DNA of 64,000 nucleotides from Clostridia bacterium (GTDB lineage: Bacteria; Bacillota; Clostridia; Christensenellales; Aristaeellaceae): contig JAFQQT010000017.1 in the NCBI GenBank assembly GCA_017410455.1, positions 124,001-188,000 of the forward strand, written 5' to 3'. The notes under the pieces were generated by a model, which was not told the DNA's origin, made no database searches, and worked only from the letters and a program-made list of their open reading frames with translations. The position numbers and the translations under genes were made by a program. Shown piece after piece: positions 1 to 64,000 of this stretch (the stretch's first letter is position 1; every line of letters starts with the position of its first letter).

Positions 1-1
1 C

Positions 2-1045
2 TCTGGCCTGTACATCATGCGCGGCAAGAAGCAGGTGCCCAAGACCACCCTGCATGCCGGCGACCTGGGCGCGCTGGCCAAGCTCCAGTACACCTCCACC
101 GGCGATACCCTGGCCGATTATCAGAACCCCATCCAGTACCCCGGCATGGTGTTCCCCACTCCCTGCATGCACAAGGCTGTGTACGCCTCCAAGCAGGGTG
201 AGGAAGACAAGATCTTCTCCGGCCTGGGCCGCCTGATGGAAGAGGATCCCTCCATCGTCATCATGAAGAACCCCGATACCACCGAGACCTGGCTGTCCGG
301 TCAGGGCGAGATGCACCTGGAGGTCATCAAGAATCGTCTGCAGGCCAAGTTCGGCGCTGTCGCCATCCTGCAGGATCCCAAGATCCCCTACCGTGAGACC
401 ATCCGCAAGGCCGTGAAGGTTCAGGGCCGCCACAAGAAGCAGACCGGCGGTCACGGCCAGTTCGGCGATGTGTGGATCGAGTTCAGCCCCGTGCTGGATG
501 GCTCCACCGAGATGGTGTTCGAAGATGCGGTCGTGGGCGGCGTCGTCCCGCGCAACTTCATCCCCTCCGTTGAGAAGGGCCTGCGTGAGTGCATGGTTCG
601 CGGCGTGCTGGCTGGCTACCCCATGGTTTCCGTCCGCGCGAAGCTGTACGATGGCTCCTACCATCCCGTCGACTCCTCCGAAATGGCGTTCAAGACCGCT
701 GCCCGCATCGCCTACAAGAAGGGCTGTGCCGAGGCTTCCCCTGTGCTGCTGGAGCCCATCATGCACGTTGAGGTCATGGTGCCCGACGAGTACATGGGCG
801 ACATCATGGGCGACATGAACAAGCGCCGTGGCCGCATCATCGGCATGGAGCAGGTTGGCGGCATGCAGCAGGTTGTTGCCGAGTGCCCCCAGAGCGAAAT
901 GTTCAAGTACGCCACCGATCTGCGCTCCATGACCCAGGCCCGCGGCTCCTTCACCATGACCTTCGAGCGTTATGAGGAAGTGCCCGCTGACGTGGCCAAG
1001 AAGGTCATCGCCGCCGCCGACAAGGTCGAGGACGACGAGGAGTAA
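2..1045 (+). CDS. Elongation factor G-like GTPase, C-terminal part (5' truncated by window)
   Basis: The frame is open from base 2, so the gene begins outside the window and the G domain is not visible. What is seen is the end of domain II, domain III (DPSIVIMKNPDTTE, SGQGEMHLEVI), domain IV with the glycine-rich GRHKKQTGGHGQFGDVW loop and the YHPVDSSEMAFKTAA segment, and domain V (EPIMHVEVMVPDEYMGDIMG, NKRRGRI). These are hallmarks of translocase EF-G and its paralogs. The style of the domain IV loop resembles the EF-G2/FusA-like paralogs rather than the str-operon fusA, and no rpsL, rpsG or tuf follows. The canonical role is ribosome translocation; for the paralog group the function is less certain. 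It ends at TAA and is followed by a hairpin terminator. Confidence 0.9.
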   Translation, partial: SGLYIMRGKKQVPKTTLHAGDLGALAKLQYTSTGDTLADYQNPIQYPGMVFPTPCMHKAVYASKQGEEDKIFSGLGRLMEEDPSIVIMKNPDTTETWLSGQGEMHLEVIKNRLQAKFGAVAILQDPKIPYRETIRKAVKVQGRHKKQTGGHGQFGDVWIEFSPVLDGSTEMVFEDAVVGGVVPRNFIPSVEKGLRECMVRGVLAGYPMVSVRAKLYDGSYHPVDSSEMAFKTAARIAYKKGCAEASPVLLEPIMHVEVMVPDEYMGDIMGDMNKRRGRIIGMEQVGGMQQVVAECPQSEMFKYATDLRSMTQARGSFTMTFERYEEVPADVAKKVIAAADKVEDDEE

Positions 1046-1069
1046 TCCCCGGCGGACGCAAGTCCCCAA

Positions 1070-1114
1070 AGAAACAGACCATCCAGGGAGAGGTTCGCGC
1101 CTCTTCCTGTTTCT
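1070..1114 (+). terminator. Probable terminator after the EF-G-like gene
   Basis: The arm AGAAACAG pairs with CTGTTTCT and an inner GAGAGG/CCTCTT pair closes a TTCGCG loop. The stem is interrupted on the 5' side and followed by a T-rich stretch (TTCTGTTCTG). Confidence 0.55.
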
Positions 1115-1125
1115 GTTCTGTGTGG

Positions 1126-1154
1126 TTGACAGCGTCGCCAGCGAGGTGTATACT
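1126..1154 (+). promoter_or_regulatory. Sigma-70 type promoter for the GyrI-like/HAD pair
   Basis: TTGACA at 1126-1131, a 17-bp spacer and TATACT at 1149-1154, lying 36 bases before the GTTATG start of the GyrI-like gene. The -35 is a perfect match and the -10 is five of six. Confidence 0.85.
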
Positions 1155-1189
1155 TAATACAATATAATACGTCTTACGGGAGGGATGTT

Positions 1190-1699
1190 ATGGCGATTGA
1201 AATCATCCGTGCATACCTCGAGGAATGCCCTGCCTGCCGCTTCATCGGCAAGCGCTACACCCCTGCGGACAGCGTGAATGGCAGCTACGGCCACAAGTGG
1301 GGCGAGTGGTGGCAGAACGACTGGTTCAGCCCGCTGGAGCAGCTGCCCCGCATGCCCATCGTGGGGGACAGCACCATGGCGGCCATGCGGGTGGTGGAGG
1401 GCGCGCTGGAATACTGGATCGGCTTCTTCTGCGAGGCGGGCACGGAGGCGCCCCAGGGCTACGAAGCCGTTGACATCGGCCCGCGCCGGTATGCCGTCCT
1501 TTGGAAGAAGGGTGACGAGCACAACGGCGAGCTCTACGGCCTTGAATCCCATAACATCGCCCTGGCAGAGCTGAAGCGTCAGGGCTGGATGCGCGTGGAG
1601 GACGACTGGTGCTTCGAGCGCTACAGCTGCCCGCGCTTCACCACGCCGGACGCGGAGGGGCGGGTTATCCTCGATTACGGCATCTCCGTGGAGGCATGA
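1190..1699 (+). CDS. GyrI-like / effector-binding domain protein
   Basis: A 169-residue soluble protein whose layout fits the GyrI-like small-molecule binding fold (the AraC/BmrR effector-binding domain as a stand-alone protein). The N-terminus is divergent. Typical elements lie in the second half: EYWIGFF near residue 64, PQGYEAVDIGPRRYAVLW near 83-100, and a C-terminal FERYSCPRF...GRVILDYGI strand pattern. No DNA-binding domain is present, so it is not itself a classical regulator; stand-alone members bind or hydrolyse small hydrophobic compounds. The start follows GGGAGGGATGTT. It is probably co-transcribed with the HAD gene, which begins 3 bases after its stop. Confidence 0.7.
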   Translation: MAIEIIRAYLEECPACRFIGKRYTPADSVNGSYGHKWGEWWQNDWFSPLEQLPRMPIVGDSTMAAMRVVEGALEYWIGFFCEAGTEAPQGYEAVDIGPRRYAVLWKKGDEHNGELYGLESHNIALAELKRQGWMRVEDDWCFERYSCPRFTTPDAEGRVILDYGISVEA

Positions 1700-1702
1700 G
1701 GA

Positions 1703-2353
1703 ATGAAAGCATTCATCTTTGACATGGACGGCCTGATGTTCGACACCGAGCGGGTGTTCATCGGCGCGTGGGATTATGCGGGCGAGAAGATGGGCTTCGG
1801 CAAGGCGGGCTACATGTGCCTGCGGACGCTGGGGATGAACACCCCTGCCTGCGAGCAGGCCTGGCGGGACGAATTCGGCCCGGACGTGGATATCAGGGCC
1901 CTGTGGGACTATTCACGGGAGTACCTGGAAGACTATTACGCCAGGAACCGCGTCGCTGTCAAGCCGGGCCTGTACGAGCTGCTGGCGTATCTGAAGGAAA
2001 GCGGCTACAAACTGGCCGTGGCGTCGTCCACCAAAAGGGCGAAGGTCGAGAGCCACCTGGCCAGCGCTGACGTGCGGCACTACTTCGATGCGGTCATCGC
2101 CGGTGACATGGTGGAGAAGTCGAAACCGGAGCCGGACATCTACCTCAGGGCCGCTGCGACCCTGGGCGTTGATCCGGCGGACTGCACCGCCCTGGAGGAC
2201 AGCCGCAACGGCCTGCTGTCTGCGCATGCGGCGGGCATGCGGGCCATCATGGTGCCGGATCTGTGGCAGCCGGACGACACGGTGAAGCAATTCATCCTCG
2301 GCCCTTTCGATGACCTGCTGGCCGTGCGGGACTGGCTGATCGCAGGGCAGTGA
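1703..2353 (+). CDS. HAD family hydrolase, beta-phosphoglucomutase-like
   Basis: A 216-residue HAD-superfamily phosphatase of subfamily I (Cof/PGM group). Motif I is FIFDMDGLMFDTE at residues 4-16 with the nucleophile Asp and acid/base Asp. Motif II is the AVASSTK strand near 105, motif III the lysine in KSKPEPDIY near 140, and motif IV the EDSRNG near 164. An alpha-helical cap lies between motifs I and II (residues 17-85). Family members dephosphorylate sugar phosphates or act as beta-phosphoglucomutase; the exact substrate cannot be read from sequence. The ATG lies just after the previous stop, with GAGGA immediately upstream, so translation is likely coupled. Confidence 0.88.
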   Translation: MKAFIFDMDGLMFDTERVFIGAWDYAGEKMGFGKAGYMCLRTLGMNTPACEQAWRDEFGPDVDIRALWDYSREYLEDYYARNRVAVKPGLYELLAYLKESGYKLAVASSTKRAKVESHLASADVRHYFDAVIAGDMVEKSKPEPDIYLRAAATLGVDPADCTALEDSRNGLLSAHAAGMRAIMVPDLWQPDDTVKQFILGPFDDLLAVRDWLIAGQ

Positions 2354-2374
2354 CGGCGAAAATTGTATAGCGAA

Positions 2375-2407
2375 GCCCCCCGACAGGAGCGGATCCTGAC
2401 GGGGGGC
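2375..2407. terminator. Bidirectional terminator between convergent genes
   Basis: A 14-bp stem with one mismatch (GCCCCCCG...CGGGGGGC, with inner CAGGA/TCCTG) and a five-base loop, placed between the HAD gene (+) and the YbjN-like gene (-). AT-rich sequence flanks both sides, but no long T tract is present. Confidence 0.75.
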
Positions 2408-2427
2408 GATTTGCCTGTGTTGGGGGA

Positions 2428-2892
2428 TCAGTTGCTCTCGGCGCGCTTGCAGGCCTCGATGGGGTCGGCGCCGGCGAAGATGACGTTCATCAGCTCGTCG
2501 CCGTAGCGGCGGAACATGATGATGCCGATGTCAACGGCCTTTTCGACCTCGTCCACGTCGGGCAGGGTGTCGCCCAGGCCCATGAAGCTCTTGTAGCGGA
2601 TCTCGCCGTCGCGCTGATCGAGCTCGAAGTTGCCGCGGCGCATGCCGTAGTTGGCAGCGGTGATGAACTGCATGACGGCAAAGCGCATGTCTTCGGGGGC
2701 GTTGATGTTGCTGTAGGTGTAGGTGACGAACTTGCCCTCTTCGCAGATGATGCGCAGGCGGACGGGGGTCAGCTTGCTCTTAACGTTCATGCCGAGGGTG
2801 AAGGTCTTGTCCTCTTCCTGGAAGTGCCAGCTCTGGCTATTGAGATAGTCGCGAACGACGGCCATAACGGCGGGCTGAGAAATCAGAGACAT
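2428..2892 (-). CDS. YbjN-like domain protein, copy 1
   Basis: A 154-residue cytoplasmic protein of the YbjN / bacterial sensory-transduction-regulator type. The recognisable core is a two-layer alpha/beta pattern ending in GNFELDQRDGEIRYKSF (residues 88-104), a signature shared with its neighbour. There are no membrane segments. YbjN proteins are linked to stress and motility control in Enterobacteria, but in Firmicutes no reaction is known. The start is supported by AAAGGAGCGACC upstream. It lies 44 bases behind a paralog of nearly equal length, so the two look like a tandem duplication in one transcript. Confidence 0.65.
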   Translation of the reverse strand: MSLISQPAVMAVVRDYLNSQSWHFQEEDKTFTLGMNVKSKLTPVRLRIICEEGKFVTYTYSNINAPEDMRFAVMQFITAANYGMRRGNFELDQRDGEIRYKSFMGLGDTLPDVDEVEKAVDIGIIMFRRYGDELMNVIFAGADPIEACKRAESN

Positions 2893-2936
2893 GATGGTCG
2901 CTCCTTTCGTTTGGGTGGATGGGGAAGCTGCAGGGA

Positions 2937-3395
2937 TTACTGCTCGCAGGCCTTGCAGGCTTCTTCGGGATCGGCGTTGCCAAACATCACGTTGATCAGG
3001 CCGTCGCCGTAGCGGTTCATCATCAGCATGGGGATGCTGATGGTGCTGGTGACTTCGTGGGAGGAGGGGGCAACCTCGCCGAAGCTGAGGAAATCCTTGT
3101 AGCGGATCTCGCCGTCGTTCTGGTCCATCTCGAAGTTACCGCGCTGCAGGCCGTAGTTGGCGTAGGTGATGAAGGACATCACGTCGTCGCGCTTGTCGGG
3201 GCTTGCGTGCAGGGGAGCGGTCGCGTACACGATGAAGAGACCGTCGTAGCAGCGGATCTCAACCTGCACCTGATTCAGGCGGCTGTTCAGGGACATGTTG
3301 AAATTGCAGGTGTACTCGTTGGTCTTGTAGTGAATGTCCGTACGTTCGAGGAAATCACGGACAATCTTCAGAACAGAATCCTTGGGAAGCAGCAT
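2937..3395 (-). CDS. YbjN-like domain protein, copy 2
   Basis: A 152-residue paralog of the next gene downstream. It shares the GNFEMDQNDGEIRYKDF core, the YANYGLQRG helix start and the C-terminal INVMFGNADPEEACKA end, against INVIFAGADPIEACKRA in copy 1. N-termini differ (SVLKIVRDFLERTDIHY against AVMAVVRDYLNSQSWHF), indicating an old duplication. The start follows AAAGGAGTACTGAACC. The 276 bases upstream, up to the PfkB stop, hold no convincing gene, and I see only weak promoter-like sequence there. Confidence 0.65.
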   Translation of the reverse strand: MLLPKDSVLKIVRDFLERTDIHYKTNEYTCNFNMSLNSRLNQVQVEIRCYDGLFIVYATAPLHASPDKRDDVMSFITYANYGLQRGNFEMDQNDGEIRYKDFLSFGEVAPSSHEVTSTISIPMLMMNRYGDGLINVMFGNADPEEACKACEQ

Positions 3396-3671
3396 GGTTC
3401 AGTACTCCTTTCATTTAGGAAGATGGCGCAGCGGTCGTGGGGTCGTGTGTATCCGGCGGGTGCATCGCTGCTGTACACCCTTACCAACGCAGGGGGAAAT
3501 CCGTTTTCTCATCCGGCAAAACATTTTTGTGCAAGGATTTTGCGTTTTGAGTTGCGGCTCTCCCACTGCGGCGGTTACTGAATAATGGTTCCCTTCCGGC
3601 TGTGGCCGGCAGCGCGGGCGGGGAAGAACGGCGTCTGGCTCAGCCAGAACGCGGGGGAAAGGGCTCCGTGC

Positions 3672-4469
3672 TCAGAAGCCCCCGGTGTGCGCAAGCGTGC
3701 CGCTGGCGACCCGGCTGCCCTCGTCCATGGCGGAGGGGATATCGCCGCTTTGCAGGTATGCGCAGAGGAAGCCGGCGTGGTAGCTGTCGCCGCAGCCGGT
3801 GGTGTCGACCACCTTTTCGACGGGCACGGCGGGCACGCGATACTCCTGGCCATCCGCGTATGTCACGCTGCCACGCTCGGCGAGGGTGACGTTGAACAGG
3901 CCGCTGAAGCGCTCCGACCAGGCGCGGGCGACAGGAAGGAACGCGTCATCGCCGCTGATGAGGAAGAAATCCACCCAGGGCAGCGCCGCCTCCATGCCGG
4001 GGAGGTCGCGGCAGACGTCGAAGTCCACCGCCAGGCGGAAGGTGGAGCGCTTGCGCAGCGCCAGCACCTGCGGGAAGCAGGGCGCAGAGTAGGTGATGAA
4101 CACCATGTCTGCCGCCTGCAGGAGGGCTTCGTCCGCCGCATCCGGCCGGAATGCGTCGTATACGCCGCCGTGCCACGCGCCGGGCTTGAAGTAGCGGTCG
4201 CCGTTTTCATCCGTGGAGATGAAGTGGCTGGCCGTCTCGCCGCCGGGGATGACATGAACGCCTGCGCGGTCGATGGGCCGCGCCTCGATGGCGGACAGGA
4301 CGTGGCGTCCCACTTCGTCATCGCCGATGGCGCCCACAAGCCCCACGTCGATGCCGGGGTATTTGCTGGCGTGGGCGGCGAAGTTCAGCGCCTCGCCACC
4401 GGGGAGCACCTCGCCGGTCTGCTCAAAGACGTCGGCGCAGAGGGTGGGCATGCAGAGAATTCGGATCAT
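3672..4469 (-). CDS. PfkB family carbohydrate kinase, copy 1
   Basis: A 265-residue ribokinase/PfkB-family sugar kinase. The N-terminal GGEALNFAAH motif binds substrate, and the C-terminal DTTGCGDSYHAGF holds the anion hole and catalytic Asp (GxGD signature with Cys in the second position). Length and the GCGDS variant recall fructoselysine 6-kinase (FrlD) and related short PfkB enzymes, but no deglycase gene is nearby, so the substrate is open. GGAGGCCACC precedes the ATG. A second copy lies at 5544-6353 with the same start (LCMPTLCADxF) and motif, separated by a GNAT and a small kinase gene. It is the last gene of the long minus-strand run. Confidence 0.8.
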   Translation of the reverse strand: MIRILCMPTLCADVFEQTGEVLPGGEALNFAAHASKYPGIDVGLVGAIGDDEVGRHVLSAIEARPIDRAGVHVIPGGETASHFISTDENGDRYFKPGAWHGGVYDAFRPDAADEALLQAADMVFITYSAPCFPQVLALRKRSTFRLAVDFDVCRDLPGMEAALPWVDFFLISGDDAFLPVARAWSERFSGLFNVTLAERGSVTYADGQEYRVPAVPVEKVVDTTGCGDSYHAGFLCAYLQSGDIPSAMDEGSRVASGTLAHTGGF

Positions 4470-4597
4470 GGTGGCCTCCGTGAGTCAGCCCTTGCGGAAG
4501 TGCGCAAGGAACGCAGCAGTCTGCGACCAGTGCTGTGCGCCCCGGTGCGCGAAGTTCCATGCGGGCATGCAGGCGCTGCACCCGCGATCAACGCAGT

Positions 4598-5038
4598 TCA
4601 GCGTTCCAGCCGGACGAGGTATTCTGTCGTGCCCTCCTCCAGCCTGCGCTCATTGGTCAGGCGGAAGCCGTGGCGCTGATTGAAGGCTATGGCCCGCGTG
4701 TTCTTCTCCAGCGCCCACAGATGGCGGATGCCCAGCGTATGCACCGCATGGGTGAGCAGCGCCGCGCCGATGCCCTGGTTTTGCAGCACCGGCTCGACGA
4801 ACAGCTTGCACAGCTCCTGCCCGTGGACACGCATGAAGCCCTTCACCACGCCGTCGTCATACACCCAGAACTCGTCCAGAAGCCTGCTTAGCGAGGTCAT
4901 CCGGGACAGCACCGTCAAGTCGCCGAAGTAGAAGTCATCAGCGCGGAAGATGGGGTAGAAATTCAGGCGATAATTGAAGATCTCGATCTCCGTGATGCGG
5001 CAGAGGTCGGCCTCCGCAGCGGGGCGGATGTGGTTCAT
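4598..5038 (-). CDS. GNAT family N-acetyltransferase
   Basis: A 146-residue acetyltransferase of the GNAT fold. It starts MNHIRPAAEADL, has the central beta4-beta5 (GFMRVHGQELCKLFVEP) and the acetyl-CoA pyrophosphate loop QNQGIGAALL (Q/RxxGxG/A), then the C-terminal FNQRHGF motif typical of small-molecule or peptide acetyltransferases. The start was chosen because its ATG overlaps the upstream kinase stop as ATGA (5035-5038); a longer open frame upstream runs inside that gene. The acetyl acceptor is unknown. Confidence 0.85.
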   Translation of the reverse strand: MNHIRPAAEADLCRITEIEIFNYRLNFYPIFRADDFYFGDLTVLSRMTSLSRLLDEFWVYDDGVVKGFMRVHGQELCKLFVEPVLQNQGIGAALLTHAVHTLGIRHLWALEKNTRAIAFNQRHGFRLTNERRLEEGTTEYLVRLER

Positions 5039-5544
5039 GGCTTCCTCCAGTACTGAATCCCCCAATGCTGGAAGTCCCACTGGGCCATGTAGTCGTTGCA
5101 CTCATAGTCGATATAGTACAGCGTGCCGTCCAGCGGAACGAAGTTGGTGGGGTAGTAGTCAATGTTGGTGTTGGCGGCATAGAGGCGCTCGCACAGGGCC
5201 TCCATCTGCGGGATGCACCAGTCCGGCAGGCGGTTCTCCGCCACCAGCACATCCACCGTGTCCCCGGAGATGTACTGCTTCAGGATCCGCTCCTGCGCCT
5301 CGTCCACGGCCAGCATTTCCGGCATGGGCACGCCGATTTCGCGCAGCCGGGCGTAGTCCCGCAGCTCGGACTGCAGCTTGTCGCCGAAGGTGTAGTAATC
5401 ACAGGGCTCGTGGTGGATCTGCTTGAGGACAAACGGCTGACCGCCGCGCTCCACCAGGTAGGAATACCCGCCTTTGCCCTTGCCCAGCAGGCGGAGGACG
5501 GCGTATTCCGTGCCGCAGAGGGTCATTCTCTCCTGTGCGTCCAT
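5035..5544 (-). CDS. Small protein-kinase-like phosphotransferase
   Basis: A 169-residue protein with a minimal protein-kinase-like fold. It has a glycine-rich loop GKGKGGYSYLV (20-30), a VLK lysine strand near 40, a catalytic-loop equivalent NIDYYPTNF (Asp and Asn in D-x4-N spacing) and a DFG-like IDYE near 149. It is much shorter than a normal Ser/Thr kinase or aminoglycoside phosphotransferase, and the C-lobe is reduced. Similar short kinases occur in Clostridia without an assigned substrate. Its start overlaps the PfkB stop by one base (TGATG) and its stop overlaps the GNAT start, so the three are translationally coupled. Confidence 0.6.
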   Translation of the reverse strand: MDAQERMTLCGTEYAVLRLLGKGKGGYSYLVERGGQPFVLKQIHHEPCDYYTFGDKLQSELRDYARLREIGVPMPEMLAVDEAQERILKQYISGDTVDVLVAENRLPDWCIPQMEALCERLYAANTNIDYYPTNFVPLDGTLYYIDYECNDYMAQWDFQHWGIQYWRKP

Positions 5545-6353
5545 CAGAAGCCTCCCATATGGGACAGGGTCTGGCTGGCGACGCGGCTGCCCTCATGCAT
5601 GGCGGCGGTAACGTCCCCGTCCAGCAGGTACCGGCTGAGGAATGCGCCGTGGTAGCTGTCGCCGCAGCCGGTGGTGTCGATGACCTCGCTCACCGGTACG
5701 GCGGACACGCGGTATTCCCGGCCGCCGACATAAGTGACGCTCCCGCGTTCGGCAAGGGTGACGTTGAAGATTGCGTCAAAGCGTTCTGACCAGGCTTTGG
5801 CCGTGGGGAGAAACGCGTCGTCGCCGCTGATGAAGAAGAAATCGACAAAGGGCAGGGCGGCCTCCATCTTTGCCAGGTCGCGCTCGATATCAAAATCCAC
5901 GGCCAGGCGGAAGGAACCCTCCCGGCGGCAGGCCAGCACCTCGCGGAAATTGGGGCTGTACCAGGTGCAGAACACCACGTCGGCGGCGTTCATGGCGTCG
6001 CTGTCGGCCTCCGTCAGGCGGTAGGTCGCAAACACGCCGCCCTGCCAGGAGTCGGGCTTGAAATAGCGGTCGCCCTCCGGGGTGTGGTAAATGCGGTGGG
6101 TGGCGGTGGCGCCGTCTTCGATAACGTGGACATGGGTACGGTCGATGGGGCGGGCGTCAATGGCGGCATGGATGGCTGCGCCGGGCTCGTCCGCGCCGAT
6201 GGCGCCCAGCAGGGCCACGTCCATGTGCGGATACCGGCAGGCGATGCAGCCGAGGTTCAGCGCCTCGCCGCCGGGCAGGATCTCGCCGGTTCCGTCGAAG
6301 ATGTCCGCGCACAGGGTCGGCATGCACAGCAGCCGCGTCTTGCTTGTGGGCAT
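5544..6353 (-). CDS. PfkB family carbohydrate kinase, copy 2
   Basis: A 269-residue PfkB/ribokinase-family enzyme, paralogous along its whole length to the gene at 3672-4469. It has PGGEALNLGCIA near the N-terminus, a middle FVDFFFISGDDAFLP segment and the catalytic DTTGCGDSYHGAFL. The two copies share unusual features (LCMPTLCADIF start, ISGDDAF, LAERGSVTY), so they probably phosphorylate related substrates. AAGGAGG stands only 4 bases before the ATG, which is tight spacing. The peptidase T stop is 9 bases upstream, and the small-kinase gene follows with a one-base overlap. Confidence 0.8.
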   Translation of the reverse strand: MPTSKTRLLCMPTLCADIFDGTGEILPGGEALNLGCIACRYPHMDVALLGAIGADEPGAAIHAAIDARPIDRTHVHVIEDGATATHRIYHTPEGDRYFKPDSWQGGVFATYRLTEADSDAMNAADVVFCTWYSPNFREVLACRREGSFRLAVDFDIERDLAKMEAALPFVDFFFISGDDAFLPTAKAWSERFDAIFNVTLAERGSVTYVGGREYRVSAVPVSEVIDTTGCGDSYHGAFLSRYLLDGDVTAAMHEGSRVASQTLSHMGGF

Positions 6354-6362
6354 GGGGCCTCC

Positions 6363-7559
6363 TTACGCGTGGGTCACGATGCTTTCCAGCACGTCCACCA
6401 TCTTTTCCATGGCCTCCACGGTGATCAGCTCCTTGCGGCCGTGGAAGTTGTAGCCGCCGGTGGAAAGGTTGGGGCAGGGCAGGCCCATGTAGGAAAGGCG
6501 CGCGCCGTCGGTGCCGCCGCGGATGGGCGTGGTGATGGGCGTCACGCCGCAGGCACGGAAGGCCTCGGCGGCCTTGTCCACGATGAACATGCAGGGCTCC
6601 AGCTTCTCGCGCATGTTGCGGTAGCTGTCCTTTACCTCGCAGGTGAAGCTGTCTTCGCCCCACTTGGCGTTCAGGTAATCGGTGATGCGCTGCACGGTGG
6701 CCTTGCGCTGGTCGAATTTTGCGGTGTCGTGGTCGCGGATGATATAGCCCAGGGTGGCCAGCTCCTCGTCGCCGGAGAAGTGCATGAGGTGGTAGAAGCC
6801 CTCGTACCCCTCGGTGTGGGCGGGGATATCCGCAGGGGGCAGCATGCTGTTCCACTCCATGCCCAGCAGCAGGGCGTTCTTCATCTGATTCTTGGCGCTG
6901 CCGGGATGGATGTTCACGCCCCTGACCGTCACCCTGCAGGAGGCGGCGTTGAAGTTCTCGTATTCCAGCTCGCCCAGGGCGCCGCCGTCCACGGTGTAGG
7001 CGTAATCCGCGCCGAAGCCGGGCACGTCGAACAGATCCGCGCCGCGGCCGATTTCCTCGTCCGGCGTGAAGCCGATGCAGACCGTGCAATGCTCCGGCGC
7101 GTCGGGGGCCATCAGCCGCTGCGCCAGGGCCATGATCTCCGCCACGCCGGCCTTGTCATCCGCGCCCAGGACGCTGTCGCCGCTGGTGACGATCAGCTCC
7201 TGACCGGCCAGCGTCGGCAGGAAGTCAAAGCCGTCGATGACCACGCCGTTGGCAAGCGTCACTGGCTTGCCGTCGTAATGGGGGATGCAGACGGGCTTCG
7301 TCGCGCCGCGCACGCCGTCGGAGGTGTCCATGTGGGCGATGAGACCCACCTTCGCCGGATGGTCGCCCTTGGCCGGGATGGTGGCGTAGACGTAGCCGTG
7401 CTCGTCCACGCGGGCGTTGGCGACGCCCATGGCGTGCAGCTCGTCCACCAGCATATTCGCCAGCACCAGCTGATTGGGGCTGGAGGGGCAGGTCTCGCAG
7501 GTCTCCTCGGAGGTGGTCTCCACTTGCACATAGCGCAGGAATTTTTCCTTCACGGTCAT
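6363..7559 (-). CDS. pepT: Peptidase T (tripeptide aminopeptidase)
   Basis: A 398-residue zinc aminopeptidase of family M20B, the usual length for PepT (about 405-410). Metal and catalytic motifs are in order: AHMDTSDGV (His and Asp ligand and catalytic Asp), GADDKAGVAEI (bridging Asp), TPDEEIGRG (catalytic Glu), YTVDGG, and a C-terminal GGYNFHG with the last His ligand. The substrate-domain motif IRGGTDGARLS is present. It removes N-terminal residues from tripeptides in the cytoplasm. The start at 7559 is set by GGAG eight bases upstream; the frame is open further but runs into the preceding gene. Confidence 0.95.
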   Translation of the reverse strand: MTVKEKFLRYVQVETTSEETCETCPSSPNQLVLANMLVDELHAMGVANARVDEHGYVYATIPAKGDHPAKVGLIAHMDTSDGVRGATKPVCIPHYDGKPVTLANGVVIDGFDFLPTLAGQELIVTSGDSVLGADDKAGVAEIMALAQRLMAPDAPEHCTVCIGFTPDEEIGRGADLFDVPGFGADYAYTVDGGALGELEYENFNAASCRVTVRGVNIHPGSAKNQMKNALLLGMEWNSMLPPADIPAHTEGYEGFYHLMHFSGDEELATLGYIIRDHDTAKFDQRKATVQRITDYLNAKWGEDSFTCEVKDSYRNMREKLEPCMFIVDKAAEAFRACGVTPITTPIRGGTDGARLSYMGLPCPNLSTGGYNFHGRKELITVEAMEKMVDVLESIVTHA

Positions 7560-7572
7560 GTGAATCGCTCCT

Positions 7573-8493
7573 TTATTTGAGGTTGACAAGGCGCATATCG
7601 GCGTCCAGCAGGGGCTTGCCATCGGCGAGCGGCTGCAGTTGTTCGCTGACCCAGCGGGTCAGGCGGGGTGCGAACCAGGACTCCCTGGGCCATATGTCCG
7701 CGTGAAAGTCCAGCGCCTCCAGCAGGCCCAGGGTGTAGCCCGCGTCCAGCAGGGGCGGGTCGATGCGGCCTCCGGCGGCGGTGTAGCCCTCCGCCATGGC
7801 CTTGCGCTGGGCCATGGTGCTGGTGTTGCCCAGCAGAATGCCCAGGTCGTGCATGGGGTGGCCGACGCCGCACAGGGAAAAGTCAATGGGGACGGGGCCG
7901 TGCTTAGTCAGCAGGATGTTGGACTGGGACAGGTCGCAGTGGATGGGGAGAAAAGCGGCGGAAACGTGGCTCAGCCGGTCTGCGATGACGCGGGCGGCCC
8001 GGCATGCCACGGCGATCTCGTCCATGTTCAGGCGGTGACGCTCGCCCATCTGCCGCAGGGAATCGGCCAGGCGGTTCACATGGGCCGCGTCGAAGCGGCG
8101 CAGGGCCGGATGACGGAACCCTTGCGCCGCCTGGTGCAGCCGGGCGGTCATCGCGCCGATGTGATGCTGCAGCTCCGGCGTGAACTCCGCCTCGGTGATG
8201 CGGTGGCCCTCCAGCCAGGTCAGCAGGGTCGCCTGAACGCCGCCGGTGAGGGTGGCCTCCGCCAGGGGACGCTGCACGTTCATGCCTGTGTCCGCCAGGT
8301 GGGTCAGGAAATGCAGCTCGGCCTGACGCTTGCCGGGGTCATGGTCAACGTGCAGCCCGTCGGCGGCCTTGTGGATGCGCAGCAGATACCTGCCGTCCAC
8401 GCGGTACACGGCGTTCTCGTGCTGCTGGATGAACGCCGCCTCTGCGCCGGTGAGTCCGAAGGCGGCCAGCGCCTCATTCAGCAGCGCGTTCAT
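7573..8493 (-). CDS. Aminoglycoside phosphotransferase-like kinase
   Basis: A 306-residue APH/choline-kinase-fold protein. The N-lobe has NAVYRVDGRYLLRIHK with the ATP-binding lysine replaced or shifted. The catalytic loop is PIHCDLSQSNILL (HxDxxxxN), and the metal motif is PIDFSLCG. Members phosphorylate small alcohols such as homoserine, choline, fructosamine or antibiotics; the substrate cannot be read here. The chosen ATG overlaps the upstream oxidoreductase stop (ATGA, 8490-8493) and is preceded by AAAGGAGCAGGCT. The open frame continues some 200 codons upstream, but that stretch is an alternative frame of the oxidoreductase. Confidence 0.85.
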   Translation of the reverse strand: MNALLNEALAAFGLTGAEAAFIQQHENAVYRVDGRYLLRIHKAADGLHVDHDPGKRQAELHFLTHLADTGMNVQRPLAEATLTGGVQATLLTWLEGHRITEAEFTPELQHHIGAMTARLHQAAQGFRHPALRRFDAAHVNRLADSLRQMGERHRLNMDEIAVACRAARVIADRLSHVSAAFLPIHCDLSQSNILLTKHGPVPIDFSLCGVGHPMHDLGILLGNTSTMAQRKAMAEGYTAAGGRIDPPLLDAGYTLGLLEALDFHADIWPRESWFAPRLTRWVSEQLQPLADGKPLLDADMRLVNLK

Positions 8494-10088
8494 AGCCTGC
8501 TCCTTTCGATGGCGGCCCGGGCGCAGACGATGCCATCCACCGCGGCGGACATGATGCCGCCGGCGTAGCCCGCGCCTTCTCCAACGGGGAAGAGGCCGTC
8601 CAGCCCCTCGGCCATGCAGGTGACGCGGTCGCGGTTCAGCCGCACGGGGGAGGAGGAGCGCGCCTCCACGCCCGTCAGCACTGCGTCCGGGTGGGCAAAG
8701 CCCCGCAGCTGCCTGTCCATGCCGCGGATGCCGAATTTCAGATTCTCGGTGATGAAGCCGGGCAGGCACTCCCGCAGGTCGGCGGGGGTCACGCCGGGCT
8801 GGTACGTCGGGATGACCTCGCCCAGGGCCTTGCTGGCGCGGTCGGCCAGGAAGTCCTCCACGCGCTGCACGGGGGCATGGAAATTGCTGCCGCCCAGGCG
8901 GTAGGCGGCCTGCTCGATGCTCCTTTGCAGCACAAAGCCAGAAAGCGGATGATCGTCGCCGAAATCCCCGGGGTTGACGCCCACCAGCAGCGCTGCGTTG
9001 GCGTTGCGGCCGTCGCGGGCGTGGTAGCTCATGCCGTTGACGCACAGGCCGCCGGGTTGGCTCGCCGCCGCGATAACCTCGCCGCCGGGGCACATGCAGA
9101 AGGTGTAGCAGCCGCGCCCGTCGGGGGTGTGGACGGCCAGCTTGTAGTCAGCCGCGCCCAGGGCCGGGTGCTGCCAGCTTTTTCCGTACTGCGCCCGGCT
9201 GATGAGGCTCTGGGGATGCTCGATGCGCACGCCCATGGCGAAGGGCTTGGGCACCATGATGACGCCCTGATGGAACAGGCGCTGCATGGTGTCGCGGGCG
9301 CTGTGACCGATGGCCAGGAGGACGGTATCGGTGAGGAACTCCCGCTCCTGGCCCTCGCTGACCACCTTCACGCCCTCCACATGGCTGCCGCGCACGATCA
9401 GCTCCGTCACCCGCGTGCCGAAGAGCACCGTGCCGCCCAGGCGGATGATTTCATTGCGGATGGAGGCGACAACGCCCTTGAGCCGGTCGGTGCCGATGTG
9501 GGGCTTGGAGAGGTACAGGATCTCCTCCGGCGCGCCGTGCGCCGCGAAGGTGCGCAGCACATGGCGGATGTAGGGGGACTTGGTGCCCGTGGTCAGCTTG
9601 CCGTCGGAGAAGGCGCCCGCGCCGCCCTCGCCGAACTGCACGTTGCTGTCCGGGTCGAGGACGCCCTCGCGCTGCATGGCGGTCACATCCTGCGTGCGGG
9701 CGTCAACGGGCTTTCCGCGCTCGATGAGGATGGGGTTCGCGCCCGCCTGCGCCAGCGTCAGCGCGGCGAAAAGGCCCGCAGGCCCGGCACCCACCACCAC
9801 CGGCGGCCGGGCGAAAGCGGGTGGATCCAGCTTCGGTGTGGCCGGGGGATTGACGCGGTTGACCGTGCCGGGTTTCATCCGCTTGAGCCATGCGTCCTCG
9901 TTGCGGAGCTTCACGTCCACGGACAGGACGAAGTGCACATCGCCCTTGTCCCGCGCGTCCACGGACTTCTTTGCCAGGGTGAGGGAGAGCAGCTGGTCGG
10001 CGGGTACGCGCAGCTTGCGCAGCACGGCCTCGGTCAGCAGCGCCGTATCATAGGACAGGGGGAGCGACAGGTTGTCGATTCGCAGCAT
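8490..10088 (-). CDS. FAD-dependent dehydrogenase (COG2509-like)
   Basis: A 532-residue flavoprotein. An N-terminal module of about 95 residues precedes the Rossmann FAD motif VVVGAGPAGLFAALTLA at about 96, followed by ERGKPVDARTQDV and NVQFGEGGAGAFSDGKLTT, the signature of the uncharacterised FAD-dependent dehydrogenases widespread in Firmicutes. A C-terminal GEGAGYAGGIMSAAVDGI motif closes the FAD fold. No electron acceptor or substrate is known for the family. AGAGGT lies four bases before the ATG. The gene sits in the long minus-strand run between the ACT/MBL fusion (9-base gap) and the APH-like kinase (4-base overlap). Confidence 0.88.
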   Translation of the reverse strand: MLRIDNLSLPLSYDTALLTEAVLRKLRVPADQLLSLTLAKKSVDARDKGDVHFVLSVDVKLRNEDAWLKRMKPGTVNRVNPPATPKLDPPAFARPPVVVGAGPAGLFAALTLAQAGANPILIERGKPVDARTQDVTAMQREGVLDPDSNVQFGEGGAGAFSDGKLTTGTKSPYIRHVLRTFAAHGAPEEILYLSKPHIGTDRLKGVVASIRNEIIRLGGTVLFGTRVTELIVRGSHVEGVKVVSEGQEREFLTDTVLLAIGHSARDTMQRLFHQGVIMVPKPFAMGVRIEHPQSLISRAQYGKSWQHPALGAADYKLAVHTPDGRGCYTFCMCPGGEVIAAASQPGGLCVNGMSYHARDGRNANAALLVGVNPGDFGDDHPLSGFVLQRSIEQAAYRLGGSNFHAPVQRVEDFLADRASKALGEVIPTYQPGVTPADLRECLPGFITENLKFGIRGMDRQLRGFAHPDAVLTGVEARSSSPVRLNRDRVTCMAEGLDGLFPVGEGAGYAGGIMSAAVDGIVCARAAIERSRL

Positions 10089-10097
10089 TTCTACCTC

Positions 10098-11537
10098 TTA
10101 CATGCGCTGATCGCGCTGGAGAATCGCGCCGTGGCCGGGGAAGATCAGCCAGCCCTGGCCGTCCATCATGTCCTTGAGGGCGCGCAGGATGAGGCGGTAC
10201 TTCGCGCTGTCCTGATTGACGGAGCGGGCGAGGTAGGGCGCAAGCTGGTTGAATTCCTTCTGGGGCGCGGTGTAGTCGTGGAAATTGACATAATCATCGC
10301 CGGTGATGGCGATTCTGTGGGCCTCGTCCAGCAGCACGGTTTCGCCGGGGACGTGGCCGCCGTTGCCCTCCAGGATGGTGAAGTGCATGTCCGCAAAATC
10401 GAACGTGCCGATTTCGCTCAGGGGCTTTGCGTCGTTGGGGAGTCGGTCGCCCAGGTGGCGCAGGCGGCGCAGCTGGGGTGGCTCATAATCGGCAATCAGG
10501 TTGGACAGGCGGTAGAAGGGCAGCATGTTGGGGTTCTCCTCGCGGGGGCAGGGCTGGCCCAGATGCTCGCTGGCGAAGCAGTCCGCCGTGCGCCGGGTGC
10601 ACCACACGGTATCGAAATAGCCGCTGATGCCCGAGTGATCCGAGTCCGAGTGGGTCAGCAGCATCTCGCGCCTGCGCAGCTCAAAATCGGGGAAGAGCTG
10701 GCGCAGCAGTTTCATTGTCTGCCGCTTGTAGTAGCTGAAGCCGCCGTCGATGACCAGCAGCTGACGTGTGCGCTCGTCCTCCAGGATGGTGATGTTGGAT
10801 CCGCAGGGGGGCTCGATGACCGTGGCGTTCACCCGGGGGGTGAGCTTCTGGGCGGTGATGCGGCAGTCATAGCCCGTACCGCCGTGCTCCACCACGAAAT
10901 GCGCGAAGCGGCTGACGAAACCGAAGGCCTTGTCCGGGTGCTCGCCGGTGTTTTCCAGCTGCTGCATCACCAGGTTGGCATGGTAGATGAACTCGCTGGT
11001 CTGGGCCTGGGTCATGCGCAGCAGGCGGCGCATCTCGTCGGCAAAGGTGAGATAGAAAACGGTGTTGTCCAGGCGCTTCTCGCCCGCGTCGTAATCCAGG
11101 ATCCGCACCGCGCACAGGCTGGACAGCTCGCGCAGCAGCCCCTCCACCGCGCCGGCCTCGCCGATGTACAGGCCCAGGCGCAGCTTCACCACACCCGCTT
11201 GCGGGGGCAGGCTGGAGATGTAGGAGATGCTGACCTGCTGCCGCGCGAGGGTCTCCAGGACCGGGATGGTCGCGCCGGGAGCGTCGGGCACCTCGAACTC
11301 AGCCAGGATGATCTTGACATGGGGGGCCGTCTGGAGGAAGCCTGAACAGGTGAGGTCGGCCTCGATGGCGTCCAGCTGCGCCGCGTCTGCTTCCACGTCC
11401 AGGAAGAGCGTGTGCGCGTCCACGGCCTTGTTGTAGCTGGCGCGGGTCATGTTGCCGCCGTGGCTGAGGATGATGCGACTGGCCTGGAGGAATGCGCCGG
11501 TTTTGTCCGGCAGCGTGGTCATGAAGGAGCGCTTCAT
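10098..11537 (-). CDS. ACT-domain / metallo-beta-lactamase fusion protein
   Basis: A 479-residue two-part protein. Residues 1-75 form an ACT-like ligand-binding unit (MTTLPDKTGAFLQASRII, HGGNMTRASYNKAVD), with a second ACT-like stretch near 90-150 (VPDAPGATIPVLETLA). The rest, from about 225, is a metallo-beta-lactamase fold with THSDSDHSG (HxHxDH-like, but Ser in place of the first His), a GNGGHVPGETVLL His and GDDYVNF Asp, and a final FPGHGAI. ACT domains usually sense amino acids, so an amino-acid-gated hydrolase or redox enzyme is plausible. The start follows AGAGGAG with ten-base spacing. The substrate is unknown. Confidence 0.8.
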   Translation of the reverse strand: MKRSFMTTLPDKTGAFLQASRIILSHGGNMTRASYNKAVDAHTLFLDVEADAAQLDAIEADLTCSGFLQTAPHVKIILAEFEVPDAPGATIPVLETLARQQVSISYISSLPPQAGVVKLRLGLYIGEAGAVEGLLRELSSLCAVRILDYDAGEKRLDNTVFYLTFADEMRRLLRMTQAQTSEFIYHANLVMQQLENTGEHPDKAFGFVSRFAHFVVEHGGTGYDCRITAQKLTPRVNATVIEPPCGSNITILEDERTRQLLVIDGGFSYYKRQTMKLLRQLFPDFELRRREMLLTHSDSDHSGISGYFDTVWCTRRTADCFASEHLGQPCPREENPNMLPFYRLSNLIADYEPPQLRRLRHLGDRLPNDAKPLSEIGTFDFADMHFTILEGNGGHVPGETVLLDEAHRIAITGDDYVNFHDYTAPQKEFNQLAPYLARSVNQDSAKYRLILRALKDMMDGQGWLIFPGHGAILQRDQRM

Positions 11538-11558
11538 GGGGCGGAAACTCCTCTCTCG

Positions 11559-12497
11559 TCAGACGAACAGGGCAGGGAAGCGGTCACGGGCGGTGCGCTC
11601 CCACTCGTCCAAGGCCGCTTGCCAGGTGTCCTTTGCAAAGGGGCGGCGGGCGTCGCCGATGCTGTGCGCGTAGTCCTCGCAGCACCAGAGGAACTGCGCG
11701 ACCTTCTCGCGGCGCGTGCACAGCTCGGAGATGATCAGCTCCGTCCACACGCGGGCGGAGGCATGCTGGCTGCTCCCACGGATCTTGCCGATCAGGCATT
11801 CCAGGTCGTAGGGAACGCGGCGCTCCTCCACGGTGACAGCGCCGTTTTCGATGGTCATGAGGGAATAGGCCGCGCCGGGCTCGCCGCAGTCCAGTGGCAG
11901 GCCGACGGAACCGGGGTTGATCAGGATGCGTCCGCCGAAGTCGCCCCAGGTCTGGATGTGGTTGTGCCCGAAGATGTACACCCCGGGTTCCAGCGCGGCG
12001 ATGGCAGCAGCCAGCTCACCGGTGGCGGCGAAGGAACGGAAGTCCGCCGCCAGTACATCGCGGGGGACGGGGCCGTCCGGATAGTAAAAGGGAAGACGGG
12101 AAGTGCGGAAGCGGGCATGCAGCGCTTTGCTCACGAAGGCCTCGGAGGAGTGCGCCATGTGGACGGGCACGCCCACCAGCGTCAGGGAGAGCGTGTGGGG
12201 CAGCGCGTCCAGCCAGGCACGGTTCTCCGGCGTGAGGGCGCGGGCACACCAGCGTGCGACCTCGAATTGGCCGTCATCGCCAGAGGGGACGGCCAGGTGA
12301 TTTTCGTCGTTGCCGCGGATGATATGGGCATTGGGGACGCTGCGGATCAGGGCCAGCGCTTCATTCGCCCAGGGCATGCTGATGCAGTAATCCCCCGCGA
12401 ACAGGAAGCCCTCCGCGCCCTCGCGCCGCGCATCCTCCAGCGCGAGCTTCAGGGCGTGTGCGTTGCCGTGCACGTCGGAAAAGATGGCGTATTTCAT
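11559..12497 (-). CDS. Calcineurin-like metallophosphoesterase (soluble)
   Basis: A 312-residue phosphoesterase with the metal motifs FSDVHGN (D-x-H), AGDYC (GD), IRGNDENH (GNxxH variant), HMAHSS, and GHNHIQ (GHxH). The NPGSVGLP motif that follows is typical of YfcE/diadenosine-type and other COG0639-like enzymes. The C-terminal 90 residues are helical and specific to this group. It would hydrolyse phosphodiesters or monoesters in the cytoplasm; the substrate is unassigned. GGAGG stands four bases before the ATG. It lies 16 bases behind truA and 21 before the ACT/MBL gene. Confidence 0.88.
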   Translation of the reverse strand: MKYAIFSDVHGNAHALKLALEDARREGAEGFLFAGDYCISMPWANEALALIRSVPNAHIIRGNDENHLAVPSGDDGQFEVARWCARALTPENRAWLDALPHTLSLTLVGVPVHMAHSSEAFVSKALHARFRTSRLPFYYPDGPVPRDVLAADFRSFAATGELAAAIAALEPGVYIFGHNHIQTWGDFGGRILINPGSVGLPLDCGEPGAAYSLMTIENGAVTVEERRVPYDLECLIGKIRGSSQHASARVWTELIISELCTRREKVAQFLWCCEDYAHSIGDARRPFAKDTWQAALDEWERTARDRFPALFV

Positions 12498-12513
12498 GCT
12501 GCCTCCGTCAGGG

Positions 12514-13296
12514 TCAGTCGGTGTGCCACTTCATCTGCCCGGGCAGGAGGAAGGCCTCCTCGGGGTAGTAGACGCGGGTCAGCTCCAGCCCGTGCGGCGG
12601 CGCGGTCAGGCCCAGGGAAAGGCGGTTGAGGGTCTCGAAGGCCTCGGAAAAGGCGTTCACGCCGCGCTTGCCCTGGCCGATCTCGATCAGGGTACCCGCG
12701 ATGATGCGCACCATGTTGTACAGGAACGCGTCGCCCTCGACCGTCAGGATGATCTCGTCCCCGTGCTGTTCAAGGGTGGCAGAGCGGATGGTGCGGATGG
12801 TGGTCTTCGCCGTGCCGCCGGCGGCCTGATAGGCGGCGAAATCATGCTTGCCCAGCAGCTGGGGCAGGGCCTGCTGCATGAGCGCCACGTCCAGCGGCAC
12901 GGGGACGTGCACGTGGGAATTGCGCCGCAGGGCGCTGCCGTGGCGGCTGTTGAGGATGCGGTAGGTGTAGCGCTTGCCGCTGGTCATGAAGCGGGCGTGG
13001 AACTCCGGCGGCACCTCGCGGCCCGTGTGGACGCGCACATCCCGGGGCAGCATGGTGTTGAGCACGAAGGGGTACTTCTCCGGCGGGATGCGGCTCTCCG
13101 TATCGAAGTGCACCGCCTGCCCCAGGGCGTGGACGCCCGCGTCCGTGCGGGATGCGCCGGTGACGACGATGCGCTCCCTCGTGGCCTTTTGCAGCGCCTC
13201 TTCCAGCACCTGCTGCACGGCGAGGCCGTTGATCTGCCGCTGCCAGCCGGCGTAGTTTGTGCCGTCGTATTCGATGGTCAGCAGGATGCGCTTCAT
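12514..13296 (-). CDS. truA: tRNA pseudouridine(38-40) synthase TruA
   Basis: A 260-residue TruA, the family's usual length. It starts MKRILLTIEYDGTNYAGWQRQ, and the catalytic Asp lies in GASRTDAGVHALGQ near residue 53. Other family landmarks are FMTSGKRYTYRI, HDFAAYQAAG, FLYNMVRIIAGTL and the C-terminal LTAPPHGLELTRVYYP. It converts uridines 38-40 in the tRNA anticodon arm to pseudouridine. The start overlaps the ecfT stop (ATGA, 13293-13296). Placement directly after the ecf genes is the common Firmicute order, normally ribosomal-protein operon to ecfA1-ecfA2-ecfT to truA. Confidence 0.97.
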   Translation of the reverse strand: MKRILLTIEYDGTNYAGWQRQINGLAVQQVLEEALQKATRERIVVTGASRTDAGVHALGQAVHFDTESRIPPEKYPFVLNTMLPRDVRVHTGREVPPEFHARFMTSGKRYTYRILNSRHGSALRRNSHVHVPVPLDVALMQQALPQLLGKHDFAAYQAAGGTAKTTIRTIRSATLEQHGDEIILTVEGDAFLYNMVRIIAGTLIEIGQGKRGVNAFSEAFETLNRLSLGLTAPPHGLELTRVYYPEEAFLLPGQMKWHTD

Positions 13297-14177
13297 AGCT
13301 TCAGCCCCTTCGTGAAAAACAGACTTGCGGTCTGTTCAGCGGGCAGCCATCCCTGCACGAGGGTCACCAGGTCAGGGACGAAGCGGCCTTCCAGCACGAT
13401 CAGGGCGATGAGGGCAGCTGTTACGCCTGCGGCGATCCAGTCGTTGCGGGTGATCTTCAGCACGCGCAGGCGGGTGCGGTTTTCGCCGCCGTGGTAGCAG
13501 CGGCTCTCCATGGCCATGGCCAGGTCGCCCGCACGGCGGAAGGCACTGACGAACAGCGGCACCAGCAGCGGCACCATGGCCTTCGCCCGGGCGATGATGT
13601 TGCCGGACTCAAAGTCCGCGCCGCGGGCCATCTGCGCCTTCATGATCTTGTCGGCCTCTTCCATGAGCGTGGGGATGAAACGCAGGGCAATGGACATCAT
13701 CATCGCCAGCTCATGGGCGGGGAAGCGGATCACCTTCAGCGGGCTGAGCAGGCGCTCGATGCCGTCGGAGAGGGCGATGGGCGAGGTGGTGAGGGTCATC
13801 AGCGACGTGCCCATCACCAGGAACACCAGGCGCAGGGAATAGTGGATGGCCTGATCCAGACCCTCCAGGGAGATTTTGAGGATGCCCCATTCAAGCAGCA
13901 TCGTCGTGCCGGCGTTGAAGAAGAGGTTCAGCAGGAAGGTGAGGATGAGGATGAACCTGAGCGCCTTCACGCCCCTGACGAGCATCCTGAAGGGAATCTT
14001 CGCCATACGGGCGGCGAGGTACACAAAGGCCAGCACCAGCGCGTACCCTACGAAGGAGCTGACCATGAACACGCCCACGATCAGCGCGATGGTCAGGACG
14101 ATCTTCATCCGGGGGTCGAGGCGGTGCACCCAGCTGTCGACCGGATAGTACTGGCCGAGGGTGATGTTCTTCATCAT
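13293..14177 (-). CDS. ecfT: Energy-coupling factor transporter transmembrane protein EcfT
   Basis: A 294-residue membrane protein, the T component of the shared ECF vitamin-uptake module. It begins NITLGQYYPVDSWVHRLDPRMKI, the conserved EcfT start. Hydrophobic segments lie near 30-60, 70-90, 110-130 and 240-265, with the two coupling-helix Ala-Arg-Gly-type motifs in the cytoplasmic loop (AQMARGADF is visible). The start ATG overlaps the ecfA2 stop (ATGATGA at 14174-14177); a second ATG follows directly. The C-terminus (EQTASLFF) is encoded by a copy of the 15-bp palindrome, at 13320-13334. Confidence 0.95.
   Translation of the reverse strand: MMKNITLGQYYPVDSWVHRLDPRMKIVLTIALIVGVFMVSSFVGYALVLAFVYLAARMAKIPFRMLVRGVKALRFILILTFLLNLFFNAGTTMLLEWGILKISLEGLDQAIHYSLRLVFLVMGTSLMTLTTSPIALSDGIERLLSPLKVIRFPAHELAMMMSIALRFIPTLMEEADKIMKAQMARGADFESGNIIARAKAMVPLLVPLFVSAFRRAGDLAMAMESRCYHGGENRTRLRVLKITRNDWIAAGVTAALIALIVLEGRFVPDLVTLVQGWLPAEQTASLFFTKGLKL
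13320..13334. repeat. 15-bp palindrome CAGACTTGCGGTCTG (copy 1, inside ecfT)
   Basis: An imperfect palindrome with arms CAGAC/GTCTG, preceded by AAAAA on the plus strand. The same sequence, or its near relative with a CCGAC arm, recurs at 14849, 15981, 17205, 25814, 27563 and 27788. Here it encodes QTASL near the EcfT C-terminus. Confidence 0.75.
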
Positions 14178-15037
14178 GCGTGGGCCGCCTCCTTCCACAG
14201 GCGCAGGAGATGGGCGTGGAGCTCCTCCTGCGTGTACAGGTCGTGGGGGAGGTCAAGGCCGCGGGCGCGGAGCTTCTCGCACAGCTGGGCGGCCGCGGGC
14301 ACGCCCAGACCGGCCTCGCGCATCGCGTCCGCCTGAGCGAAAACGGCGCGGGGCGTGTCGCTCATGAGCACCGTGCCCTTGCTCATCACGATCATGCGGG
14401 TGGCCAGGCGGGCGCAGTCGTCCATGGAATGGCTGACCATCACCACGGTGGTGCGCCCCTCGCGGTGCAGCTCCTGGATCATGCCGAGGATCCGGTCGCG
14501 GCCCTTGGGATCCAGACCGGCGGTCGGTTCGTCCAGGATGAGGTAGCGGGGCTCCATCGCCAGCACGCCCGCGATGGCCACGCGGCGCATCTGGCCGCCG
14601 GAGAGCTCAAAGGGGCTGCGCTCGGCGTACTTGTCGTAGTCCAGGTGGACATGGGCCATGGCGGCGCGCACGCGGCGGTCGATCTCCTCGGCGGAGAGGC
14701 CCTGGTTCTTCGGGCCGAAGGCGATGTCTCTGGCCACGGTCTCCTCAAACAGCTGGTATTCCGGGTACTGGAACACCAGGCCGACCTTCTGGCGGATGCG
14801 CTTCTTGTCCACCTTGTCGCCGTTCATGTCCTCGCCATCAACGAGGATCCGACCGGAAGTCGGTTTCAGCAGGCCGTTCAGGTGCTGCACCAGGGTGGAC
14901 TTGCCGCTGCCGGTGTGCCCCACGATGCAGACGAACTCGCCATCCTCGATGGACAGGCTCACATCGTGCAGGGCGGTGGACTGCAGGGCGCTGCCGGCGG
15001 AGTAGGTGTGCGTGAGATTCGTTACCTGGATTGGCAT
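14174..15037 (-). CDS. ecfA2: Energy-coupling factor ATPase EcfA2
   Basis: A 287-residue ABC ATPase, second of the ECF pair. Walker A is GHTGSGKST, the Q-loop FQYPEYQLFEETV, the signature LSGGQMRRVAI, Walker B LILDEPTAGLDP, and the switch His VMVSHSMDD. The C-terminal extension of about 50 residues (AQLCEKLRARGLDLP) is typical of ECF ATPases. ATG 15037 was chosen because MPIQVTNLTHTY matches the family N-terminus; GGAGG lies 13 bases upstream and a GTG at 15049 is a possible alternative. Either start overlaps the ecfA1 end (15022). A 15-bp palindrome copy sits in codons for KPTSGR. Confidence 0.95.
   Translation of the reverse strand: MPIQVTNLTHTYSAGSALQSTALHDVSLSIEDGEFVCIVGHTGSGKSTLVQHLNGLLKPTSGRILVDGEDMNGDKVDKKRIRQKVGLVFQYPEYQLFEETVARDIAFGPKNQGLSAEEIDRRVRAAMAHVHLDYDKYAERSPFELSGGQMRRVAIAGVLAMEPRYLILDEPTAGLDPKGRDRILGMIQELHREGRTTVVMVSHSMDDCARLATRMIVMSKGTVLMSDTPRAVFAQADAMREAGLGVPAAAQLCEKLRARGLDLPHDLYTQEELHAHLLRLWKEAAHA
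14849..14863. repeat. 15-bp palindrome CCGACCGGAAGTCGG (copy 2, inside ecfA2)
   Basis: The CCGAC/GTCGG arm variant of the palindrome family. On the coding strand it reads as codons for PTSGR just after the Walker A helix, so it is embedded in a conserved gene without breaking the frame. Confidence 0.65.
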
Positions 15038-15864
15038 AGCAGCTTGCACACCTCCTCGGTCATTTCGTCCACGGTGAGGATCCCGGCGGGCAGGGGCATG
15101 CCCTCGGCGCGCAGGTCCTGTGCCAGGTCGGTCATGTGGGGCACGTCCAGATGCATCTCCCGCAGCTGCGCGGTCTGCTCAAAGATCTCGCGGGGCGCGC
15201 CGGTCAGGGCCACTTGCCCATGGTTCATCACGATGACGCGGTCTGCCTGGGCAGCCTCCTCCATGTAGTGGGTGATCCACACGACGGTGATGCCCTTCTC
15301 GCGGTTGAGGCGGCGGATGGTGGAGAGCACCTCGCGGCGGCCGGAGGGATCCAGCATGGCGGTGGCCTCGTCGGCGATGATGACGCGGGGCTGCATGGCG
15401 AGGATACCCGCGATGGCCACGCGCTGCTTCTGGCCGCCGGAGAGCATGTGGGGCGGGGCAGCGGCGAAGTCCGTCATGCGCACGGCTGCCAACGCCTCGT
15501 CGATGCGCTGCACCATCTCTGCATGGGGCACAGCCAGGTTTTCCAGGCCAAAGGCCACGTCCTCGCGCACCACGGTGGCCACGATCTGGTTATCCGGGTT
15601 CTGGAAGATCATGCCAGCCTGCTGGCGCACGTCCCAGAGATGGTCGTCATCCTGGGTGTCGAAGCCGCAGACGGTGACATGGCCCTCCGTGGGGATATAC
15701 AGGGCGTTGAGGAGCTTGGCCAGGGTGGACTTGCCGGAGCCGTTGTGGCCCAGCACGGCGAGGAATTCGCCCTCCTGAACGGCCAGCGACACACCGCGCA
15801 GCGCGGGCTCGGTGGCCTCCTCGTACGTGAAGGTGACGTCCTTCACGGTAATGATTTCCTTCAT
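15022..15864 (-). CDS. ecfA1: Energy-coupling factor ATPase EcfA1
   Basis: A 280-residue ABC ATPase: Walker A GHNGSGKST, Q-loop FQNPDNQIVATVV, signature LSGGQKQRVAI, Walker B VIIADEATAMLDP, switch VVWITHYMEEA. With EcfA2 it powers EcfT and exchangeable S components that import vitamins or metal ions. The open frame is 66 codons longer upstream, but the family N-terminus (MKEIITVKDVTFTY) and CAAGGAGTCAGCGAATG place the start at 15864. A good minus-strand promoter lies 40 bases upstream, making this the first gene of a run of 13 closely spaced genes. Confidence 0.96.
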   Translation of the reverse strand: MKEIITVKDVTFTYEEATEPALRGVSLAVQEGEFLAVLGHNGSGKSTLAKLLNALYIPTEGHVTVCGFDTQDDDHLWDVRQQAGMIFQNPDNQIVATVVREDVAFGLENLAVPHAEMVQRIDEALAAVRMTDFAAAPPHMLSGGQKQRVAIAGILAMQPRVIIADEATAMLDPSGRREVLSTIRRLNREKGITVVWITHYMEEAAQADRVIVMNHGQVALTGAPREIFEQTAQLREMHLDVPHMTDLAQDLRAEGMPLPAGILTVDEMTEEVCKLLCQSR

Positions 15865-15903
15865 TCGCTGACTCCTTGCGTTTTGGGGTTTATAAACATG
15901 TAT

Positions 15904-15932
15904 ATTGTAGCACAGGAGCGGGCCGGGCGCAA
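15904..15932 (-). promoter_or_regulatory. Promoter for the ecfA1-led minus-strand run
   Basis: On the minus strand: TTGCGC (15932-15927), a 17-bp spacer and TACAAT (15909-15904), 40 bases before the ecfA1 start. The -10 matches five of six and the -35 four of six. Confidence 0.7.
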
Positions 15933-15980
15933 GATGTACGGATGAAAATGCGGAAACAGCAGGTGCTGAAGTAAATAAAA

Positions 15981-15995
15981 CCGACCGGAAGTCGG
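15981..15995. repeat. 15-bp palindrome CCGACCGGAAGTCGG (copy 3, intergenic)
   Basis: Identical to the copy inside ecfA2, preceded by AAAA, in the divergent spacer between ecfA1 and the YetF-like gene. The rest of the 217-base spacer holds the ecfA1 promoter and no gene. Confidence 0.7.
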
Positions 15996-16081
15996 ATGCT
16001 GTGATGGCTGAATGCGTCATCCGGATGAATGCCCGGGCGCCGCACCGGGCAAGATACCGCAAAAGGCCGGGAGGCGATGGG

Positions 16082-16804
16082 ATGCTGACGGTGTTTGTGC
16101 GCTCGGTGCTGCTCTACGGCGTGTCGCTGCTGGCGATGCGGGCGATGGGCAAGCGGCAGGTGGGGCAGCTGCAGCCCTTTGAGATGGTGGTGGTGATCAT
16201 GATCGCGGAGCTGGCGGCCACGCCCATGGGCGGCGTGGGGATTCCGCTGCTCTATGGCGTGCTGCCCATGGCGGCGCTGGTGGTGTGCCACGGGCTGCTG
16301 TCGGCGGCCTGCATGCGTTGGCAGAAGCTGCGCGTGTGGCTCAGCGGCGAGCCGGCGGTGCTGGTGCGCAACGGCGCCCTGTGCGAAAAGCAGATGCGCC
16401 GCGCCTCCGTGGACCTCAACGACCTGATGGAGGCCATCCGCACCGCCGGGTGCGCCGACCCATCCGAGGTGGGGACGGTGGTGCTGGAGCCGGGCGGGAA
16501 GCTCAGCGTGCTGCCCAAGGCGCAGCATCGCCCATTGACGCCGGATGATGTGGGCCTGCAGCCGCCAAAGGAGGGGCTGCCGCTCCCGCTGGTGATGGAC
16601 GGCGTGGTGCAGCATGACAACCTGAACCGGGGGCGCCTGACGGAGACCTGGCTCCGCCTGGAAGCGGAGAAGGCGGGGTTTCCCGGCATACAGGACGTGC
16701 TGTTCATGTGCCTGAACACCCGCGGCGAGCTGCTCATACAGGGCAAGGGGCAGACGAATACGCTTCTGCGCCGGGTGCTGCCGCCGGAAAGGGTGGTGTG
16801 GTGA
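16082..16804 (+). CDS. DUF421 / YetF-family membrane protein
   Basis: A 240-residue protein of the DUF421 (YetF/YcaP) family. Three hydrophobic helices lie at about residues 4-20, 33-52 and 55-75, followed by a cytoplasmic alpha/beta domain with the family landmark QPFEMVVVIMIAELAATP (32-49) and GEPAVLVRNGALCEKQMRRA (about 95-114). In Bacillus, relatives affect spore-coat or membrane processes; no reaction is proven. The start is set by GGGAGGCGATGGG before the ATG at 16082; the longer frame upstream lacks a ribosome site. The next gene starts immediately after its stop. Confidence 0.88.
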   Translation: MLTVFVRSVLLYGVSLLAMRAMGKRQVGQLQPFEMVVVIMIAELAATPMGGVGIPLLYGVLPMAALVVCHGLLSAACMRWQKLRVWLSGEPAVLVRNGALCEKQMRRASVDLNDLMEAIRTAGCADPSEVGTVVLEPGGKLSVLPKAQHRPLTPDDVGLQPPKEGLPLPLVMDGVVQHDNLNRGRLTETWLRLEAEKAGFPGIQDVLFMCLNTRGELLIQGKGQTNTLLRRVLPPERVVW

Positions 16805-17188
16805 GTGCGGACGAGCCTTGCGATTGCCGTGGCGCTGCTGCTGGCGGTGGCCATCGCCGGAACGCTTTCCTCCGGGGCGATGCATGCGCTGTCGCAGCGG
16901 TACGCAGGGGCGGCGGAGGAGCTGCGCGAGCTGGTGCGGCAGGAAGAATGGGACCGGGCGGCGGATTGCGCGGCTGCGTATCTGGCTGAGTGGCGCGGCC
17001 GCCTGCCGGCGCTGCAGACGCTGATCAACCACGAGGATACGGACGATGTGACCCTCTCGCTGGTGACGCTGGAAGCAGGTATCGCTGCACAGGACCGGGC
17101 CGGTTGCCTCGAAGCCTGCGCGCAGCTGCGGGAACAGGCCCTGCACCTCTACCACAGGGACGCCTTCACGCTGGCGAATGTGCTATAA
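16805..17188 (+). CDS. DUF4363-like secreted or membrane-anchored protein
   Basis: A 127-residue protein with one N-terminal hydrophobic helix (residues 4-22) acting as signal anchor, then an all-helical extracytoplasmic part with EWDRAADCAAAYLAEW and LHLYHRDAFTLANVL. This matches the DUF4363 family, which commonly sits directly downstream of a DUF421 gene, as here. The GTG start abuts the preceding TGA, so translation is coupled. Function is unknown; the conserved pairing suggests a complex with the DUF421 protein. Confidence 0.75.
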   Translation: MRTSLAIAVALLLAVAIAGTLSSGAMHALSQRYAGAAEELRELVRQEEWDRAADCAAAYLAEWRGRLPALQTLINHEDTDDVTLSLVTLEAGIAAQDRAGCLEACAQLREQALHLYHRDAFTLANVL

Positions 17189-17204
17189 GAAAAAGCCTGC
17201 AAAA

Positions 17205-17219
17205 CAGACTTGCGGTCTG
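17205..17219. repeat. 15-bp palindrome CAGACTTGCGGTCTG (copy 4, intergenic)
   Basis: Identical to copy 1 including the AAAA prefix. It lies between the convergent DUF4363 and phosphoesterase genes; a shorter ACCGGATTCCGGT palindrome follows at 17235-17247. Possibly works as a weak bidirectional terminator, but no T tract follows. Confidence 0.75.
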
Positions 17220-17251
17220 TAATGAGGCTCGGATACCGGATTCCGGTCTGT

Positions 17252-18160
17252 TCAGTTGGAGCTGCGCAGGGTGATCAGGTGGATCTGCGGACGGCAGAGC
17301 AGGCGGATGGGCAGGACGGAAACGCCGTAGCCCCGGGAGGTGAGCAGATCCGCGCGACTGGTGCGGGACCAGCCTTCCCGGTAGGCCTCGGGGACGCTGT
17401 CGTCCCTCACGATCCCGCCGAAGAGATCCACCTGGCCGCCGTGGGTGTGGCCGAAAAGCCCCAGATCGAACCAGCCATACTGGAAATTGGCGTCGCGGGC
17501 TTCAACGGCGTCGGGGATGACCGCAGGGCTGTGGCACAGGAAGATGACGTAATCCTCCTTGCGCACCTGCGAGGCCACGCCGGCCACATCGGGGTGACCG
17601 CAGCTGAGGTCATCCACGCCGGCAAGCCAGATGGATGCGTTGCCGATGCGCACGGAGGCCACTTCGTTGATCAGCGGCGTGACGCCGGCCTGGAGCATGG
17701 CCTCGCGCAGGAGGGCCAGGTTGCTCTCGGGCACGGTGCGATCGTGATTGCCGGTCACGGCATAAACGCCGTAATTGGCGTGGATGGCGGGCAGGGAGCG
17801 GAAGAATTCCACCGCGCTGGCGCTGTCCTGGGCGTAATCGCCGCCCAGCAGCACGATATCAGCGTTGAGCCTGTTGATGCGGCGGACAAGATCCTCCACC
17901 CGCGCCTGGCTGAAAAAGGGGCCGGCGTGAATGTCGGAGACGTAGACGACGCGCAGCTGGCTGATGTCCTCAGGGAAGTCTGCGGGCTGCAGGGTGACTT
18001 CCTCCACCTCGGGGAAGAGGGGTTCCACAAAGGGCCAGGCCAGCAGGCCGAGCATCAGGAGCACCACGGCGATGCGCACCACATGGCGCATGGGGCTGGG
18101 CCGGGGCACATATGCGCCGGCATGTCGCCCCCTGTAATCGGAATTGCCGGGGAAGAGCAT
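17252..18160 (-). CDS. Membrane-anchored metallophosphoesterase
   Basis: A 302-residue calcineurin-like phosphoesterase with an N-terminal transmembrane helix at about 27-45 (RIAVVLLMLGLLAWPF). The catalytic domain has YVSDIHAG, LGGDYA, VTGNHDR, CHSPAV and GHTHGGQ, the full five-motif set of the YaeI/YkuE class, which includes enzymes acting on lipid diphosphates such as UDP-diacylglucosamine or related envelope lipids. The active site is probably at the membrane surface. The start ATG at 18160 follows GAAAGGATGATGTG; a GTG one codon earlier is less likely. It lies 16 bases behind the AEC transporter gene. Confidence 0.87.
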   Translation of the reverse strand: MLFPGNSDYRGRHAGAYVPRPSPMRHVVRIAVVLLMLGLLAWPFVEPLFPEVEEVTLQPADFPEDISQLRVVYVSDIHAGPFFSQARVEDLVRRINRLNADIVLLGGDYAQDSASAVEFFRSLPAIHANYGVYAVTGNHDRTVPESNLALLREAMLQAGVTPLINEVASVRIGNASIWLAGVDDLSCGHPDVAGVASQVRKEDYVIFLCHSPAVIPDAVEARDANFQYGWFDLGLFGHTHGGQVDLFGGIVRDDSVPEAYREGWSRTSRADLLTSRGYGVSVLPIRLLCRPQIHLITLRSSN

Positions 18161-18176
18161 CACATCATCCTTTCTG

Positions 18177-19073
18177 TCAGGCGGGGAGCAGCAGGAGCAT
18201 CAGGGGCACGGTGGCCATCGAGAAGGCGGTGGAGAGCGCCACGCCACGGCTGGCCAGGGCGCGGTCGCAGTCGTAGATCTCGCTCTGCATGGCGGTCAGC
18301 GCCGCGCAGGGCATCGCCGTGCACACGAACACAGACTTGACCACCATCGGCGGCAGGGGCGTGAGGAAGAGCAGCAGCACCAGTCCGGGGAAGACCACCA
18401 GCCGCAGCAGGCACACCAGCAGGAGCTTTGCATCCGCCAGATGGGCCGGGCGCAGGGAGATCAGCCTCGCACCGATGACGAACATGGCCACCGGCGTGGT
18501 GACGGCGCCCAGCATGCTGAGGGCACTGTTGATGAACTCCGGAAGCCGCCAGCCGGTGAGGAAGAGCGTCAGCCCCATGGCGATGGCCAGCAGCGAAGGA
18601 TTGCGCAGCAGCCGCTGGGGCTGCATGGCCTTTGCGCCCCCGTAGAAGTATGCGCCCAGGGTCCAGCACATGAGGTTGAAGGCCGCCACGAAGACCACCG
18701 CGTAGATCAGCGCGCCGTCGCCCAGGGCGGCGGTGATGACCGGGTACCCCATGAACCCGCAGTTGGACACCATGGCCAGGTTGGTCAACACGCTCCGGCG
18801 GCCGGCGGGTTCGCGGATGAACAGCGAAAAGGCGATTACGCCCGCCAGCGCGATGGTGGCGCAGGTGATGACGAACACCCACGCCAGCTCGGCGATCAGC
18901 CCGGCGTCAGCGTCCTGCTGGAGCCTGTGGATGATCATCGCCGGCTGGGCGAAGGAGAGCACGAGGGTGTTCAGGCCCCTCAGGCCGCCATCGTCCATCA
19001 GGCGGAATTTCACTGCGCCCAGGCCGCAGAGCATGAGCAGGAACAGGGCAAGAACCTGAAATAGCGCGATCAT
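18177..19073 (-). CDS. AEC family transporter (auxin efflux carrier-like)
   Basis: A 298-residue integral membrane protein with about ten hydrophobic helices and a polar middle linker, the layout of the AEC/PIN-like permeases. Family cues are the N-terminal LNTLVLSFAQPAMI half-site, GFMGYPVI in helix 4-5 (NCGFMGYPV) and PVAMFVIGARL in the second half. Bacterial members export or import organic anions such as malate; the substrate is not deducible. The start at 19073 is set by GGAGGTACTTCC; a longer frame upstream overlaps the divergent promoter region. Confidence 0.87.
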   Translation of the reverse strand: MIALFQVLALFLLMLCGLGAVKFRLMDDGGLRGLNTLVLSFAQPAMIIHRLQQDADAGLIAELAWVFVITCATIALAGVIAFSLFIREPAGRRSVLTNLAMVSNCGFMGYPVITAALGDGALIYAVVFVAAFNLMCWTLGAYFYGGAKAMQPQRLLRNPSLLAIAMGLTLFLTGWRLPEFINSALSMLGAVTTPVAMFVIGARLISLRPAHLADAKLLLVCLLRLVVFPGLVLLLFLTPLPPMVVKSVFVCTAMPCAALTAMQSEIYDCDRALASRGVALSTAFSMATVPLMLLLLPA

Positions 19074-19117
19074 GGAAGTACCTCCATCTGGCCAGCTGGC
19101 GGGAACGCCCCGCAAGC

Positions 19118-19146
19118 TTGACATTCATTCAACGATACTGTACACT
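19118..19146 (+). promoter_or_regulatory. Promoter for the flavin-reductase gene
   Basis: TTGACA at 19118-19123, 17-bp spacer, TACACT at 19141-19146, 36 bases before the ATG at 19183. The -35 is perfect, the -10 four of six. Confidence 0.7.
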
Positions 19147-19182
19147 GTTATTCACACCACAGAGGAGAACGGAGTGGATGAT

Positions 19183-19794
19183 ATGCATGATTTCAGAACC
19201 TTTGCCCCTTGCACGCTGCTTGCGCCGGTGCCGGCGGTGATGGTTTCCTGCGCCTGCCCGAAGCTGGATGCGCGCCCCAACATCATCACCATCGCCTGGG
19301 CTGGCACGGTCAACAGCGACCCGCCGATGGTCTCCATCAGCGTGCGCAGGAACCGCTACAGCCACGCCATGATCCGGGAGAGCGGCGAGTTCGTGGTCAA
19401 TCTGGTGGACGAGGCGCGGTGCAAGGCGGTGGATTTCTGCGGCGTGCGCAGCGGCAAGGACGTTGACAAGTGGGCCCACTGCGGCCTGACGCCCATGCCG
19501 GCCCTGGGCCTTGATAACGCTCCGGCCATCGCCGAGTGCCCGGCCTATCTGGCCTGCAAGGTGCGCCAGGTGCTGGAACTGGGCAGCCATGACATGTTCG
19601 TGGGCGAAGTGGTGGGCGTGCAGGTGCGCGGCGACCTCTTTGACGCGGACGGCTCGCTCCACCTGGAGCGCGCGGGCCTGGTGGCCTACAACCACGGCGT
19701 GTACCAGCGCACGGCGGATGTGCTGGGCTTCTTCGGCTACTCCGTGGCGCGGCCTGAGGTGCTGGCGCGGCGGATGAAGCAGTACCAGGGCTGA
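19183..19794 (+). CDS. Flavin reductase-like (FMN-binding split-barrel) protein
   Basis: A 203-residue protein of the flavin reductase / flavoredoxin family. The N-terminus CTLLAPVPAVMVSC starts the split barrel; FMN-contact segments are ITIAWAGTVNSDPPMVSISV (about 36-55), RYSHAMIRESGEFVVNLV, and the YNHGVYQ near the end. It would bind FMN and transfer electrons between NAD(P)H and flavin or small acceptors. GGAG eight bases upstream sets the start at 19183; the in-frame ATG-less extension upstream covers the promoter. A dense hairpin cluster follows the stop. Confidence 0.87.
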   Translation: MHDFRTFAPCTLLAPVPAVMVSCACPKLDARPNIITIAWAGTVNSDPPMVSISVRRNRYSHAMIRESGEFVVNLVDEARCKAVDFCGVRSGKDVDKWAHCGLTPMPALGLDNAPAIAECPAYLACKVRQVLELGSHDMFVGEVVGVQVRGDLFDADGSLHLERAGLVAYNHGVYQRTADVLGFFGYSVARPEVLARRMKQYQG

Positions 19795-19816
19795 TCCTGC
19801 CGGTCACGGGACGCAG

Positions 19817-19856
19817 AACGCCTCCTTTTCAGCAGAAACGCTGAAGGGGAGGCGTT
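19817..19856. repeat. Hairpin repeat A, copy 1
   Basis: A 40-base palindrome with AACGCCTCC/GGAGGCGTT outer arms and TTCAGC/GCTGAA inner arms, so it folds into one long stem. Nearly identical to 20045-20083, in the same orientation. Confidence 0.8.
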
Positions 19857-19881
19857 CAGACCATCAAAAAAGCCCGCAACC

Positions 19882-19915
19882 GCATCATTTCCGGCATTGG
19901 TGCCGGAAATGATGC
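19882..19915. repeat. Perfect 15-bp inverted repeat
   Basis: GCATCATTTCCGGCA and its exact complement around a four-base TTGG loop. Second member of the hairpin cluster between the flavin reductase and acetyltransferase genes. Confidence 0.8.
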
Positions 19916-19932
19916 TTCCTGCGTTGGCTGCG

Positions 19933-19980
19933 GCTGCAAATCCGGTCATTTACCGCAAAGTAAACTCCCGGATTTGCAGC
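19933..19980. repeat. 13-bp inverted repeat with inner stem
   Basis: GCTGCAAATCCGG pairs perfectly with CCGGATTTGCAGC; inner TTTAC/GTAAA can extend the fold. Third member of the cluster. Confidence 0.8.
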
Positions 19981-19995
19981 CTTGCCGCCTTGTCT

Positions 19996-20043
19996 TGCAG
20001 CCTTTTTTGAAGGTCTGCAAAACATCGACCATATCGATGTTTT
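19996..20043. repeat. Two adjacent hairpins
   Basis: First TGCAGCCTT/AAGGTCTGCA (one bulge, 19996-20019), then AAAACATCGA/TCGATGTTTT (perfect, 20019-20043). Confidence 0.7.
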
Positions 20044-20044
20044 G

Positions 20045-20083
20045 ACGCCTCCTTTTCAGCAGAAACGCTGAAGGGGAGGCGTT
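20045..20083. repeat. Hairpin repeat A, copy 2
   Basis: Copy of 19817-19856 over about 39 bases. It ends nine bases from the stop of the acetyltransferase gene, so it could terminate that transcript, though on that strand no T tract follows. Confidence 0.8.
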
Positions 20084-20091
20084 GCTTTGTT

Positions 20092-20724
20092 TCAGCGGGC
20101 GGAGCGGCTCCGCTCCCAGTCCGTGCGGAGGATGGCCCACATCTCCACATCCATGAACACACCCTTGTTGCAGATGCGGCGGCGGAGTGAGCCTTCGTGG
20201 GTCATGCCGCATTTGGCCATCACGCGGCCGCTGGCGGGGTTGGCGGAGAAATGCTGCGCCTCCACGCGGTGGAGCTTCAGCACCTGGAAGCACTCCGCCA
20301 GCACGGCGGACAGCGCCTCGGTCATCAGGCCCTGATTCCAGTGGCTGCGGGCCAGGCTGTAGCCCAGCTCCACCGTGGCGTTGTCCCCCTGATAGCTCAT
20401 GAAGCCGATGGTGCCGATGACGCGCCCGCTGGCCTTCTCCACGATGCACCAGCTGGAGGGCTCGCCGCAGCGGTACTGCTGGATGACCCAGCGGATGTAG
20501 GCCTTCGTCTCCCAGATGGAGCGGTGCGCCGTCCACAGCACATGGCGGGCGACTTCCTCGTCCTGGGAGTAGGCGTAGATGTCGCGGGCGTCGCGCATGG
20601 TCATGCGTCGCAGCAGCAGTCGGGGCGTTTCCACCTGCGGCATGCGCAGGAAGTACTCCCGGGGCGTGCCGGGCGGGGAGGGCGGCAGCATCAGCAGGGA
20701 CAGCAGCTGCTTCATATCAGGCAT
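20092..20724 (-). CDS. GNAT acetyltransferase, RimJ/RimL type
   Basis: A 210-residue acetyltransferase of the RimJ/RimL-like branch. ETPRLLLRRMTMRDARDIYAY is the typical N-terminus; GTIGFMSYQGDNATVELGYS and the acyl-CoA loop HWNQGLMTEAL follow, then NPASGRVMAKCGMTHEG near the C-terminus. Relatives acetylate protein N-termini or small amines. The ATG at 20724 has GGGGGA six bases upstream and overlaps the stop of the small membrane protein; a second ATG at 20715 is possible. Confidence 0.88.
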   Translation of the reverse strand: MPDMKQLLSLLMLPPSPPGTPREYFLRMPQVETPRLLLRRMTMRDARDIYAYSQDEEVARHVLWTAHRSIWETKAYIRWVIQQYRCGEPSSWCIVEKASGRVIGTIGFMSYQGDNATVELGYSLARSHWNQGLMTEALSAVLAECFQVLKLHRVEAQHFSANPASGRVMAKCGMTHEGSLRRRICNKGVFMDVEMWAILRTDWERSRSAR

Positions 20725-20887
20725 GGAACATCCCCCGGGCATACAGCCCCGGCCCCTTCAGCGTCGGCAGGGGAACGCCATTGTGCGCGCTGCCCCAGAT
20801 GAGCATGAAGGCGCCGATGGCCAGCAGGAGCAGCATGGCTGCCAGAAAAACGATGTACAGCGGATTCGGACGGTCTTTACCGGCCAT
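20717..20887 (-). CDS. Small single-pass membrane protein (56 aa)
   Basis: An unannotated small gene: ATG at 20887 with GGAAAGGAGCATCACT immediately upstream, 56 codons, TGA at 20717. It has a short charged N-terminus (MAGKDRPNPL), a hydrophobic helix of about 20 residues (YIVFLAAMLLLLAIGAFMLI) and a 24-residue polar tail ending MFHA. The downstream acetyltransferase start overlaps its end, so the two are coupled. No family is recognised. The strong ribosome site and hydrophobic pattern argue for a real gene. Confidence 0.72.
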   Translation of the reverse strand: MAGKDRPNPLYIVFLAAMLLLLAIGAFMLIWGSAHNGVPLPTLKGPGLYARGMFHA

Positions 20888-20989
20888 AGTGATGCTCCTT
20901 TCCTTGCGCAGACGATGTGTCAGCTGCCGGATTTACAAAAATGCAATAAAACTGAAATATTCTGCCCGAACGGGAAGAAAGCGAAGGAA

Positions 20990-21550
20990 TCACTCGTTGA
21001 TATTGGCGGAGGCACGGGTGTAAGCCATCAGGATGCCCAGGGCGGTCTTGCCATCGCGCAGGGTGCCGTCCATGACCCGGGCGGCCGCCTCGGCCAGCGG
21101 CATGCGGGTGGTGGAAACGAACTCGTCCTCATCCGGGTGGGTCTCGCCCTGCTTCAGCCCTGTGGCCAGGTAGATGTGGATGCGCTCGTTGCAGAAGCCG
21201 GGGGTCGTGTCCAGCACGGTCAGCTTCGTCCAGCTGTCGGCCAGCATGCCGGTTTCCTCGCTCAGCTCGCGCTGGGCGCAGAAGAGGGGATCTTCCTCGG
21301 CGCTGTCCAGCTTGCCGGCGGGGATCTCCAGCGTCACGCGGTGCATGGGCGCGCGGTACTGGTGCACGAGGATGACGTTGTTCTCCTCATCCAGGGCGAC
21401 CACGGCGGATGCGCCGGGATGGCAGGCTACCTCGCGCAGGGCGATGTGCCCGTTGGGCAGCTCCACGCGCCAATGCTCCAGGCGGATGATCTTGCCTTCA
21501 AAGACGACCTTGCCGTCCACGTATTTTTCGATCAGGTTCTGCTCGTTCAT
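20990..21550 (-). CDS. NUDIX hydrolase, ADP-ribose pyrophosphatase-like
   Basis: A 186-residue NUDIX enzyme. The box is complete: GKLDSAEEDPLFCAQRELSE followed by ETG (G-x5-E-x7-REL-x-EE-x-G), at about residues 83-105. The upstream EIPAG and the N-terminal KIIRLEHWRVELPNG fit the ADP-ribose diphosphatase/NudF group, which cleaves ADP-ribose to AMP and ribose 5-phosphate. GGAGGCATACCC sets the start at 21550; the frame is open another 28 codons upstream without a ribosome site. About 100 AT-rich bases separate it from the 56-residue gene. Confidence 0.9.
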   Translation of the reverse strand: MNEQNLIEKYVDGKVVFEGKIIRLEHWRVELPNGHIALREVACHPGASAVVALDEENNVILVHQYRAPMHRVTLEIPAGKLDSAEEDPLFCAQRELSEETGMLADSWTKLTVLDTTPGFCNERIHIYLATGLKQGETHPDEDEFVSTTRMPLAEAAARVMDGTLRDGKTALGILMAYTRASANINE

Positions 21551-21655
21551 GGGTATGCCTCCTGCGCTGTGCATATGTTGACGGGTGAGGCCCGCCTGCA
21601 CCCTATTCGACGGGCGCGGGCGGAAATCCTGCAAGAATGTGCAAATCGTCCGGCG

Positions 21656-21683
21656 TTGACAAAGGGAAGAGGCGCAGTATAAT
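21656..21683 (+). promoter_or_regulatory. Consensus promoter for the MucBP/SH3 surface gene
   Basis: TTGACA at 21656-21661, 16-bp spacer, TATAAT at 21678-21683, 41 bases before the ATG. Both hexamers are perfect. Confidence 0.9.
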
Positions 21684-21724
21684 ATAGATGAATCCTCATT
21701 TTTTCATTCAGGGAGGGTGTCGCC

Positions 21725-24700
21725 ATGAGAATGACTGGCGCAAGAAGAATCAACCGCCTGCTGGCATTGGTGCTGGCGTTGGTGCTGGGGCTGGGCGTTG
21801 TGCCCGCCCGGGCCGCAACGCTGGCCGGCTGGGAAGGCGTCGATGTGTCCGTGCTGTGGACGGATGCGGCGGGGACTGTGTGGCAGTATCCGGCGGTGCG
21901 CGTACCGGATGAGTACGGGCTGACCTACACCTGGTGGGTCACGCTGCCCGGGGCGGCGCTGGACTCGAAGGTGCAGGCGCAGATCCTGCATCCGGATCCC
22001 GCCTATACCTACTGGGCGCCGGACTGGACGCTGGATCTCTACTGGAATGCTGACAAGGATGCTGTGGCTGTGGATGATCTGTACACCTACTACATCGGCT
22101 ACAGCTACAACGGAACACCTGCAGTCAGCCAGATGGACGACTGCATGAAGCTCCTCCTCTCCACCCAGCAGCCGCCCTTCGAGTATGCCGAGGACGTGCT
22201 GCCCGGCGGCGCGGTGATGCTGCCGGCGGGGGACGAGGGCTTCTCCGGTACCCCTGGCGCGGAGCTGATCACCCCCGGCGACAGCTGGTATGACGATGAT
22301 TATGTCGCGCCCGTGGAGCCTCAGGGGCCCGTGACGGCGACCATCGACGTGTATTACTGGCACCAGGAGCGGGGTCAGCTGGATCACAGGGTCGTGACGC
22401 TGGAGGGCGAGGGGACGCACTACATCTACCCCGAAAGCAGCGTCGCGGCGAGCTTCGAGCTGATGGGCGACGAGGTCTACGATGTGTATGTGAACGCGGA
22501 TGGCTGGGTCGACCTGGCCAGCGTGTCCTTCCTGTACCGCGACCCGGAGACGGACCCCGTGGCGGGCGAAGTCACGGTGATGTACGTGCTGGAGGACGGC
22601 ACGCGCATCGACAGCCAGATCATCACCGTGGCCCAGGGCTATCAGACCATCTGGCCGGAAAGCACCCGCGTGGGCGGCCTGACGCTGGTGAGCGAATCCT
22701 CCGTCACCGTGTATGTGGATGGCGGCGGCGCGGTCAGCCCGAACCCGGTCACCTTCGTGTACCGCGAGCCGGTGAAGCAGGTGACCAGCGTGACGGTGAC
22801 GGCGTATGTGTTCAACGAGATGGGCGAGGAGATCGCGCCCCGGCAGGAATACACCCTGCCGGTGGGCACGCACCGCATCGAGGCTCCGGCGGGCAATGCC
22901 ACACCGGGGTACATGCTGGTCAGCGAAGCTGTCATCGAGGTGACGGTGTATGCCGACGGCACCTACAGCCCCGCCGGTCAGGCGCTGTCCTTCTGGTACT
23001 ATCCCACGCAGGAAGAGGAAGAGGGCTTCGTCGATGTGCCGCAGCAGCCTGCGGAGCAGACGGCCACCGTCACCCTGCGCTACCTGGACACCCGTGGCTA
23101 TTCCGTCGCCGATGAACAAATCGTGACGCTTGGCAACGGCAGCCACACCCTCACGCCGGATTACAGCCATGTCCCGGCGGGTTACACCATCATGGCCGGC
23201 ACGGAGTCGCAAACGGTGAACGTCAGCAATGGCCGCGCCAACGTCAGCAGCGTCAGCTTCTACTTCGTCAAGGCGCAGACGACGCCTGCGACCCACGCCG
23301 TCACCGTGTACTACTACGACACGCTGGGCAACGAGATCGCCCCCCGGCAGACCCTGCAGCTGGAAGTGGGCACCCACTGGGTGCAGGCGAACCCGCAGAA
23401 CCTGCCCTCCGGTTATCAGCTGGCCGGCGAGGCGGGCTTCTACCTGACCGTCTACAGCGACGGCAGCCTCGACCGTAGCGCCCGCGACGTGGGCTTCTGG
23501 TACGCAAAGCAGCAGGTGCAGGCCCGCAACGCCACCATCACCGTGCGCTATGTGGATGGCAATGGCCGCACCCTCGCGGGCCCCTTCAGCCAGGAGCTGC
23601 AGGGCGGCGCGACCCATCAGGTGTGGCCGGATGGCTCGGTGCTGCCGGAGGCCTACGACGTGGCCGGCGTGGATCCCGTGACGGTGAATGTCACCGTGGA
23701 TGGCTATGCCTCCCCGGCGGTGGTCTCCTTCGTGGCCGAGCTGCGCCGGGATACCACCGATGTGCCGGTGGGTCAGGACATCCTGCGCTACGGCGTCGTC
23801 AACGGCAAGGATGTGGCGCTGCGCACCGAACCCTATACCACAAAGAGCAACACGGTGATCCGGCGCGTGCAGAAGGGCGGCGTGGTCTACATGCTGTCGG
23901 CGGAGTACAACAGCTCCGGCGAATCCTGGACGCGGGTGATCGTCGACGGGCGCGAAGGCTACATGAAGTCGGAATTCATCGATGTGCTGACCCCTGCGGC
24001 CAGCCAGGCCTACGCGGCCTCCGTGGGTGCGACGCCCGTGCCCACCGTGACGCCCACCCCCAGCCCCACGGAGAGCTTCGTGCAGTTCATCACCCCCGTG
24101 CCGGTCACGCCCACGCCTGTGACGGGCTATGCCGTGACGCGCTGGGAAACGGACCTGCGCACCGGCATCGGCAGCGGCGAAATGACCCTGACCACGCTGG
24201 CGAGTGAGGAGCTCGTCATCGTCAGCGATAACTATGTCAACGGCTCGGGCGAAACCTGGTCCTACGTGCGCACGCTGGATAACCTGGCGGGCTTCGTGCC
24301 CACATCCGCCCTGCGGCAGGTGACGCAGCAGGAGGCAGACTGGCGCATCGACTACTGGCATCAGCTCAACGCCACGCCCGTCCCCACCGCGCTGACGACC
24401 AATACCCCCGTGCCCGAGCAGCAGCAGGGCTACGGCCTGACCACGGCCGACAACGTGCCCCTGCGCCGCATGAGCAGCGAGCAGAGCCGCATCGTTGATT
24501 ATCTGCCCTACAACACGGTGGTATACATCACCGGGCAGACCTACGCCGACGGCGTGATATGGCAGAACGTGGCCGTGGATGGCCAGAGCGGCTACATCCG
24601 CAGCGATCTGGTCCGCCTGATGACCGAGCGCGAGGAAACGGCTTACCTCAACACCTTCAACACCGCAGTTCCCACCATCACCCCCACTTCGAATCCCTAT

Positions 24701-25720
24701 GATGTGAACGGCCTGTCCAGCTATGGCTATGTGACGACCAACAACGTCAACTTCCGTGAGGGCGCGTCCACTTCCACTGGGAAGGTCGGCACGCTCCACC
24801 AGTACGCCATGGCCCTGGTGCTGGGTACAGAGCGCGTCAACGGCGTCACCTGGTACCGCGTGAACTACGGCGGCAAGACCGGCTATGTTCACGGCAACTA
24901 CTTCCACCAGATGACCATGGCCGAGTTCAGCGATTTCTACGGCAGCGACGAGTATCGCCAGGGCATTGCCAACAACGGCAAGAGCGATGACAGCACCACC
25001 GGCGTGGGCGGCCAGGTGACGCAGGAGGACCAGACTGTGGATAACTGGTACGCCTCCGGCAATGTGATTGAGCCCAGCTTTGCGCCCTTCCTGCCCGTGG
25101 GTACGGTGGAACCCATCAACCCCACAGCCACACCCACGGCGACGCCGACCCTGGAGCCGCTGCCCGGCTATGTGACCCAGGGCGGCAGCAGCAACAACGC
25201 CCAGCAGGGAATGACCACCGGCTCCGGTTCTGTGGACAACACGGATAACGCCCTGCCTGCGCCTGGCGCGACCGGCAGCGTGACCTACCCCATGCAGGAG
25301 TCGGAGGGCGGTGGCAGCGCGCTGATCTGGGTGGTTGTCATCGGCCTGCTGGTGCTGGCCGTTGGCGGCGCGGTGGTGTTCATGCAGCACCAGCGCAAGC
25401 AGCAGCAGATCGCCATGAAGGCGGCGCAGCGCCGCGCCCAGCAGGCCCGCAGCAACGCACCCCGGCCCCATGCAGGCCAGAACGGCCAGTACCGCACGGG
25501 CGCATACCCCTCCTACGGACGGCAGCAGGCGCCGCTCTTCCCGCAGCAATCTGATGTGCAGGATCCCTATGCCAGCCAGACGACGCAGCAGAATGCGGGT
25601 GGCGTGCCTGTGCAGCGTCCCTACGCCCGGACGTCGGATCCCTCCGGGACGGGACGGGTCGGCAGGAGAACTGCGCGGCAGCAGTCGCAGGGGCAGCAGA
25701 ACGACCAGAATCAGAACTGA
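21725..25720 (+). CDS. Large membrane-anchored protein with MucBP-like and SH3b repeats
   Basis: A 1331-residue exported protein. Signal peptide at 1-31 (LLALVLALVLGLGVV then PARA). A unique region at 35-195 is followed by six repeats of about 72 residues (roughly 200-680), each starting with VTVxYxDxxGxxI and ending SFWYxx or similar, resembling MucBP/DUF-type adhesin repeats. Four bacterial SH3-like domains follow at about 690-1085 (motifs VALRTEP, VPLRRMSSE, VNFREGAS), separated by PTxTPTP linkers. A single helix near 1198-1220 (ALIWVVVIGLLVLAVGGAVV) and a Gln/Arg-rich cytoplasmic tail of 110 residues end it. There is no LPXTG. A cell-wall-binding surface sensor or adhesin is likely. GGGAGG sits seven bases before the ATG. 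Confidence 0.85.
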   Translation: MRMTGARRINRLLALVLALVLGLGVVPARAATLAGWEGVDVSVLWTDAAGTVWQYPAVRVPDEYGLTYTWWVTLPGAALDSKVQAQILHPDPAYTYWAPDWTLDLYWNADKDAVAVDDLYTYYIGYSYNGTPAVSQMDDCMKLLLSTQQPPFEYAEDVLPGGAVMLPAGDEGFSGTPGAELITPGDSWYDDDYVAPVEPQGPVTATIDVYYWHQERGQLDHRVVTLEGEGTHYIYPESSVAASFELMGDEVYDVYVNADGWVDLASVSFLYRDPETDPVAGEVTVMYVLEDGTRIDSQIITVAQGYQTIWPESTRVGGLTLVSESSVTVYVDGGGAVSPNPVTFVYREPVKQVTSVTVTAYVFNEMGEEIAPRQEYTLPVGTHRIEAPAGNATPGYMLVSEAVIEVTVYADGTYSPAGQALSFWYYPTQEEEEGFVDVPQQPAEQTATVTLRYLDTRGYSVADEQIVTLGNGSHTLTPDYSHVPAGYTIMAGTESQTVNVSNGRANVSSVSFYFVKAQTTPATHAVTVYYYDTLGNEIAPRQTLQLEVGTHWVQANPQNLPSGYQLAGEAGFYLTVYSDGSLDRSARDVGFWYAKQQVQARNATITVRYVDGNGRTLAGPFSQELQGGATHQVWPDGSVLPEAYDVAGVDPVTVNVTVDGYASPAVVSFVAELRRDTTDVPVGQDILRYGVVNGKDVALRTEPYTTKSNTVIRRVQKGGVVYMLSAEYNSSGESWTRVIVDGREGYMKSEFIDVLTPAASQAYAASVGATPVPTVTPTPSPTESFVQFITPVPVTPTPVTGYAVTRWETDLRTGIGSGEMTLTTLASEELVIVSDNYVNGSGETWSYVRTLDNLAGFVPTSALRQVTQQEADWRIDYWHQLNATPVPTALTTNTPVPEQQQGYGLTTADNVPLRRMSSEQSRIVDYLPYNTVVYITGQTYADGVIWQNVAVDGQSGYIRSDLVRLMTEREETAYLNTFNTAVPTITPTSNPYDVNGLSSYGYVTTNNVNFREGASTSTGKVGTLHQYAMALVLGTERVNGVTWYRVNYGGKTGYVHGNYFHQMTMAEFSDFYGSDEYRQGIANNGKSDDSTTGVGGQVTQEDQTVDNWYASGNVIEPSFAPFLPVGTVEPINPTATPTATPTLEPLPGYVTQGGSSNNAQQGMTTGSGSVDNTDNALPAPGATGSVTYPMQESEGGGSALIWVVVIGLLVLAVGGAVVFMQHQRKQQQIAMKAAQRRAQQARSNAPRPHAGQNGQYRTGAYPSYGRQQAPLFPQQSDVQDPYASQTTQQNAGGVPVQRPYARTSDPSGTGRVGRRTARQQSQGQQNDQNQN

Positions 25721-25739
25721 TCCCCACAACAGAACCTCA

Positions 25740-25770
25740 GGACGGCAGATGATGAGTCTGCCGTCCTTTT
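25740..25770 (+). terminator. Rho-independent terminator after the MucBP/SH3 gene
   Basis: Perfect 10-bp stem GGACGGCAGA/TCTGCCGTCC with a seven-base loop, followed by TTTTATT. Confidence 0.93.
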
Positions 25771-25813
25771 ATTAGGCATGAGAAAGACAAAATATGGCAA
25801 TATGAATGCAAAA

Positions 25814-25828
25814 CAGACCGCAAGTCTG
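25814..25828. repeat. 15-bp palindrome (copy 5, intergenic)
   Basis: CAGACCGCAAGTCTG, the reverse complement of copy 1, preceded by GCAAAA. A diverged AGACCGGGAGTCT follows at 25857-25869. The 355-base spacer 25721-26075 otherwise holds the preceding terminator and the pilus-locus promoter, and no gene. Confidence 0.75.
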
Positions 25829-25973
25829 ATCAGCTATGATAAAACGGTGAGCGAGAAGACCGGGAGTCTGTTACATGCCGGTTACGGATGCGGAAGGGGC
25901 GGAACTGAATGAGAAATAACCGTGAAACCCCTTGAAAATGCGTGAAAATAGCACATAAATACATCAAAAATCA

Positions 25974-26002
25974 TTGACTTTTTTGTCAAACTGTGGCATT
26001 AT
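25974..26002 (+). promoter_or_regulatory. Promoter for the pilus locus
   Basis: TTGACT at 25974-25979, 17-bp spacer, CATTAT at 25997-26002, about 74 bases before the coiled-coil gene, in a locally AT-rich stretch. Confidence 0.65.
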
Positions 26003-26075
26003 ATTGGTGTGTATGGTCTTCGACTATACTGTTTGTTTGTACCCATTTTTTCATGCGTGGTGAGGAGGGGAAATC

Positions 26076-26396
26076 GTGGCCGGCAAGGAACTTCGGAAAC
26101 TGAGCAAAACGGAACTGCTGGAACTCCTCGTGGAGCAGGGCCGCGAGAACCTCGCCCTCAAAACCCGGCTGGAGGCTGCGGAAGCAGAGCTTGCGGAGCG
26201 AAGGCTGGCCATGGCTGAATCCGGCTCCATTGCGGAAGCTGCGCTGAAGCTCAGCGGCGTCTTTGAGGCGGCGCAGAAAGCCATCGACCTCTACAGGGAG
26301 AATTGCGAGCGCGAATGCGCTGAAATTCTTGAGCGGGCGCGCCACGCTGCACAGGCGGGCGAAACTCCCGGCGGGAAGGAGGAGACCGAAGGATGA
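26076..26396 (+). CDS. Coiled-coil protein preceding the pilus signal peptidase
   Basis: A 106-residue, strongly charged helical protein. LRKLSKTELLELLVEQGREN then LALKTRLEAAEAELAERRLA predicts a coiled coil at about residues 5-48, followed by GSIAEAALKLSGVFEAAQKA. There is no signal peptide or membrane helix. Small proteins with this pattern often precede a signal peptidase I gene in clostridial CnaB loci, but no function has been established. The GTG start at 26076 has GAGGAGGGG eight bases upstream. Its stop overlaps the signal-peptidase start (ATGA), so the two are made together. Confidence 0.65.
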   Translation: MAGKELRKLSKTELLELLVEQGRENLALKTRLEAAEAELAERRLAMAESGSIAEAALKLSGVFEAAQKAIDLYRENCERECAEILERARHAAQAGETPGGKEETEG

Positions 26397-26965
26397 GCGG
26401 CAACACGCCATCCGTCGAACAGCTGGAAGCAGCACTTCACGCCGCGAAACGCACGGGGAACTACGGCAAAGCCCTCCGCAGCACGATCTATTCGCTGCTG
26501 GTGGTTGCGGCGGTGGCTGTTCTTGTGGCCACGCTGGTGATGCCGATCCTGCAGGTTTCCGGCTCCTCCATGACGCCCGTGACCAGCGATGGTGACATCG
26601 TTGCCGTGCTTGTGGGCACGGATCTGGAACGGGGCGATATCGTTGCCTTTTATTACAACAATAAGGTGCTGGTCAAGCGCGTCATCGCCTTTGGCGGCGA
26701 GACGATCGATATCGATTCCCGCGGGAACGTCTACATCAATGGAACGCTGCTGGACGAGCCGTATCTGACGGAAAAAGACATGGGCAACTGCGACATCCGC
26801 CTGCCGTATCAGGTGCCGGACGGAAAGTTCTTCGTCATGGGCGACCACCGGTCGACCTCACAGGACAGCCGGAGCGTGATCATCGGATCGGTTTCGGAGG
26901 AGCAGGTGCTCGGCAAGCTGGTTTTCAGGGTATGGCCGCTGAACAAATTCGGCCTGCTGAACTGA
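26393..26965 (+). CDS. lepB: Signal peptidase I (pilus-locus copy)
   Basis: A 190-residue S26 signal peptidase. One N-terminal membrane helix (about 31-52), then catalytic Ser in QVSGSSMTPV near 57 and catalytic Lys in LVKRVIAFGGE near 97. Box E GDHRSTSQDSR is at about 145-155. It cleaves signal peptides outside the membrane. Its place at the head of a CnaB/sortase locus suggests dedicated processing of the giant or pilin precursors, as with SipA/LepA partners in streptococcal pilus islands. ATG overlaps the previous stop. Confidence 0.93.
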   Translation: MSGNTPSVEQLEAALHAAKRTGNYGKALRSTIYSLLVVAAVAVLVATLVMPILQVSGSSMTPVTSDGDIVAVLVGTDLERGDIVAFYYNNKVLVKRVIAFGGETIDIDSRGNVYINGTLLDEPYLTEKDMGNCDIRLPYQVPDGKFFVMGDHRSTSQDSRSVIIGSVSEEQVLGKLVFRVWPLNKFGLLN

Positions 26966-27031
26966 CATTGACACAAAGGAAATGCAAATGACGCATTCTG
27001 CGATAGAATTAAGAAGGGAGGCTGAAGCACG

Positions 27032-30000
27032 GTGAGTGAGGAAATTCTCGTCCGCGCAGAGGAATATCTCACGCGGCGGCGCAATCGTACCCGGCTGATG
27101 CGGGCAGTTACTGCCATGGCGCTGGTCGTTGCGATGATGACTTCCTATGTCCTGATGCTTCCGGGCCTTACGCTTGAGTCGGAGATTTACTGCGGCCATG
27201 TTGAGCATGCCCACACTCCGGCCTGCTACACGCTGGATCTGACCTGCACGCAGGAAGAGCGCGAGCCGAGCGAAACGGCGTCCAAGCTCCTGCAGTGCAC
27301 CTTCCGGCCCCACCAGCATACGGACGCATGCCGCGCGCCGGATGGCAGCATCGCCTGCGGTATCTCTACATCTTATTGGCATCAGCATTCCGACCTGTGC
27401 TATGACGCTGCGGGGAATCTGGTCTGCACGCTGGCGAACAACCCTAGGCATCGCCACACCGACGCCTGCTATGAGCAGATCGCCACGCTGAGCTGCACCG
27501 TGCCGGAGGCGCCTGGCCATGTGCATACGGATGACTGCTACAGCATTGACTGGAACGCAGAACCGACTTGCGGTCTGATTGCGAATCCCGGGCACATCCA
27601 CACCGACGCCTGCTCCACGACCACCTACGAGCTGGTCTGCGGTCAGGAGGAAGCCACGGCGACGGATCTGGGCGGGCATGTTCACTCCGACGCCTGCTAC
27701 CGCGCGGTGACTGTTTCCACCTGCACCCTGGCCGGTGGGGAAGGCGCCCACGAGCACGGCGCATCCTGCTACCCCGTCAGCGCAGAACCGACTTGCGGTC
27801 TGGAATTGGGTGAGGGCGGCCATGCACACGATGAAAACTGCTACACTTATGAGCGTGGAGATCTCGTTTGCGAGAAGCTGCACGAGCACGATGGCAACTG
27901 CTACGATCCTGAAACGGGTTATGTTATCTGTGGCCAGCTGTATGTCATCGAGCACAACCACAGCGCTTACTGCCTGCGTAATGTGACCGCCATCGACGAG
28001 GGCCACGCCCACGGCGAGAGCTGCTACACGCGCGTGTACACCTGTGGCCTTGACGAGCACGCCCACACGGCCGAGTGCTACGTCGATCCCACCCCCGAAG
28101 TCACCCCCACTGAACCAGTTCCTACTACTAATATAGAGCCCACGGTTGAGCCGACTGTCGAACCCACGGCTGAACCTACCGCCGAACCCACGGCCGAACC
28201 CACGGCCGAGCCTACCGCCGAACCCACGGTTGAACCCACGGCTGAACCCACGGCCGAGCCCACGGCTGAACCCACGGCGGAGCCTACCGCGGAGCCTACG
28301 GCTGCCCCCACGGCCGAGCCTACCGCCGAACCCACAGCTGAGCCCACGGCCGAACCCACGGCTGAGCCTACCGCTGAGCCCACGGCTGAACCCACGGCCG
28401 AGCCTACCGCCGAACCCACGGCTGAGCCCACGGCCGAACCCACGGCTGAGCCTACCGCTGAGCCCACGGCTGAGCCCACGGCCGAGCCTACCGCCGAACC
28501 CACGGCTGAGCCTACCGCTGAGCCCACGGCTGAGCCCACGGCCGAGCCGACCGCCGAACCCACGGCTGAACCTACCGCTGAGCCTACCGCCGAACCCACG
28601 GCTGAGCCCACGGCCGAACCCACTGCTGAGCCTACCGCTGAGCCCACGGCTGAGCCCACGGCCGAGCCGACCGCCGAACCCACGGCTGAACCTACCGCTG
28701 AGCCGACTGTCGAACCCACGGCTGAGCCCACGGCCGAACCGACCGCTGAACCCACGGCTGAGCCCACGGCCGAACCCACGGCTGAGCCCACGGCCGAACC
28801 GACCGCTGAACCCACGGTTGAACCTACGGCCGAGCCTACGGCTGAGCCTACCGCTGAACCCACGGCCGAGCCGACCGCCGAGCCTACCGCCGAACCCACG
28901 GCCGAACCCACGGCCGAGCCCACCGCCACGCCCACGCTCGCTCCGTCCCTGGAGGCTGTGAAGCCTGGCTACAGCTGCGGCCTCTCCGAGCATGTGCATG
29001 ATGAAGCGTGCTGTGATGAGAGCGGCGCGCTGATCTGCGGGTATGAGAATGAGCACACCCACACGGTCGACTGCGTCTGCGGCTGCGGCAAGGATGAGCA
29101 CTACCACGTTGACGCCTGCTACGACGAGGCCGGGGAGATCATCTGCGGCGTTGAGGAGCATCGTCACACGCTGGCGTGTGCGCTGAATGCCACGGACAGG
29201 ATCACCGCCACGGAAGTCGACAACAGCTTCGCTCCCTATATCGCAGAGAGCAAGTGGAATGTTGCGGACGGCGTGAGCATCAAGGACGGCTCCGATGTCG
29301 TCTACGATCCGGAGAGCGATTCCTTCACGACCACCCTCCAGGTCAACTTCGCCATTCCGAACTATGTCCTGCGAGGCTACACCTACTGGAATGGCTGGTA
29401 CTGGGTCAGCGTGCCCGCCCAGCAGGAGTTCACCTACCTGCTCCCCAGCCAGATCAAGGTGAGCGATTCGATGCTGGATAAGCCCTTTGCCATCACCAGC
29501 CCGGATGGCGCAACCATCGAGGGCACCTTCTATATCAGGAAGACGGATGACGGCCGGCTGTATCTGGACATCGAGTTCTCCGACGAATACGTCCGCACCG
29601 CCAGCGCCGGCTATTCCATGCCCGGCTGGCCTGTGAACCAGACGCCCTACTCCCAGGGCAACATCTCCTTCGGCTGCTCCATTGGCAGCGAGGCTGCTCA
29701 GGATGACGGCAGCATCTACATCGAGTTCACTCAGGAGGATGTGCTGGAGATCCCGCCGGAGGACATTGAGTATCCCGACAACGAGACGGCCACGGCCCAC
29801 ATCGCCACCGAGAAGAAAGGCTCCTACGTCCGCGAGGGCAATAAGCTGTACTACACCGTGCTGGTGCACTCTGAGAAGGGCACGCCCGACTTCGTTCATA
29901 TCGATGACAAGCTGACCATTGAGAAGGTGCTTGTCAGCAGTGTTGGTATCCCGACGGTGAAGTCCTACACTTCCACATGGAATGGTTATGGCTGGGACAA

Positions 30001-33000
30001 GAACGGCGACGAGGCCACGGTGAACATGGTTTCCGGCGGCAAGGCAGAGATGACGGACACCACCGGTGCGTACAAGACGGAAATCGGTCCTGCGCATGCG
30101 GGTATGAAGCTGCACCTGCCGCAGATCGACGATCCCGGCGAGAACCAGCGCTTCACCTACGAGATCACCTACGAGATCGACCTGAACGATCTGGGCTTCG
30201 AGTACAACGGCAGCTTCACCAATGAAGTGAAGGCGAAGTCTGAAACGAGCCCTGAGAACAAGGTCGAGGCCAGCGCCTCCTCCAATGTCGGCATCTACAT
30301 TGACTCCCTGTCCAAGGTCGGCTCCTATGACCAGAGCAAGGATCAGATCAAGTGGTCCATCACGGTCAACGGCAGCTATCAGGACATCGCCGGTGCGGTG
30401 CTGACGGACCAGATGTTCACCACCATCACCCAGGAGGATGCTCCTGGCAACATCGTCGTGAAGGATGCCAACGGCAATGTCCTTTCTGACGGCAACGGCT
30501 TCCAGATCAACTACGCTGACGGCAAGGTGTCCTCCATTGAGTTCTTCGGGACCAGCATGGAGGATGGCGTTGAAGTCAACCGCAACAAGTACATCATCGA
30601 GTACTACACCACGCCCACTTCCTCCAGCAGCGAGTACACCGAGACCAACGACGTCAAGCTGGAGAAGGATGGCGTCGATACCAGTGAGACCGGCGGCGCC
30701 TATGTCAAGCGTGATCTGCGCATCTACAAGCAGAACACCGGCGCGGCGATGGATGGCACCGACCGCATCATCGACTGGAAGAGCGGCTTCACCGTCTTCG
30801 ACAGTGGCCTGAACGAGGATCTGGTCATCACCGATACCCTCAGCGGCGAGAACCACTACATGACCGCTGAGCAGATCGCGGCGCTGTACAACCAGATTCA
30901 GGGCCAGCCCTGGTTCTCCACCGGCGCGAATGGCCTGATGACCGTGACTTACACGGATGCGGATGGCAACGAGAAGACCGTGAACGCTGCGGATGTGACC
31001 ACCGCGGTTCAGCAGGGCCTTACCACCTACGCGGACTGCAAGTTCACCGCCTTCACCTACACCATCTACAAGAACAAGCTGCCCGCCGACTACAACGGCC
31101 AGCAGATCGAGATCACCTACCAGTCCACGGCGGACACCGCCGGACTGAATGGTACGGCGACCTACTCCAACGGCTGGGGCGTCGGCAACAGCAACACGGG
31201 TGCGAACCACACCTACACCTACACCGAGATCATCAAGGTTGACAAGCTGAACTACTGGGACGGCAACGATGAGCTGACCTTCACGACCACCACCGGCATC
31301 GTGGAGTGGCACATCAATGTCACGATGGACAAGCAGTATGAAACGATGACCATCACTGACACCCTGCCCGCCCAGACGAAGCTGGACAGCCTCAAGATCG
31401 GCCCATACGGCGATACGGTGGTGGAGCTGGCAAACCCCGACTACGACGAGACTTCCTCCACGCCCATCAACCTGGTCGTCAGCTCCTACAGCTACCACGA
31501 GCAGGCGCTGCTGGTCAGCGGTACGTACACGCCCTCCACCGGCGTGATCGTGCTGAACGTGAGCCGCAACCCGGACGTCTACGATGCAAGCCTTGATGGC
31601 GGCTTCGGTTCCGGCGAGACCTTCAAGGTGAAGGTGTATGCCCAGCTGAAGGATGAGTACATCAAGAATCTGGACGAGGGAGAGCAGCTCAGCGTCGGCC
31701 GCATCACCAACGATGTGCACGTGAGCACCAACGAGGGTGATTACGGCGACGACGAGCACTCCTACAACATCACCGCTGAAGGCACCGCCAAGGTCACCAA
31801 GACCGACGGCTCCTACAACGGCAATGACTCCTGGGTCAACAACCAGACCGGTGAACTGACCTGGCGCGTCAACGTCACGCAGAACGACGATTTCGAATAC
31901 CTGGAGATCGTCGATACCCTGCCTGAGGGCGTGGAGCTGACGAGCATCCTGCTGGGCCGCAACCGTGCCACCAGCGCGACCTACGACGCGGACGCCACGC
32001 CCGACGCCGATGGCAACATCCCCCTGACCTTCACCGTCAGCGACCAGGATACGGGCGTCGCCTACACCGGCACCTACAACCCGACCACCCGCAAGGTCAC
32101 CATCCGCGTGGAGGCTTCCACCGACGGCAAGTCCAGCGAGGTGTTCGGCTCGGGCAAGACCATGACCGTCATCTACTACTGTCAGGTGGCGGAAGATCTG
32201 ATGCCCGATACCGAGAATGGCGAGTACACCGTCAACCTCGGCAAGCTGACCAACACCGTCGACGTCAAGACCGAGCAGGGCACCTACGGCAGCGACAGCC
32301 AGGGCCAGACCGTGACGATCGAGAAGCCCAAGCCCATCACGGACACGGTAGGGAAGAACCACACCTGGACTCCCTCCATGAACCTGCTGGAGTACTCCAT
32401 CGACCTGAACCCCACGGCGGCTGATCTGGATCCGTCCAAGAACATGCTGACCGTGACGGACAAGCTGACCTTTGTTAACCAGCCGAGCTACTATGACCGC
32501 GAGCTGACGCTGATCAAGAGCTCTGTCAAGCTGTACTACGCGGACTACGACGCCAACGGCAACCCCATCACGGATGAGAACGGCCGGCTGGTCAAGGGCG
32601 TCGAGGTGCCTTACTCCGACTGGACGATGGCCTACTCCTCCAATGTCTACGAGAACGACTGGCAGCAGTCCGACTGCACGATGGTGCTGACGGTTCCGGA
32701 CGAGCGCGCGCTGATCCTTGAGTATGACTACCGTGTGAGCATGAACTACGTCCCCGGTTGGGATAACAGGCTCTACATCAACAACACGGTCAGCATCACC
32801 GGCTACGAGGAGGAGAACCACTCCAGCAGCTGGGAGGACAAGTGGGAGGAGTACAACGCCGGCGGTATCGTCTCCACCGAGAAGTCCTTCTCCGTTGTCA
32901 AGTTTGACGCCTCCAACCACGCCAAGCTCATCGAGGGTGCGGAGTTCACGGTTTACGAGTATGTGGCCAATACCAACGAATGGATCGAGCTGGCCAAATA

Positions 33001-36000
33001 CGTGACTGATGGCAACGGCAACCTGATGGTGCAGTGGCAGCAGTCCGATGAAGACGTCCAGTACAAGGAGAACACGGCCTACAAGATCATCGAGACGCAG
33101 CCCGCCATGGGTTACATCCTCGATCCCACGGCCGAACCCCACTACTTCTACTGGGCCAATGCCAACGTGACCACCTCCAGCCTGCCGGATAACTGGGCTT
33201 CTGAGTACAGCCCGCGCGAGCTGGTCACCAACCCCGGTCACGTGGAGATCGACAACATCCGCAAGACCACCAGCGTCTCGGTCGAAAAGATCTGGGACGT
33301 GGAGGATCAAAGCAAGATCCCCAGCACGCTGACAGTTCACCTGAAGCGCTACGCTGTGCCTGTGGATGTGTGGGAGGCTCACCCCGAGTACAACCACGGC
33401 CTGTCCGCTGACATGGTGAGCGTTGTCGGTGACCTGAAGACCACCAGTACGAACAATACCCATCCGTCCTTCAGCGTCATGTGCTACGCTGGCTCCACCG
33501 TGAGCTTCGACCTGACGATCAACAAGGACTGGACGACGGAGAACTGGGGCCAGGCTGAACCGGTATTCAACAACCTGCCCGAAGGCGCTACGGTCACCAG
33601 AACCGTGGTCGGCAGCGACGTTGTGTACCATTACGAGATGGTGGTCACCGAAACTGTGAACCTGGATGGCTACTTCGAGTACGTCTACGGCGGCATCTGG
33701 GGCAGCGACTGGAACTGGGATATTCCCACCTTCACCAACGTCACGGTGACGGTCGATACCGGCGAGGGCGGCCTGAATGACGCGCCCTACTCCGACGAGC
33801 TCGACCAGTACCGCGACCGTAACTACACCAATACCATGACCCTGACCCAGGCTGGTAACTGGGAGGGCCTGTGGGAGAACCTCGACCTCGTGGGCACGGA
33901 CGCCAACGGTAACGAGGTGCATTACAAGTACTACATCGTCGAGGATCTGCCCAGCGGCTTTGCCGGCACCATCGTCGGCGGCTCCAGCGACATCTCCGGC
34001 AGCTTCACGATCACCAACGAGTACGACGAGAGCCGCACGGAGCTGACCGCCGTCAAGGTCGTCAAGATCTGGCAGGACGCTGATGGCAATGTGATCGACC
34101 CGCTGCTGGATTCCGTGGAAGTCCGCCTGTACCAGAAGGACGAGCTGACCGGCAAGGAAATCGTGTACCCCTACAAGGGCTTTGCCACCACGGTCCTCAA
34201 TGATGCGACCAACTGGGAGTTCTACTTCCGCGATCTGCCCTACGGCACGTGGGATAAGGACGGCAACGTCACGATGCTCTACTCCTACCGCATCGAGGAA
34301 GTGACAAAGGATCCCAGCTTCGTGACACAGATCATCGCTGTGAACGCGGCGGGCGTCGAGGTGCTGGATGATAACTTCAACGGCTCCACCGTGACGATCA
34401 TCAATGCCCAGCGCCATAAGGTCAGCGTCACGGTGCACAAGGAGTTTGAAAGCACCGAGGGGCACGATCACACGGACTGCAATGTGACCGTGCAGCTGGA
34501 TCGTTACGTCCTCACGCAGGATGGCTACATCCTGGATGGGACGCATACGCCCGTCACGCAGGTGCTTTCTGCAGACAACAACTGGTCCTACACCTGGGAG
34601 CAGCTGGACGACGCAGACCTGGAGGGCAACGCCTACCAGTACCGCGTGACGGAAACGCTGGTCAACGGCGTGCCTGTGGCTGAGTGCGGGTACATCCCGG
34701 TGTACAGCTCCAACGATGGCTCCATCCCCAACGACGGTGAGATGACCATCACCAACATGCTGCCCGACGAGCTGGAGGTCACCAAGGCGTGGGTGGACAT
34801 CAATGGCACCCCCATCGACGCGCCCGCGGGTGCATCTGTCACGATGGAACTGCGGCGCACCACGGTGCACCAGGTTGACCCGCTGTCGGCACAGAGCAGG
34901 GCTTACAACCCCATGCTTGACCCCGGCACCGCTGTGGACGAGCTGGTGACGACCTTCACTCTGAACGCGGGCTGCGACTGGAAGACGGTCTTCGTCAACC
35001 TGCCCGCAGAGAGCCTCTCGGGCGAAGCGTACCACTACTACGTCAAGGAAGTTGCCGTCGAGGGCTACACCACCACATACGAAGGCAACTACACCAGCAG
35101 CGATGGTGAGATCACCGTACGGAACACCCGCGAAAACACGGAGATCACCTACATCCGGATCAACAAGATCTGGACGGATGTGAATGGCGCGACCATCACG
35201 CCGGACGGCTACTCGGCCGTGTACTTCAAGCTCTACGAGGATGGCACGGACATCACCGGCAATCTCGATGCCCAGACCAACGGCGTAACGCCTGTGGACC
35301 GTTACATCGAGGTGAAGGCGGAGGATGGCTGGACCATCACCGTGAACGGCCTGGAAGAGGGCAAGACCTACAAGATCGTCGAGTACCTGAAGAAGGGGAC
35401 CGTTTACACGGAGATCCTGGCTGCGACGTATGCGCCGCAGGAGGGCCCGACCGGAACCAGCTTCAATGCCACCAACCGCCTGACGGAAATCACCGTTGAG
35501 AAGGTCTGGCTGGATGTGAACGGCAAGGAACTGACGATGTCCAGCGACAAGGCGATTGTGCTGGAACTCTACTGCCGTCGCTACGGCGAGAGCGAACCGA
35601 TCTACCTGTTCGATGTGGCGCTGCCCATTGAGCAGGATGACGGCACCTTCCTGTGGAGCAGGACCGTCAAGGACCTGACCGCAGGCCCGGCGGATGCGCC
35701 GATCACCTACTACTTCGTCGAGAAGGACGTACCTGCTGGCTTTGACGTCAGCTACGCCCACACCTCGCTGGATGGCGTGACGCAGACCCTCGCGGGAACC
35801 AGCGGCGTCAGCAACGGCACCATCACCGTCACCAACACGCAGGAGGATGTGTCCTTCAGCCTGAAGAAGGTCTGGAAGGACAAGTCCGGCAACGAAATGG
35901 AGCCGCCCACGGGTGTTTCCATCGCGTTCCACCTCATGCGTAGAGGTACAGGTTCGCTGACCAACGAAGATGGCTCCGTTACTCCGATCGATGAAACCAT

Positions 36001-39000
36001 GGCGACCATCTACCTCCCTACGGCTGAAAACGAATGGGAAGGCGTCTTCGAAGGGTTGCCCAAGACCGATCTGGATGGCAAGCCGTATGAGTACTACATC
36101 GTCGAAGGCACGTCCAACGGCATGTCGGACTATGTTGTTACCTACGACCCGGCGGGCAGCAGCTCCACGCAGTCTGCGACGCTGGCGGATGGTCAGGAAG
36201 TGACCGTTACCAACCAGCTTCAGCAGAAGAGTATTAAGATCAACGTCATGAAGCGCTGGACCTCCGGTTCCACCGCCAAGGACGTGACCATCAACCTCTA
36301 CCGCTACATCGTGACCGCAGATGGCACGAAGGTCGTCGATCCGACCTACACGAACGCGCTGACATTCGCAGCAGGGGACACGGCGACCTACCAGACCGTG
36401 GCCAACCTGCCCGACTACGGCACGTTCCAGAAGGACGGCACGACCTACGAGGGTGATTTCCACTACTTCGTCGAGGAGCAGAACATCACCGAGGATTACA
36501 CGGTCACTTACTCCAACGACGACGGCACGACCACGGTCGTCAACCCGCAGGACGCCTCCCTGAACAAGGATGGCAACCTGCGCGTCATCAACCACGAGCG
36601 TGCCAAGCTCGAAGTCTTCAAGAACTGGAACCTGACGAACGCCACCCAGGCGGACAGCATCAGCTTTGATCTGTACCGCAAGGAAATTCCGGCCAGCGCC
36701 ATCGACGACGGTACCGGCGAAACGGAATTCGTGGACGTCACCTTCCGCATCGTCGTCATGAACTCCTACACGGGTTCTGACGGCCAGACGGTGACGGAAG
36801 AGGCGCTGCTCTCCAGCGTCACCAAGACGTTCCGCAAGGGCGCCCATGTCGTATGGAAGCCCACCTGGTCGTCCGACTGGACATGGCATCCCATTTCCAG
36901 CTCGCCGCCCCAGAGTGTGGTCTACAAGACCCAAAGCGGTACCAGCACCCCCATCGTCTTTGATACCTCCGCCGACAACGACAATGCCAGCCCATACGAA
37001 TACACCTTCGATGCGGGCTACATGGTCGAAAACGGCACGGTTACCTGGACGACGGACAACTGGTACCAGAACGGCGGCGCGGACAACGGCAGCTGGTCTC
37101 ACAGCTTCACGGTCGACGGCATTGCCGAGGCCAGCACCTTCAACCTCCGGGCGGCTACCCGCGCGGTGGACGATGATGTGGTGAATGTCGGCCGCTTCAC
37201 GCTCAATGACGGCACAAGCGACATGCAGACTGCCACCATGACCATCGGCAGCGAGACCTACACCTACGAGATCCATGACGGCGACTGGAGCATGCTGTTC
37301 TACGACCTGCCGGTCTGGAGCGAGGACGGGGAGTCCGCCTACGTGTACTATGTGGAGGAGCCGACGACGGATTACCTCGTCAGCTACACCAACAACGGCG
37401 GCGTGCAGTCGGGCGAGATCACCATCACCAACAGCGACAAGGAAACGGAGATTGCCGAGGTCACGGTCGTGAAGGCCTACGCCGAGGGCAGCCCGAGCAC
37501 TCCCGCTGTGGAGGTGGAGCTCTACCGCAGCGTTACCAACGAGGATAAGAGCAAGACCTACATCGAGCGCGTCGGCACCGCAACCCTGAACGCTGATAAC
37601 GGTTGGACCTTCACCTGGAAGGATCTGCTCCGTGGCGGCACCATCACCCAGGAGGGCACGTCCATCATGGGTGACTACACCTACTTCGTGCAGGAGGTCG
37701 TCCCCGCGGGCTTCACAGCCACCTACAGCACGTCCGATGGCGTGGTCGGCTTCACCGACAACGGTGAGCTGCTGCAAGGTACCGTGACCATCACCAATAC
37801 TCCCAAGACCGGCCTGACGGTCAAGAAGGTCTGGAACACCACCCAGGCTGACGAGATCGAGTTCGCGCTCAAGCGGACCGAGACCGTGACAGGGGACACC
37901 TCCGGCATGGAGACGGTGACCATCGAATTCCAGATGGTGATCGACTACGAGTGGGAGGATAAAGCTACCGGTATCTGGTATCCCGATCGAAAGATTCTGG
38001 AAACCCATACCGAAACCTTCCTCAAGGGCGCGACAGTCATCTGGAAGCCCACTTGGACGAATGGTACCGACGATTGGCATCCGACTACGGGCGTCATTAC
38101 CTACAACGGTAATGTGGTCCAGTACAAAGACCCGGTCAACAATGTCGATCAGTACACGTACTCCTTCTTCCTGGGGCAGGTTAATGAGAGTGGTAAGGTT
38201 ATCTGGGCAATGGATAACTGGTTCAACTCTTACGAGCCTCTGAAGCGTAGCTGGACGCATGCTTTCAATAAGAATGCGGGCAATACGCTGAATACCTACA
38301 CGCTGAATGCAGACAACAACTGGCAGATGACCTTCTACGACCTGCCCAATGCGAGCACCGACGGCCTCTATGCCTACGGCTATGAGGTAGAGGAGCTGAC
38401 GGAGGGCTACGGCGTTACATACAACTACGACACGAAGACGAATGAAGTGACCAAGGAGATCGAGGGTACGATTACGATTACCAACTCGGTCAAGCCTCCG
38501 GAAACGACTTTCGTTTCTGTGGAAAAGAAGTATGTCACCACCGAAGAGAACCCGCCAGAGGTTACGGTCCGTCTGTATAGGCGTATCACCGAGACACGCA
38601 CCAACGCGAGCGGTGAAAAGTTCGACGTCACGCTGGAAGAGCTGGTTCCGAACTCCGAACAGAAGCTGAATGCAGGCAACAACTGGAAGTACACCTGGAA
38701 TGGCCTGCTCTGCAACGGTACGATCGAAAAGGATGGCGATTCGGTTTCCGGTCGCTACGCTTTCAGGATTGAGGAAGTCGTGCCCGATGGGTACGAAGCC
38801 AGCTATGACCGCGAAGACGGCAAGGTGTTCAATGCTGGCACTTTGACCATTACCAACACGGAAGTGACCGAGGTCACAGTCGAGAAGGCCTGGGCGAATC
38901 AGGATCCCTCGACTGCACCGGCGATTCAGTTCAACCTGATTCAGAAGGCCATCCCGACAACAACCAGCGACTACGATACCAACGAATATGTTACGGTGAC

Positions 39001-42000
39001 CTTCATCATGAAGGATAGCACCTGGAACAACCAGTACAACATCGTAACCAGGAAGTTTGTGAAGGGCTCTTACGTCACATGGACGCCTAGCACGAACAGC
39101 CAGTATTGGTGTCCGTCGCAGATTGGCTGGGATAATGCCTCCAACTCAGCGATTACGGATCTGAACGTCGTGACAATTGAGTCTGAGGGCGGATCTGGCA
39201 CATTCGAAGTGACGCTGACGAATACGTGGAACAATGGTAGGCATTACTATCCGATTACTGTCGGCACTGTGAATGAAGATACAACGGTGACGTGGGTAAC
39301 GAAGAATGTCTTTGGTAACAACACTGGTGAAGACGGTGTCTATTATCACTGGCAGAACACCTTTACCCCTGACAGCAAGGATGGCACATACGAGCCTGTC
39401 AACGTGACTTACAGCAATGTGGATGGTAGCCCCTTCACATTGAGCACTGCCAACGATTGGCACATGACCATTGGTAATTTGCCAGTCATTCGTGCAGATG
39501 GCCTCTACAGGTATGAATACCTTGTCGAGGAAATGGAGCCGGCGGGCTTTGATGTGACGTACAACAACAATACTGGTATCCTCGAAGGTACGATCACCAT
39601 TAATAATGCACGTCCTCTGATCACGGTATCGGTCGTGAAGCAGTATGCTGAGGGCAGCAGCACCACCCCTGCGGTGGATGTGGAGCTGGTTCGCAGCATT
39701 ACGCAGAATGGCACGACGCTGGAAGAGGTCGTGGGCACCGTTAACCTGAGCGCCTCCAACAGCTGGCGGAACACGTGGGGTAACCTGCAGCAGTCCGGCA
39801 GCATCACGGTGGACGGCGTGACGGTTGGCGGCGAGTACACCTACTACGTGCGCGAGAAGGTCCCGCTGGGCTTCTCCGTTTCCTACAGCCCGAATGAGGA
39901 TGGCTCCGCGCCGCTCAATGGCACGGTCACCATCACCAACACCGAGCAGTCCCAGCTGAAGGTTGAGAAGGTCTGGGGCGACGGCGCTGAGGAACAGGAG
40001 GTTCAGTTCAAGCTGTGGCGTCGGCGCACGGAGAACACCATGTGCGTGAAGTGCGGCGGCGAAACCTCTCACCTGATGGCTTGCGGCCACTTCTCCTGCC
40101 AGAGCGACGATCTGACCCATGAGGCGTGTGCGAGCTGCGGCAAGTACCTGTGCAATGGTAAGAACCACAGCGACTGCTCCATCTGCGGCAAGGCTCTGTG
40201 TCTGGATGTCCATAGCGAGTGCAAGCTCTGCGAGCACTGCGGCGGGAACCCCAACGAGGGCAGCCACGGCGACGCGGCCTGCGGCATCTCCGGCCACTAC
40301 GAGTGCGACGACGCTGACCACAGCGCAGCCGCCTGCGGCACCTCCGGCCACTACGAGTGCGACGACGCTGACCACAGCGCAGCCGCCTGCGGCACCTCCG
40401 GCCACTACGAGTGCGACGACGCTGACCACAGCGCAGCCGCCTGCGGCACCTCCGGCCACTACAACTGCGACAACACCGACCACGGCAAGCAGACCTGCGG
40501 CAGCCACTACAAGTGCGCGAACGACGGCCTGAACCACAGCTGGTGCAGCCTGTGCAACAACTGGAGCTGTAACGGCAGCCAGCATGGCGAGGGCGTGTGT
40601 AATGGTACGAGCACAACAACATGCCAGTACTGCAATCAGACCATCAATTCGGGTGACGAAGCACGCCACACGAATATGGCGAGCTGCGGTACACACCGTC
40701 AGTGCCAGAGCGGCGACCACAATCTTGCAGCCTGCGGTCAGCACTACAAGTGTGCAGACGGCTACACGGATGCAGCGCATGCAACCTGCACCTGCGGCCA
40801 GAGCTATGTTTGCCAGAGCGGGCATAGTGATTGTAGCAGTTCCTCTGGTGGGGAAGTAAGCGGCGAGACTGTAGCCGTAGTCTTTGAGGTCTACGACAAA
40901 CAGTATAGCTGGGGGAGTGATTATCTCAAGGATACAGTCACTGTGAATATCCCGCTTAATGCAACGGTTACCTGGTCGATTGAGATTAAGGGATGCGGCT
41001 CAACGAGTCAGCTTAGCAATGCATGTGAGTTGTTTGGTGGCTGGACGTTTGTCACGTCGATGAGTTCGTTGGGCGATGCGACTACGGTTGTCATCAACTT
41101 CACGGCAAGCAGGGCGGGGACTGTTAGGTATTACATGGAATACAACAGTCAGGCTTGGACACCTACTCAGTCGGTGTCCTACGCCTCCGCCGCCACCCTC
41201 TCCCTCCGCTCCACCACCCGCAGCAGTACCACCATCCCTGTCCGCCTCACCAGCACCTCCCGTGCCTCCGAGGTCGTCGATACCACCGGCGCCACCGACA
41301 TGGGCACCTACGTGCTGAACGCGGAGAATGGCTGGGAGTACATCTTCTACGAGCTGCCCCGGTACTCCACCGACGGCAAGTACGCCTACGAGTACTTCGT
41401 GCAGGAAATCACCGAGGGCTACGATGTCAGCTACACCAACAACGCTGGCATCAATGAAGGCGCGATCATCATCACCAACAACAAGCATGTGCCCACCACC
41501 ACGGACGTGCGGGTCAACAAGACCTGGGTGGACGAGAGCGGCAACGCTTACATGCTCACGAAGGAGACGATCCGCTACTTCAAGCTCTTCAACGGCACGG
41601 AGGACATCACGACCTCCGCGACCAGCATCGATGGTGCAACGCTGGCAGGGGAGTACATCCTCCTGACAACGCCGCTGCTCAAGTATCAGGCCTCCTTCAC
41701 CGTGAAGAACCTCCCCATCGGCGGCAGCTACTCCGTCAAGGAGTACGTCCTGGTGGATGGCACATACACGGAAGTGGCGGACTACGTGAGCCAGACCAAC
41801 GGCTACATCATCGACGTTACCAACAAGCTCACGGACGTTACGGTCAACAAGACCTGGGCGCCCATGAGCGACAGCAGCAGCACTTACAGCAGACCCGCGG
41901 TCACCTTCGAACTGTGGCGCACCTACGCAGGCGGCGCCCACGAGATGGTGGAATCCAAGGTGCTCAACAGCGGTGCAACGTCCCTCACCTGGGATATGCT

Positions 42001-43030
42001 GCCCCTCACGGTCGATGGAACGACCCCCTACACCTACTACGTCAAGGAGCAGCTCCCGGCTGGCTTCATCGCTGGCAATGAGGGCAGCGTTGACGTGGCG
42101 CATGGTGGCTCCGGCACCATCACCAACACCCCGACGGAACTCAAGGTCGAAAAGGCGTGGACCATGCTTAACGGCACGGCCATCACCCCGGCTGACGATA
42201 CCGTCATCTACTACAAGCTCATGCGCCAGAAGGTCACGATCTCTGGTGATACGGAAACCATGGTGGGCGACGCGGAGGCCTACAGCTCCACCGTGTTCAC
42301 GCTGACTGGTGCGGCAAGCTGGAAGGCAACGCACGCGCTGCTCCCGCTCTACTGGACGGACAGCACGACCGGTAACTCCGGCGAGTACCGTTACTACGTT
42401 GTGGAAACCGACGCCAACGGCAGCGAGATCTACGCGCAGTATTCCACCACGAGCGTGGATGTGTCCACCCTGCAAACCATCACCATCACCAACACGCAGA
42501 CGGCCATCACCGTCCGCAAGGTCTGGAGCGTCAACGGCGGTTCGCTGCCGGAGACCCTCCCGGAGATCGAGCTGCAGCTGCGCTACACCCACACGATGGG
42601 CGTGAAGGACAGCAGCGACCCCGTGGTTGACACGGTGAAGCTGACGGCCGACACCCCGGGCGTGACGGTGACGCGCGACAATGCGGGCAACGTCTTCTGG
42701 ACGTACAAGTGGGATGAGCTCGCGACCCATGATATCGTTGTTGGCGAAGCGAAGGCGCGCTACTACTATGTGGTCGAAACGGCTGAACCCGAGTTCTTCC
42801 GCTATGTGACGGATGGCGATGTGAACAACCTCGGCATCACGGGCGCGATCAACGACCAGATCATCGAGATCAAGAACGAGCTGATCACCTACGAGCTGCC
42901 CGAAACCGGCGGTGCCGGTACCACCCCGTATACTGTGTGCGGTCTGCTGATGCTCGCATCGGCCCTGGCGGCACTCATGTATATAGAAGTTGCACGTAAG
43001 AAGCAATGGGGGGAGGGACGAGAGAGCTGA
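27032..43030 (+). CDS. Giant LPXTG-anchored CnaB-repeat surface protein (5332 aa)
   Basis: A 5332-residue adhesin or pilus tip protein. Order: signal anchor at about 24-48; 13 His-rich units (HxHxxxCY type, about 55-353); a TAEP stalk of about 66 repeats (370-632); a second Cys/His block (650-720); collagen-binding/isopeptide-type domains (about 720-1940, with VKVTKTDGSY-like joints); a SpaA-like domain (about 1950-2085); then about 19 CnaB domains to about 5285, each starting VxVxKxW and ending ITITNT; LPETGG near 5289, hydrophobic helix and RKKQWGEGRES tail. One CnaB domain holds a Cys/His-rich insertion (4337-4607). The protein would be sortase-anchored, stiffened by isopeptide bonds. GTG start with AAGGGAGG about 11 bases upstream. 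The uninterrupted length argues against assembly error. Confidence 0.9.
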   Translation: MSEEILVRAEEYLTRRRNRTRLMRAVTAMALVVAMMTSYVLMLPGLTLESEIYCGHVEHAHTPACYTLDLTCTQEEREPSETASKLLQCTFRPHQHTDACRAPDGSIACGISTSYWHQHSDLCYDAAGNLVCTLANNPRHRHTDACYEQIATLSCTVPEAPGHVHTDDCYSIDWNAEPTCGLIANPGHIHTDACSTTTYELVCGQEEATATDLGGHVHSDACYRAVTVSTCTLAGGEGAHEHGASCYPVSAEPTCGLELGEGGHAHDENCYTYERGDLVCEKLHEHDGNCYDPETGYVICGQLYVIEHNHSAYCLRNVTAIDEGHAHGESCYTRVYTCGLDEHAHTAECYVDPTPEVTPTEPVPTTNIEPTVEPTVEPTAEPTAEPTAEPTAEPTAEPTVEPTAEPTAEPTAEPTAEPTAEPTAAPTAEPTAEPTAEPTAEPTAEPTAEPTAEPTAEPTAEPTAEPTAEPTAEPTAEPTAEPTAEPTAEPTAEPTAEPTAEPTAEPTAEPTAEPTAEPTAEPTAEPTAEPTAEPTAEPTAEPTAEPTAEPTAEPTAEPTVEPTAEPTAEPTAEPTAEPTAEPTAEPTAEPTAEPTVEPTAEPTAEPTAEPTAEPTAEPTAEPTAEPTAEPTATPTLAPSLEAVKPGYSCGLSEHVHDEACCDESGALICGYENEHTHTVDCVCGCGKDEHYHVDACYDEAGEIICGVEEHRHTLACALNATDRITATEVDNSFAPYIAESKWNVADGVSIKDGSDVVYDPESDSFTTTLQVNFAIPNYVLRGYTYWNGWYWVSVPAQQEFTYLLPSQIKVSDSMLDKPFAITSPDGATIEGTFYIRKTDDGRLYLDIEFSDEYVRTASAGYSMPGWPVNQTPYSQGNISFGCSIGSEAAQDDGSIYIEFTQEDVLEIPPEDIEYPDNETATAHIATEKKGSYVREGNKLYYTVLVHSEKGTPDFVHIDDKLTIEKVLVSSVGIPTVKSYTSTWNGYGWDKNGDEATVNMVSGGKAEMTDTTGAYKTEIGPAHAGMKLHLPQIDDPGENQRFTYEITYEIDLNDLGFEYNGSFTNEVKAKSETSPENKVEASASSNVGIYIDSLSKVGSYDQSKDQIKWSITVNGSYQDIAGAVLTDQMFTTITQEDAPGNIVVKDANGNVLSDGNGFQINYADGKVSSIEFFGTSMEDGVEVNRNKYIIEYYTTPTSSSSEYTETNDVKLEKDGVDTSETGGAYVKRDLRIYKQNTGAAMDGTDRIIDWKSGFTVFDSGLNEDLVITDTLSGENHYMTAEQIAALYNQIQGQPWFSTGANGLMTVTYTDADGNEKTVNAADVTTAVQQGLTTYADCKFTAFTYTIYKNKLPADYNGQQIEITYQSTADTAGLNGTATYSNGWGVGNSNTGANHTYTYTEIIKVDKLNYWDGNDELTFTTTTGIVEWHINVTMDKQYETMTITDTLPAQTKLDSLKIGPYGDTVVELANPDYDETSSTPINLVVSSYSYHEQALLVSGTYTPSTGVIVLNVSRNPDVYDASLDGGFGSGETFKVKVYAQLKDEYIKNLDEGEQLSVGRITNDVHVSTNEGDYGDDEHSYNITAEGTAKVTKTDGSYNGNDSWVNNQTGELTWRVNVTQNDDFEYLEIVDTLPEGVELTSILLGRNRATSATYDADATPDADGNIPLTFTVSDQDTGVAYTGTYNPTTRKVTIRVEASTDGKSSEVFGSGKTMTVIYYCQVAEDLMPDTENGEYTVNLGKLTNTVDVKTEQGTYGSDSQGQTVTIEKPKPITDTVGKNHTWTPSMNLLEYSIDLNPTAADLDPSKNMLTVTDKLTFVNQPSYYDRELTLIKSSVKLYYADYDANGNPITDENGRLVKGVEVPYSDWTMAYSSNVYENDWQQSDCTMVLTVPDERALILEYDYRVSMNYVPGWDNRLYINNTVSITGYEEENHSSSWEDKWEEYNAGGIVSTEKSFSVVKFDASNHAKLIEGAEFTVYEYVANTNEWIELAKYVTDGNGNLMVQWQQSDEDVQYKENTAYKIIETQPAMGYILDPTAEPHYFYWANANVTTSSLPDNWASEYSPRELVTNPGHVEIDNIRKTTSVSVEKIWDVEDQSKIPSTLTVHLKRYAVPVDVWEAHPEYNHGLSADMVSVVGDLKTTSTNNTHPSFSVMCYAGSTVSFDLTINKDWTTENWGQAEPVFNNLPEGATVTRTVVGSDVVYHYEMVVTETVNLDGYFEYVYGGIWGSDWNWDIPTFTNVTVTVDTGEGGLNDAPYSDELDQYRDRNYTNTMTLTQAGNWEGLWENLDLVGTDANGNEVHYKYYIVEDLPSGFAGTIVGGSSDISGSFTITNEYDESRTELTAVKVVKIWQDADGNVIDPLLDSVEVRLYQKDELTGKEIVYPYKGFATTVLNDATNWEFYFRDLPYGTWDKDGNVTMLYSYRIEEVTKDPSFVTQIIAVNAAGVEVLDDNFNGSTVTIINAQRHKVSVTVHKEFESTEGHDHTDCNVTVQLDRYVLTQDGYILDGTHTPVTQVLSADNNWSYTWEQLDDADLEGNAYQYRVTETLVNGVPVAECGYIPVYSSNDGSIPNDGEMTITNMLPDELEVTKAWVDINGTPIDAPAGASVTMELRRTTVHQVDPLSAQSRAYNPMLDPGTAVDELVTTFTLNAGCDWKTVFVNLPAESLSGEAYHYYVKEVAVEGYTTTYEGNYTSSDGEITVRNTRENTEITYIRINKIWTDVNGATITPDGYSAVYFKLYEDGTDITGNLDAQTNGVTPVDRYIEVKAEDGWTITVNGLEEGKTYKIVEYLKKGTVYTEILAATYAPQEGPTGTSFNATNRLTEITVEKVWLDVNGKELTMSSDKAIVLELYCRRYGESEPIYLFDVALPIEQDDGTFLWSRTVKDLTAGPADAPITYYFVEKDVPAGFDVSYAHTSLDGVTQTLAGTSGVSNGTITVTNTQEDVSFSLKKVWKDKSGNEMEPPTGVSIAFHLMRRGTGSLTNEDGSVTPIDETMATIYLPTAENEWEGVFEGLPKTDLDGKPYEYYIVEGTSNGMSDYVVTYDPAGSSSTQSATLADGQEVTVTNQLQQKSIKINVMKRWTSGSTAKDVTINLYRYIVTADGTKVVDPTYTNALTFAAGDTATYQTVANLPDYGTFQKDGTTYEGDFHYFVEEQNITEDYTVTYSNDDGTTTVVNPQDASLNKDGNLRVINHERAKLEVFKNWNLTNATQADSISFDLYRKEIPASAIDDGTGETEFVDVTFRIVVMNSYTGSDGQTVTEEALLSSVTKTFRKGAHVVWKPTWSSDWTWHPISSSPPQSVVYKTQSGTSTPIVFDTSADNDNASPYEYTFDAGYMVENGTVTWTTDNWYQNGGADNGSWSHSFTVDGIAEASTFNLRAATRAVDDDVVNVGRFTLNDGTSDMQTATMTIGSETYTYEIHDGDWSMLFYDLPVWSEDGESAYVYYVEEPTTDYLVSYTNNGGVQSGEITITNSDKETEIAEVTVVKAYAEGSPSTPAVEVELYRSVTNEDKSKTYIERVGTATLNADNGWTFTWKDLLRGGTITQEGTSIMGDYTYFVQEVVPAGFTATYSTSDGVVGFTDNGELLQGTVTITNTPKTGLTVKKVWNTTQADEIEFALKRTETVTGDTSGMETVTIEFQMVIDYEWEDKATGIWYPDRKILETHTETFLKGATVIWKPTWTNGTDDWHPTTGVITYNGNVVQYKDPVNNVDQYTYSFFLGQVNESGKVIWAMDNWFNSYEPLKRSWTHAFNKNAGNTLNTYTLNADNNWQMTFYDLPNASTDGLYAYGYEVEELTEGYGVTYNYDTKTNEVTKEIEGTITITNSVKPPETTFVSVEKKYVTTEENPPEVTVRLYRRITETRTNASGEKFDVTLEELVPNSEQKLNAGNNWKYTWNGLLCNGTIEKDGDSVSGRYAFRIEEVVPDGYEASYDREDGKVFNAGTLTITNTEVTEVTVEKAWANQDPSTAPAIQFNLIQKAIPTTTSDYDTNEYVTVTFIMKDSTWNNQYNIVTRKFVKGSYVTWTPSTNSQYWCPSQIGWDNASNSAITDLNVVTIESEGGSGTFEVTLTNTWNNGRHYYPITVGTVNEDTTVTWVTKNVFGNNTGEDGVYYHWQNTFTPDSKDGTYEPVNVTYSNVDGSPFTLSTANDWHMTIGNLPVIRADGLYRYEYLVEEMEPAGFDVTYNNNTGILEGTITINNARPLITVSVVKQYAEGSSTTPAVDVELVRSITQNGTTLEEVVGTVNLSASNSWRNTWGNLQQSGSITVDGVTVGGEYTYYVREKVPLGFSVSYSPNEDGSAPLNGTVTITNTEQSQLKVEKVWGDGAEEQEVQFKLWRRRTENTMCVKCGGETSHLMACGHFSCQSDDLTHEACASCGKYLCNGKNHSDCSICGKALCLDVHSECKLCEHCGGNPNEGSHGDAACGISGHYECDDADHSAAACGTSGHYECDDADHSAAACGTSGHYECDDADHSAAACGTSGHYNCDNTDHGKQTCGSHYKCANDGLNHSWCSLCNNWSCNGSQHGEGVCNGTSTTTCQYCNQTINSGDEARHTNMASCGTHRQCQSGDHNLAACGQHYKCADGYTDAAHATCTCGQSYVCQSGHSDCSSSSGGEVSGETVAVVFEVYDKQYSWGSDYLKDTVTVNIPLNATVTWSIEIKGCGSTSQLSNACELFGGWTFVTSMSSLGDATTVVINFTASRAGTVRYYMEYNSQAWTPTQSVSYASAATLSLRSTTRSSTTIPVRLTSTSRASEVVDTTGATDMGTYVLNAENGWEYIFYELPRYSTDGKYAYEYFVQEITEGYDVSYTNNAGINEGAIIITNNKHVPTTTDVRVNKTWVDESGNAYMLTKETIRYFKLFNGTEDITTSATSIDGATLAGEYILLTTPLLKYQASFTVKNLPIGGSYSVKEYVLVDGTYTEVADYVSQTNGYIIDVTNKLTDVTVNKTWAPMSDSSSTYSRPAVTFELWRTYAGGAHEMVESKVLNSGATSLTWDMLPLTVDGTTPYTYYVKEQLPAGFIAGNEGSVDVAHGGSGTITNTPTELKVEKAWTMLNGTAITPADDTVIYYKLMRQKVTISGDTETMVGDAEAYSSTVFTLTGAASWKATHALLPLYWTDSTTGNSGEYRYYVVETDANGSEIYAQYSTTSVDVSTLQTITITNTQTAITVRKVWSVNGGSLPETLPEIELQLRYTHTMGVKDSSDPVVDTVKLTADTPGVTVTRDNAGNVFWTYKWDELATHDIVVGEAKARYYYVVETAEPEFFRYVTDGDVNNLGITGAINDQIIEIKNELITYELPETGGAGTTPYTVCGLLMLASALAALMYIEVARKKQWGEGRES
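27563..27577. repeat. 15-bp palindrome variant CCGACTTGCGGTCTG (copy 6, in giant gene)
   Basis: Reads in frame as PTCGL within a Cys/His unit of the giant protein. Same 15 bases as copy 7, preceded by CGCAGAA. Confidence 0.7.
27788..27802. repeat. 15-bp palindrome variant CCGACTTGCGGTCTG (copy 7, in giant gene)
   Basis: Second in-gene copy, again with the CGCAGAA prefix and again encoding AEPTCGL, 225 bases after copy 6. Confidence 0.7.
28140..28932 (+). repeat. 12-bp tandem repeat encoding the TAEP stalk
   Basis: About 66 in-frame copies of a 12-base unit, consensus ACGGCYGARCCC, with a few TVEP and TAAP variants. Codon third positions vary among units, so the array is old enough to have drifted but still keeps long near-identical blocks. 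It is prone to slippage and its length likely differs between strains. Confidence 0.97.
40277..40492 (+). repeat. 54-bp tandem repeat in the Cys/His-rich module
   Basis: Four consecutive 54-base units (40277, 40331, 40385, 40439). The first three are almost identical (one base change, ATC to ACC); the fourth has diverged. Each encodes 18 residues with the pattern ACGTSGHYECDDADHSAA, two Cys and two His per unit. Confidence 0.95.
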
Positions 43031-43048
43031 TTACACTGGTTAGCCCTC

Positions 43049-43072
43049 GGAAGCCCGAACCCCGGCGCTTCC
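43049..43072 (+). other. Hairpin in the spacer between giant gene and major pilin
   Basis: GGAAGC/GCTTCC arms with an inner CCG/CGG. No T tract follows, so it is more likely an mRNA processing or stability element than a terminator. I see no clear promoter in this 101-base spacer. Confidence 0.4.
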
Positions 43073-43131
43073 CTCAGTTTCCACGTCACACTGTTCACTC
43101 AACGACAAAACAAAATCAAGGAGAGAAAACC

Positions 43132-44676
43132 ATGAAGAAGTTCCTGGCTATCCTGATGGCAGCCATGATGCTGCTGGCCATGACCTCTGCGTTTGCGGAG
43201 ACTGCTACGACTTACACGATTACCGTTCCCGCCAGCGAGACCGGCGTGAAGCACACCTACGAAGTCTACCAGATCTTTGTTGGTGATCTGGCCACCAGCA
43301 ATGGCAGCACCATCCTGTCCAATGTTGTCTGGGGCAAGAATGCCAAGCTGCCTGAAGGCGCCAAGGTTGGCGATGCTGTTGCTGAAGCGGTCCTGTCCAC
43401 GCTGACCAGCACTTCTGGCACTGACAAGGAAAAGCTGGCTGTGATTGCAAACTACGTTGACATCACCGGTACGGCCTTCACCACCGTGAAGGATGGCGCT
43501 TCCGTGAGCGTTCCTGCTGGCTACTACCTGATCAAGGATGCCAACAACTCCCTGGACAACACTCATGATGCGTACACCACCTACATCGTGAATGTTTGCA
43601 AGTCTGTGGAACTGGCTCCCAAGTCCGTGTATCCCACGGTTGACAAGGAAGTTCAGGACGAGACTGGCGATGCCGAGGCTGGCCACACTGATGGCTGGAA
43701 GGAGACCGCTGACCACGACCTGTTCGAGACCTTCTCCTTCCGTCTGACCGCCAAGCTGCCTGCTGACGAGCGCTACGCTGACTATACCACCTACGCTGTG
43801 ACCTTCCATGACACCATGTCCGAGGGCATCACCTTCGAGAACATCGTGTCCGTGACCGTCGACGGCAAGACCCTGACTGCTGACCAGTACACCACCACCG
43901 GTACCGATAACCTGGCTTACGGCGGCACCTGGACCCTGAAGATCGCCGACCTGAAGGCTATCGACGGCGTGAATCTGGTCGACAGCGCTGATGTTGTCGT
44001 GGTTTACAATGCGCACCTGAACGAGAAGGCCCAGATCGACAACGAGTCTGTGACCTCCACCACCAACGAGAACTCCGTCTACCTGACCTACTCCAACAAC
44101 CCCAACGCTGCTGGCGAGGGCAAGACCCCCGTTGACTACGTCTGGGTCTTCACCTACGTTGTGAACAACACCAAGTATGCTAACTCCGCTGCTTCCGGCA
44201 ACGAGCTGGCCGGTGCGGGCTTCACCCTGTACGATTCCACTGGCGCTGTGGTCCCGCTGTGCAAGATCGGTGATGACTACTACGTCTATGACGGCAAGAC
44301 TGTGCCTTCCACCGCGACTCCTGTTGAAGACTACGAGATGGTCACCACTTCCAACGGTAAGTTCAACATCAAGGGTCTGGATCACGGCACCTACACCCTG
44401 AAGGAGACCACCGTGCCTGCTGGCTACAACAAGGTCGATGACGTGACCATCACCATCAGCGCTCTCCACTCCGAGAATGCGGATGCGAAGGCTGCTTCCA
44501 CCACCCTGGACAGCAACTCCAAGATGAACAACGACATCATCAACAAGTCCGGCGCGACCCTGCCCGAGACCGGCGGCATCGGCACCACCCTGTTCTACCT
44601 GCTGGGCGGCCTGATGACTGCTGGCTCTGCCCTGATCCTGGTTGTCCGTCGTCGTGCGGATGCCGAGGAAGAGTAA
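43132..44676 (+). CDS. Major pilin: isopeptide-forming LPXTG fimbrial protein (SpaH/EbpB-like)
   Basis: A 514-residue pilin. Signal peptide at 1-23 (KKFLAILMAAMMLLAMTSAFA). The N-terminal domain ends with a pilin-motif-like KSVYPTVDKEV (about 160-170), whose Lys would be joined by the sortase. A fimbrial isopeptide-2 type middle domain follows (TYAVTFHDTMSEGITFENI). The C-terminal CnaB/prealbumin domain has the E-box TYTLKETTVPAGYNKV near 420-436. The end is LPETGG, a hydrophobic helix and RRRADAEEE. Codon choice (many GCT, GTT, TCC) differs from neighbours and suggests high expression. AAGGAG eight bases upstream sets ATG 43132; the longer frame upstream overlaps the giant gene's end. Confidence 0.93.
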   Translation: MKKFLAILMAAMMLLAMTSAFAETATTYTITVPASETGVKHTYEVYQIFVGDLATSNGSTILSNVVWGKNAKLPEGAKVGDAVAEAVLSTLTSTSGTDKEKLAVIANYVDITGTAFTTVKDGASVSVPAGYYLIKDANNSLDNTHDAYTTYIVNVCKSVELAPKSVYPTVDKEVQDETGDAEAGHTDGWKETADHDLFETFSFRLTAKLPADERYADYTTYAVTFHDTMSEGITFENIVSVTVDGKTLTADQYTTTGTDNLAYGGTWTLKIADLKAIDGVNLVDSADVVVVYNAHLNEKAQIDNESVTSTTNENSVYLTYSNNPNAAGEGKTPVDYVWVFTYVVNNTKYANSAASGNELAGAGFTLYDSTGAVVPLCKIGDDYYVYDGKTVPSTATPVEDYEMVTTSNGKFNIKGLDHGTYTLKETTVPAGYNKVDDVTITISALHSENADAKAASTTLDSNSKMNNDIINKSGATLPETGGIGTTLFYLLGGLMTAGSALILVVRRRADAEEE

Positions 44677-44689
44677 GATCTGATTTTCT

Positions 44690-44721
44690 GGTCGGGGAGT
44701 CCCTTCGGGGGCTTCCCGGCC
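44690..44721 (+). other. UUCG-capped hairpin between pilin and sortase
   Basis: A 14-bp stem (with G-U wobbles) closed by a TTCG loop: GGTCGGGGAGTCCC and GGGGCTTCCCGGCC. Strong RNA fold but followed by TGACTTGCTG rather than T residues, so it may protect the pilin mRNA 3' end or only partly stop transcription before sortase. Confidence 0.7.
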
Positions 44722-44747
44722 TGACTTGCTGAATGAAGGAGGCCGCG

Positions 44748-45668
44748 ATGAAGAAGCATGCAACGACGATCCTGCTCTTCGTGATCATGTTCGTCGGTCT
44801 TGGTCTCCTTCTGTACCCGCCGCTGGCTGATTATTACAACTCATTCCATCAGTCACGTGCCATTGCAGCCTATAGCCACTCCGTGGAGGACGAGCAGGGG
44901 ACGGACTACGCTGCCTACTGGGCGGCGGCGAATGCGTATAATGAGACGCTGGCTGGTAAGAGTGCTGTAAGCCGCTTGCGTGCGGCAGAAACAGCCACGG
45001 ATAATTACGACAGCCTGTTGCGGATGGAGCAATCCGACGTGCTTGGCGTCATTGAGATCTCTGAGATCGCGGTGACCCTGCCCCTGTACCATGGTACCAG
45101 TGACATGGTGCTGCAGGTAGCGGTTGGTCATCTCCGGGGAACCTCGCTGCCCACCGGCGAGCCGGGAACGCACACGGCCTTCTCAGCTCACCGTGGTCTG
45201 CCGTCCGCGAAGCTGTTCACCAATCTGGATCAGCTGCAGTTGGGTGACATCTTCATCCTGCGGGTGCTGGATGAAATCTTCACCTATGAGGTTGATCGGA
45301 TATCCATCGTGCTGCCCCATCAGGTTGAAGCATTGGACTTCGTTGATGACAGCAATGCCTACTGCTCCCTGATCACCTGCACGCCCTACGGCGTCAACTC
45401 GCACCGGCTGATCGTGCGTGGCCATCGCGTGGAGAACTCCACCGCGGCGCTGGCTGCCCGCGTCACGGCGGATGCGAAGCAGATCGATCCCATCATCGTC
45501 ACGCCCATCGTGGCCGCGCCCATGCTGGTGGTGCTGCTCATCATCATGCTGGTGAGCACCAGCCCCAAGCGCAGGAAGTCGGCCCGCAAGCACCTCTCCG
45601 CCGAGGAGATCGTGCGCCTGGCGGGCGACGTGCCCCCGAAGAATGAACAAGGAGGTGAGCGGCCGTGA
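44748..45668 (+). CDS. srtC: Class C (pilin-polymerising) sortase
   Basis: A 306-residue sortase with N-terminal helix (about 6-27) and a class C lid region. Catalytic His lies in FSAHRGLPSAKLF near 145, Cys in SLITCTPYGVNSHRLIVRGHR near 207, with Arg in the same motif. A second hydrophobic helix near 255-275 (IVTPIVAAPMLVVLLIIMLV) at the C-terminus, a class C feature, holds it in the membrane at both ends. It joins pilin subunits through the LPXTG Thr and the pilin-motif Lys. The start ATG 44748 follows AAGGAGGCCGCG. The next gene's GTG overlaps its stop. Confidence 0.95.
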   Translation: MKKHATTILLFVIMFVGLGLLLYPPLADYYNSFHQSRAIAAYSHSVEDEQGTDYAAYWAAANAYNETLAGKSAVSRLRAAETATDNYDSLLRMEQSDVLGVIEISEIAVTLPLYHGTSDMVLQVAVGHLRGTSLPTGEPGTHTAFSAHRGLPSAKLFTNLDQLQLGDIFILRVLDEIFTYEVDRISIVLPHQVEALDFVDDSNAYCSLITCTPYGVNSHRLIVRGHRVENSTAALAARVTADAKQIDPIIVTPIVAAPMLVVLLIIMLVSTSPKRRKSARKHLSAEEIVRLAGDVPPKNEQGGERP

Positions 45669-46591
45669 AGAACCGCATGACCCGCTTGCTGATGCTGACC
45701 CTGTGCCTGCTGCTGTGCGTGAGCCCTGCCGCGAACGCCTTCGAGATGGTCGACCTCACGCACCCCGTGAGCCTGACCCTCTTCGCAAATGACGAGGATA
45801 TCCCGCTGGCCGGCGTCGGCTTTGAACTGTACATGGTTGCGGAGATGAACGAGTACGCGCAGTTCGAGCTGCTGCCTGCCTACGAGGGCTTCAGCGGCGA
45901 CATCAACAGGCTTGATGATGCAGCAAGCTGGATCATGGCAGCCGAGGAGTTGGTGATGCTGGTGCAGGGCCACGACCCTGATGCGGCAGCCACCAGCGGT
46001 GAAAATGGCCTTGCGGTCTTCGAGGGGCTTGTGCCTGGCCTGTATCTGGTGACGGGCAAGCCGGTGGAGATCCTGCCGTGGACTTACACGTTCACGAATT
46101 TCCTTGTCTCTGTGCCGACGCGCGACTTCGAGGATGAATGGGTGTACGACGTCTTCTCCGACGTGAAGCTGGAGAAAGAGCCGGCCATCATCAGTATTGA
46201 TGTGGTCAAGGTCTGGGACGATCTGGGCTATGAGAAGGATCGGCCGGTTTCCATCTATGTGGACCTGTACTGCGATGGTGAGCGGATCGCTGCGGCGCAG
46301 CTGCACGATGGCAACAGCTGGAGCCACACCTTCGAGAACCTCCCTTCGGCTCATGAGTACACGGTGAAGGAACGCGACGTTCCCCGCTGGTACAAGGTGA
46401 GCTACGAGGTGATCAACGGCGTTCTGGTGGTGCGCAACGACCGCGATGAGACCATCACGCCCGTGCCGGACATCCCCTCTACGGGGCAGATCACCCTGCC
46501 GATTCCGATTCTGGCGGGCGTGGGCGTGCTGCTGGTGCTGTGTGGTTGGTTCATCAACCGGAAATGGAGCCAGGCTCATGAAGAAGAGTAA
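45665..46591 (+). CDS. Minor pilin / CnaB surface protein with IPSTG sorting motif
   Basis: A 308-residue surface protein. Signal peptide at 1-25 (MLTLCLLLCVSPAANA). It has a SpaA-like N-terminal domain (VSLTLFANDEDIPLAGVGFE, about 35-54; GLYLVTGK end) and one CnaB domain (IISIDVVKVWDDLGY to VSYEVINGVLVVRND, about 178-258). The sorting signal is IPSTGQ near 274 instead of LPXTG, then a hydrophobic helix and NRKWSQAHEEE. The altered motif may be served by a different sortase or act as the pilus base subunit. The GTG start overlaps the srtC stop (GTGA). Confidence 0.85.
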   Translation: MKNRMTRLLMLTLCLLLCVSPAANAFEMVDLTHPVSLTLFANDEDIPLAGVGFELYMVAEMNEYAQFELLPAYEGFSGDINRLDDAASWIMAAEELVMLVQGHDPDAAATSGENGLAVFEGLVPGLYLVTGKPVEILPWTYTFTNFLVSVPTRDFEDEWVYDVFSDVKLEKEPAIISIDVVKVWDDLGYEKDRPVSIYVDLYCDGERIAAAQLHDGNSWSHTFENLPSAHEYTVKERDVPRWYKVSYEVINGVLVVRNDRDETITPVPDIPSTGQITLPIPILAGVGVLLVLCGWFINRKWSQAHEEE

Positions 46592-46808
46592 GCAGATGAG
46601 GCGGCTGGGAACGTCGCTGATCGTGGCGGGCGTGATGATGATCGCTGCCGCCCTGGGCCTGGTGATCTACAACAAGGTGCAGTCGGACACGGCGGGCAAC
46701 GCCTCGGAGGCGGCCATTCTCGAATTGGAGTCCATCATGTTCAACAACCAGATGAATGGCGTCACGGACGATGTGGCCGATGATGCGACCTGGCACGGAT
46801 TGCAGTAA
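46578..46808 (+). CDS. Small membrane protein resembling a sortase N-terminus
   Basis: A 76-residue protein: short basic start (MKKSKQMRRLG), one hydrophobic helix (TSLIVAGVMMIAAALGLVIY), then a 40-residue helical, acidic tail ending ATWHGLQ. The first half resembles the N-terminal anchor of class D-type sortases, but no catalytic domain follows and a terminator starts six bases after the stop. GGAG eight bases upstream, and 14-base overlap with the minor pilin. It may be a remnant or a genuine accessory membrane peptide for the pilus. Confidence 0.6.
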   Translation: MKKSKQMRRLGTSLIVAGVMMIAAALGLVIYNKVQSDTAGNASEAAILELESIMFNNQMNGVTDDVADDATWHGLQ

Positions 46809-46816
46809 CACAATAA

Positions 46817-46854
46817 AAACGCGGCTTCAGCAGGTTGGCTGAGCCGCGTTTTTG
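46817..46854 (+). terminator. Strong terminator of the pilus operon
   Basis: AAAACGCGGCTTCAGC pairs with GCTGAGCCGCGTTTT around a six-base loop, ending in TTTTT. The A-rich 5' arm gives it activity in both directions, which would suit the convergent trkH. Confidence 0.95.
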
Positions 46855-46856
46855 CG

Positions 46857-46890
46857 TAGAAAAGCGACCCCGGAAAGACCGGAGTCGCGC
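46857..46890 (-). terminator. Possible trkH terminator
   Basis: GCGACCCCGG/CCGGAGTCGC with one mismatch and an AAAGA loop, five bases from the trkH stop. On the minus strand it is followed by TTTTCTACG. Confidence 0.65.
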
Positions 46891-46894
46891 GAAT

Positions 46895-48358
46895 TCATTT
46901 GCGCCACATGGCGGGATGGAACAGGGCCAGCATGGGGAAGATCTCCAGGCGGCCAGCCAGCATCAGGAAGGTCAGCACCAGCTTGGCAAAGGGTCCGTAA
47001 CTGGCGTAGCTGCCAGCTGGGCCGATGGCGTTGCTCAGGCCGGGGCCGACGTTGTTGAAGCAGGTCAGTGCGGCGGTGAAGCTGGATTCGAGGTCGTTCA
47101 ATTCAGCCGCAGGGTTCTCCAGGGAGACGAGGACCGTACCCAGCACCAGGATCAGCAGGCACATGAATGCGTAGACGGCAATCTGCCCCAGCACGCTTTC
47201 CTCCACGGCCTTGCCCTCAAAGCGCACCGTGTGGACCTTGCGGGGCTGGAAGGTGCGTCGCACTTCGCGGATCCCCAGCTTACACAGCATGCCGATGCGG
47301 CAGATCTTCATGCCGCCGGCGGTAGAACCAGCGCAGCCGCCAGTGAACATCACCAGCATCAGCAGCGCCTTTGAGGTGACGGGCCAGAAGGCGAAATTAG
47401 CCGTGGCGTAACCGGTAGTGCTCATCAGGGAAGCTGTCTGGAAGGAAGAGTACCGCAGGGCAGTGAGGAAGTTGCCCTCATAGTCCGGCATGAGGTTGAG
47501 GGTGATCAGCAGCACCACGCCGATGTAGATGCCCAGGAACCATCGCAGCTCCTCGTTCCGGATCGCCTCACGCCAGCCGCCGGTGAGCGCTTTGTAGTAC
47601 AGGGCGAAGTTGACGCCGAAGACGATCATGAAGAATGTTGTGATGCCTTCGATCCATGCGGAGTTGAAATGTCCGACACTGGCAGCATAGTTGCTGAAAC
47701 CGCCGGTGCCGGCTGTACCAAGGGCATGGATGGCTGCGTCGTAGGCATCCATACCGGCGAGCATCAGCGCAATCCAGTTCATCAGAGTCAGTACGCCGTA
47801 GACGATGTAGAGGATCTTCGCCGTATCGCCCATGCGGGGAGCGATCTTGGAAAGCGTGGGTCCGGGAGACTCTGCGCGGACGAGGTGGCTCGTGCGACCG
47901 CTCATCTGCGGCAGAAGCGCCAGCGTCAGCACCAGCACGCCCATACCGCCGATCCAGTGGGTGAAGGAGCGCCAGAACATGACGCCGTGGGGCTGGCCCT
48001 CCACCACGGGCATGATGGATGCGCCGGTGGTGGTGAAGCCGGAGACCGACTCGAAGAGCGCGTCGATGAAGTCGGGGATCACGCCGCTGAACAGGTAGGG
48101 CAGCGCGCCGAAGACCGACAGGAGGATCCAGGCCAGCGCAACGGCCAGGAAGCCCTCGCGGGCGCGGAGGTTGCTCTGTTCAGGCTTGCACAGCAGGCGG
48201 AGCGGCACGCCGATGGCGGCAAGGATGAGGATGCTCCAGACGAAGGCGAGCGCGTCGCCATCGCCATAAACGAGCGCAATGGCAAGGGCGGGGACCATGG
48301 CCGCGCCCTCCACCAGCAGGATGGAGCCCAGCACGCGCAGCAGAAGCAGGATATTCAC
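46895..48358 (-). CDS. trkH: Trk potassium uptake protein TrkH
   Basis: A 487-residue channel subunit. The four selectivity-filter loops are visible in order: SGFTTTGAS, GTAGTGGFS, MSTTGYAT and NNVGPGLS, each preceded by a pore helix, and about ten other membrane helices. TrkH/KtrB proteins pass K+ (or Na+/K+) across the membrane under control of the TrkA/KtrA ring. The GTG start overlaps the trkA stop (GTGA at 48355-48358), so the two are made in fixed ratio. Confidence 0.96.
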   Translation of the reverse strand: MNILLLLRVLGSILLVEGAAMVPALAIALVYGDGDALAFVWSILILAAIGVPLRLLCKPEQSNLRAREGFLAVALAWILLSVFGALPYLFSGVIPDFIDALFESVSGFTTTGASIMPVVEGQPHGVMFWRSFTHWIGGMGVLVLTLALLPQMSGRTSHLVRAESPGPTLSKIAPRMGDTAKILYIVYGVLTLMNWIALMLAGMDAYDAAIHALGTAGTGGFSNYAASVGHFNSAWIEGITTFFMIVFGVNFALYYKALTGGWREAIRNEELRWFLGIYIGVVLLITLNLMPDYEGNFLTALRYSSFQTASLMSTTGYATANFAFWPVTSKALLMLVMFTGGCAGSTAGGMKICRIGMLCKLGIREVRRTFQPRKVHTVRFEGKAVEESVLGQIAVYAFMCLLILVLGTVLVSLENPAAELNDLESSFTAALTCFNNVGPGLSNAIGPAGSYASYGPFAKLVLTFLMLAGRLEIFPMLALFHPAMWRK

Positions 48359-49719
48359 CGCCGGATCACCTCGTTCAGGTCACGGATGCCGTTCTCGTTG
48401 GCCACAACGACCACGCGGTCGCCGGCCTGGATCACGCTGTCGCCAAAGGGGACGATGACCTTGTCGCGGTGCAGGATGATGGCGATGAGCGTCCCCTTGC
48501 GGATGGTCAGGTTCTTCAGGGGCACGCCGATGTAGGAGTCGCTGTCCCGGGCGATGAATTCCAGCGCCTCGGCCTTGCCATCCACCAGGCGGTAGAGCTT
48601 CTGCACAGCGGTGCCACGGGCGTTGACGCGGGCGCGCACATAGCGCAGCAGCGCATCGCAGGTGATGATGCGCGGGCTGACCAGGCAGTCCAGTCCCAGG
48701 TTGGCGATCACGTCGTTGAAGGCGAGGCGGTTGTTCTTCACGATCACCTTCGCCACGCCCAGCTGCTGGGCGTAGAGGCCGGTCATCAGGTTCTCCTCCT
48801 CGCGGTCGGAGAGGGCGACGAAAGCGTCCATGCGGGGGAGGTTCTCCTGCTCCAGCAGCTCCTGATCGCTGCCATCGCCCACGATCACGTCGGTATGGGG
48901 CAGCTGCTCGCTGAGGGATTCAGCCTTCGACGGGTCGATCTCGATCATCGTGACATGAATGCCCGCAGGCGAGAGGATCTTTGCCAGGTAGTAGCTCACG
49001 CGGCTGCCACCCATGACCATCACATTCTTGACCCGCTTGACCGTGCGGCCCAGGAAGCGGAAGTACTGCGTGATGGTGACCATTTCGCCAGCGACGTGGA
49101 CGCGGTCGCCTGCCTGGATGATGAAATCGCCGTTGGGGATGGACACCTCGCCTTCCCGTTCCACGGCGCAGTACAGCACGCGGGGCAGGTTGGGGAGCCT
49201 GGTGGGCAGGGCCTTGAGGGGCAGATTGGCGATGGGGTCGCCCTCGCGGACGCGGAATTCCACCATCTCCACATGCCCCTTGGCGAAGGACTCGATGTTC
49301 GTCGCGTATGGGAAGCGCAGCAGGCGGCTGATTTCCTGGGCGGTGGCGCGCTCGGGATTCAGCGCCATGTCAATGCCCAGCTCGTGCTGCAGGAGGGTGA
49401 GAGACTCATTGTACTCCGGGTCACGGATGCGGGCGATGGTATACTTTGCACCCAGGCGCTTGGCCACCAGGCAGCAAAGCATGTTCGTCTCATCGCTGGC
49501 TGTGGCGGCCACAACGATGTCCGTCTTGTCAACGCCAGCGTCGATAAGCGTCTTGGCGTTGGCGCCGTTCCCATGGATGTACAGGGCATCAAGCGTATCC
49601 TCGCCCTTGCGGACAACGTGATCATCACAGTCGATGATGACCACGTCGTGATCCTCGCTGATGAGCTGTTCTGCCAGCGTGTGGCCTACCTTGCCATCGC
49701 CGACAACAAGTATGCGCAT
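48355..49719 (-). CDS. trkA: Trk system potassium regulator TrkA
   Basis: A 454-residue TrkA with two RCK modules. The first Rossmann motif is VVGDGKVGHTLAEQL (residues 4-18) with the EDHDVVIID acidic strand end; the second is MVMGGSRVSYYLAKIL near 228. Each is followed by a TrkA-C domain (GEVSIPNGDFIIQAGDRV and DKVIVPFGDSVIQAGDRV). It binds NAD(H)/ATP-type nucleotides to gate TrkH. GGAGG eight bases upstream sets the start at 49719. A TATACT-like -10 lies at 49771-49776 on the minus strand, without a clear -35. Confidence 0.95.
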   Translation of the reverse strand: MRILVVGDGKVGHTLAEQLISEDHDVVIIDCDDHVVRKGEDTLDALYIHGNGANAKTLIDAGVDKTDIVVAATASDETNMLCCLVAKRLGAKYTIARIRDPEYNESLTLLQHELGIDMALNPERATAQEISRLLRFPYATNIESFAKGHVEMVEFRVREGDPIANLPLKALPTRLPNLPRVLYCAVEREGEVSIPNGDFIIQAGDRVHVAGEMVTITQYFRFLGRTVKRVKNVMVMGGSRVSYYLAKILSPAGIHVTMIEIDPSKAESLSEQLPHTDVIVGDGSDQELLEQENLPRMDAFVALSDREEENLMTGLYAQQLGVAKVIVKNNRLAFNDVIANLGLDCLVSPRIITCDALLRYVRARVNARGTAVQKLYRLVDGKAEALEFIARDSDSYIGVPLKNLTIRKGTLIAIILHRDKVIVPFGDSVIQAGDRVVVVANENGIRDLNEVIRR

Positions 49720-49830
49720 AGGGTTCGCCTCCGGATCAGTTGTTACGGTCGAAAGACCAAATACATATTCAGTATAGCACAGGTGACGGTAAAAGGGAAT
49801 GCAGCGACAAAAGCTTTGGCGAAATTGCAC

Positions 49831-49859
49831 AAAAAACCCACTGCCAACGGCAGCGGGTT
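49831..49859 (-). terminator. Terminator of the hydrolase/ATP-grasp/SUFU operon
   Basis: On the minus strand AACCCGCTGCC pairs with GGCAGTGGGTT around GTT, followed by TTTT, four bases after the SUFU-protein stop. Confidence 0.92.
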
Positions 49860-49863
49860 GTGT

Positions 49864-50475
49864 TCAGCGCTTGCGGGCGCAGAGGAAACGGATCTCGCCC
49901 GAGGCGGGGTAGAAGCGCTCGTTCAGCTCCGCCTCGCTCATCTTCAGCTCCTCCGCTGTGACGGGCATGGCATGGATGATGCTGACCTTACTGAACAGCC
50001 CCGTGCGGCAGGTAAGCACCTCCGGCCGCTTGCCGCCGAAGGGCTGCAGCAGCATGCAGCCGGTCATGTTTACGTCCTCAGGCAGTTCGGTGGGGTCGGT
50101 GTACATGTCGATGCTGTGGCCGTAGGACAGCGGGTGATCGGCCTGGCAGGTGAAGTCCGCCAGGTCGCCCAGCAGATCGAGCAGCCACTGGTGCTTTTCG
50201 TCCTGCAGGTCCCAGTCCGCCGGGGCGAAGAGCACATACTCGTTGCGGGGCTCGCCGCCCTCGGGATCGCGGGGGAGGAGGTGCTGGCTGGCGCCGATGG
50301 TGGCCAGCACCTGCATCAGCTGTCCATCGGGCCGCCGGCACAGCATCCGGACGACCATCAGCCCCGCGCAGGGGTGCCCGGCGGAGTCCCGCTCGGCGAA
50401 TTCCGGCTCGTTCAGAGGCTGGAAGACCTCTTCATAGTGGGCCATGAGCAGGCGCTGCGCAATCCTGTTCAGCAT
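49864..50475 (-). CDS. Suppressor-of-fused (SUFU) domain protein
   Basis: A 203-residue cytoplasmic protein matching the bacterial SUFU-like family. It has a VVRMLCRRPDG...VLATIGAS strand pair, EYVLFAPADWDL (about 78-89), a WLLDLLGDLADF helix, SYGHSIDM, and a C-terminal VSIIHAMPVTAEELKM. In bacteria these are often immunity-like or of unknown function. It follows the ATP-grasp gene by three bases with only a weak ribosome site (TGGTAAG), so it likely depends on coupling. Confidence 0.72.
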   Translation of the reverse strand: MLNRIAQRLLMAHYEEVFQPLNEPEFAERDSAGHPCAGLMVVRMLCRRPDGQLMQVLATIGASQHLLPRDPEGGEPRNEYVLFAPADWDLQDEKHQWLLDLLGDLADFTCQADHPLSYGHSIDMYTDPTELPEDVNMTGCMLLQPFGGKRPEVLTCRTGLFSKVSIIHAMPVTAEELKMSEAELNERFYPASGEIRFLCARKR

Positions 50476-50478
50476 CGC

Positions 50479-51672
50479 TTACCAGGTGGCGCAGGCGTCG
50501 GCATAGAAAGCCTGCATCTGCGCCTCGGTGTCGAAGTTGGCCACATACATCTGGTTGCCCATGGCGCCGGAGAGGGCGTCGGGGATGCGGGAGACCATCT
50601 TCATGTTGGCGGCGTACTTCTGGCACAGCGCCTCGTGGGAGAGCTTGAAGTTCTTGCCGTCGCGGCGGCCGGCGAAGGCACAGAAGTAGTGCTGGCCCTG
50701 GGCCTTGAGGGTGGAGTCAAAGGCGATCATGTCCGCGTAGATCTTGTACACATCCGTGGAGTTGGCGAAGTTCATCATGTCCGGGGAGAAGCCGCCGCAG
50801 GGACGCATGTTGACTTCCAGGGCTACCACGTCGCCCTTCTTGCCCATGTGGGGGTGATCGGCGGTGAGGCGGAAGAACTCGAAGTGCACGAAGCGGTTCT
50901 TCACGCCGAAGGACTTGACCGTGGCGCGGCCGGCGGCACGGGTGTCCTCGGGCAGGTCGCGGACGATGTAGTAGATGGAGTTGTCGCCGTTGTTGACCAC
51001 GTCCATGATGGAATTGGGGGTGACGTTGCCGGTCTCGAAGATGGGGTTGCCATTGCTGTCGATGATGGCGTCGTAGCTGTTGACCTCGGCGGTGATGAAC
51101 TCCTCCATGATGTAGGAAACGCTGCGGTCCATGGTGTCGATGAAGCTGCGCAGCTCGTCGTCAGTCTTGAGCTTGTAGGTGCTGGAGGCACCCACGCCGT
51201 TGTCGGGCTTGACGATGACGGGGTAGCCCACCACGTCGATGAAGGCGCGGCAGCCCGCGAAGTCATCCACGATGTGGTAGCGGGCGGTCCTGATGCCCAC
51301 GGCCTCGTAATAGGGCTTCATCTTGGACTTGTACTTGATGCGCTCCATGTCGCTGGTCTGGAAGCCGCTGGTGATGTGGAAATCGGTGCGCAGCATGGCG
51401 TCGCGCTCCAGCCAGTACTCATTGTTGCTCTCCAGCCAGTCGATGCGGCCGTACTTGCTGATGAAGAACGCCACGGCGCGGTAGACCTCGTCGTAGTTCT
51501 CCATGGAGCTGACCTTGTAGTACTCATGCAGGTTCTCGCGCAGCTCGGGCAGGAGCTGATCATAGGGGCAGTCACCCACGCCCAGCACGCGCAGGCCGTT
51601 GTCCTTCAGGTGCTTGCAGAACTGCCAGTAGTTGGTGGGGAAGTTGGGGGAAATGAAAACGAAATTCTTCAT
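50479..51672 (-). CDS. ATP-grasp ligase
   Basis: A 397-residue ATP-grasp enzyme. The N-terminal Rossmann-like part (VFISPNFPTNYWQFCKHL) leads into the ATP-grasp core: GYPVIVKPDNGVGASST (lysine and glycine-rich loop, about 145-161), SYIMEEFI adenine contact, and DVVALEVNMRPCGGF metal-binding Glu and Asn near 283-297. Such proteins ligate a carboxylate to an amine, thiol or imino-acid. The acceptor is unknown; two alpha/beta hydrolases precede it on the same strand. Ribosome site AGAAGGATGATACAGCC. A MITE-like element separates it from the upstream hydrolase. Confidence 0.88.
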   Translation of the reverse strand: MKNFVFISPNFPTNYWQFCKHLKDNGLRVLGVGDCPYDQLLPELRENLHEYYKVSSMENYDEVYRAVAFFISKYGRIDWLESNNEYWLERDAMLRTDFHITSGFQTSDMERIKYKSKMKPYYEAVGIRTARYHIVDDFAGCRAFIDVVGYPVIVKPDNGVGASSTYKLKTDDELRSFIDTMDRSVSYIMEEFITAEVNSYDAIIDSNGNPIFETGNVTPNSIMDVVNNGDNSIYYIVRDLPEDTRAAGRATVKSFGVKNRFVHFEFFRLTADHPHMGKKGDVVALEVNMRPCGGFSPDMMNFANSTDVYKIYADMIAFDSTLKAQGQHYFCAFAGRRDGKNFKLSHEALCQKYAANMKMVSRIPDALSGAMGNQMYVANFDTEAQMQAFYADACATW

Positions 51673-51693
51673 GGCTGTATCATCCTTCTGTTG

Positions 51694-51800
51694 AAATTAT
51701 GAATTAGGAATTATGAATTGTGAATTCAGCGTGTGGAACGGAATAGATGCTGCCAGGCTGTGCAGCTCAATTCCTAATTCATAATTCATAATTCATCATT
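51694..51800. mobile_element. MITE-like AT-rich element, copy 1
   Basis: About 107 bases with inverted ends built from TAATTCATAATTC-like units, in a GC-rich genome. Its right end, reversed, matches the left end of the element at 61641 (ATGAATTAGGAATTGAG). It has no coding capacity. It sits between the hydrolase stop and the ATP-grasp start without disrupting either. Confidence 0.75.
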
Positions 51801-51811
51801 GTGCATCTGCA

Positions 51812-52558
51812 TCACAGAATGTGAGGCAGATGCACCGGCACCTGCTTGTACCACCAGTCCCAGTCGTGGTTGACGTCGTGGCCCCAGATGTCCACATAGC
51901 AGTTGATCTTCTTCTCGAAGAAGATGTCGCGCAGGCGGAAGGTCGTTTCGGGGATCTCCCAAGCGCCCTGGCCGACGACGATGACGCCCTTGTGGTTGTT
52001 GTACTGCTGGATGTAGGGGTGATCAGCGGGCATGCCAGCGAGGTAGTGCACAGGGGAGTTGGCGTAAACCAGCTCGTCCATGTAGCCGGGGAAGCCGTAC
52101 TCGCTGGAGTAGATGCCGCTGAGGGCCAGCAGGCCGTCGAAGAGGTCGGGACGGCGGAAGTAGAGGTTCGTGGCGTGGGTCGCGCCGAGGCTGCAGCCAA
52201 AGGCGATGCATCCGGGCGTGCCGGTCCAGCCATTGCGTTCGTTGGCCATGGCCTGCATGAAGGGCACGACCTCGTTGAAGATGTAGTTCATCCACTGCTC
52301 GTGGCGGCGGATGCGGAAGTAGGGCTCCCAGGTGGCGGAGTAGCTCTCCTTGTCCATGGTATCGATGGCGAAGACCATGCACTGGCCGGACTCGATCCAG
52401 GGGGCCCAGACGTCGGTCATCCTGAAGGACTCAAAGTCGAAGAAGCGACCGTCCTGGCAGGGGATGAACAGCACCGGCCGGCCGGCATGGCCGTAAACCT
52501 TGATCTCCATCTCCCGGTCCAGGGACGGGGAATGCCATTTGGTGTAGTAGGTCTGCAT
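51812..52558 (-). CDS. Alpha/beta hydrolase, esterase family
   Basis: A 248-residue serine esterase. Nucleophile in FGCSLGATHA (GxSxG) near 125; the oxyanion region PVLFIPCQDGRFFDF near 28-42; likely Asp and His in the C-terminal part (DIWGHDVNHDWDWWY holds a conserved GHDxxHDWxxW, near 220-235). No signal peptide. This resembles esterase-D/PHB-depolymerase-like cytosolic enzymes. AAGGAAG precedes the ATG. Its upstream neighbour (22 bases) is another alpha/beta hydrolase. Confidence 0.88.
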   Translation of the reverse strand: MQTYYTKWHSPSLDREMEIKVYGHAGRPVLFIPCQDGRFFDFESFRMTDVWAPWIESGQCMVFAIDTMDKESYSATWEPYFRIRRHEQWMNYIFNEVVPFMQAMANERNGWTGTPGCIAFGCSLGATHATNLYFRRPDLFDGLLALSGIYSSEYGFPGYMDELVYANSPVHYLAGMPADHPYIQQYNNHKGVIVVGQGAWEIPETTFRLRDIFFEKKINCYVDIWGHDVNHDWDWWYKQVPVHLPHIL

Positions 52559-52579
52559 GTTGCACTTCCTTGTGTGTCG

Positions 52580-53344
52580 TTATTTGCGGGTATACATCAG
52601 CGTGCCCATCAGGAAGGGGAGCTGCTCCTCCCAGCAGGCTTCGCAGTGATCGCCGTTGGGTACGATGCGGGCGGTGGTCCACACGCCCCTTTGCATCAGG
52701 TGTGCGCATACGGAGGCGAAGAGGTCGCGCATGCCCTCGTGGTTGGCCATCTCCCGGGAGCCGTAGTCCAGGTAGATGACGGTGTCCGGCGCGAGATCCG
52801 CCTGGTCAATCAGGGCGTGGATCTGTTCCGGCGCAACCCACACGCTGGGGCTCAGGCAGCAGGCGCGGCTGTAGACGCGGTTGTGCCGGAGGATGGCGTA
52901 CAGGCTCATCAGCCCGCCCATGGAGGAGCCGGCGATGAAGGTGTGCTCCCGCTCCGGACGGGTGGGGTACTTCTCGTCGATGAGCGCCTTGAGCGGCCCG
53001 GCGAACCAGTTCATGGTCGTTTTGCCCCGGCCGCGCAGCACCATGTCGCGGAATGTGAAGTCGTAGGGCGAGTACTCCCGGAGGCGGCCGCCCTTCGGGC
53101 TGTGGTTGCAGTCCACCGCCACGATGATCATGGGCAGGTGCGTTTCGTCCATGAAGTCCTTCAGGCCCCAGGACTTGCCGTAGGTGGCGTCCTCATCGAA
53201 GAAGACATTGTGGCCGTCAAACATGTACAGCACGGGGTAGCGGGCGTCGGGGTCGTTCTCCGCCTCGTCGGGTACGTACACATACACGGTGCGGGCCCTG
53301 CGACTGAGCGAGCGGGGCAGCGGAACCTGAAACTTCTCAATCAT
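52580..53344 (-). CDS. Alpha/beta hydrolase, enterochelin esterase-like
   Basis: A 254-residue esterase of the Fes/IroE/esterase-D type. VYVYVPDEAENDP...YPVLYMFDGHNVFFD near 20-50, nucleophile in IAGSSMGGLMSLY near 140, Asp in YLDYGSRE, and His in NGDHCEACW near the C-terminus. No signal peptide, so a cytoplasmic role. It is the first gene of the operon running to the terminator at 49831. A good promoter lies 49 bases upstream. Substrate is likely an ester of a small molecule or siderophore; no siderophore genes are seen here. Confidence 0.88.
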   Translation of the reverse strand: MIEKFQVPLPRSLSRRARTVYVYVPDEAENDPDARYPVLYMFDGHNVFFDEDATYGKSWGLKDFMDETHLPMIIVAVDCNHSPKGGRLREYSPYDFTFRDMVLRGRGKTTMNWFAGPLKALIDEKYPTRPEREHTFIAGSSMGGLMSLYAILRHNRVYSRACCLSPSVWVAPEQIHALIDQADLAPDTVIYLDYGSREMANHEGMRDLFASVCAHLMQRGVWTTARIVPNGDHCEACWEEQLPFLMGTLMYTRK

Positions 53345-53392
53345 ACGCGCATTCTTCTCCTGCGATATGCTGGCGGAAATCCGCCGGAGAAC

Positions 53393-53421
53393 ATTCTACC
53401 ACATTCCCCTGCCTGTGGCAA
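53393..53421 (-). promoter_or_regulatory. Promoter for the hydrolase/ATP-grasp operon
   Basis: On the minus strand TTGCCA (53421-53416), 17-bp spacer, TAGAAT (53398-53393), 49 bases before the start. Both hexamers match five of six. Confidence 0.8.
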
Positions 53422-53478
53422 CCGGCAAATGCCGAATTCTCCTGCATTTTCCGGTTCTTATTGGGTTCGGGGCGAAGC

Positions 53479-53507
53479 TTTACATCCCCCGGCTGATGTG
53501 GTATACT
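53479..53507 (+). promoter_or_regulatory. Promoter for the ATPase/HEPN operon
   Basis: TTTACA at 53479-53484, 17-bp spacer, TATACT at 53502-53507, 102 bases before the ATG. Both hexamers match five of six. It stands back to back with the hydrolase promoter. Confidence 0.8.
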
Positions 53508-53608
53508 GGAAAAAAAGGATGACTCCGGCAAGAAAAGCACGAAGGCTGGCGCGTTGGTACGAGAGATGACGGAATGCGTCGGCGCATGCATGAGAGGAGT
53601 TGAAGCGC

Positions 53609-56600
53609 ATGACAGCGATTCATCAGATGATGGAGCGTTTCAGACAACAGAGCAGGGAGGCGGAAACCCTTCTGGCGCAGCTGATGGACAGCGTGCGGGG
53701 GGAGCGTCCCCCGGCGGCGGATCTGCCCGGGCGCGTGCAACAGGCGATGGAGGCGCTGCGGTCGCAGTATGACGCGCTGCGCACCTGGGCGGCGCGTCGC
53801 CTTGACGAGGATGAGATGCCTGCCGATGACGCGCCCGTTGGCGATTATGCGCAGGCGGTTTCCGGCAGCCGTCGCACGGCGCTGGCCCGCTCCCTGGATG
53901 TGTGCCTGCGGCTGAGCACGGATCTGGAGCGCCATCAGCAGCCGCTCCGCGAAGTGCAGGAGCGTGTGTTTGCGCTGCAGCAGCGCATCGAGAATGGCCG
54001 GGAGTATTCCCCGGAGGAGCTGCAGCAATACCAGGCCTTTGCCGAAGCGGTTTGCATGGGTGACGCCTTCCAGCGGGAGGATTCCCGGGCGCTGGGGCTG
54101 ATGGAGAAGCTGGAAACGGCGACGCTGCCCGTGTCGATGGTCGTGGGGTTGATGCTCCACGCTTTTCGTGTGGAAGAGAACCCGACCTTTATCGGTGAAG
54201 CGCTTGCCTTTGACGATGATGAGCAGCCGGTTCTGCCCCTGAAGGCTGCGGAAGAGCCGCAGGATGCGGAGCAGCATGCAATCCCCAAGCCTGCCCCGGA
54301 ACCTGTGCCCGCCCCGGCACCCGTGCCTGATCCGGCGCCTGTGCCTGATCCGGAACCTGAGCCTGATCCGGAGCCTGTGCCCGACCCGGAACCGGTGCGC
54401 CTTTGGCCGGAGTCTGCCAGCTATTACGAGCCGGGCAGCTGCAGCGTGAAGGTCAACCATATGGAGTCTGGAAAGAAGCTGACCGGCACGGACGTATTCA
54501 TGCAGCACGCCAACGCCCACGCGACGGAAATGGACGGGCTGCTGGCGGTTGCTGGTGCGCTGCTCTTTGACCCTGTTGACGTCAGCGACGCGCAGGCGCG
54601 GGCTGCATTGACGGATGTGAACTGGCCGCCCCGCCGCCATGGCTATGTGGATGAGGTCGTCATCTCCATGGGGGATATGTCCTACAGCTACCTTTGCCTG
54701 AGCGAGGCGACCCGCTATCTGCTGCGGAATTCCAGCATCCGGAACTTCTTCAGAAACAGGCGCAATGACTTCAGCCACCGGCCGATCAACCCGGAAAGAT
54801 ACATCTCCTCCGCCATGATGGAGGAGGACGAAACTTTCGCCGTCCGCATGATGTATACGATCCTCTACGCCAAGGCCCGCGGCGAACGCTTCAAGCCGGT
54901 GGATAACGCGGTGCTGTGGAATGGTGAGGACTGGAAGCCTGAAAAGAAGCAAAAGGAAGCGGTGCTCATGGCGCTCTTCACCCCGGGCAGGGAGGAAGAG
55001 GAGCTGTGCTGGATGCGCGACATGGCGCAGCGCGCAGCGGATAACAGCGTGAAGCTGACCATCCTGACCGTATCGGCCGAGGAGAAGGAGTTTGTCCGCA
55101 GCCTGCTTGAACTGCCTGAGGCGCATGCGGCGTGGGTGAACCTCGTGGCTGTGGATGAAGAAGCTGCGGAAGAGCCGGCCGGAGGGAATGACGAAGGTCA
55201 GGATGCCGTGAAGGACGATATGCCCGTACCTGCACCGGCGACAGATCAGGATCCTGTGCCAGTGCCCGATCCTGTGCCAGTGCCCGATCCTGTGCCGGTG
55301 CCTGACCCTGTGCCCGTGCCGGAACCGGCACCCGATCCTGTACCGGTGCTGGTCGACGAGGACAAGCCTGACGACAGGCAGACCGCAGAGACCCTGGCGC
55401 CCATGCGGCCGATCAACCGCAGGATGAACACCAGCGAAGAGCTCTGCGCGCATTACAGGACCTGCGCCTACGAGGCCTATGCCAACGGCCGTGGCGATGT
55501 GGGCAGCGTGATGCTGCGCTCCCTGGGCGTGACGCATGAAGGGGTGGAGAAGATCTGGGCGCGCTGGGCCTGTGCGGCGGGCGATCCGGCTTTCCGGCGG
55601 CAGCGGCGGCCGGGCACGGTGCTGTCCCTCTATGGCGAAGCGCCGGACCGGGCAACGAGCGCGCTGGCGCTGGCGGCCTGCCTGCGCATGTACTGCTCTC
55701 AGGATGCGCAGGAGGAATACTGGCAGCGCTGCTGGCAGCGGGCGAGGGAGTATCTGCGCCGCCTGCCCGCGCCCTGCCCGACGCTGGAAGGCTGCTTGCA
55801 GCGGCTGGATGCGTTGCTGGCGGAGAGCCGTGCCGGCCTGACGCCCGCCGTGTTTGCGGCCCTGGGCAATGCGCCTGCCGGCAGCGAACAGCTGCAGCTG
55901 GTGCAGGAGCAGGCGAAACGGATCATTCAGGAAAGGTTCGAAAACATCTACGCATCCGACCGGCAGATCATGTGCCTGTACGCCGCGATGCTGGGCGAGG
56001 GTTCCGCGCTGCATACGGCGCTGGACGCCGTGGCGGCGGGGGATCAGGAGGCTGCCGATTCCATCGTTGACATCCTGCAGGGGCTCCATCCCCAGCTGCT
56101 GACGGAAGGCAGAGCGGTGGAGGAAGCGGTGATGACCGAGTGGGCGTGCCTGAGCAGCGCGCCGCTCAATGCCCGCCACCGCAGCAACCTCGTGAGCCGC
56201 ATGTGCTGCTGTACCGACGTCATCGGCCGCTGGCTGAGCCTGGTGGAAGCCGGGCGGCGGGAGATGACCGAGGCACAGCTGAATGCGGCGCAGGGGCTGC
56301 GCACGGTCATGCCTGAGGCGGTCGAAGAGATCCGCGCAGCGGCGGCCCTGGTGACCACGGCTGAGGAGCGCGGCGCGATGCAGGTGCTCCTGACCACGGC
56401 GGAGGAGATCGCTCAGGGTCTTGCCCGGGCGCAGATGCCGCCGGCAAAGACGGACTACTACCTGGCCCTTGCTGCGGGCATGCCGGAACAGCCCCAGCGC
56501 CGCCAGGCCGCGCCTGCACAGCAGGCCGACTGGGAGGACGCTGCTGCGCTGCTGGCAGCCGTCGGCAGCGTCGTGGTGATCGAGGCGGATGGCTTGCCCT

Positions 56601-59092
56601 GCATCTTCAGTGACCAGGAAATGCTGGATCCCTACGAGCAGTGCCGCCGCCTGGAACCGCTGGCGAATCAGCCCCGTCCCGATCTGGTGTGGGCGGCGAA
56701 CTGCTTCCTGCGCGATGCGGCGTATGACTTCAACGAAAGCATCTGCGGCGGCAACTACGGCAACGGTCTGCGTCTGGTGGAGGCGGCTGAGGACGCCGGC
56801 GAAACGCTGGAGTCCTACGATGCGGAGGAGATCCTCATCTTCAGCAAGTCGGGCCTGAGCAAGCTGAAGCTCGAGAAGGAGAAGTTCCGCGGACAGATGG
56901 AGATGGCCGCGGCCCGCGGCTGGTTTGAGCACATGCCGGAGGCCCAGGAGGTCATCGAAAGCGTGGCGCTCAATAAGTGCGAACGCTGCGAGGCGGCCCG
57001 CGACTATGCCATGGGCATGCTCTGCCTGAAGGAAGCGATGCAGTGGGCGCGGCAGCGGGCGCATGAATACTGGAGCGGCATGCTGGAGGAGCGCCTGCGC
57101 CAGGCGATGGAGAAGTATGGCATCTTCGAGGACACGCCGGCCACGCGCCGCATCCGCCGCCTGATTGAGCAGGCCAGCTTCACCGCGGCCGAGGACGCCA
57201 TCAAGGCCGCCAGCGCCCATGGCTTTGCCGACCTGCCCGGTGGCGAGCCCGCTGAAACCACCTGCTTTGCGGAATTCATGCGCACCTACACCATGCTCTA
57301 CGACCAGGTGAAGAATGTCACGGATATGCCGTCCCTCATCGAGTATGTGGCGGTGGGTCAGGCGGATCTGGACTCGTGCAGCGCGCTTCTGGCGGCGTGG
57401 CCGGCACAGCAGGGGCACATGCTGCCCAATGCGAGGAATCTGCTGGCGGCGCTGAACCTGAATGTGGCTTCCTGCACCCCCTATCCGGGGATGAACAACG
57501 GTGCCCATGCCTGCATTGACTTCGGGCACACCATGTCCACCCAGGGCTTTGAGCAGCACCCCTTTGCGGCCTTCGGCACGGGCATGTTTGCCAGCGATAA
57601 CGGCCTCGACCTGGTGTATGTGCCCCCGTGCACGAATGCGCTGAGCTACCTGGACCGGATGTGCGATGCGCTCAACCGCACCCACGCCCGGGCGGTGCTC
57701 TTTGTGATCAATGCGGTGCTGAGCAAGGCGGAGCGCAGGCAGATCGCCACGCGCATCTGGCACAACCCGGACATCAGCCTGCCATTCATCTTCATCGACC
57801 GCGTGCTGGCCTTCTACCTGGCGCAGAAGCCCTGCGACCAGCGCTGGAATGCCCTGCTGCAGTGTGCGCTGCCCTTCGCGATGGTCAAGCCCTACGTCAT
57901 CAGCAGCACGGCGATCGTGCCGCCGGAGATGTTCGTGGGCCGCGTGGAGGAGCTGCGCCGGATCGAGAATTTCGTCAACGACAAGGGCGCGAACCTGGTC
58001 TATGGCGGCCGCCAGCTGGGCAAGACCGCCCTGCTGTACCGCGTGGTGCAGAAGCACCACGACCCCGCGCACGAGAAGTTCGCCGTGGTGGCCACGGTGC
58101 GCAAGTGCGATGTGAAGAAGGCCGTGCCGGCCATCGTCCGCGAGCTGCGCGTGCGGGGCTTCCCCGGCGCGGAAACCCTGCCCCGGGACGTGTCCTGGAG
58201 CGACATGTGCAACTGGATCAGCGATATGCTGGAGCGCTACCCCTCCATGATGCTGCGCCTGATGATCGACGAAGCAGACGTGCTGCTGACCTCCGCCGGC
58301 GAGGACAACTACAGCGCCATCGACGAATTGCGCAACGTGCAGCGCACCTTCCCGGATCGCTTCAAGTTCGTGCTGGCGGGCGTGCATGACGTGCTGCGCT
58401 TCTCCGAGCGGGCGCTGGAGGCCAACAGCCCCCTGGTGCATCTGGGCAGCGTGGCCGTGGGTCCCTTGCCCTACAGCGACGCCGAGCAGCTGCTGCGCCG
58501 CCCTCTGAGCTACCTGGGCTTCGAGTTCGATGGCTCCGAGCGGCAGCAGGCGCTGATCTCCACCATCCTCTACAAGACCAACTACTACCCGGGCCTGATC
58601 CACCACTACTGCGACAGCCTGCTGTCCACCATAGCGGAGGGGCAGGCGGTGGTGCTGCCGGAGAAGCCGCCATACGAGCTGGACGAGAATTTGATCGCCC
58701 GCCGCCTGGTGGACAGCAACTTCCAGCAGGCGACGAAGGATCGCTTCCTGATGACCATCTGCGTGGAAGAGGGCGTGCAGTATTACTACATCCTCAGCTG
58801 CATGCTGGCCATGTGCTGCTACGAGAACCCGGAGGCCAAGCTGGGCGTGACGCAGAACGAGTTCGTGCGCGTCGCCAGGGAGTATGGCATCGGCGCCATC
58901 GAGCAGCTGAGCGCAAAGAGCCTGCGCGCGCTGCTGGAGGAGCTGTGCCAGCTGAACATCTTCCGCAGGTCCGATGGCGACACGGTGCTCTACCGCTTCG
59001 CCCGGCCGGACTTCCAGAACATGCTGGGCACGGACGCGGATGTGCTGAACCAGATGGAAACCTTTGCATTGATGGAGGTGAATGACGTTTGA
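53609..59092 (+). CDS. Large protein with C-terminal AAA/Orc1-like ATPase (1827 aa)
   Basis: A 1827-residue soluble protein. Order: helical/coiled-coil segment (about 1-175); Pro-rich linker with PVPDPEP repeats (about 225-275); unrecognised domain (about 280-510) with an RRNDFSH motif at 384-390; second Pro-rich linker of PVPVPD units (about 545-585); long helical region (about 600-1270); an alpha/beta stretch before the ATPase (VLFVINAVLSKAERRQIATR, FIFIDRVLAFYLA); AAA domain starting MFVGRVEELRRIENF, Walker A GGRQLGKT (1466-1473) and Walker B LRLMIDEADVLL (about 1549-1560), then winged-helix-like C-terminus. The pattern fits conflict-system ATPases. ATG 53609 with AGGAG nine bases upstream; a TTG three codons earlier is weaker. 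The partner gene overlaps its stop. Confidence 0.75.
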   Translation: MTAIHQMMERFRQQSREAETLLAQLMDSVRGERPPAADLPGRVQQAMEALRSQYDALRTWAARRLDEDEMPADDAPVGDYAQAVSGSRRTALARSLDVCLRLSTDLERHQQPLREVQERVFALQQRIENGREYSPEELQQYQAFAEAVCMGDAFQREDSRALGLMEKLETATLPVSMVVGLMLHAFRVEENPTFIGEALAFDDDEQPVLPLKAAEEPQDAEQHAIPKPAPEPVPAPAPVPDPAPVPDPEPEPDPEPVPDPEPVRLWPESASYYEPGSCSVKVNHMESGKKLTGTDVFMQHANAHATEMDGLLAVAGALLFDPVDVSDAQARAALTDVNWPPRRHGYVDEVVISMGDMSYSYLCLSEATRYLLRNSSIRNFFRNRRNDFSHRPINPERYISSAMMEEDETFAVRMMYTILYAKARGERFKPVDNAVLWNGEDWKPEKKQKEAVLMALFTPGREEEELCWMRDMAQRAADNSVKLTILTVSAEEKEFVRSLLELPEAHAAWVNLVAVDEEAAEEPAGGNDEGQDAVKDDMPVPAPATDQDPVPVPDPVPVPDPVPVPDPVPVPEPAPDPVPVLVDEDKPDDRQTAETLAPMRPINRRMNTSEELCAHYRTCAYEAYANGRGDVGSVMLRSLGVTHEGVEKIWARWACAAGDPAFRRQRRPGTVLSLYGEAPDRATSALALAACLRMYCSQDAQEEYWQRCWQRAREYLRRLPAPCPTLEGCLQRLDALLAESRAGLTPAVFAALGNAPAGSEQLQLVQEQAKRIIQERFENIYASDRQIMCLYAAMLGEGSALHTALDAVAAGDQEAADSIVDILQGLHPQLLTEGRAVEEAVMTEWACLSSAPLNARHRSNLVSRMCCCTDVIGRWLSLVEAGRREMTEAQLNAAQGLRTVMPEAVEEIRAAAALVTTAEERGAMQVLLTTAEEIAQGLARAQMPPAKTDYYLALAAGMPEQPQRRQAAPAQQADWEDAAALLAAVGSVVVIEADGLPCIFSDQEMLDPYEQCRRLEPLANQPRPDLVWAANCFLRDAAYDFNESICGGNYGNGLRLVEAAEDAGETLESYDAEEILIFSKSGLSKLKLEKEKFRGQMEMAAARGWFEHMPEAQEVIESVALNKCERCEAARDYAMGMLCLKEAMQWARQRAHEYWSGMLEERLRQAMEKYGIFEDTPATRRIRRLIEQASFTAAEDAIKAASAHGFADLPGGEPAETTCFAEFMRTYTMLYDQVKNVTDMPSLIEYVAVGQADLDSCSALLAAWPAQQGHMLPNARNLLAALNLNVASCTPYPGMNNGAHACIDFGHTMSTQGFEQHPFAAFGTGMFASDNGLDLVYVPPCTNALSYLDRMCDALNRTHARAVLFVINAVLSKAERRQIATRIWHNPDISLPFIFIDRVLAFYLAQKPCDQRWNALLQCALPFAMVKPYVISSTAIVPPEMFVGRVEELRRIENFVNDKGANLVYGGRQLGKTALLYRVVQKHHDPAHEKFAVVATVRKCDVKKAVPAIVRELRVRGFPGAETLPRDVSWSDMCNWISDMLERYPSMMLRLMIDEADVLLTSAGEDNYSAIDELRNVQRTFPDRFKFVLAGVHDVLRFSERALEANSPLVHLGSVAVGPLPYSDAEQLLRRPLSYLGFEFDGSERQQALISTILYKTNYYPGLIHHYCDSLLSTIAEGQAVVLPEKPPYELDENLIARRLVDSNFQQATKDRFLMTICVEEGVQYYYILSCMLAMCCYENPEAKLGVTQNEFVRVAREYGIGAIEQLSAKSLRALLEELCQLNIFRRSDGDTVLYRFARPDFQNMLGTDADVLNQMETFALMEVNDV

Positions 59093-60105
59093 GCGCGGCA
59101 GAACTCTGGTGGTGCCAGGTACCTGCGGGCGTGAGCCTGTACAACCAGCTGGCCTGTGACCTGCAGCAGGGAAAGAGCATCGTGCTGGACGCGGGCCGGA
59201 TGCCCTGGCCGGACACGCTGCGCGGTTACCTGCGCGATGTGGTGACACAGATCAACAATGCGATGCCCTTTGAGATCATCAACGCCTCCGATTGCCCGCC
59301 GGGCATGGAGCCGGATGCGTTCCTCTTCCGCTGCATCGGCGAGGAGGATCACTACGGCACGCAGCTCCTGCGCATCAAGCGTCTGCGCCGCAAGCCTGCC
59401 TGCCTGTGGGTGGATGGCATTCCGCAGAAGCAGTATGCCCAATGGATCGACATGGCGGTGGAACTGACGCGGGAACCCTCGCAGATGATGCTCATCCTGG
59501 ATATCCCGGAGCAGGTGAGTGTGCCGGAATGTGAACGCCTGGCGCCCGAGGGCGTGTGGCACAGCCGCTTTGATGTGTATTACTTCTCCCTCATGCGGCT
59601 GAGCACGCTGCAGGAGGACGAGCGCATGGTGGAATACGCAGCGACGCTGTGCACGGAGCTGTCCGGCCTGGATCCGATCCTGTGCGATCAGCTGTGTCAG
59701 GTGCCGGAGCGGCTGATGCAGAATCCGCTGAAGGTGGCAGAGCAGCTGGGCTGCCAGGTCAACATCAACCAGGCGGTGCTCAGGGCGCAGATGCGCGCCT
59801 TCATGCCGCTGGTGGAGCTGTGCCGCATCACGGTCAATGAACTGCTCCGCCATCAGCTGGAGAACGCGCTGCCATTCTCTCCGGACAAGGGCGAAACGGT
59901 CAGAAAGTCCGATGTGGAACGGGTGGAGCTGACCCACATCATCCAGATGGCGAATCGCGGGCGGATCAACCTGCCCAGCGATCTGTACAATCTGCTGCAC
60001 AACCTGCGCGAGATCCGCAACCACCTGGCGCACCTGACGATGCTGAGCAACGTGGAGATCGGGACGCTGCTGGGTGGCATGGATTCGCTGGCGGAGTGGC
60101 AGTAA
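59089..60105 (+). CDS. HEPN-motif protein, partner of the large ATPase
   Basis: A 338-residue protein. The first 230 residues look like an alpha/beta fold (GKSIVLDAGRMPW, ACLWVDGIPQK, SQMMLILDIPEQV, comparable to a P-loop-like core without a clear Walker motif; QQGKSIVL holds only GKS). The C-terminal 110 residues are helical and end LHNLREIRNHLAHLTML: RNHLAH at 310-315 is an exact RNxxxH HEPN motif, the RNase active site of many toxins. The TTG start overlaps the ATPase stop (TTGA), with GGAGG ten bases upstream, so the two are translationally coupled. Most likely a complex; RNase activity is inferred only. Confidence 0.65.
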   Translation: MSAAELWWCQVPAGVSLYNQLACDLQQGKSIVLDAGRMPWPDTLRGYLRDVVTQINNAMPFEIINASDCPPGMEPDAFLFRCIGEEDHYGTQLLRIKRLRRKPACLWVDGIPQKQYAQWIDMAVELTREPSQMMLILDIPEQVSVPECERLAPEGVWHSRFDVYYFSLMRLSTLQEDERMVEYAATLCTELSGLDPILCDQLCQVPERLMQNPLKVAEQLGCQVNINQAVLRAQMRAFMPLVELCRITVNELLRHQLENALPFSPDKGETVRKSDVERVELTHIIQMANRGRINLPSDLYNLLHNLREIRNHLAHLTMLSNVEIGTLLGGMDSLAEWQ

Positions 60106-60142
60106 ACGGCTTCCCTGCGGAAGTCCCGGACAACACAAACAA

Positions 60143-60176
60143 GGGGACGCACCGGCCTGATGGGTCGTGCGTCCCC
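60143..60176 (+). terminator. Terminator of the ATPase/HEPN operon
   Basis: Perfect 10-bp stem GGGGACGCAC/GTGCGTCCCC with a 14-base loop, then CTCTATATGG; no long T tract. Confidence 0.7.
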
Positions 60177-60203
60177 CTCTATATGGTTATGGATGGATAA
60201 GAA

Positions 60204-60227
60204 AAAGCCTCCTGATGACTCAGGAAG
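60204..60227 (-). terminator. Terminator of tRNA-Leu
   Basis: On the minus strand TCCTGA/TCAGGA with a four-base loop, then GGCTTTTTCTT, directly after the tRNA gene. Confidence 0.85.
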
Positions 60228-60232
60228 CTCAG

Positions 60233-60314
60233 TGCGGTCGACGGGACTTGAACCCGTACCCATTGCTGGACACGCCCCTCAAACGTGCGCGTATACCGAT
60301 TCCGCCACGACCGC
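60233..60314 (-). tRNA. tRNA-Leu (GAG)
   Basis: Acceptor GCGGTCG pairs with CGACCGC, discriminator A, and no encoded CCA. The anticodon stem CACGT/GCGTG closes the loop TTGAGGG with anticodon GAG. D-arm GGCGGAATCGGT, an extra arm of class II type and T-arm CGGGTTCAAGTCCCG are all present. Length is 82 bases. Confidence 0.97.
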
Positions 60315-60334
60315 ATGCCGTAACAGCAAAATCT

Positions 60335-60362
60335 ATTATAGCACACTTTGCGGATTTGTCAA
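60335..60362 (-). promoter_or_regulatory. Promoter of tRNA-Leu
   Basis: On the minus strand TTGACA (60362-60357), 16-bp spacer, TATAAT (60340-60335), 21 bases before the tRNA. Both hexamers are perfect. Confidence 0.93.
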
Positions 60363-60411
60363 GCACTCGCAGGAAATTATTTTCCGTAGAGAAATCCGGC
60401 GCCGAATCCTT

Positions 60412-60440
60412 TTGACATTTCAGCGCCGATGCATTATCAT
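60412..60440 (+). promoter_or_regulatory. Promoter for the rRNA methyltransferase gene
   Basis: TTGACA at 60412-60417, 17-bp spacer, TATCAT at 60435-60440, 81 bases before the start. Confidence 0.85.
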
Positions 60441-60520
60441 AGTAACGGGGAACGTGCAGAAGGGGAGGCACATGGCCGCCCTGCCCGTTCCCCCATACAG
60501 GACATGAAAGAGGAAGCTCT

Positions 60521-61642
60521 ATGAATATCAACAACCTGACCCTGCTGGCGACGGCTGCCTTCGGCCTGGAGGGCGTGGTGGCAGCCGAACTCAGGCGCCT
60601 GGGCATGAAGGACGTGCGCGGCGAGATCGGCGGCGCGCGCTTCACCGGCAGCATCACCGATGCATTCCTGTGCAACCTGCGCCTGCGCTGCGCCGACCGC
60701 GTGCTGATCGTGCTGGACGAGCGCGAGTGCCGCACCTTCGAGGAGCTGTTCCAGTTCGTCCGGGCGCAGGCCTGGGAGCAGCTGCTGCCCGCCGACGCGC
60801 GTATCAACGTCTCCGGCAAGTGCGCCCGCAGCCAGCTGATGTCCATCCGCGACTGCCAGGCCATCACCAAGAAGGCCATCATCGAGCGCCTGAAGGAGAA
60901 GACCCGCCGCAGCGTCTTTCCGGAGACGGGCGAGGCGTACCCGATCGAAATCGGCCTGCATGCCGACGTCGCCCGCCTGACGCTGGACACCAGCGGTGAA
61001 GCCCTCAACCGCCGCGGCTACCGCACCTGGAACGGCGAAGCGCCCCTGCGCGAGACCCTGGCCGCGACGCTGGTGGAGCTGTCCACCTGGCGGCCCGGCA
61101 TGCGGCTGCACGACCCCTGCTGCGGCACGGGTACGCTGCTGATCGAGGCCGCCTTCCGCCAGAGCCACCGCGCCCCCGGCCTCACCCGGCACTTCGCCAT
61201 GGAGCGCTTCGGCTTCTTCCCGGCGGAGGAATGCGAAGACATCCGCCGCACCTGCCAGGAGGACTTTGAGCCCCATCGCATCAGCGGCATTTCCGGCAGC
61301 GACATCGACCCGAATGCCCTCGACCTGGCCGCACGCCATGTGAAGCAGGCTGGCCTGGCCGGGAAGATCGAATTGACCAACGTCCCCCTGCAGCAGCTGC
61401 AGCTGACCGGCGAGCCCGGCGTGTTCCTGTGCAACCCGCCCTACGGCGAGCGCCTGTCCGACCGCAACACCTGCCAGAAGCTCTACCGGGAGATGCACCG
61501 TCTCCTGGACCGCCACCCCGGCTGGAGCCTGTGCGCCATCTCCTCCGACCCCATGTTCGAGCGCGCCTTCGGCAAGAAGGCCGACAAGAAGCGCCGCCTC
61601 TACAACGGGCGGCTGGAATGCGAATTCCTCACCTTTAAATAA
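60521..61642 (+). CDS. THUMP-domain class I RNA methyltransferase (RlmL/YpsC-like)
   Basis: A 373-residue 23S rRNA guanine-N2 methyltransferase of the COG0116 family. It has an N-terminal THUMP RNA-binding domain (about 5-160; FGLEGVVAAELRRLGM at its start), then the Rossmann methyltransferase with SAM motif HDPCCGTGTLLIEAA near 197 and the catalytic motif FLCNPPYGERLSD near 304. The acidic SDIDPNAL is motif II. It is the usual length for the Firmicute YpsC type, which modifies G2445-like positions. AGAGGAAGCTCT precedes ATG 60521. Confidence 0.93.
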   Translation: MNINNLTLLATAAFGLEGVVAAELRRLGMKDVRGEIGGARFTGSITDAFLCNLRLRCADRVLIVLDERECRTFEELFQFVRAQAWEQLLPADARINVSGKCARSQLMSIRDCQAITKKAIIERLKEKTRRSVFPETGEAYPIEIGLHADVARLTLDTSGEALNRRGYRTWNGEAPLRETLAATLVELSTWRPGMRLHDPCCGTGTLLIEAAFRQSHRAPGLTRHFAMERFGFFPAEECEDIRRTCQEDFEPHRISGISGSDIDPNALDLAARHVKQAGLAGKIELTNVPLQQLQLTGEPGVFLCNPPYGERLSDRNTCQKLYREMHRLLDRHPGWSLCAISSDPMFERAFGKKADKKRRLYNGRLECEFLTFK

Positions 61643-61757
61643 ATTATGAATTATGAATTAGGAATTGAGATACTGGACTCTGATGAGCGCATTACCGCAC
61701 CAGTACACACAAACCAAATTCATAATTCATAATTCCTGATTCATAATTTCCAATTTC
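61641..61757. mobile_element. MITE-like AT-rich element, copy 2
   Basis: About 117 bases. Left end AAATTATGAATTATGAATT, right end its near inverse. The middle (GATACTGGACTCTGATGAGC) differs from copy 1, so only the ends are shared. It overlaps the last bases of the methyltransferase stop and lies before the aldo/keto reductase ribosome site. Confidence 0.75.
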
Positions 61758-61787
61758 CCAATCCCCCACGCATAAGGAGGTACAACC

Positions 61788-62804
61788 ATGTCCACCTACG
61801 CCCCCGCGTCCGACCGTTACGACGCCATGCAGTATGCCCGCTGCGGCAAGTCCGGGCTGAAGCTCCCCCGCGTTTCCCTGGGCCTGTGGAACAACTTCGG
61901 GTCCGTTGACCGCCACGAGAACGCCCGGCAGATGCTGCTCACGGCCTTTGATCTGGGGATTACCCACTTCGACCTGGCCAACAACTACGGCCCCCTGCCC
62001 GGCAGCGCGGAGGAGACCCTCGGCCGCGTGCTGGACAGCGACCTGCGCGCCCACCGCGACGAAATGATCCTGACCACCAAGGCCGGCTACACCATGTGGC
62101 CCGGCCCCTACGGCGACTGGGGCAGCCGCAAGTACCTCATCAGCAGCCTCGACCAGAGCCTGAAGCGCATGAAGGTGGACTATGTGGATATCTACTACCA
62201 CCACCGTCCCGACCCCAACACGCCCCTGGAGGAAACCATGGGCGCGCTGGCGGACATCGTGCGGCAGGGCAAGGCGCTCTACGTGGGCGTGTCGAACTAC
62301 TCCGCTGAAATGACCGCGAAGGCCGCCGACATCCTCAATTCCATGGGCGTGCCGCTGACCATCCATCAGCCCCGCTACAACATGCTGGACCGCTGGGTGG
62401 AGGAGGGGAAGCCCTCCCTGTGCGATGTGCTGCTGGAGAGGGGCATCGGTGCGGCGGTGTTCTCCCCGCTGGCGCAGGGCCTGCTGACCGACCGGTACCT
62501 GAGCGGCATCCCGGCGGATTCCCGCGCCGCCAGCCCCTGCGTGTTTCTGAATGAATCCGGCGTGACCGAGGACGTGCTGTCGAAGGTTCGCCGCCTGAAC
62601 GCCATCGCCAAGGCCCGCGGCGAGACCATGGCCCAGCTGGCCCTGGCCTGGGTGCTGGAGAACCCTGCCATCACCAGCGTCATCACCGGCGCGAGCCGCC
62701 CGGAGCAGATCCGGCAGAACGTCGAAACCGTACAGAAGCACGTTCCCCTCTCCGACGAGGAGAAGGACGCCATCCGCAGGATCCTCACCGAGGTGAAGGC
62801 GTAA
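61788..62804 (+). CDS. Aldo/keto reductase, YghZ-like
   Basis: A 338-residue (beta/alpha)8 NADPH-dependent reductase of the L-glyceraldehyde-3-phosphate reductase type. HFDLANNYGPLPGSAEETLG near 60-79 holds catalytic Asp and Tyr; TTKAGYTMWPGPYGDWGS holds catalytic Lys; the YHHRPDPNTPLEETM has catalytic His. The C-terminal VITGASRPEQIRQNV binds NADPH phosphate. It reduces small aldehydes in the cytoplasm. AAGGAGGTACAACC precedes the ATG. The next gene starts 35 bases on and may be co-transcribed. Confidence 0.93.
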   Translation: MSTYAPASDRYDAMQYARCGKSGLKLPRVSLGLWNNFGSVDRHENARQMLLTAFDLGITHFDLANNYGPLPGSAEETLGRVLDSDLRAHRDEMILTTKAGYTMWPGPYGDWGSRKYLISSLDQSLKRMKVDYVDIYYHHRPDPNTPLEETMGALADIVRQGKALYVGVSNYSAEMTAKAADILNSMGVPLTIHQPRYNMLDRWVEEGKPSLCDVLLERGIGAAVFSPLAQGLLTDRYLSGIPADSRAASPCVFLNESGVTEDVLSKVRRLNAIAKARGETMAQLALAWVLENPAITSVITGASRPEQIRQNVETVQKHVPLSDEEKDAIRRILTEVKA

Positions 62805-62839
62805 GCCCCCGAGACCGCCGATACAGGAGGTATGCAGCC

Positions 62840-63328
62840 ATGCTCCCGATTCTTCTTGCCGCCGAGTCCATCGTGATGTGCTTCGCGCTGCTGCTGGTCT
62901 GCGTCGTGGGCATTGCCAACGGCCCGGTGGGGCTGGTGATGCTCTACGAGGAGGACGTGCAGGCCCGCGTGGTGGAGCTGGGGCTCACCACAAAGGCGCG
63001 TATCCGCCGCAGCTTCATCATCGGCTGCGTCGCGCTGTTCCTGCCCATGCTGATCCTGCCGCCGCTGATGGTCTACACGCTCAACGGCGTGACCGGCTTC
63101 TGGGATGCCTTCTGGCAGATGACCGTGATCCTGCTGGTTTCCGGCCTCTTTGACCGCTTCTTCATCGACTGGTACTGGGTCGGCCGGACAAAGGCCTGGC
63201 TCATTCCCGGCACGGAGGATCTGATGCCTTACATCCCCGGGCGTGTTCAGCTGCGCAAGTGGGCATGCACGCTGATCCTCAACCCGCTCATCGCCGCCGC
63301 CATCGCCGGTGTGGGCATGCTGTTCTGA
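62840..63328 (+). CDS. Four-helix membrane protein, unknown
   Basis: A 162-residue integral membrane protein with hydrophobic helices at about 3-25, 55-80, 92-112 and 143-162. A charged loop GLTTKARIRRSF lies between the first two, and RFFIDWYWVGRTKAW follows the third. I do not recognise the family with certainty; similar small clostridial membrane proteins carry the FIDWYWV motif, without a known role. AGGAGG with good spacing precedes the ATG. It is followed by a bidirectional terminator. Confidence 0.7.
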   Translation: MLPILLAAESIVMCFALLLVCVVGIANGPVGLVMLYEEDVQARVVELGLTTKARIRRSFIIGCVALFLPMLILPPLMVYTLNGVTGFWDAFWQMTVILLVSGLFDRFFIDWYWVGRTKAWLIPGTEDLMPYIPGRVQLRKWACTLILNPLIAAAIAGVGMLF

Positions 63329-63341
63329 ACCACATAAACAA

Positions 63342-63372
63342 GGGAGCCGTCCAACGTGGACAGCTCCCTTTT
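63342..63372. terminator. Bidirectional terminator
   Basis: GGGAGC-GTCCA/TGGAC-AGCTCCC with one mismatch and an ACG loop, followed by TTTT on the plus strand, between convergent genes. Confidence 0.88.
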
Positions 63373-63381
63373 CGTATGCCT

Positions 63382-64000
63382 TTATTCTGCCGACCAGAAC
63401 ATCGCGTCCGTCAGCGGGAAGGGCGTGTCGTCCTGCACCTTCTGCAGGATGCGCGCCCTGTCCTCGCCGTCAGCGACCATGGGGCAGTAGTCGTTCACGC
63501 CTTCTGATGCGCGGGAGGAGGTCAGGATGGGGATCAGCTCCACCGTCACGCCCACGTACTCGCCATCGCGGAAGCGCAGGTGCAGCTGGGCCAGCATGGC
63601 GTCGTAGCCCTGCATGTCGATGGTGCCGCCGAACATGAGGTTGCCCAGGCTGTAGATGACGGGCATGCTCCCCACGGAATCCACGCCCTGCACGATGTGC
63701 GGGTGCCCGCCGACGAGGATGTCCACGCCGGCTGCAGCTGCCGCAGAGGCGATCTGCTCCTGCAGCGCGTTGCGGTTCGGGTCGTACTCCGTGCCCCAGT
63801 GGCAGGTGTAGATGATCACGTCGCAGCCCGCCTGCCGGAGCGCGTTCACGTCCTTGTAGAGGATGGAGGGGTCTTGCTTGTAGATCGTTTCGCGGATACC
63901 GCCGAAGCCGATTTTCAGGCCGTCGACCTCCCAGACGTACAGGTACTCGTAGCCGCTGAAGGGAATGCCCGCTTCGGTCAGCGCCGCGCGGGTGGCTTCC
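63382..64000 (-). CDS. CapA-family (PGA_cap) protein, C-terminal part (truncated by window)
   Basis: The frame is open to the window's end, so 206 C-terminal residues are visible. CDVIIYTCHWGTEY holds the metal-ligand-like His of the metallophosphatase-like CapA fold; ILVGGHPHIVQGVD (GGHPHxxQ) and MPVIYSLGNLMFGG are diagnostic for the poly-gamma-glutamate capsule synthesis CapA/PgsA family. Stand-alone members are mostly exported and of unknown function. A GTG internal to the frame at 63849 should not be taken as the start. Confidence 0.88.
   Translation of the reverse strand, partial: EATRAALTEAGIPFSGYEYLYVWEVDGLKIGFGGIRETIYKQDPSILYKDVNALRQAGCDVIIYTCHWGTEYDPNRNALQEQIASAAAAAGVDILVGGHPHIVQGVDSVGSMPVIYSLGNLMFGGTIDMQGYDAMLAQLHLRFRDGEYVGVTVELIPILTSSRASEGVNDYCPMVADGEDRARILQKVQDDTPFPLTDAMFWSAE

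Follow-up and report, generated by a model that had tools for sequence, protein, structure and literature searches.

The window analysed here, a 64,000-nucleotide stretch of DNA from a Clostridia bacterium, raises the question of what a giant ATPase gene and the short gene that overlaps its end might do together. Gene 1 (53609..59092, + strand, ATG start) encodes a giant AAA+ ATPase of 1827 residues, and gene 2 (59089..60105, + strand, TTG start) encodes a protein of 338 residues in which a dead AAA domain and a HEPN domain are predicted. The two reading frames share the four bases TTGA, and GGAGGT lies immediately 5' of the TTG codon. An earlier sequence-only reading had described this overlapping pair, together with the motifs MFVGRVEEL, GGRQLGKT and LMIDEAD in gene 1 and an RNHLAH end of gene 2; both open reading frames are present at the coordinates given above, all three motifs are read in gene 1, and RNHLAH occupies residues 310-315 of gene 2.

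Candidate flanking signals and probable site of insertion

The pair had also been credited with its own promoter and terminator. The promoter candidate, a sigma-70-like TTTACA-17-TATACT with TG before the second hexamer (53479..53507, + strand), is a consensus match only, scoring 10/12 in a scan that found four promoter-like sites in the region against a shuffle mean of 1.4. A perfect 10-bp GC hairpin, read from the sequence 3' of gene 2 (60143..60176, + strand), is present as a possible terminator, but it lacks a good T run and is missing from the output of the terminator scan.

Beyond the hairpin, a tRNA-Leu(gag) gene (60232..60314, - strand; ARAGORN) borders what appears to be the site of insertion. 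Stretches from four of 17 congeners were compared at this site, that of congener G010 not containing it; in congener G009, the ends aligned to the site beside tRNA-Leu lie 233 bp apart, as against about 6.9 kb in the window. The GC3 values of the two genes (0.835 and 0.847) are lower than those of five close neighbours (0.90-0.93). Because the site is nearly empty in the congener and the GC3 of the pair falls below that of its neighbours, these observations suggest that the pair was gained horizontally.

Domains of the two proteins

The AAA+ core of gene 1 lies towards its C-terminal end (about residues 1442-1640, 57932..58528, + strand, the end of the core being approximate), where the Pfam family AAA_22 matches residues 1458-1595 with 27.0 bits, at the cut-off of 27. 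Among the relatives, L033, L035, L036, L038 and L041 exceed the AAA_22 cut-off; L032, L042 and the paralogue P0003 fall short of it. The Walker A motif GGRQLGKT (58004..58027, + strand) and the Walker B motif LMIDEAD (58259..58279, + strand) are kept in all 28 gene-1 proteins. The C-terminal end of gene 1 is an Orc1/Cdc6/STAND-type AAA+ domain, where the sequence-only reading had seen an AAA/Orc1-like ATPase. A profile search against the sequences of solved structures gave a weak AAA match (6mfv, E 0.0018), and PADLOC on the window returned weak matches only, confined to the AAA part (PDC-S27, E 0.0057; PDC-S01, E 0.052).

Two Pro-rich linkers, as expected from the first reading, were located in the N-terminal part of gene 1, at about residues 219-284 (54263..54460, + strand), with low-complexity matches to unrelated Pfam and NCBIfam models, and at about residues 531-604 (55199..55420, + strand), with a TonB polyproline match under the cut-off. 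TonB, SslE and similar matches were rejected as low-complexity alignments to these linkers, and NCBIfam gave only low-complexity matches on the window pair. An RNDFSH at residue 385, considered as a second RNxxxH motif, was taken as chance because a pattern search found nothing like it at this position in the other 27 gene-1 proteins. RNVLRH-type motifs in the middle of gene 1 of some relatives were likewise rejected, since the window, L029 and L034 lack them.

The N-terminal domain of gene 2 (residues 1-195, 59089..59673, + strand) has an Orc1/Cdc6-like alpha/beta AAA fold without a P-loop; Walker A is absent, as in inactive domains of the BrxB type. From sequence and structural model, a catalytically dead AAA domain is predicted for the front half of this protein. 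No convincing match was found for gene 2 in the profile search of solved-structure sequences (best E 0.095).

The C-terminal part of gene 2 (residues 226-337, 59764..60099, + strand) is a HEPN-like helical domain, and its RNHLAH (60016..60033, + strand) corresponds to the RNxxxH motif with R310, N311 and H315. The predicted structure of residues 222-338 alone is confident (pLDDT 88.7), and its three best structural matches are of HEPN type (2hsb, 7bxo_F and 3c8g), with modest Z scores of 5.9-5.4 and unrelated helical proteins close behind; the model is compatible with the proposed HEPN fold across residues 230-338. In Pfam, the window domain reaches 15.4 bits against HEPN_Swt1, below the cut-off of 27.5. 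HEPN_Swt1 is matched by eight of 22 aligned domains (best E 0.00029), a few match further HEPN families, and all these matches are weak; nine families not HEPN by name were each matched by one member. The solved-structure profile search gave no convincing match for the HEPN part (best E 0.39).

The motif itself is kept in 24 of 25 gene-2 rows. In the alignment of 22 HEPN domains, which leaves out L039, L016 and L025 and whose members share 17-31% identity with that of the window, no columns are invariant except the four lettered positions of RNxxAH (R, N, A, H). The paralogue L016 carries RNWIHH and aligns poorly, and gene 2 of L025 is interrupted by an in-frame TAA. Among 20,000 shuffles of gene 2, RNxxxH occurred anywhere in 2.2% and RNxxAH in 0.2%. 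Profiles built without the window sequences recover both window genes (E 7.6e-163 for gene 1, E 1.5e-21 for gene 2), and since the RNxxAH columns are invariant and the motif is rare in shuffles, the pair and its motif are not products of chance.

The same evidence bears on whether the domain is an enzyme at all. A non-catalytic, MtlR-like HEPN, with the pair acting as a regulator or scaffold, would agree with the MtlR/YggD structures that rank among the best fold matches and with the weakness of the Pfam HEPN matches, but a motif so widely kept, and supplying the only invariant columns of 22 divergent domains, is what an active site would show, and we regard this reading as very improbable. 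Gene 2 is instead predicted, from sequence and model, to carry a HEPN ribonuclease.

Distribution and neighbouring genes

Searches with the window proteins themselves reached little: outside its own genome, gene 2 (P0002) matched nothing in 59 relatives, and gene 1 (P0001) had poly-proline matches only, in two of the other 119 genomes. Genuine relatives were reached through the paralogue, then G138, and then further searches; G168 (L026), with a weak AAA match and without gene 2, was dropped as a family locus. A gene-2 homologue adjoins gene 1 in 24 of the 28 loci examined, with one further candidate, and the pair is, on account of this linkage, a family of linked genes. Of 21 loci entered via gene 1, the window included, 17 have an adjacent homologue that a profile or an alignment identifies; at the paralogue locus, layout and motif alone point to a gene-2 candidate. 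All seven loci found by the gene-2 profile alone have gene 1 directly upstream.

Records of gene 1 come from Bacillota, Spirochaetota, Synergistota, Pseudomonadota, Actinomycetota, Cyanobacteriota and Rhodothermota, and searches found no gene 2 in either actinomycete record or in the cyanobacterial record. One pair was found on a viral contig (L043); other viral-contig searches returned no pair, and a search of INPHARED phages with gene 1 of L033 returned nothing. The distribution is patchy, and relatives of gene 1 occur on 27 plasmid records, eight of which supplied loci; patchiness and plasmid carriage would both fit a toxin-antitoxin-like module for the maintenance of a plasmid or other mobile element, with gene 2 as the toxin and gene 1 as its ATP-dependent controller. 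The toxin-antitoxin HEPN chain 7bxo_F, a top structural neighbour and the second-best fold match of the HEPN part, points the same way. Against such addiction speak the second place of the effector gene, the very large size of its partner, the lack of a nucleotidyltransferase of the MntA-HepT kind, and the share of plasmid records among the loci, eight of 28, the rest being chromosomal or without replicon assignment; we consider it unlikely.

By raw count, 11 of the 28 loci have a defence gene, known or candidate, nearby or fused, and ten of these are among the 25 with gene 2 or its candidate. The homologues are thus not consistently placed in housekeeping operons, in line with the suspected link to defence. 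These genes comprise Shango SngB/C, DruA1, DruH3, type I and IIG R-M, PDC-S57, PDC-S37 and Cas56g with a 14-copy repeat array. Among the translated neighbours of the window copy, no defence gene was recognised. In Microvirga (L036/L044), genes for an REase and a DinG-like protein are followed by a giant gene-1 protein with a near full-length pPIWI-RE at its front, and then by the gene-2 homologue; the pPIWI_RE domains of L036 score above the cut-off, and in this fusion case the HEPN is fused to AAA_33. The giant protein of Azospirillum L039 is, by annotation and size, probably also fused to pPIWI-RE.

AAA domains of the Orc/Cdc6 type work on DNA, and this, like the pPIWI-RE fusion beside REase and DinG-like genes and the R-M genes close to some relatives, would suit a restriction-like, nucleic-acid-targeting machine, in which gene 1 would assemble on invading DNA as an Orc-like ring, with gene 2 cutting the transcripts of the invader and the cell being spared. 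However, Pfam and NCBIfam find no DNase or methyltransferase domain in the pair, and selectivity of cutting is not readable from sequence; we judge this possible but rather unlikely.

Proposed mechanism and comparison with known systems

We consider it probable that the two genes make up a defence (conflict) module, as yet uncharacterised and probably of the abortive (self-sacrifice) type. In it, an AAA sensor would control a HEPN ribonuclease via a dead-AAA adaptor. The defence logic of a large ATPase sensor and a HEPN RNase, put forward in the first reading, is thereby supported, its function being one that we infer. The long, fast-evolving N-terminal part of gene 1 would sense a cue from the invader, and gene 2 would dock on the AAA assembly through its dead AAA domain, for which the BrxC-BrxB-PglZ complex of BREX offers a precedent. 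At rest, the HEPN domain may be kept apart or inactive; upon triggering, ATP binding or hydrolysis would rearrange the assembly and let HEPN domains come together in pairs. By analogy with established HEPN biochemistry, their R-N-H site would then cut RNA of the cell or the phage and stop growth. If this is right, a widespread two-gene module is added, unrecognised by PADLOC-DB 2.0 in the members scanned (L032, L033, L061 and gene 2 of L024 were unmatched), and pPIWI-RE gains a concrete, testable partner.

The N-terminal sensor may be exchangeable, with pPIWI-RE at the front in Microvirga and probably likewise in Azospirillum. Tentatively, and short of even confidence, a general bacterial immune effector arm can be envisaged, in which a giant Orc-like AAA sensor works with a dead-AAA/HEPN RNase and accepts different grafted recognition modules. 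Among these would be pPIWI-RE, and the window pair would be the PIWI-free form. In that case, recognition by PIWI-RE, whether with a guide or through R-loops, would lead to RNA cleavage by HEPN and shutdown of the cell, and an end-healing AAA_33 kinase would have joined in some lineages.

In listings and passages of open-licence PMC papers, none was recognised as describing this pair, and several known systems resemble it in part. In defence of the STAND/Avs type, a large ATPase has a variable sensor region and is combined with an effector directed at nucleic acids. In the pair, by contrast, the AAA core is C-terminal, behind a long N-terminal region, and the effector would act in trans, carried by a dead AAA domain. 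In the HepT-MntA (HEPN/MNT) toxin-antitoxin system, a small HEPN RNase is under the control of a neighbouring gene. The pair likewise sets a HEPN protein beside a controller-type gene, in keeping with the 7bxo_F fold match, but its partner is a giant AAA ATPase and not a nucleotidyltransferase, for which Pfam and NCBIfam gave no match in the window pair.

The pPIWI-RE genes have been described as a three-gene island, occurring as a triad or as standalone genes, in a paper whose main text does not contain the term AAA (Burroughs et al. 2013, PMC3702460). The Microvirga locus shares pPIWI-RE, REase and DinG-like genes with this island and adds the gene-2 homologue, whereas the window pair has no pPIWI_RE MID/RNaseH match and no REase or DinG gene is seen adjacent to it. 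In the DUF499/Hma/BREX-related type 1 systems, as passages of two papers describe them, a HEPN domain lies at the N-terminus of the ATPase, accompanied by a methyltransferase and a helicase (PMC12839542, PMC3710099). An ORC-like ATPase with a HEPN of the Swt1/Abi2 family in defence loci is the shared feature, but the HEPN of the pair belongs to a separate, overlapping gene; DUF499 had no match in the window pair or the relatives scanned, and no methyltransferase-helicase set was seen among the translations adjoining the window pair.

BREX, finally, combines BrxC with the inactive STAND/ORC-Cdc6 domains of BrxB/BrxF, as set out in passages of PMC12839542. Among the translated open reading frames at 50000-64000, none was recognised on reading as PglZ, BrxX, BrxA, BrxL or another BREX core gene, and in the pair, unlike in BREX, the dead AAA domain bears a HEPN. 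Both have, alongside an ORC-like ATPase that is active, an ORC-like domain that is dead, and because of this resemblance, the pairing with a HEPN payload suggests a common AAA way of restraining a toxic effector.

The gene pair and its genomic setting

In the window, gene 1 (53609-59092, plus strand, 1827 aa) and gene 2 (59089-60105, plus strand, 338 aa) share the four bases TTGA, as the sequence-only reading had it, and the TTG start of gene 2 is preceded just 5' by GGAGGT. That reading had also placed an AAA ATPase at the C-terminus of gene 1, behind proline-rich linkers and helical regions, and an RNxxxH motif at the end of gene 2. Each of these features was recovered: the AAA_22 model matches at 27.0 bits against a cut-off of 27, two linkers and long helical-looking stretches can be read N-terminal of the AAA+ part, and the C-terminus of gene 2 carries RNHLAH.

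Upstream of the pair lie minus-strand enzyme-like genes, including an esterase-like ORF (52580-53344, minus strand), and on its 3' side follow tRNA-Leu(gag), an RlmL-like methyltransferase and an aldo/keto-reductase-like ORF, all proteins being named from reading their translations. The ends of the esterase-gene and tRNA-Leu stretches are 233 bp apart in the congener G009 versus approximately 6.9 kb in the window; the interval measures approximately 0.9 kb in the congener G016, and in G002 a different sequence of 1.9 kb stands there. The stretch fetched from G010 does not include this site. In addition, the window segment from tRNA-Leu to the RlmL-like gene (60232-61642) is inverted relative to G009, G016 and G002. 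A search with the gene 2 protein among 59 relatives, of which 17 are congeners, returned no match. As a further point on possible mobility of the pair, its GC3 values are 0.835 and 0.847 against 0.90-0.93 in five neighbouring genes, but a large ORF at 27032-43030 has 0.806.

A separate locus of the window (27032-46591) contains a 5332-aa surface-protein-like ORF ending in LPETGG. Behind it come a second, smaller LPETGG protein (43006-44676) and ORFs which, by reading, resemble a sortase and a pilin-type protein. Judged from these features, the locus probably encodes a giant adhesin or a pilus.

Conservation of the pair and of its active-site letters

The two genes form a conserved pair in which the ATPase and RNxxxH letters are kept. 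Of the 28 gene-1 loci retained, 24 are accompanied by an adjacent gene-2 homologue, identified by profile or alignment; one has a candidate and three have none. The gene-2 profile was built from 10 of the 24, and the remaining 14 score E <= 1e-8 (weakest, L041); against a profile built without it, the window gene 2 scores E 1.5e-21. Whole-genome searches gained G351 and G288 and, doubtfully, G168; of the 291 genomes of the class, 4 gave a match, the window's own included. The scan of GTDB contigs starting from G138 gave seven more pairs, which share 44-48% identity with the G138 protein in their best segment. Four of them come from Clostridia-type records, and one each from a Spirochaetaceae MAG, from Fretibacterium and from a record under the name Fusobacterium naviforme. 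On plasmids, tblastn with gene 1 of L033 matched 27 records, eight of which were opened; a gene-2 homologue directly 3' of gene 1 is present in Thiodictyon, Microvirga, Azospirillum, Salinibacter and Methylocystis (5/8), and none follows gene 1 in Brasilonema, Streptomyces and Euzebya (3/8). One further pair is found on an IMG/VR contig (L043, 6596-13128), near minus-strand ORFs which by reading resemble prophage or gene-transfer-agent tail genes. In the reverse direction, the gene-2 profile matched nine of 398 genomes of the phylum, yielding seven new loci besides the window's own genome and G288, and in all seven gene 1 lies directly upstream and overlaps (E 3e-72 to 4e-94). A weak gene-1 match on L026, which has no gene 2, was dropped. 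The G288 gene 2 contains an in-frame TAA (L025, 12568-12570) just 5' of its HEPN part.

All 28 gene-1 proteins keep both Walker A (GGRxxGK[TS]) and Walker B. RNxxxH occurs in 24 of 25 gene-2 rows; the exception, L039, was counted on an out-of-frame translation, and its correct frame gives RRGMAH. Across an alignment of 22 HEPN sequences, which are 17-31% identical to that of the window, no column is invariant other than R, N, A and H. The N-terminal domain of gene 2 has a P-loop in none of the 23 checkable rows; the single pattern match falls in the AAA_33 domain which the Microvirga protein carries in addition at its C-terminus. Gene 2 is predicted to combine a dead AAA fold with a HEPN fold.

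The single candidate belongs to a distant gene-1 paralogue in the window's own genome (L008:5631-11792), which runs off its contig end. If contig C42 continues it, a path which the assembly leaves undecided, the next ORF overlaps it and contains RNxxxH; the gene-2 profile does not match this ORF, whose candidate status comes from layout and motif only. Because an identical 138 bases are common to four contig ends here (the ends of L008 and L015, the starts of L016 and L017), part of the paralogue gene seems to be repeated elsewhere in the genome. The same genome encodes a solitary 605-aa ORF (L045, 13775-15592; G000:C87) which matches only the gene-1 N-terminal profile (E 2e-17), the AAA and gene-2 profiles finding nothing in this stretch; we read it as a putative free-standing sensor-like module.

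Defence neighbourhoods and fusion to pPIWI-RE

Part of the loci lie in defence islands, and gene 1 also occurs fused to pPIWI-RE. The suggested link to defence was upheld in that, in 11 of the 28 loci, a defence gene, known or candidate, is present within the stretch fetched or as a fusion, a raw count taken without a control set. The neighbour scans covered 39 protein slots, picked by eye and partly repeated, at a PADLOC threshold of E <= 1e-20. In L034, Shango SngC, preceded by SngB, ends 155 bp 5' of gene 1, and in L061 Cas56g ends 445 bp 5' of gene 1, with a 14-copy CRISPR-like array ahead of it. The other loci carry DruA1 (L031), DruH3 and a GajB-like helicase (L041), type I methyltransferase and S-subunit genes plus, on the opposite side, an MmeI-like enzyme (L030), a type I S subunit (L029), PDC-S57 and a type IIG enzyme (L024), PDC-S37/Hhe (L038), DruE-like and HEC-05-like genes (L064), a PLD-SNF2 helicase (L037, which lacks gene 2) and PprPIWI fused to gene 1 (L036/L044). 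Below the threshold fall HerA in L059 (7.9e-18) and Orf5 in L033 (5e-10); the 17 loci outside the 11, the window included, gave none at the 1e-20 level among their partly scanned neighbours.

In Microvirga VF16, the gene order is REase, DinG-like, a 3394-aa fusion protein and HEPN-AAA_33. The REase matches pPIWI_RE_REase and Y, the DinG-like protein reaches 24.5 bits with pPIWI_RE_Z against a cut-off of 25, and in the fusion protein pPIWI_RE_X, MID and RNaseH precede the AAA part of gene 1. The HEPN protein (L036, 11814-13430) bears its additional C-terminal kinase-like AAA_33 domain at E 4e-14, and the Azospirillum HEPN protein (L039) shows a comparable P-loop stretch. HEPN beside a kinase-type AAA_33 would be consistent with RNA-end chemistry.

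Possible mode of action and relation to known systems

The gene-2 protein may dock on the gene-1 ATPase via its predicted dead AAA domain, with the N-terminal region of gene 1 possibly serving as the sensor; paired HEPN domains would then cleave RNA, and the end result would be an arrest of growth. Such docking has a precedent in BREX, for which the title of a PDB entry names a BrxC-BrxB-PglZ complex, and BrxB is described as an inactive STAND/ORC domain which associates with PglZ (PMC12839542). According to the 2013 paper (PMC3702460), pPIWI-RE genes form a triad or stand alone, and a term search of its main text returns "AAA" zero times. Neither the arrangement nor the pPIWI-RE fusion was recognised by PADLOC-DB 2.0 on the members scanned, or found in a search of open-licence papers. 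The component parts of the module are of already known kinds; what we rate as new, as judged from sequence, is the apparent combination of a trans-acting dead-AAA/HEPN protein with a giant Orc-like ATPase, together with its fusion to pPIWI-RE.
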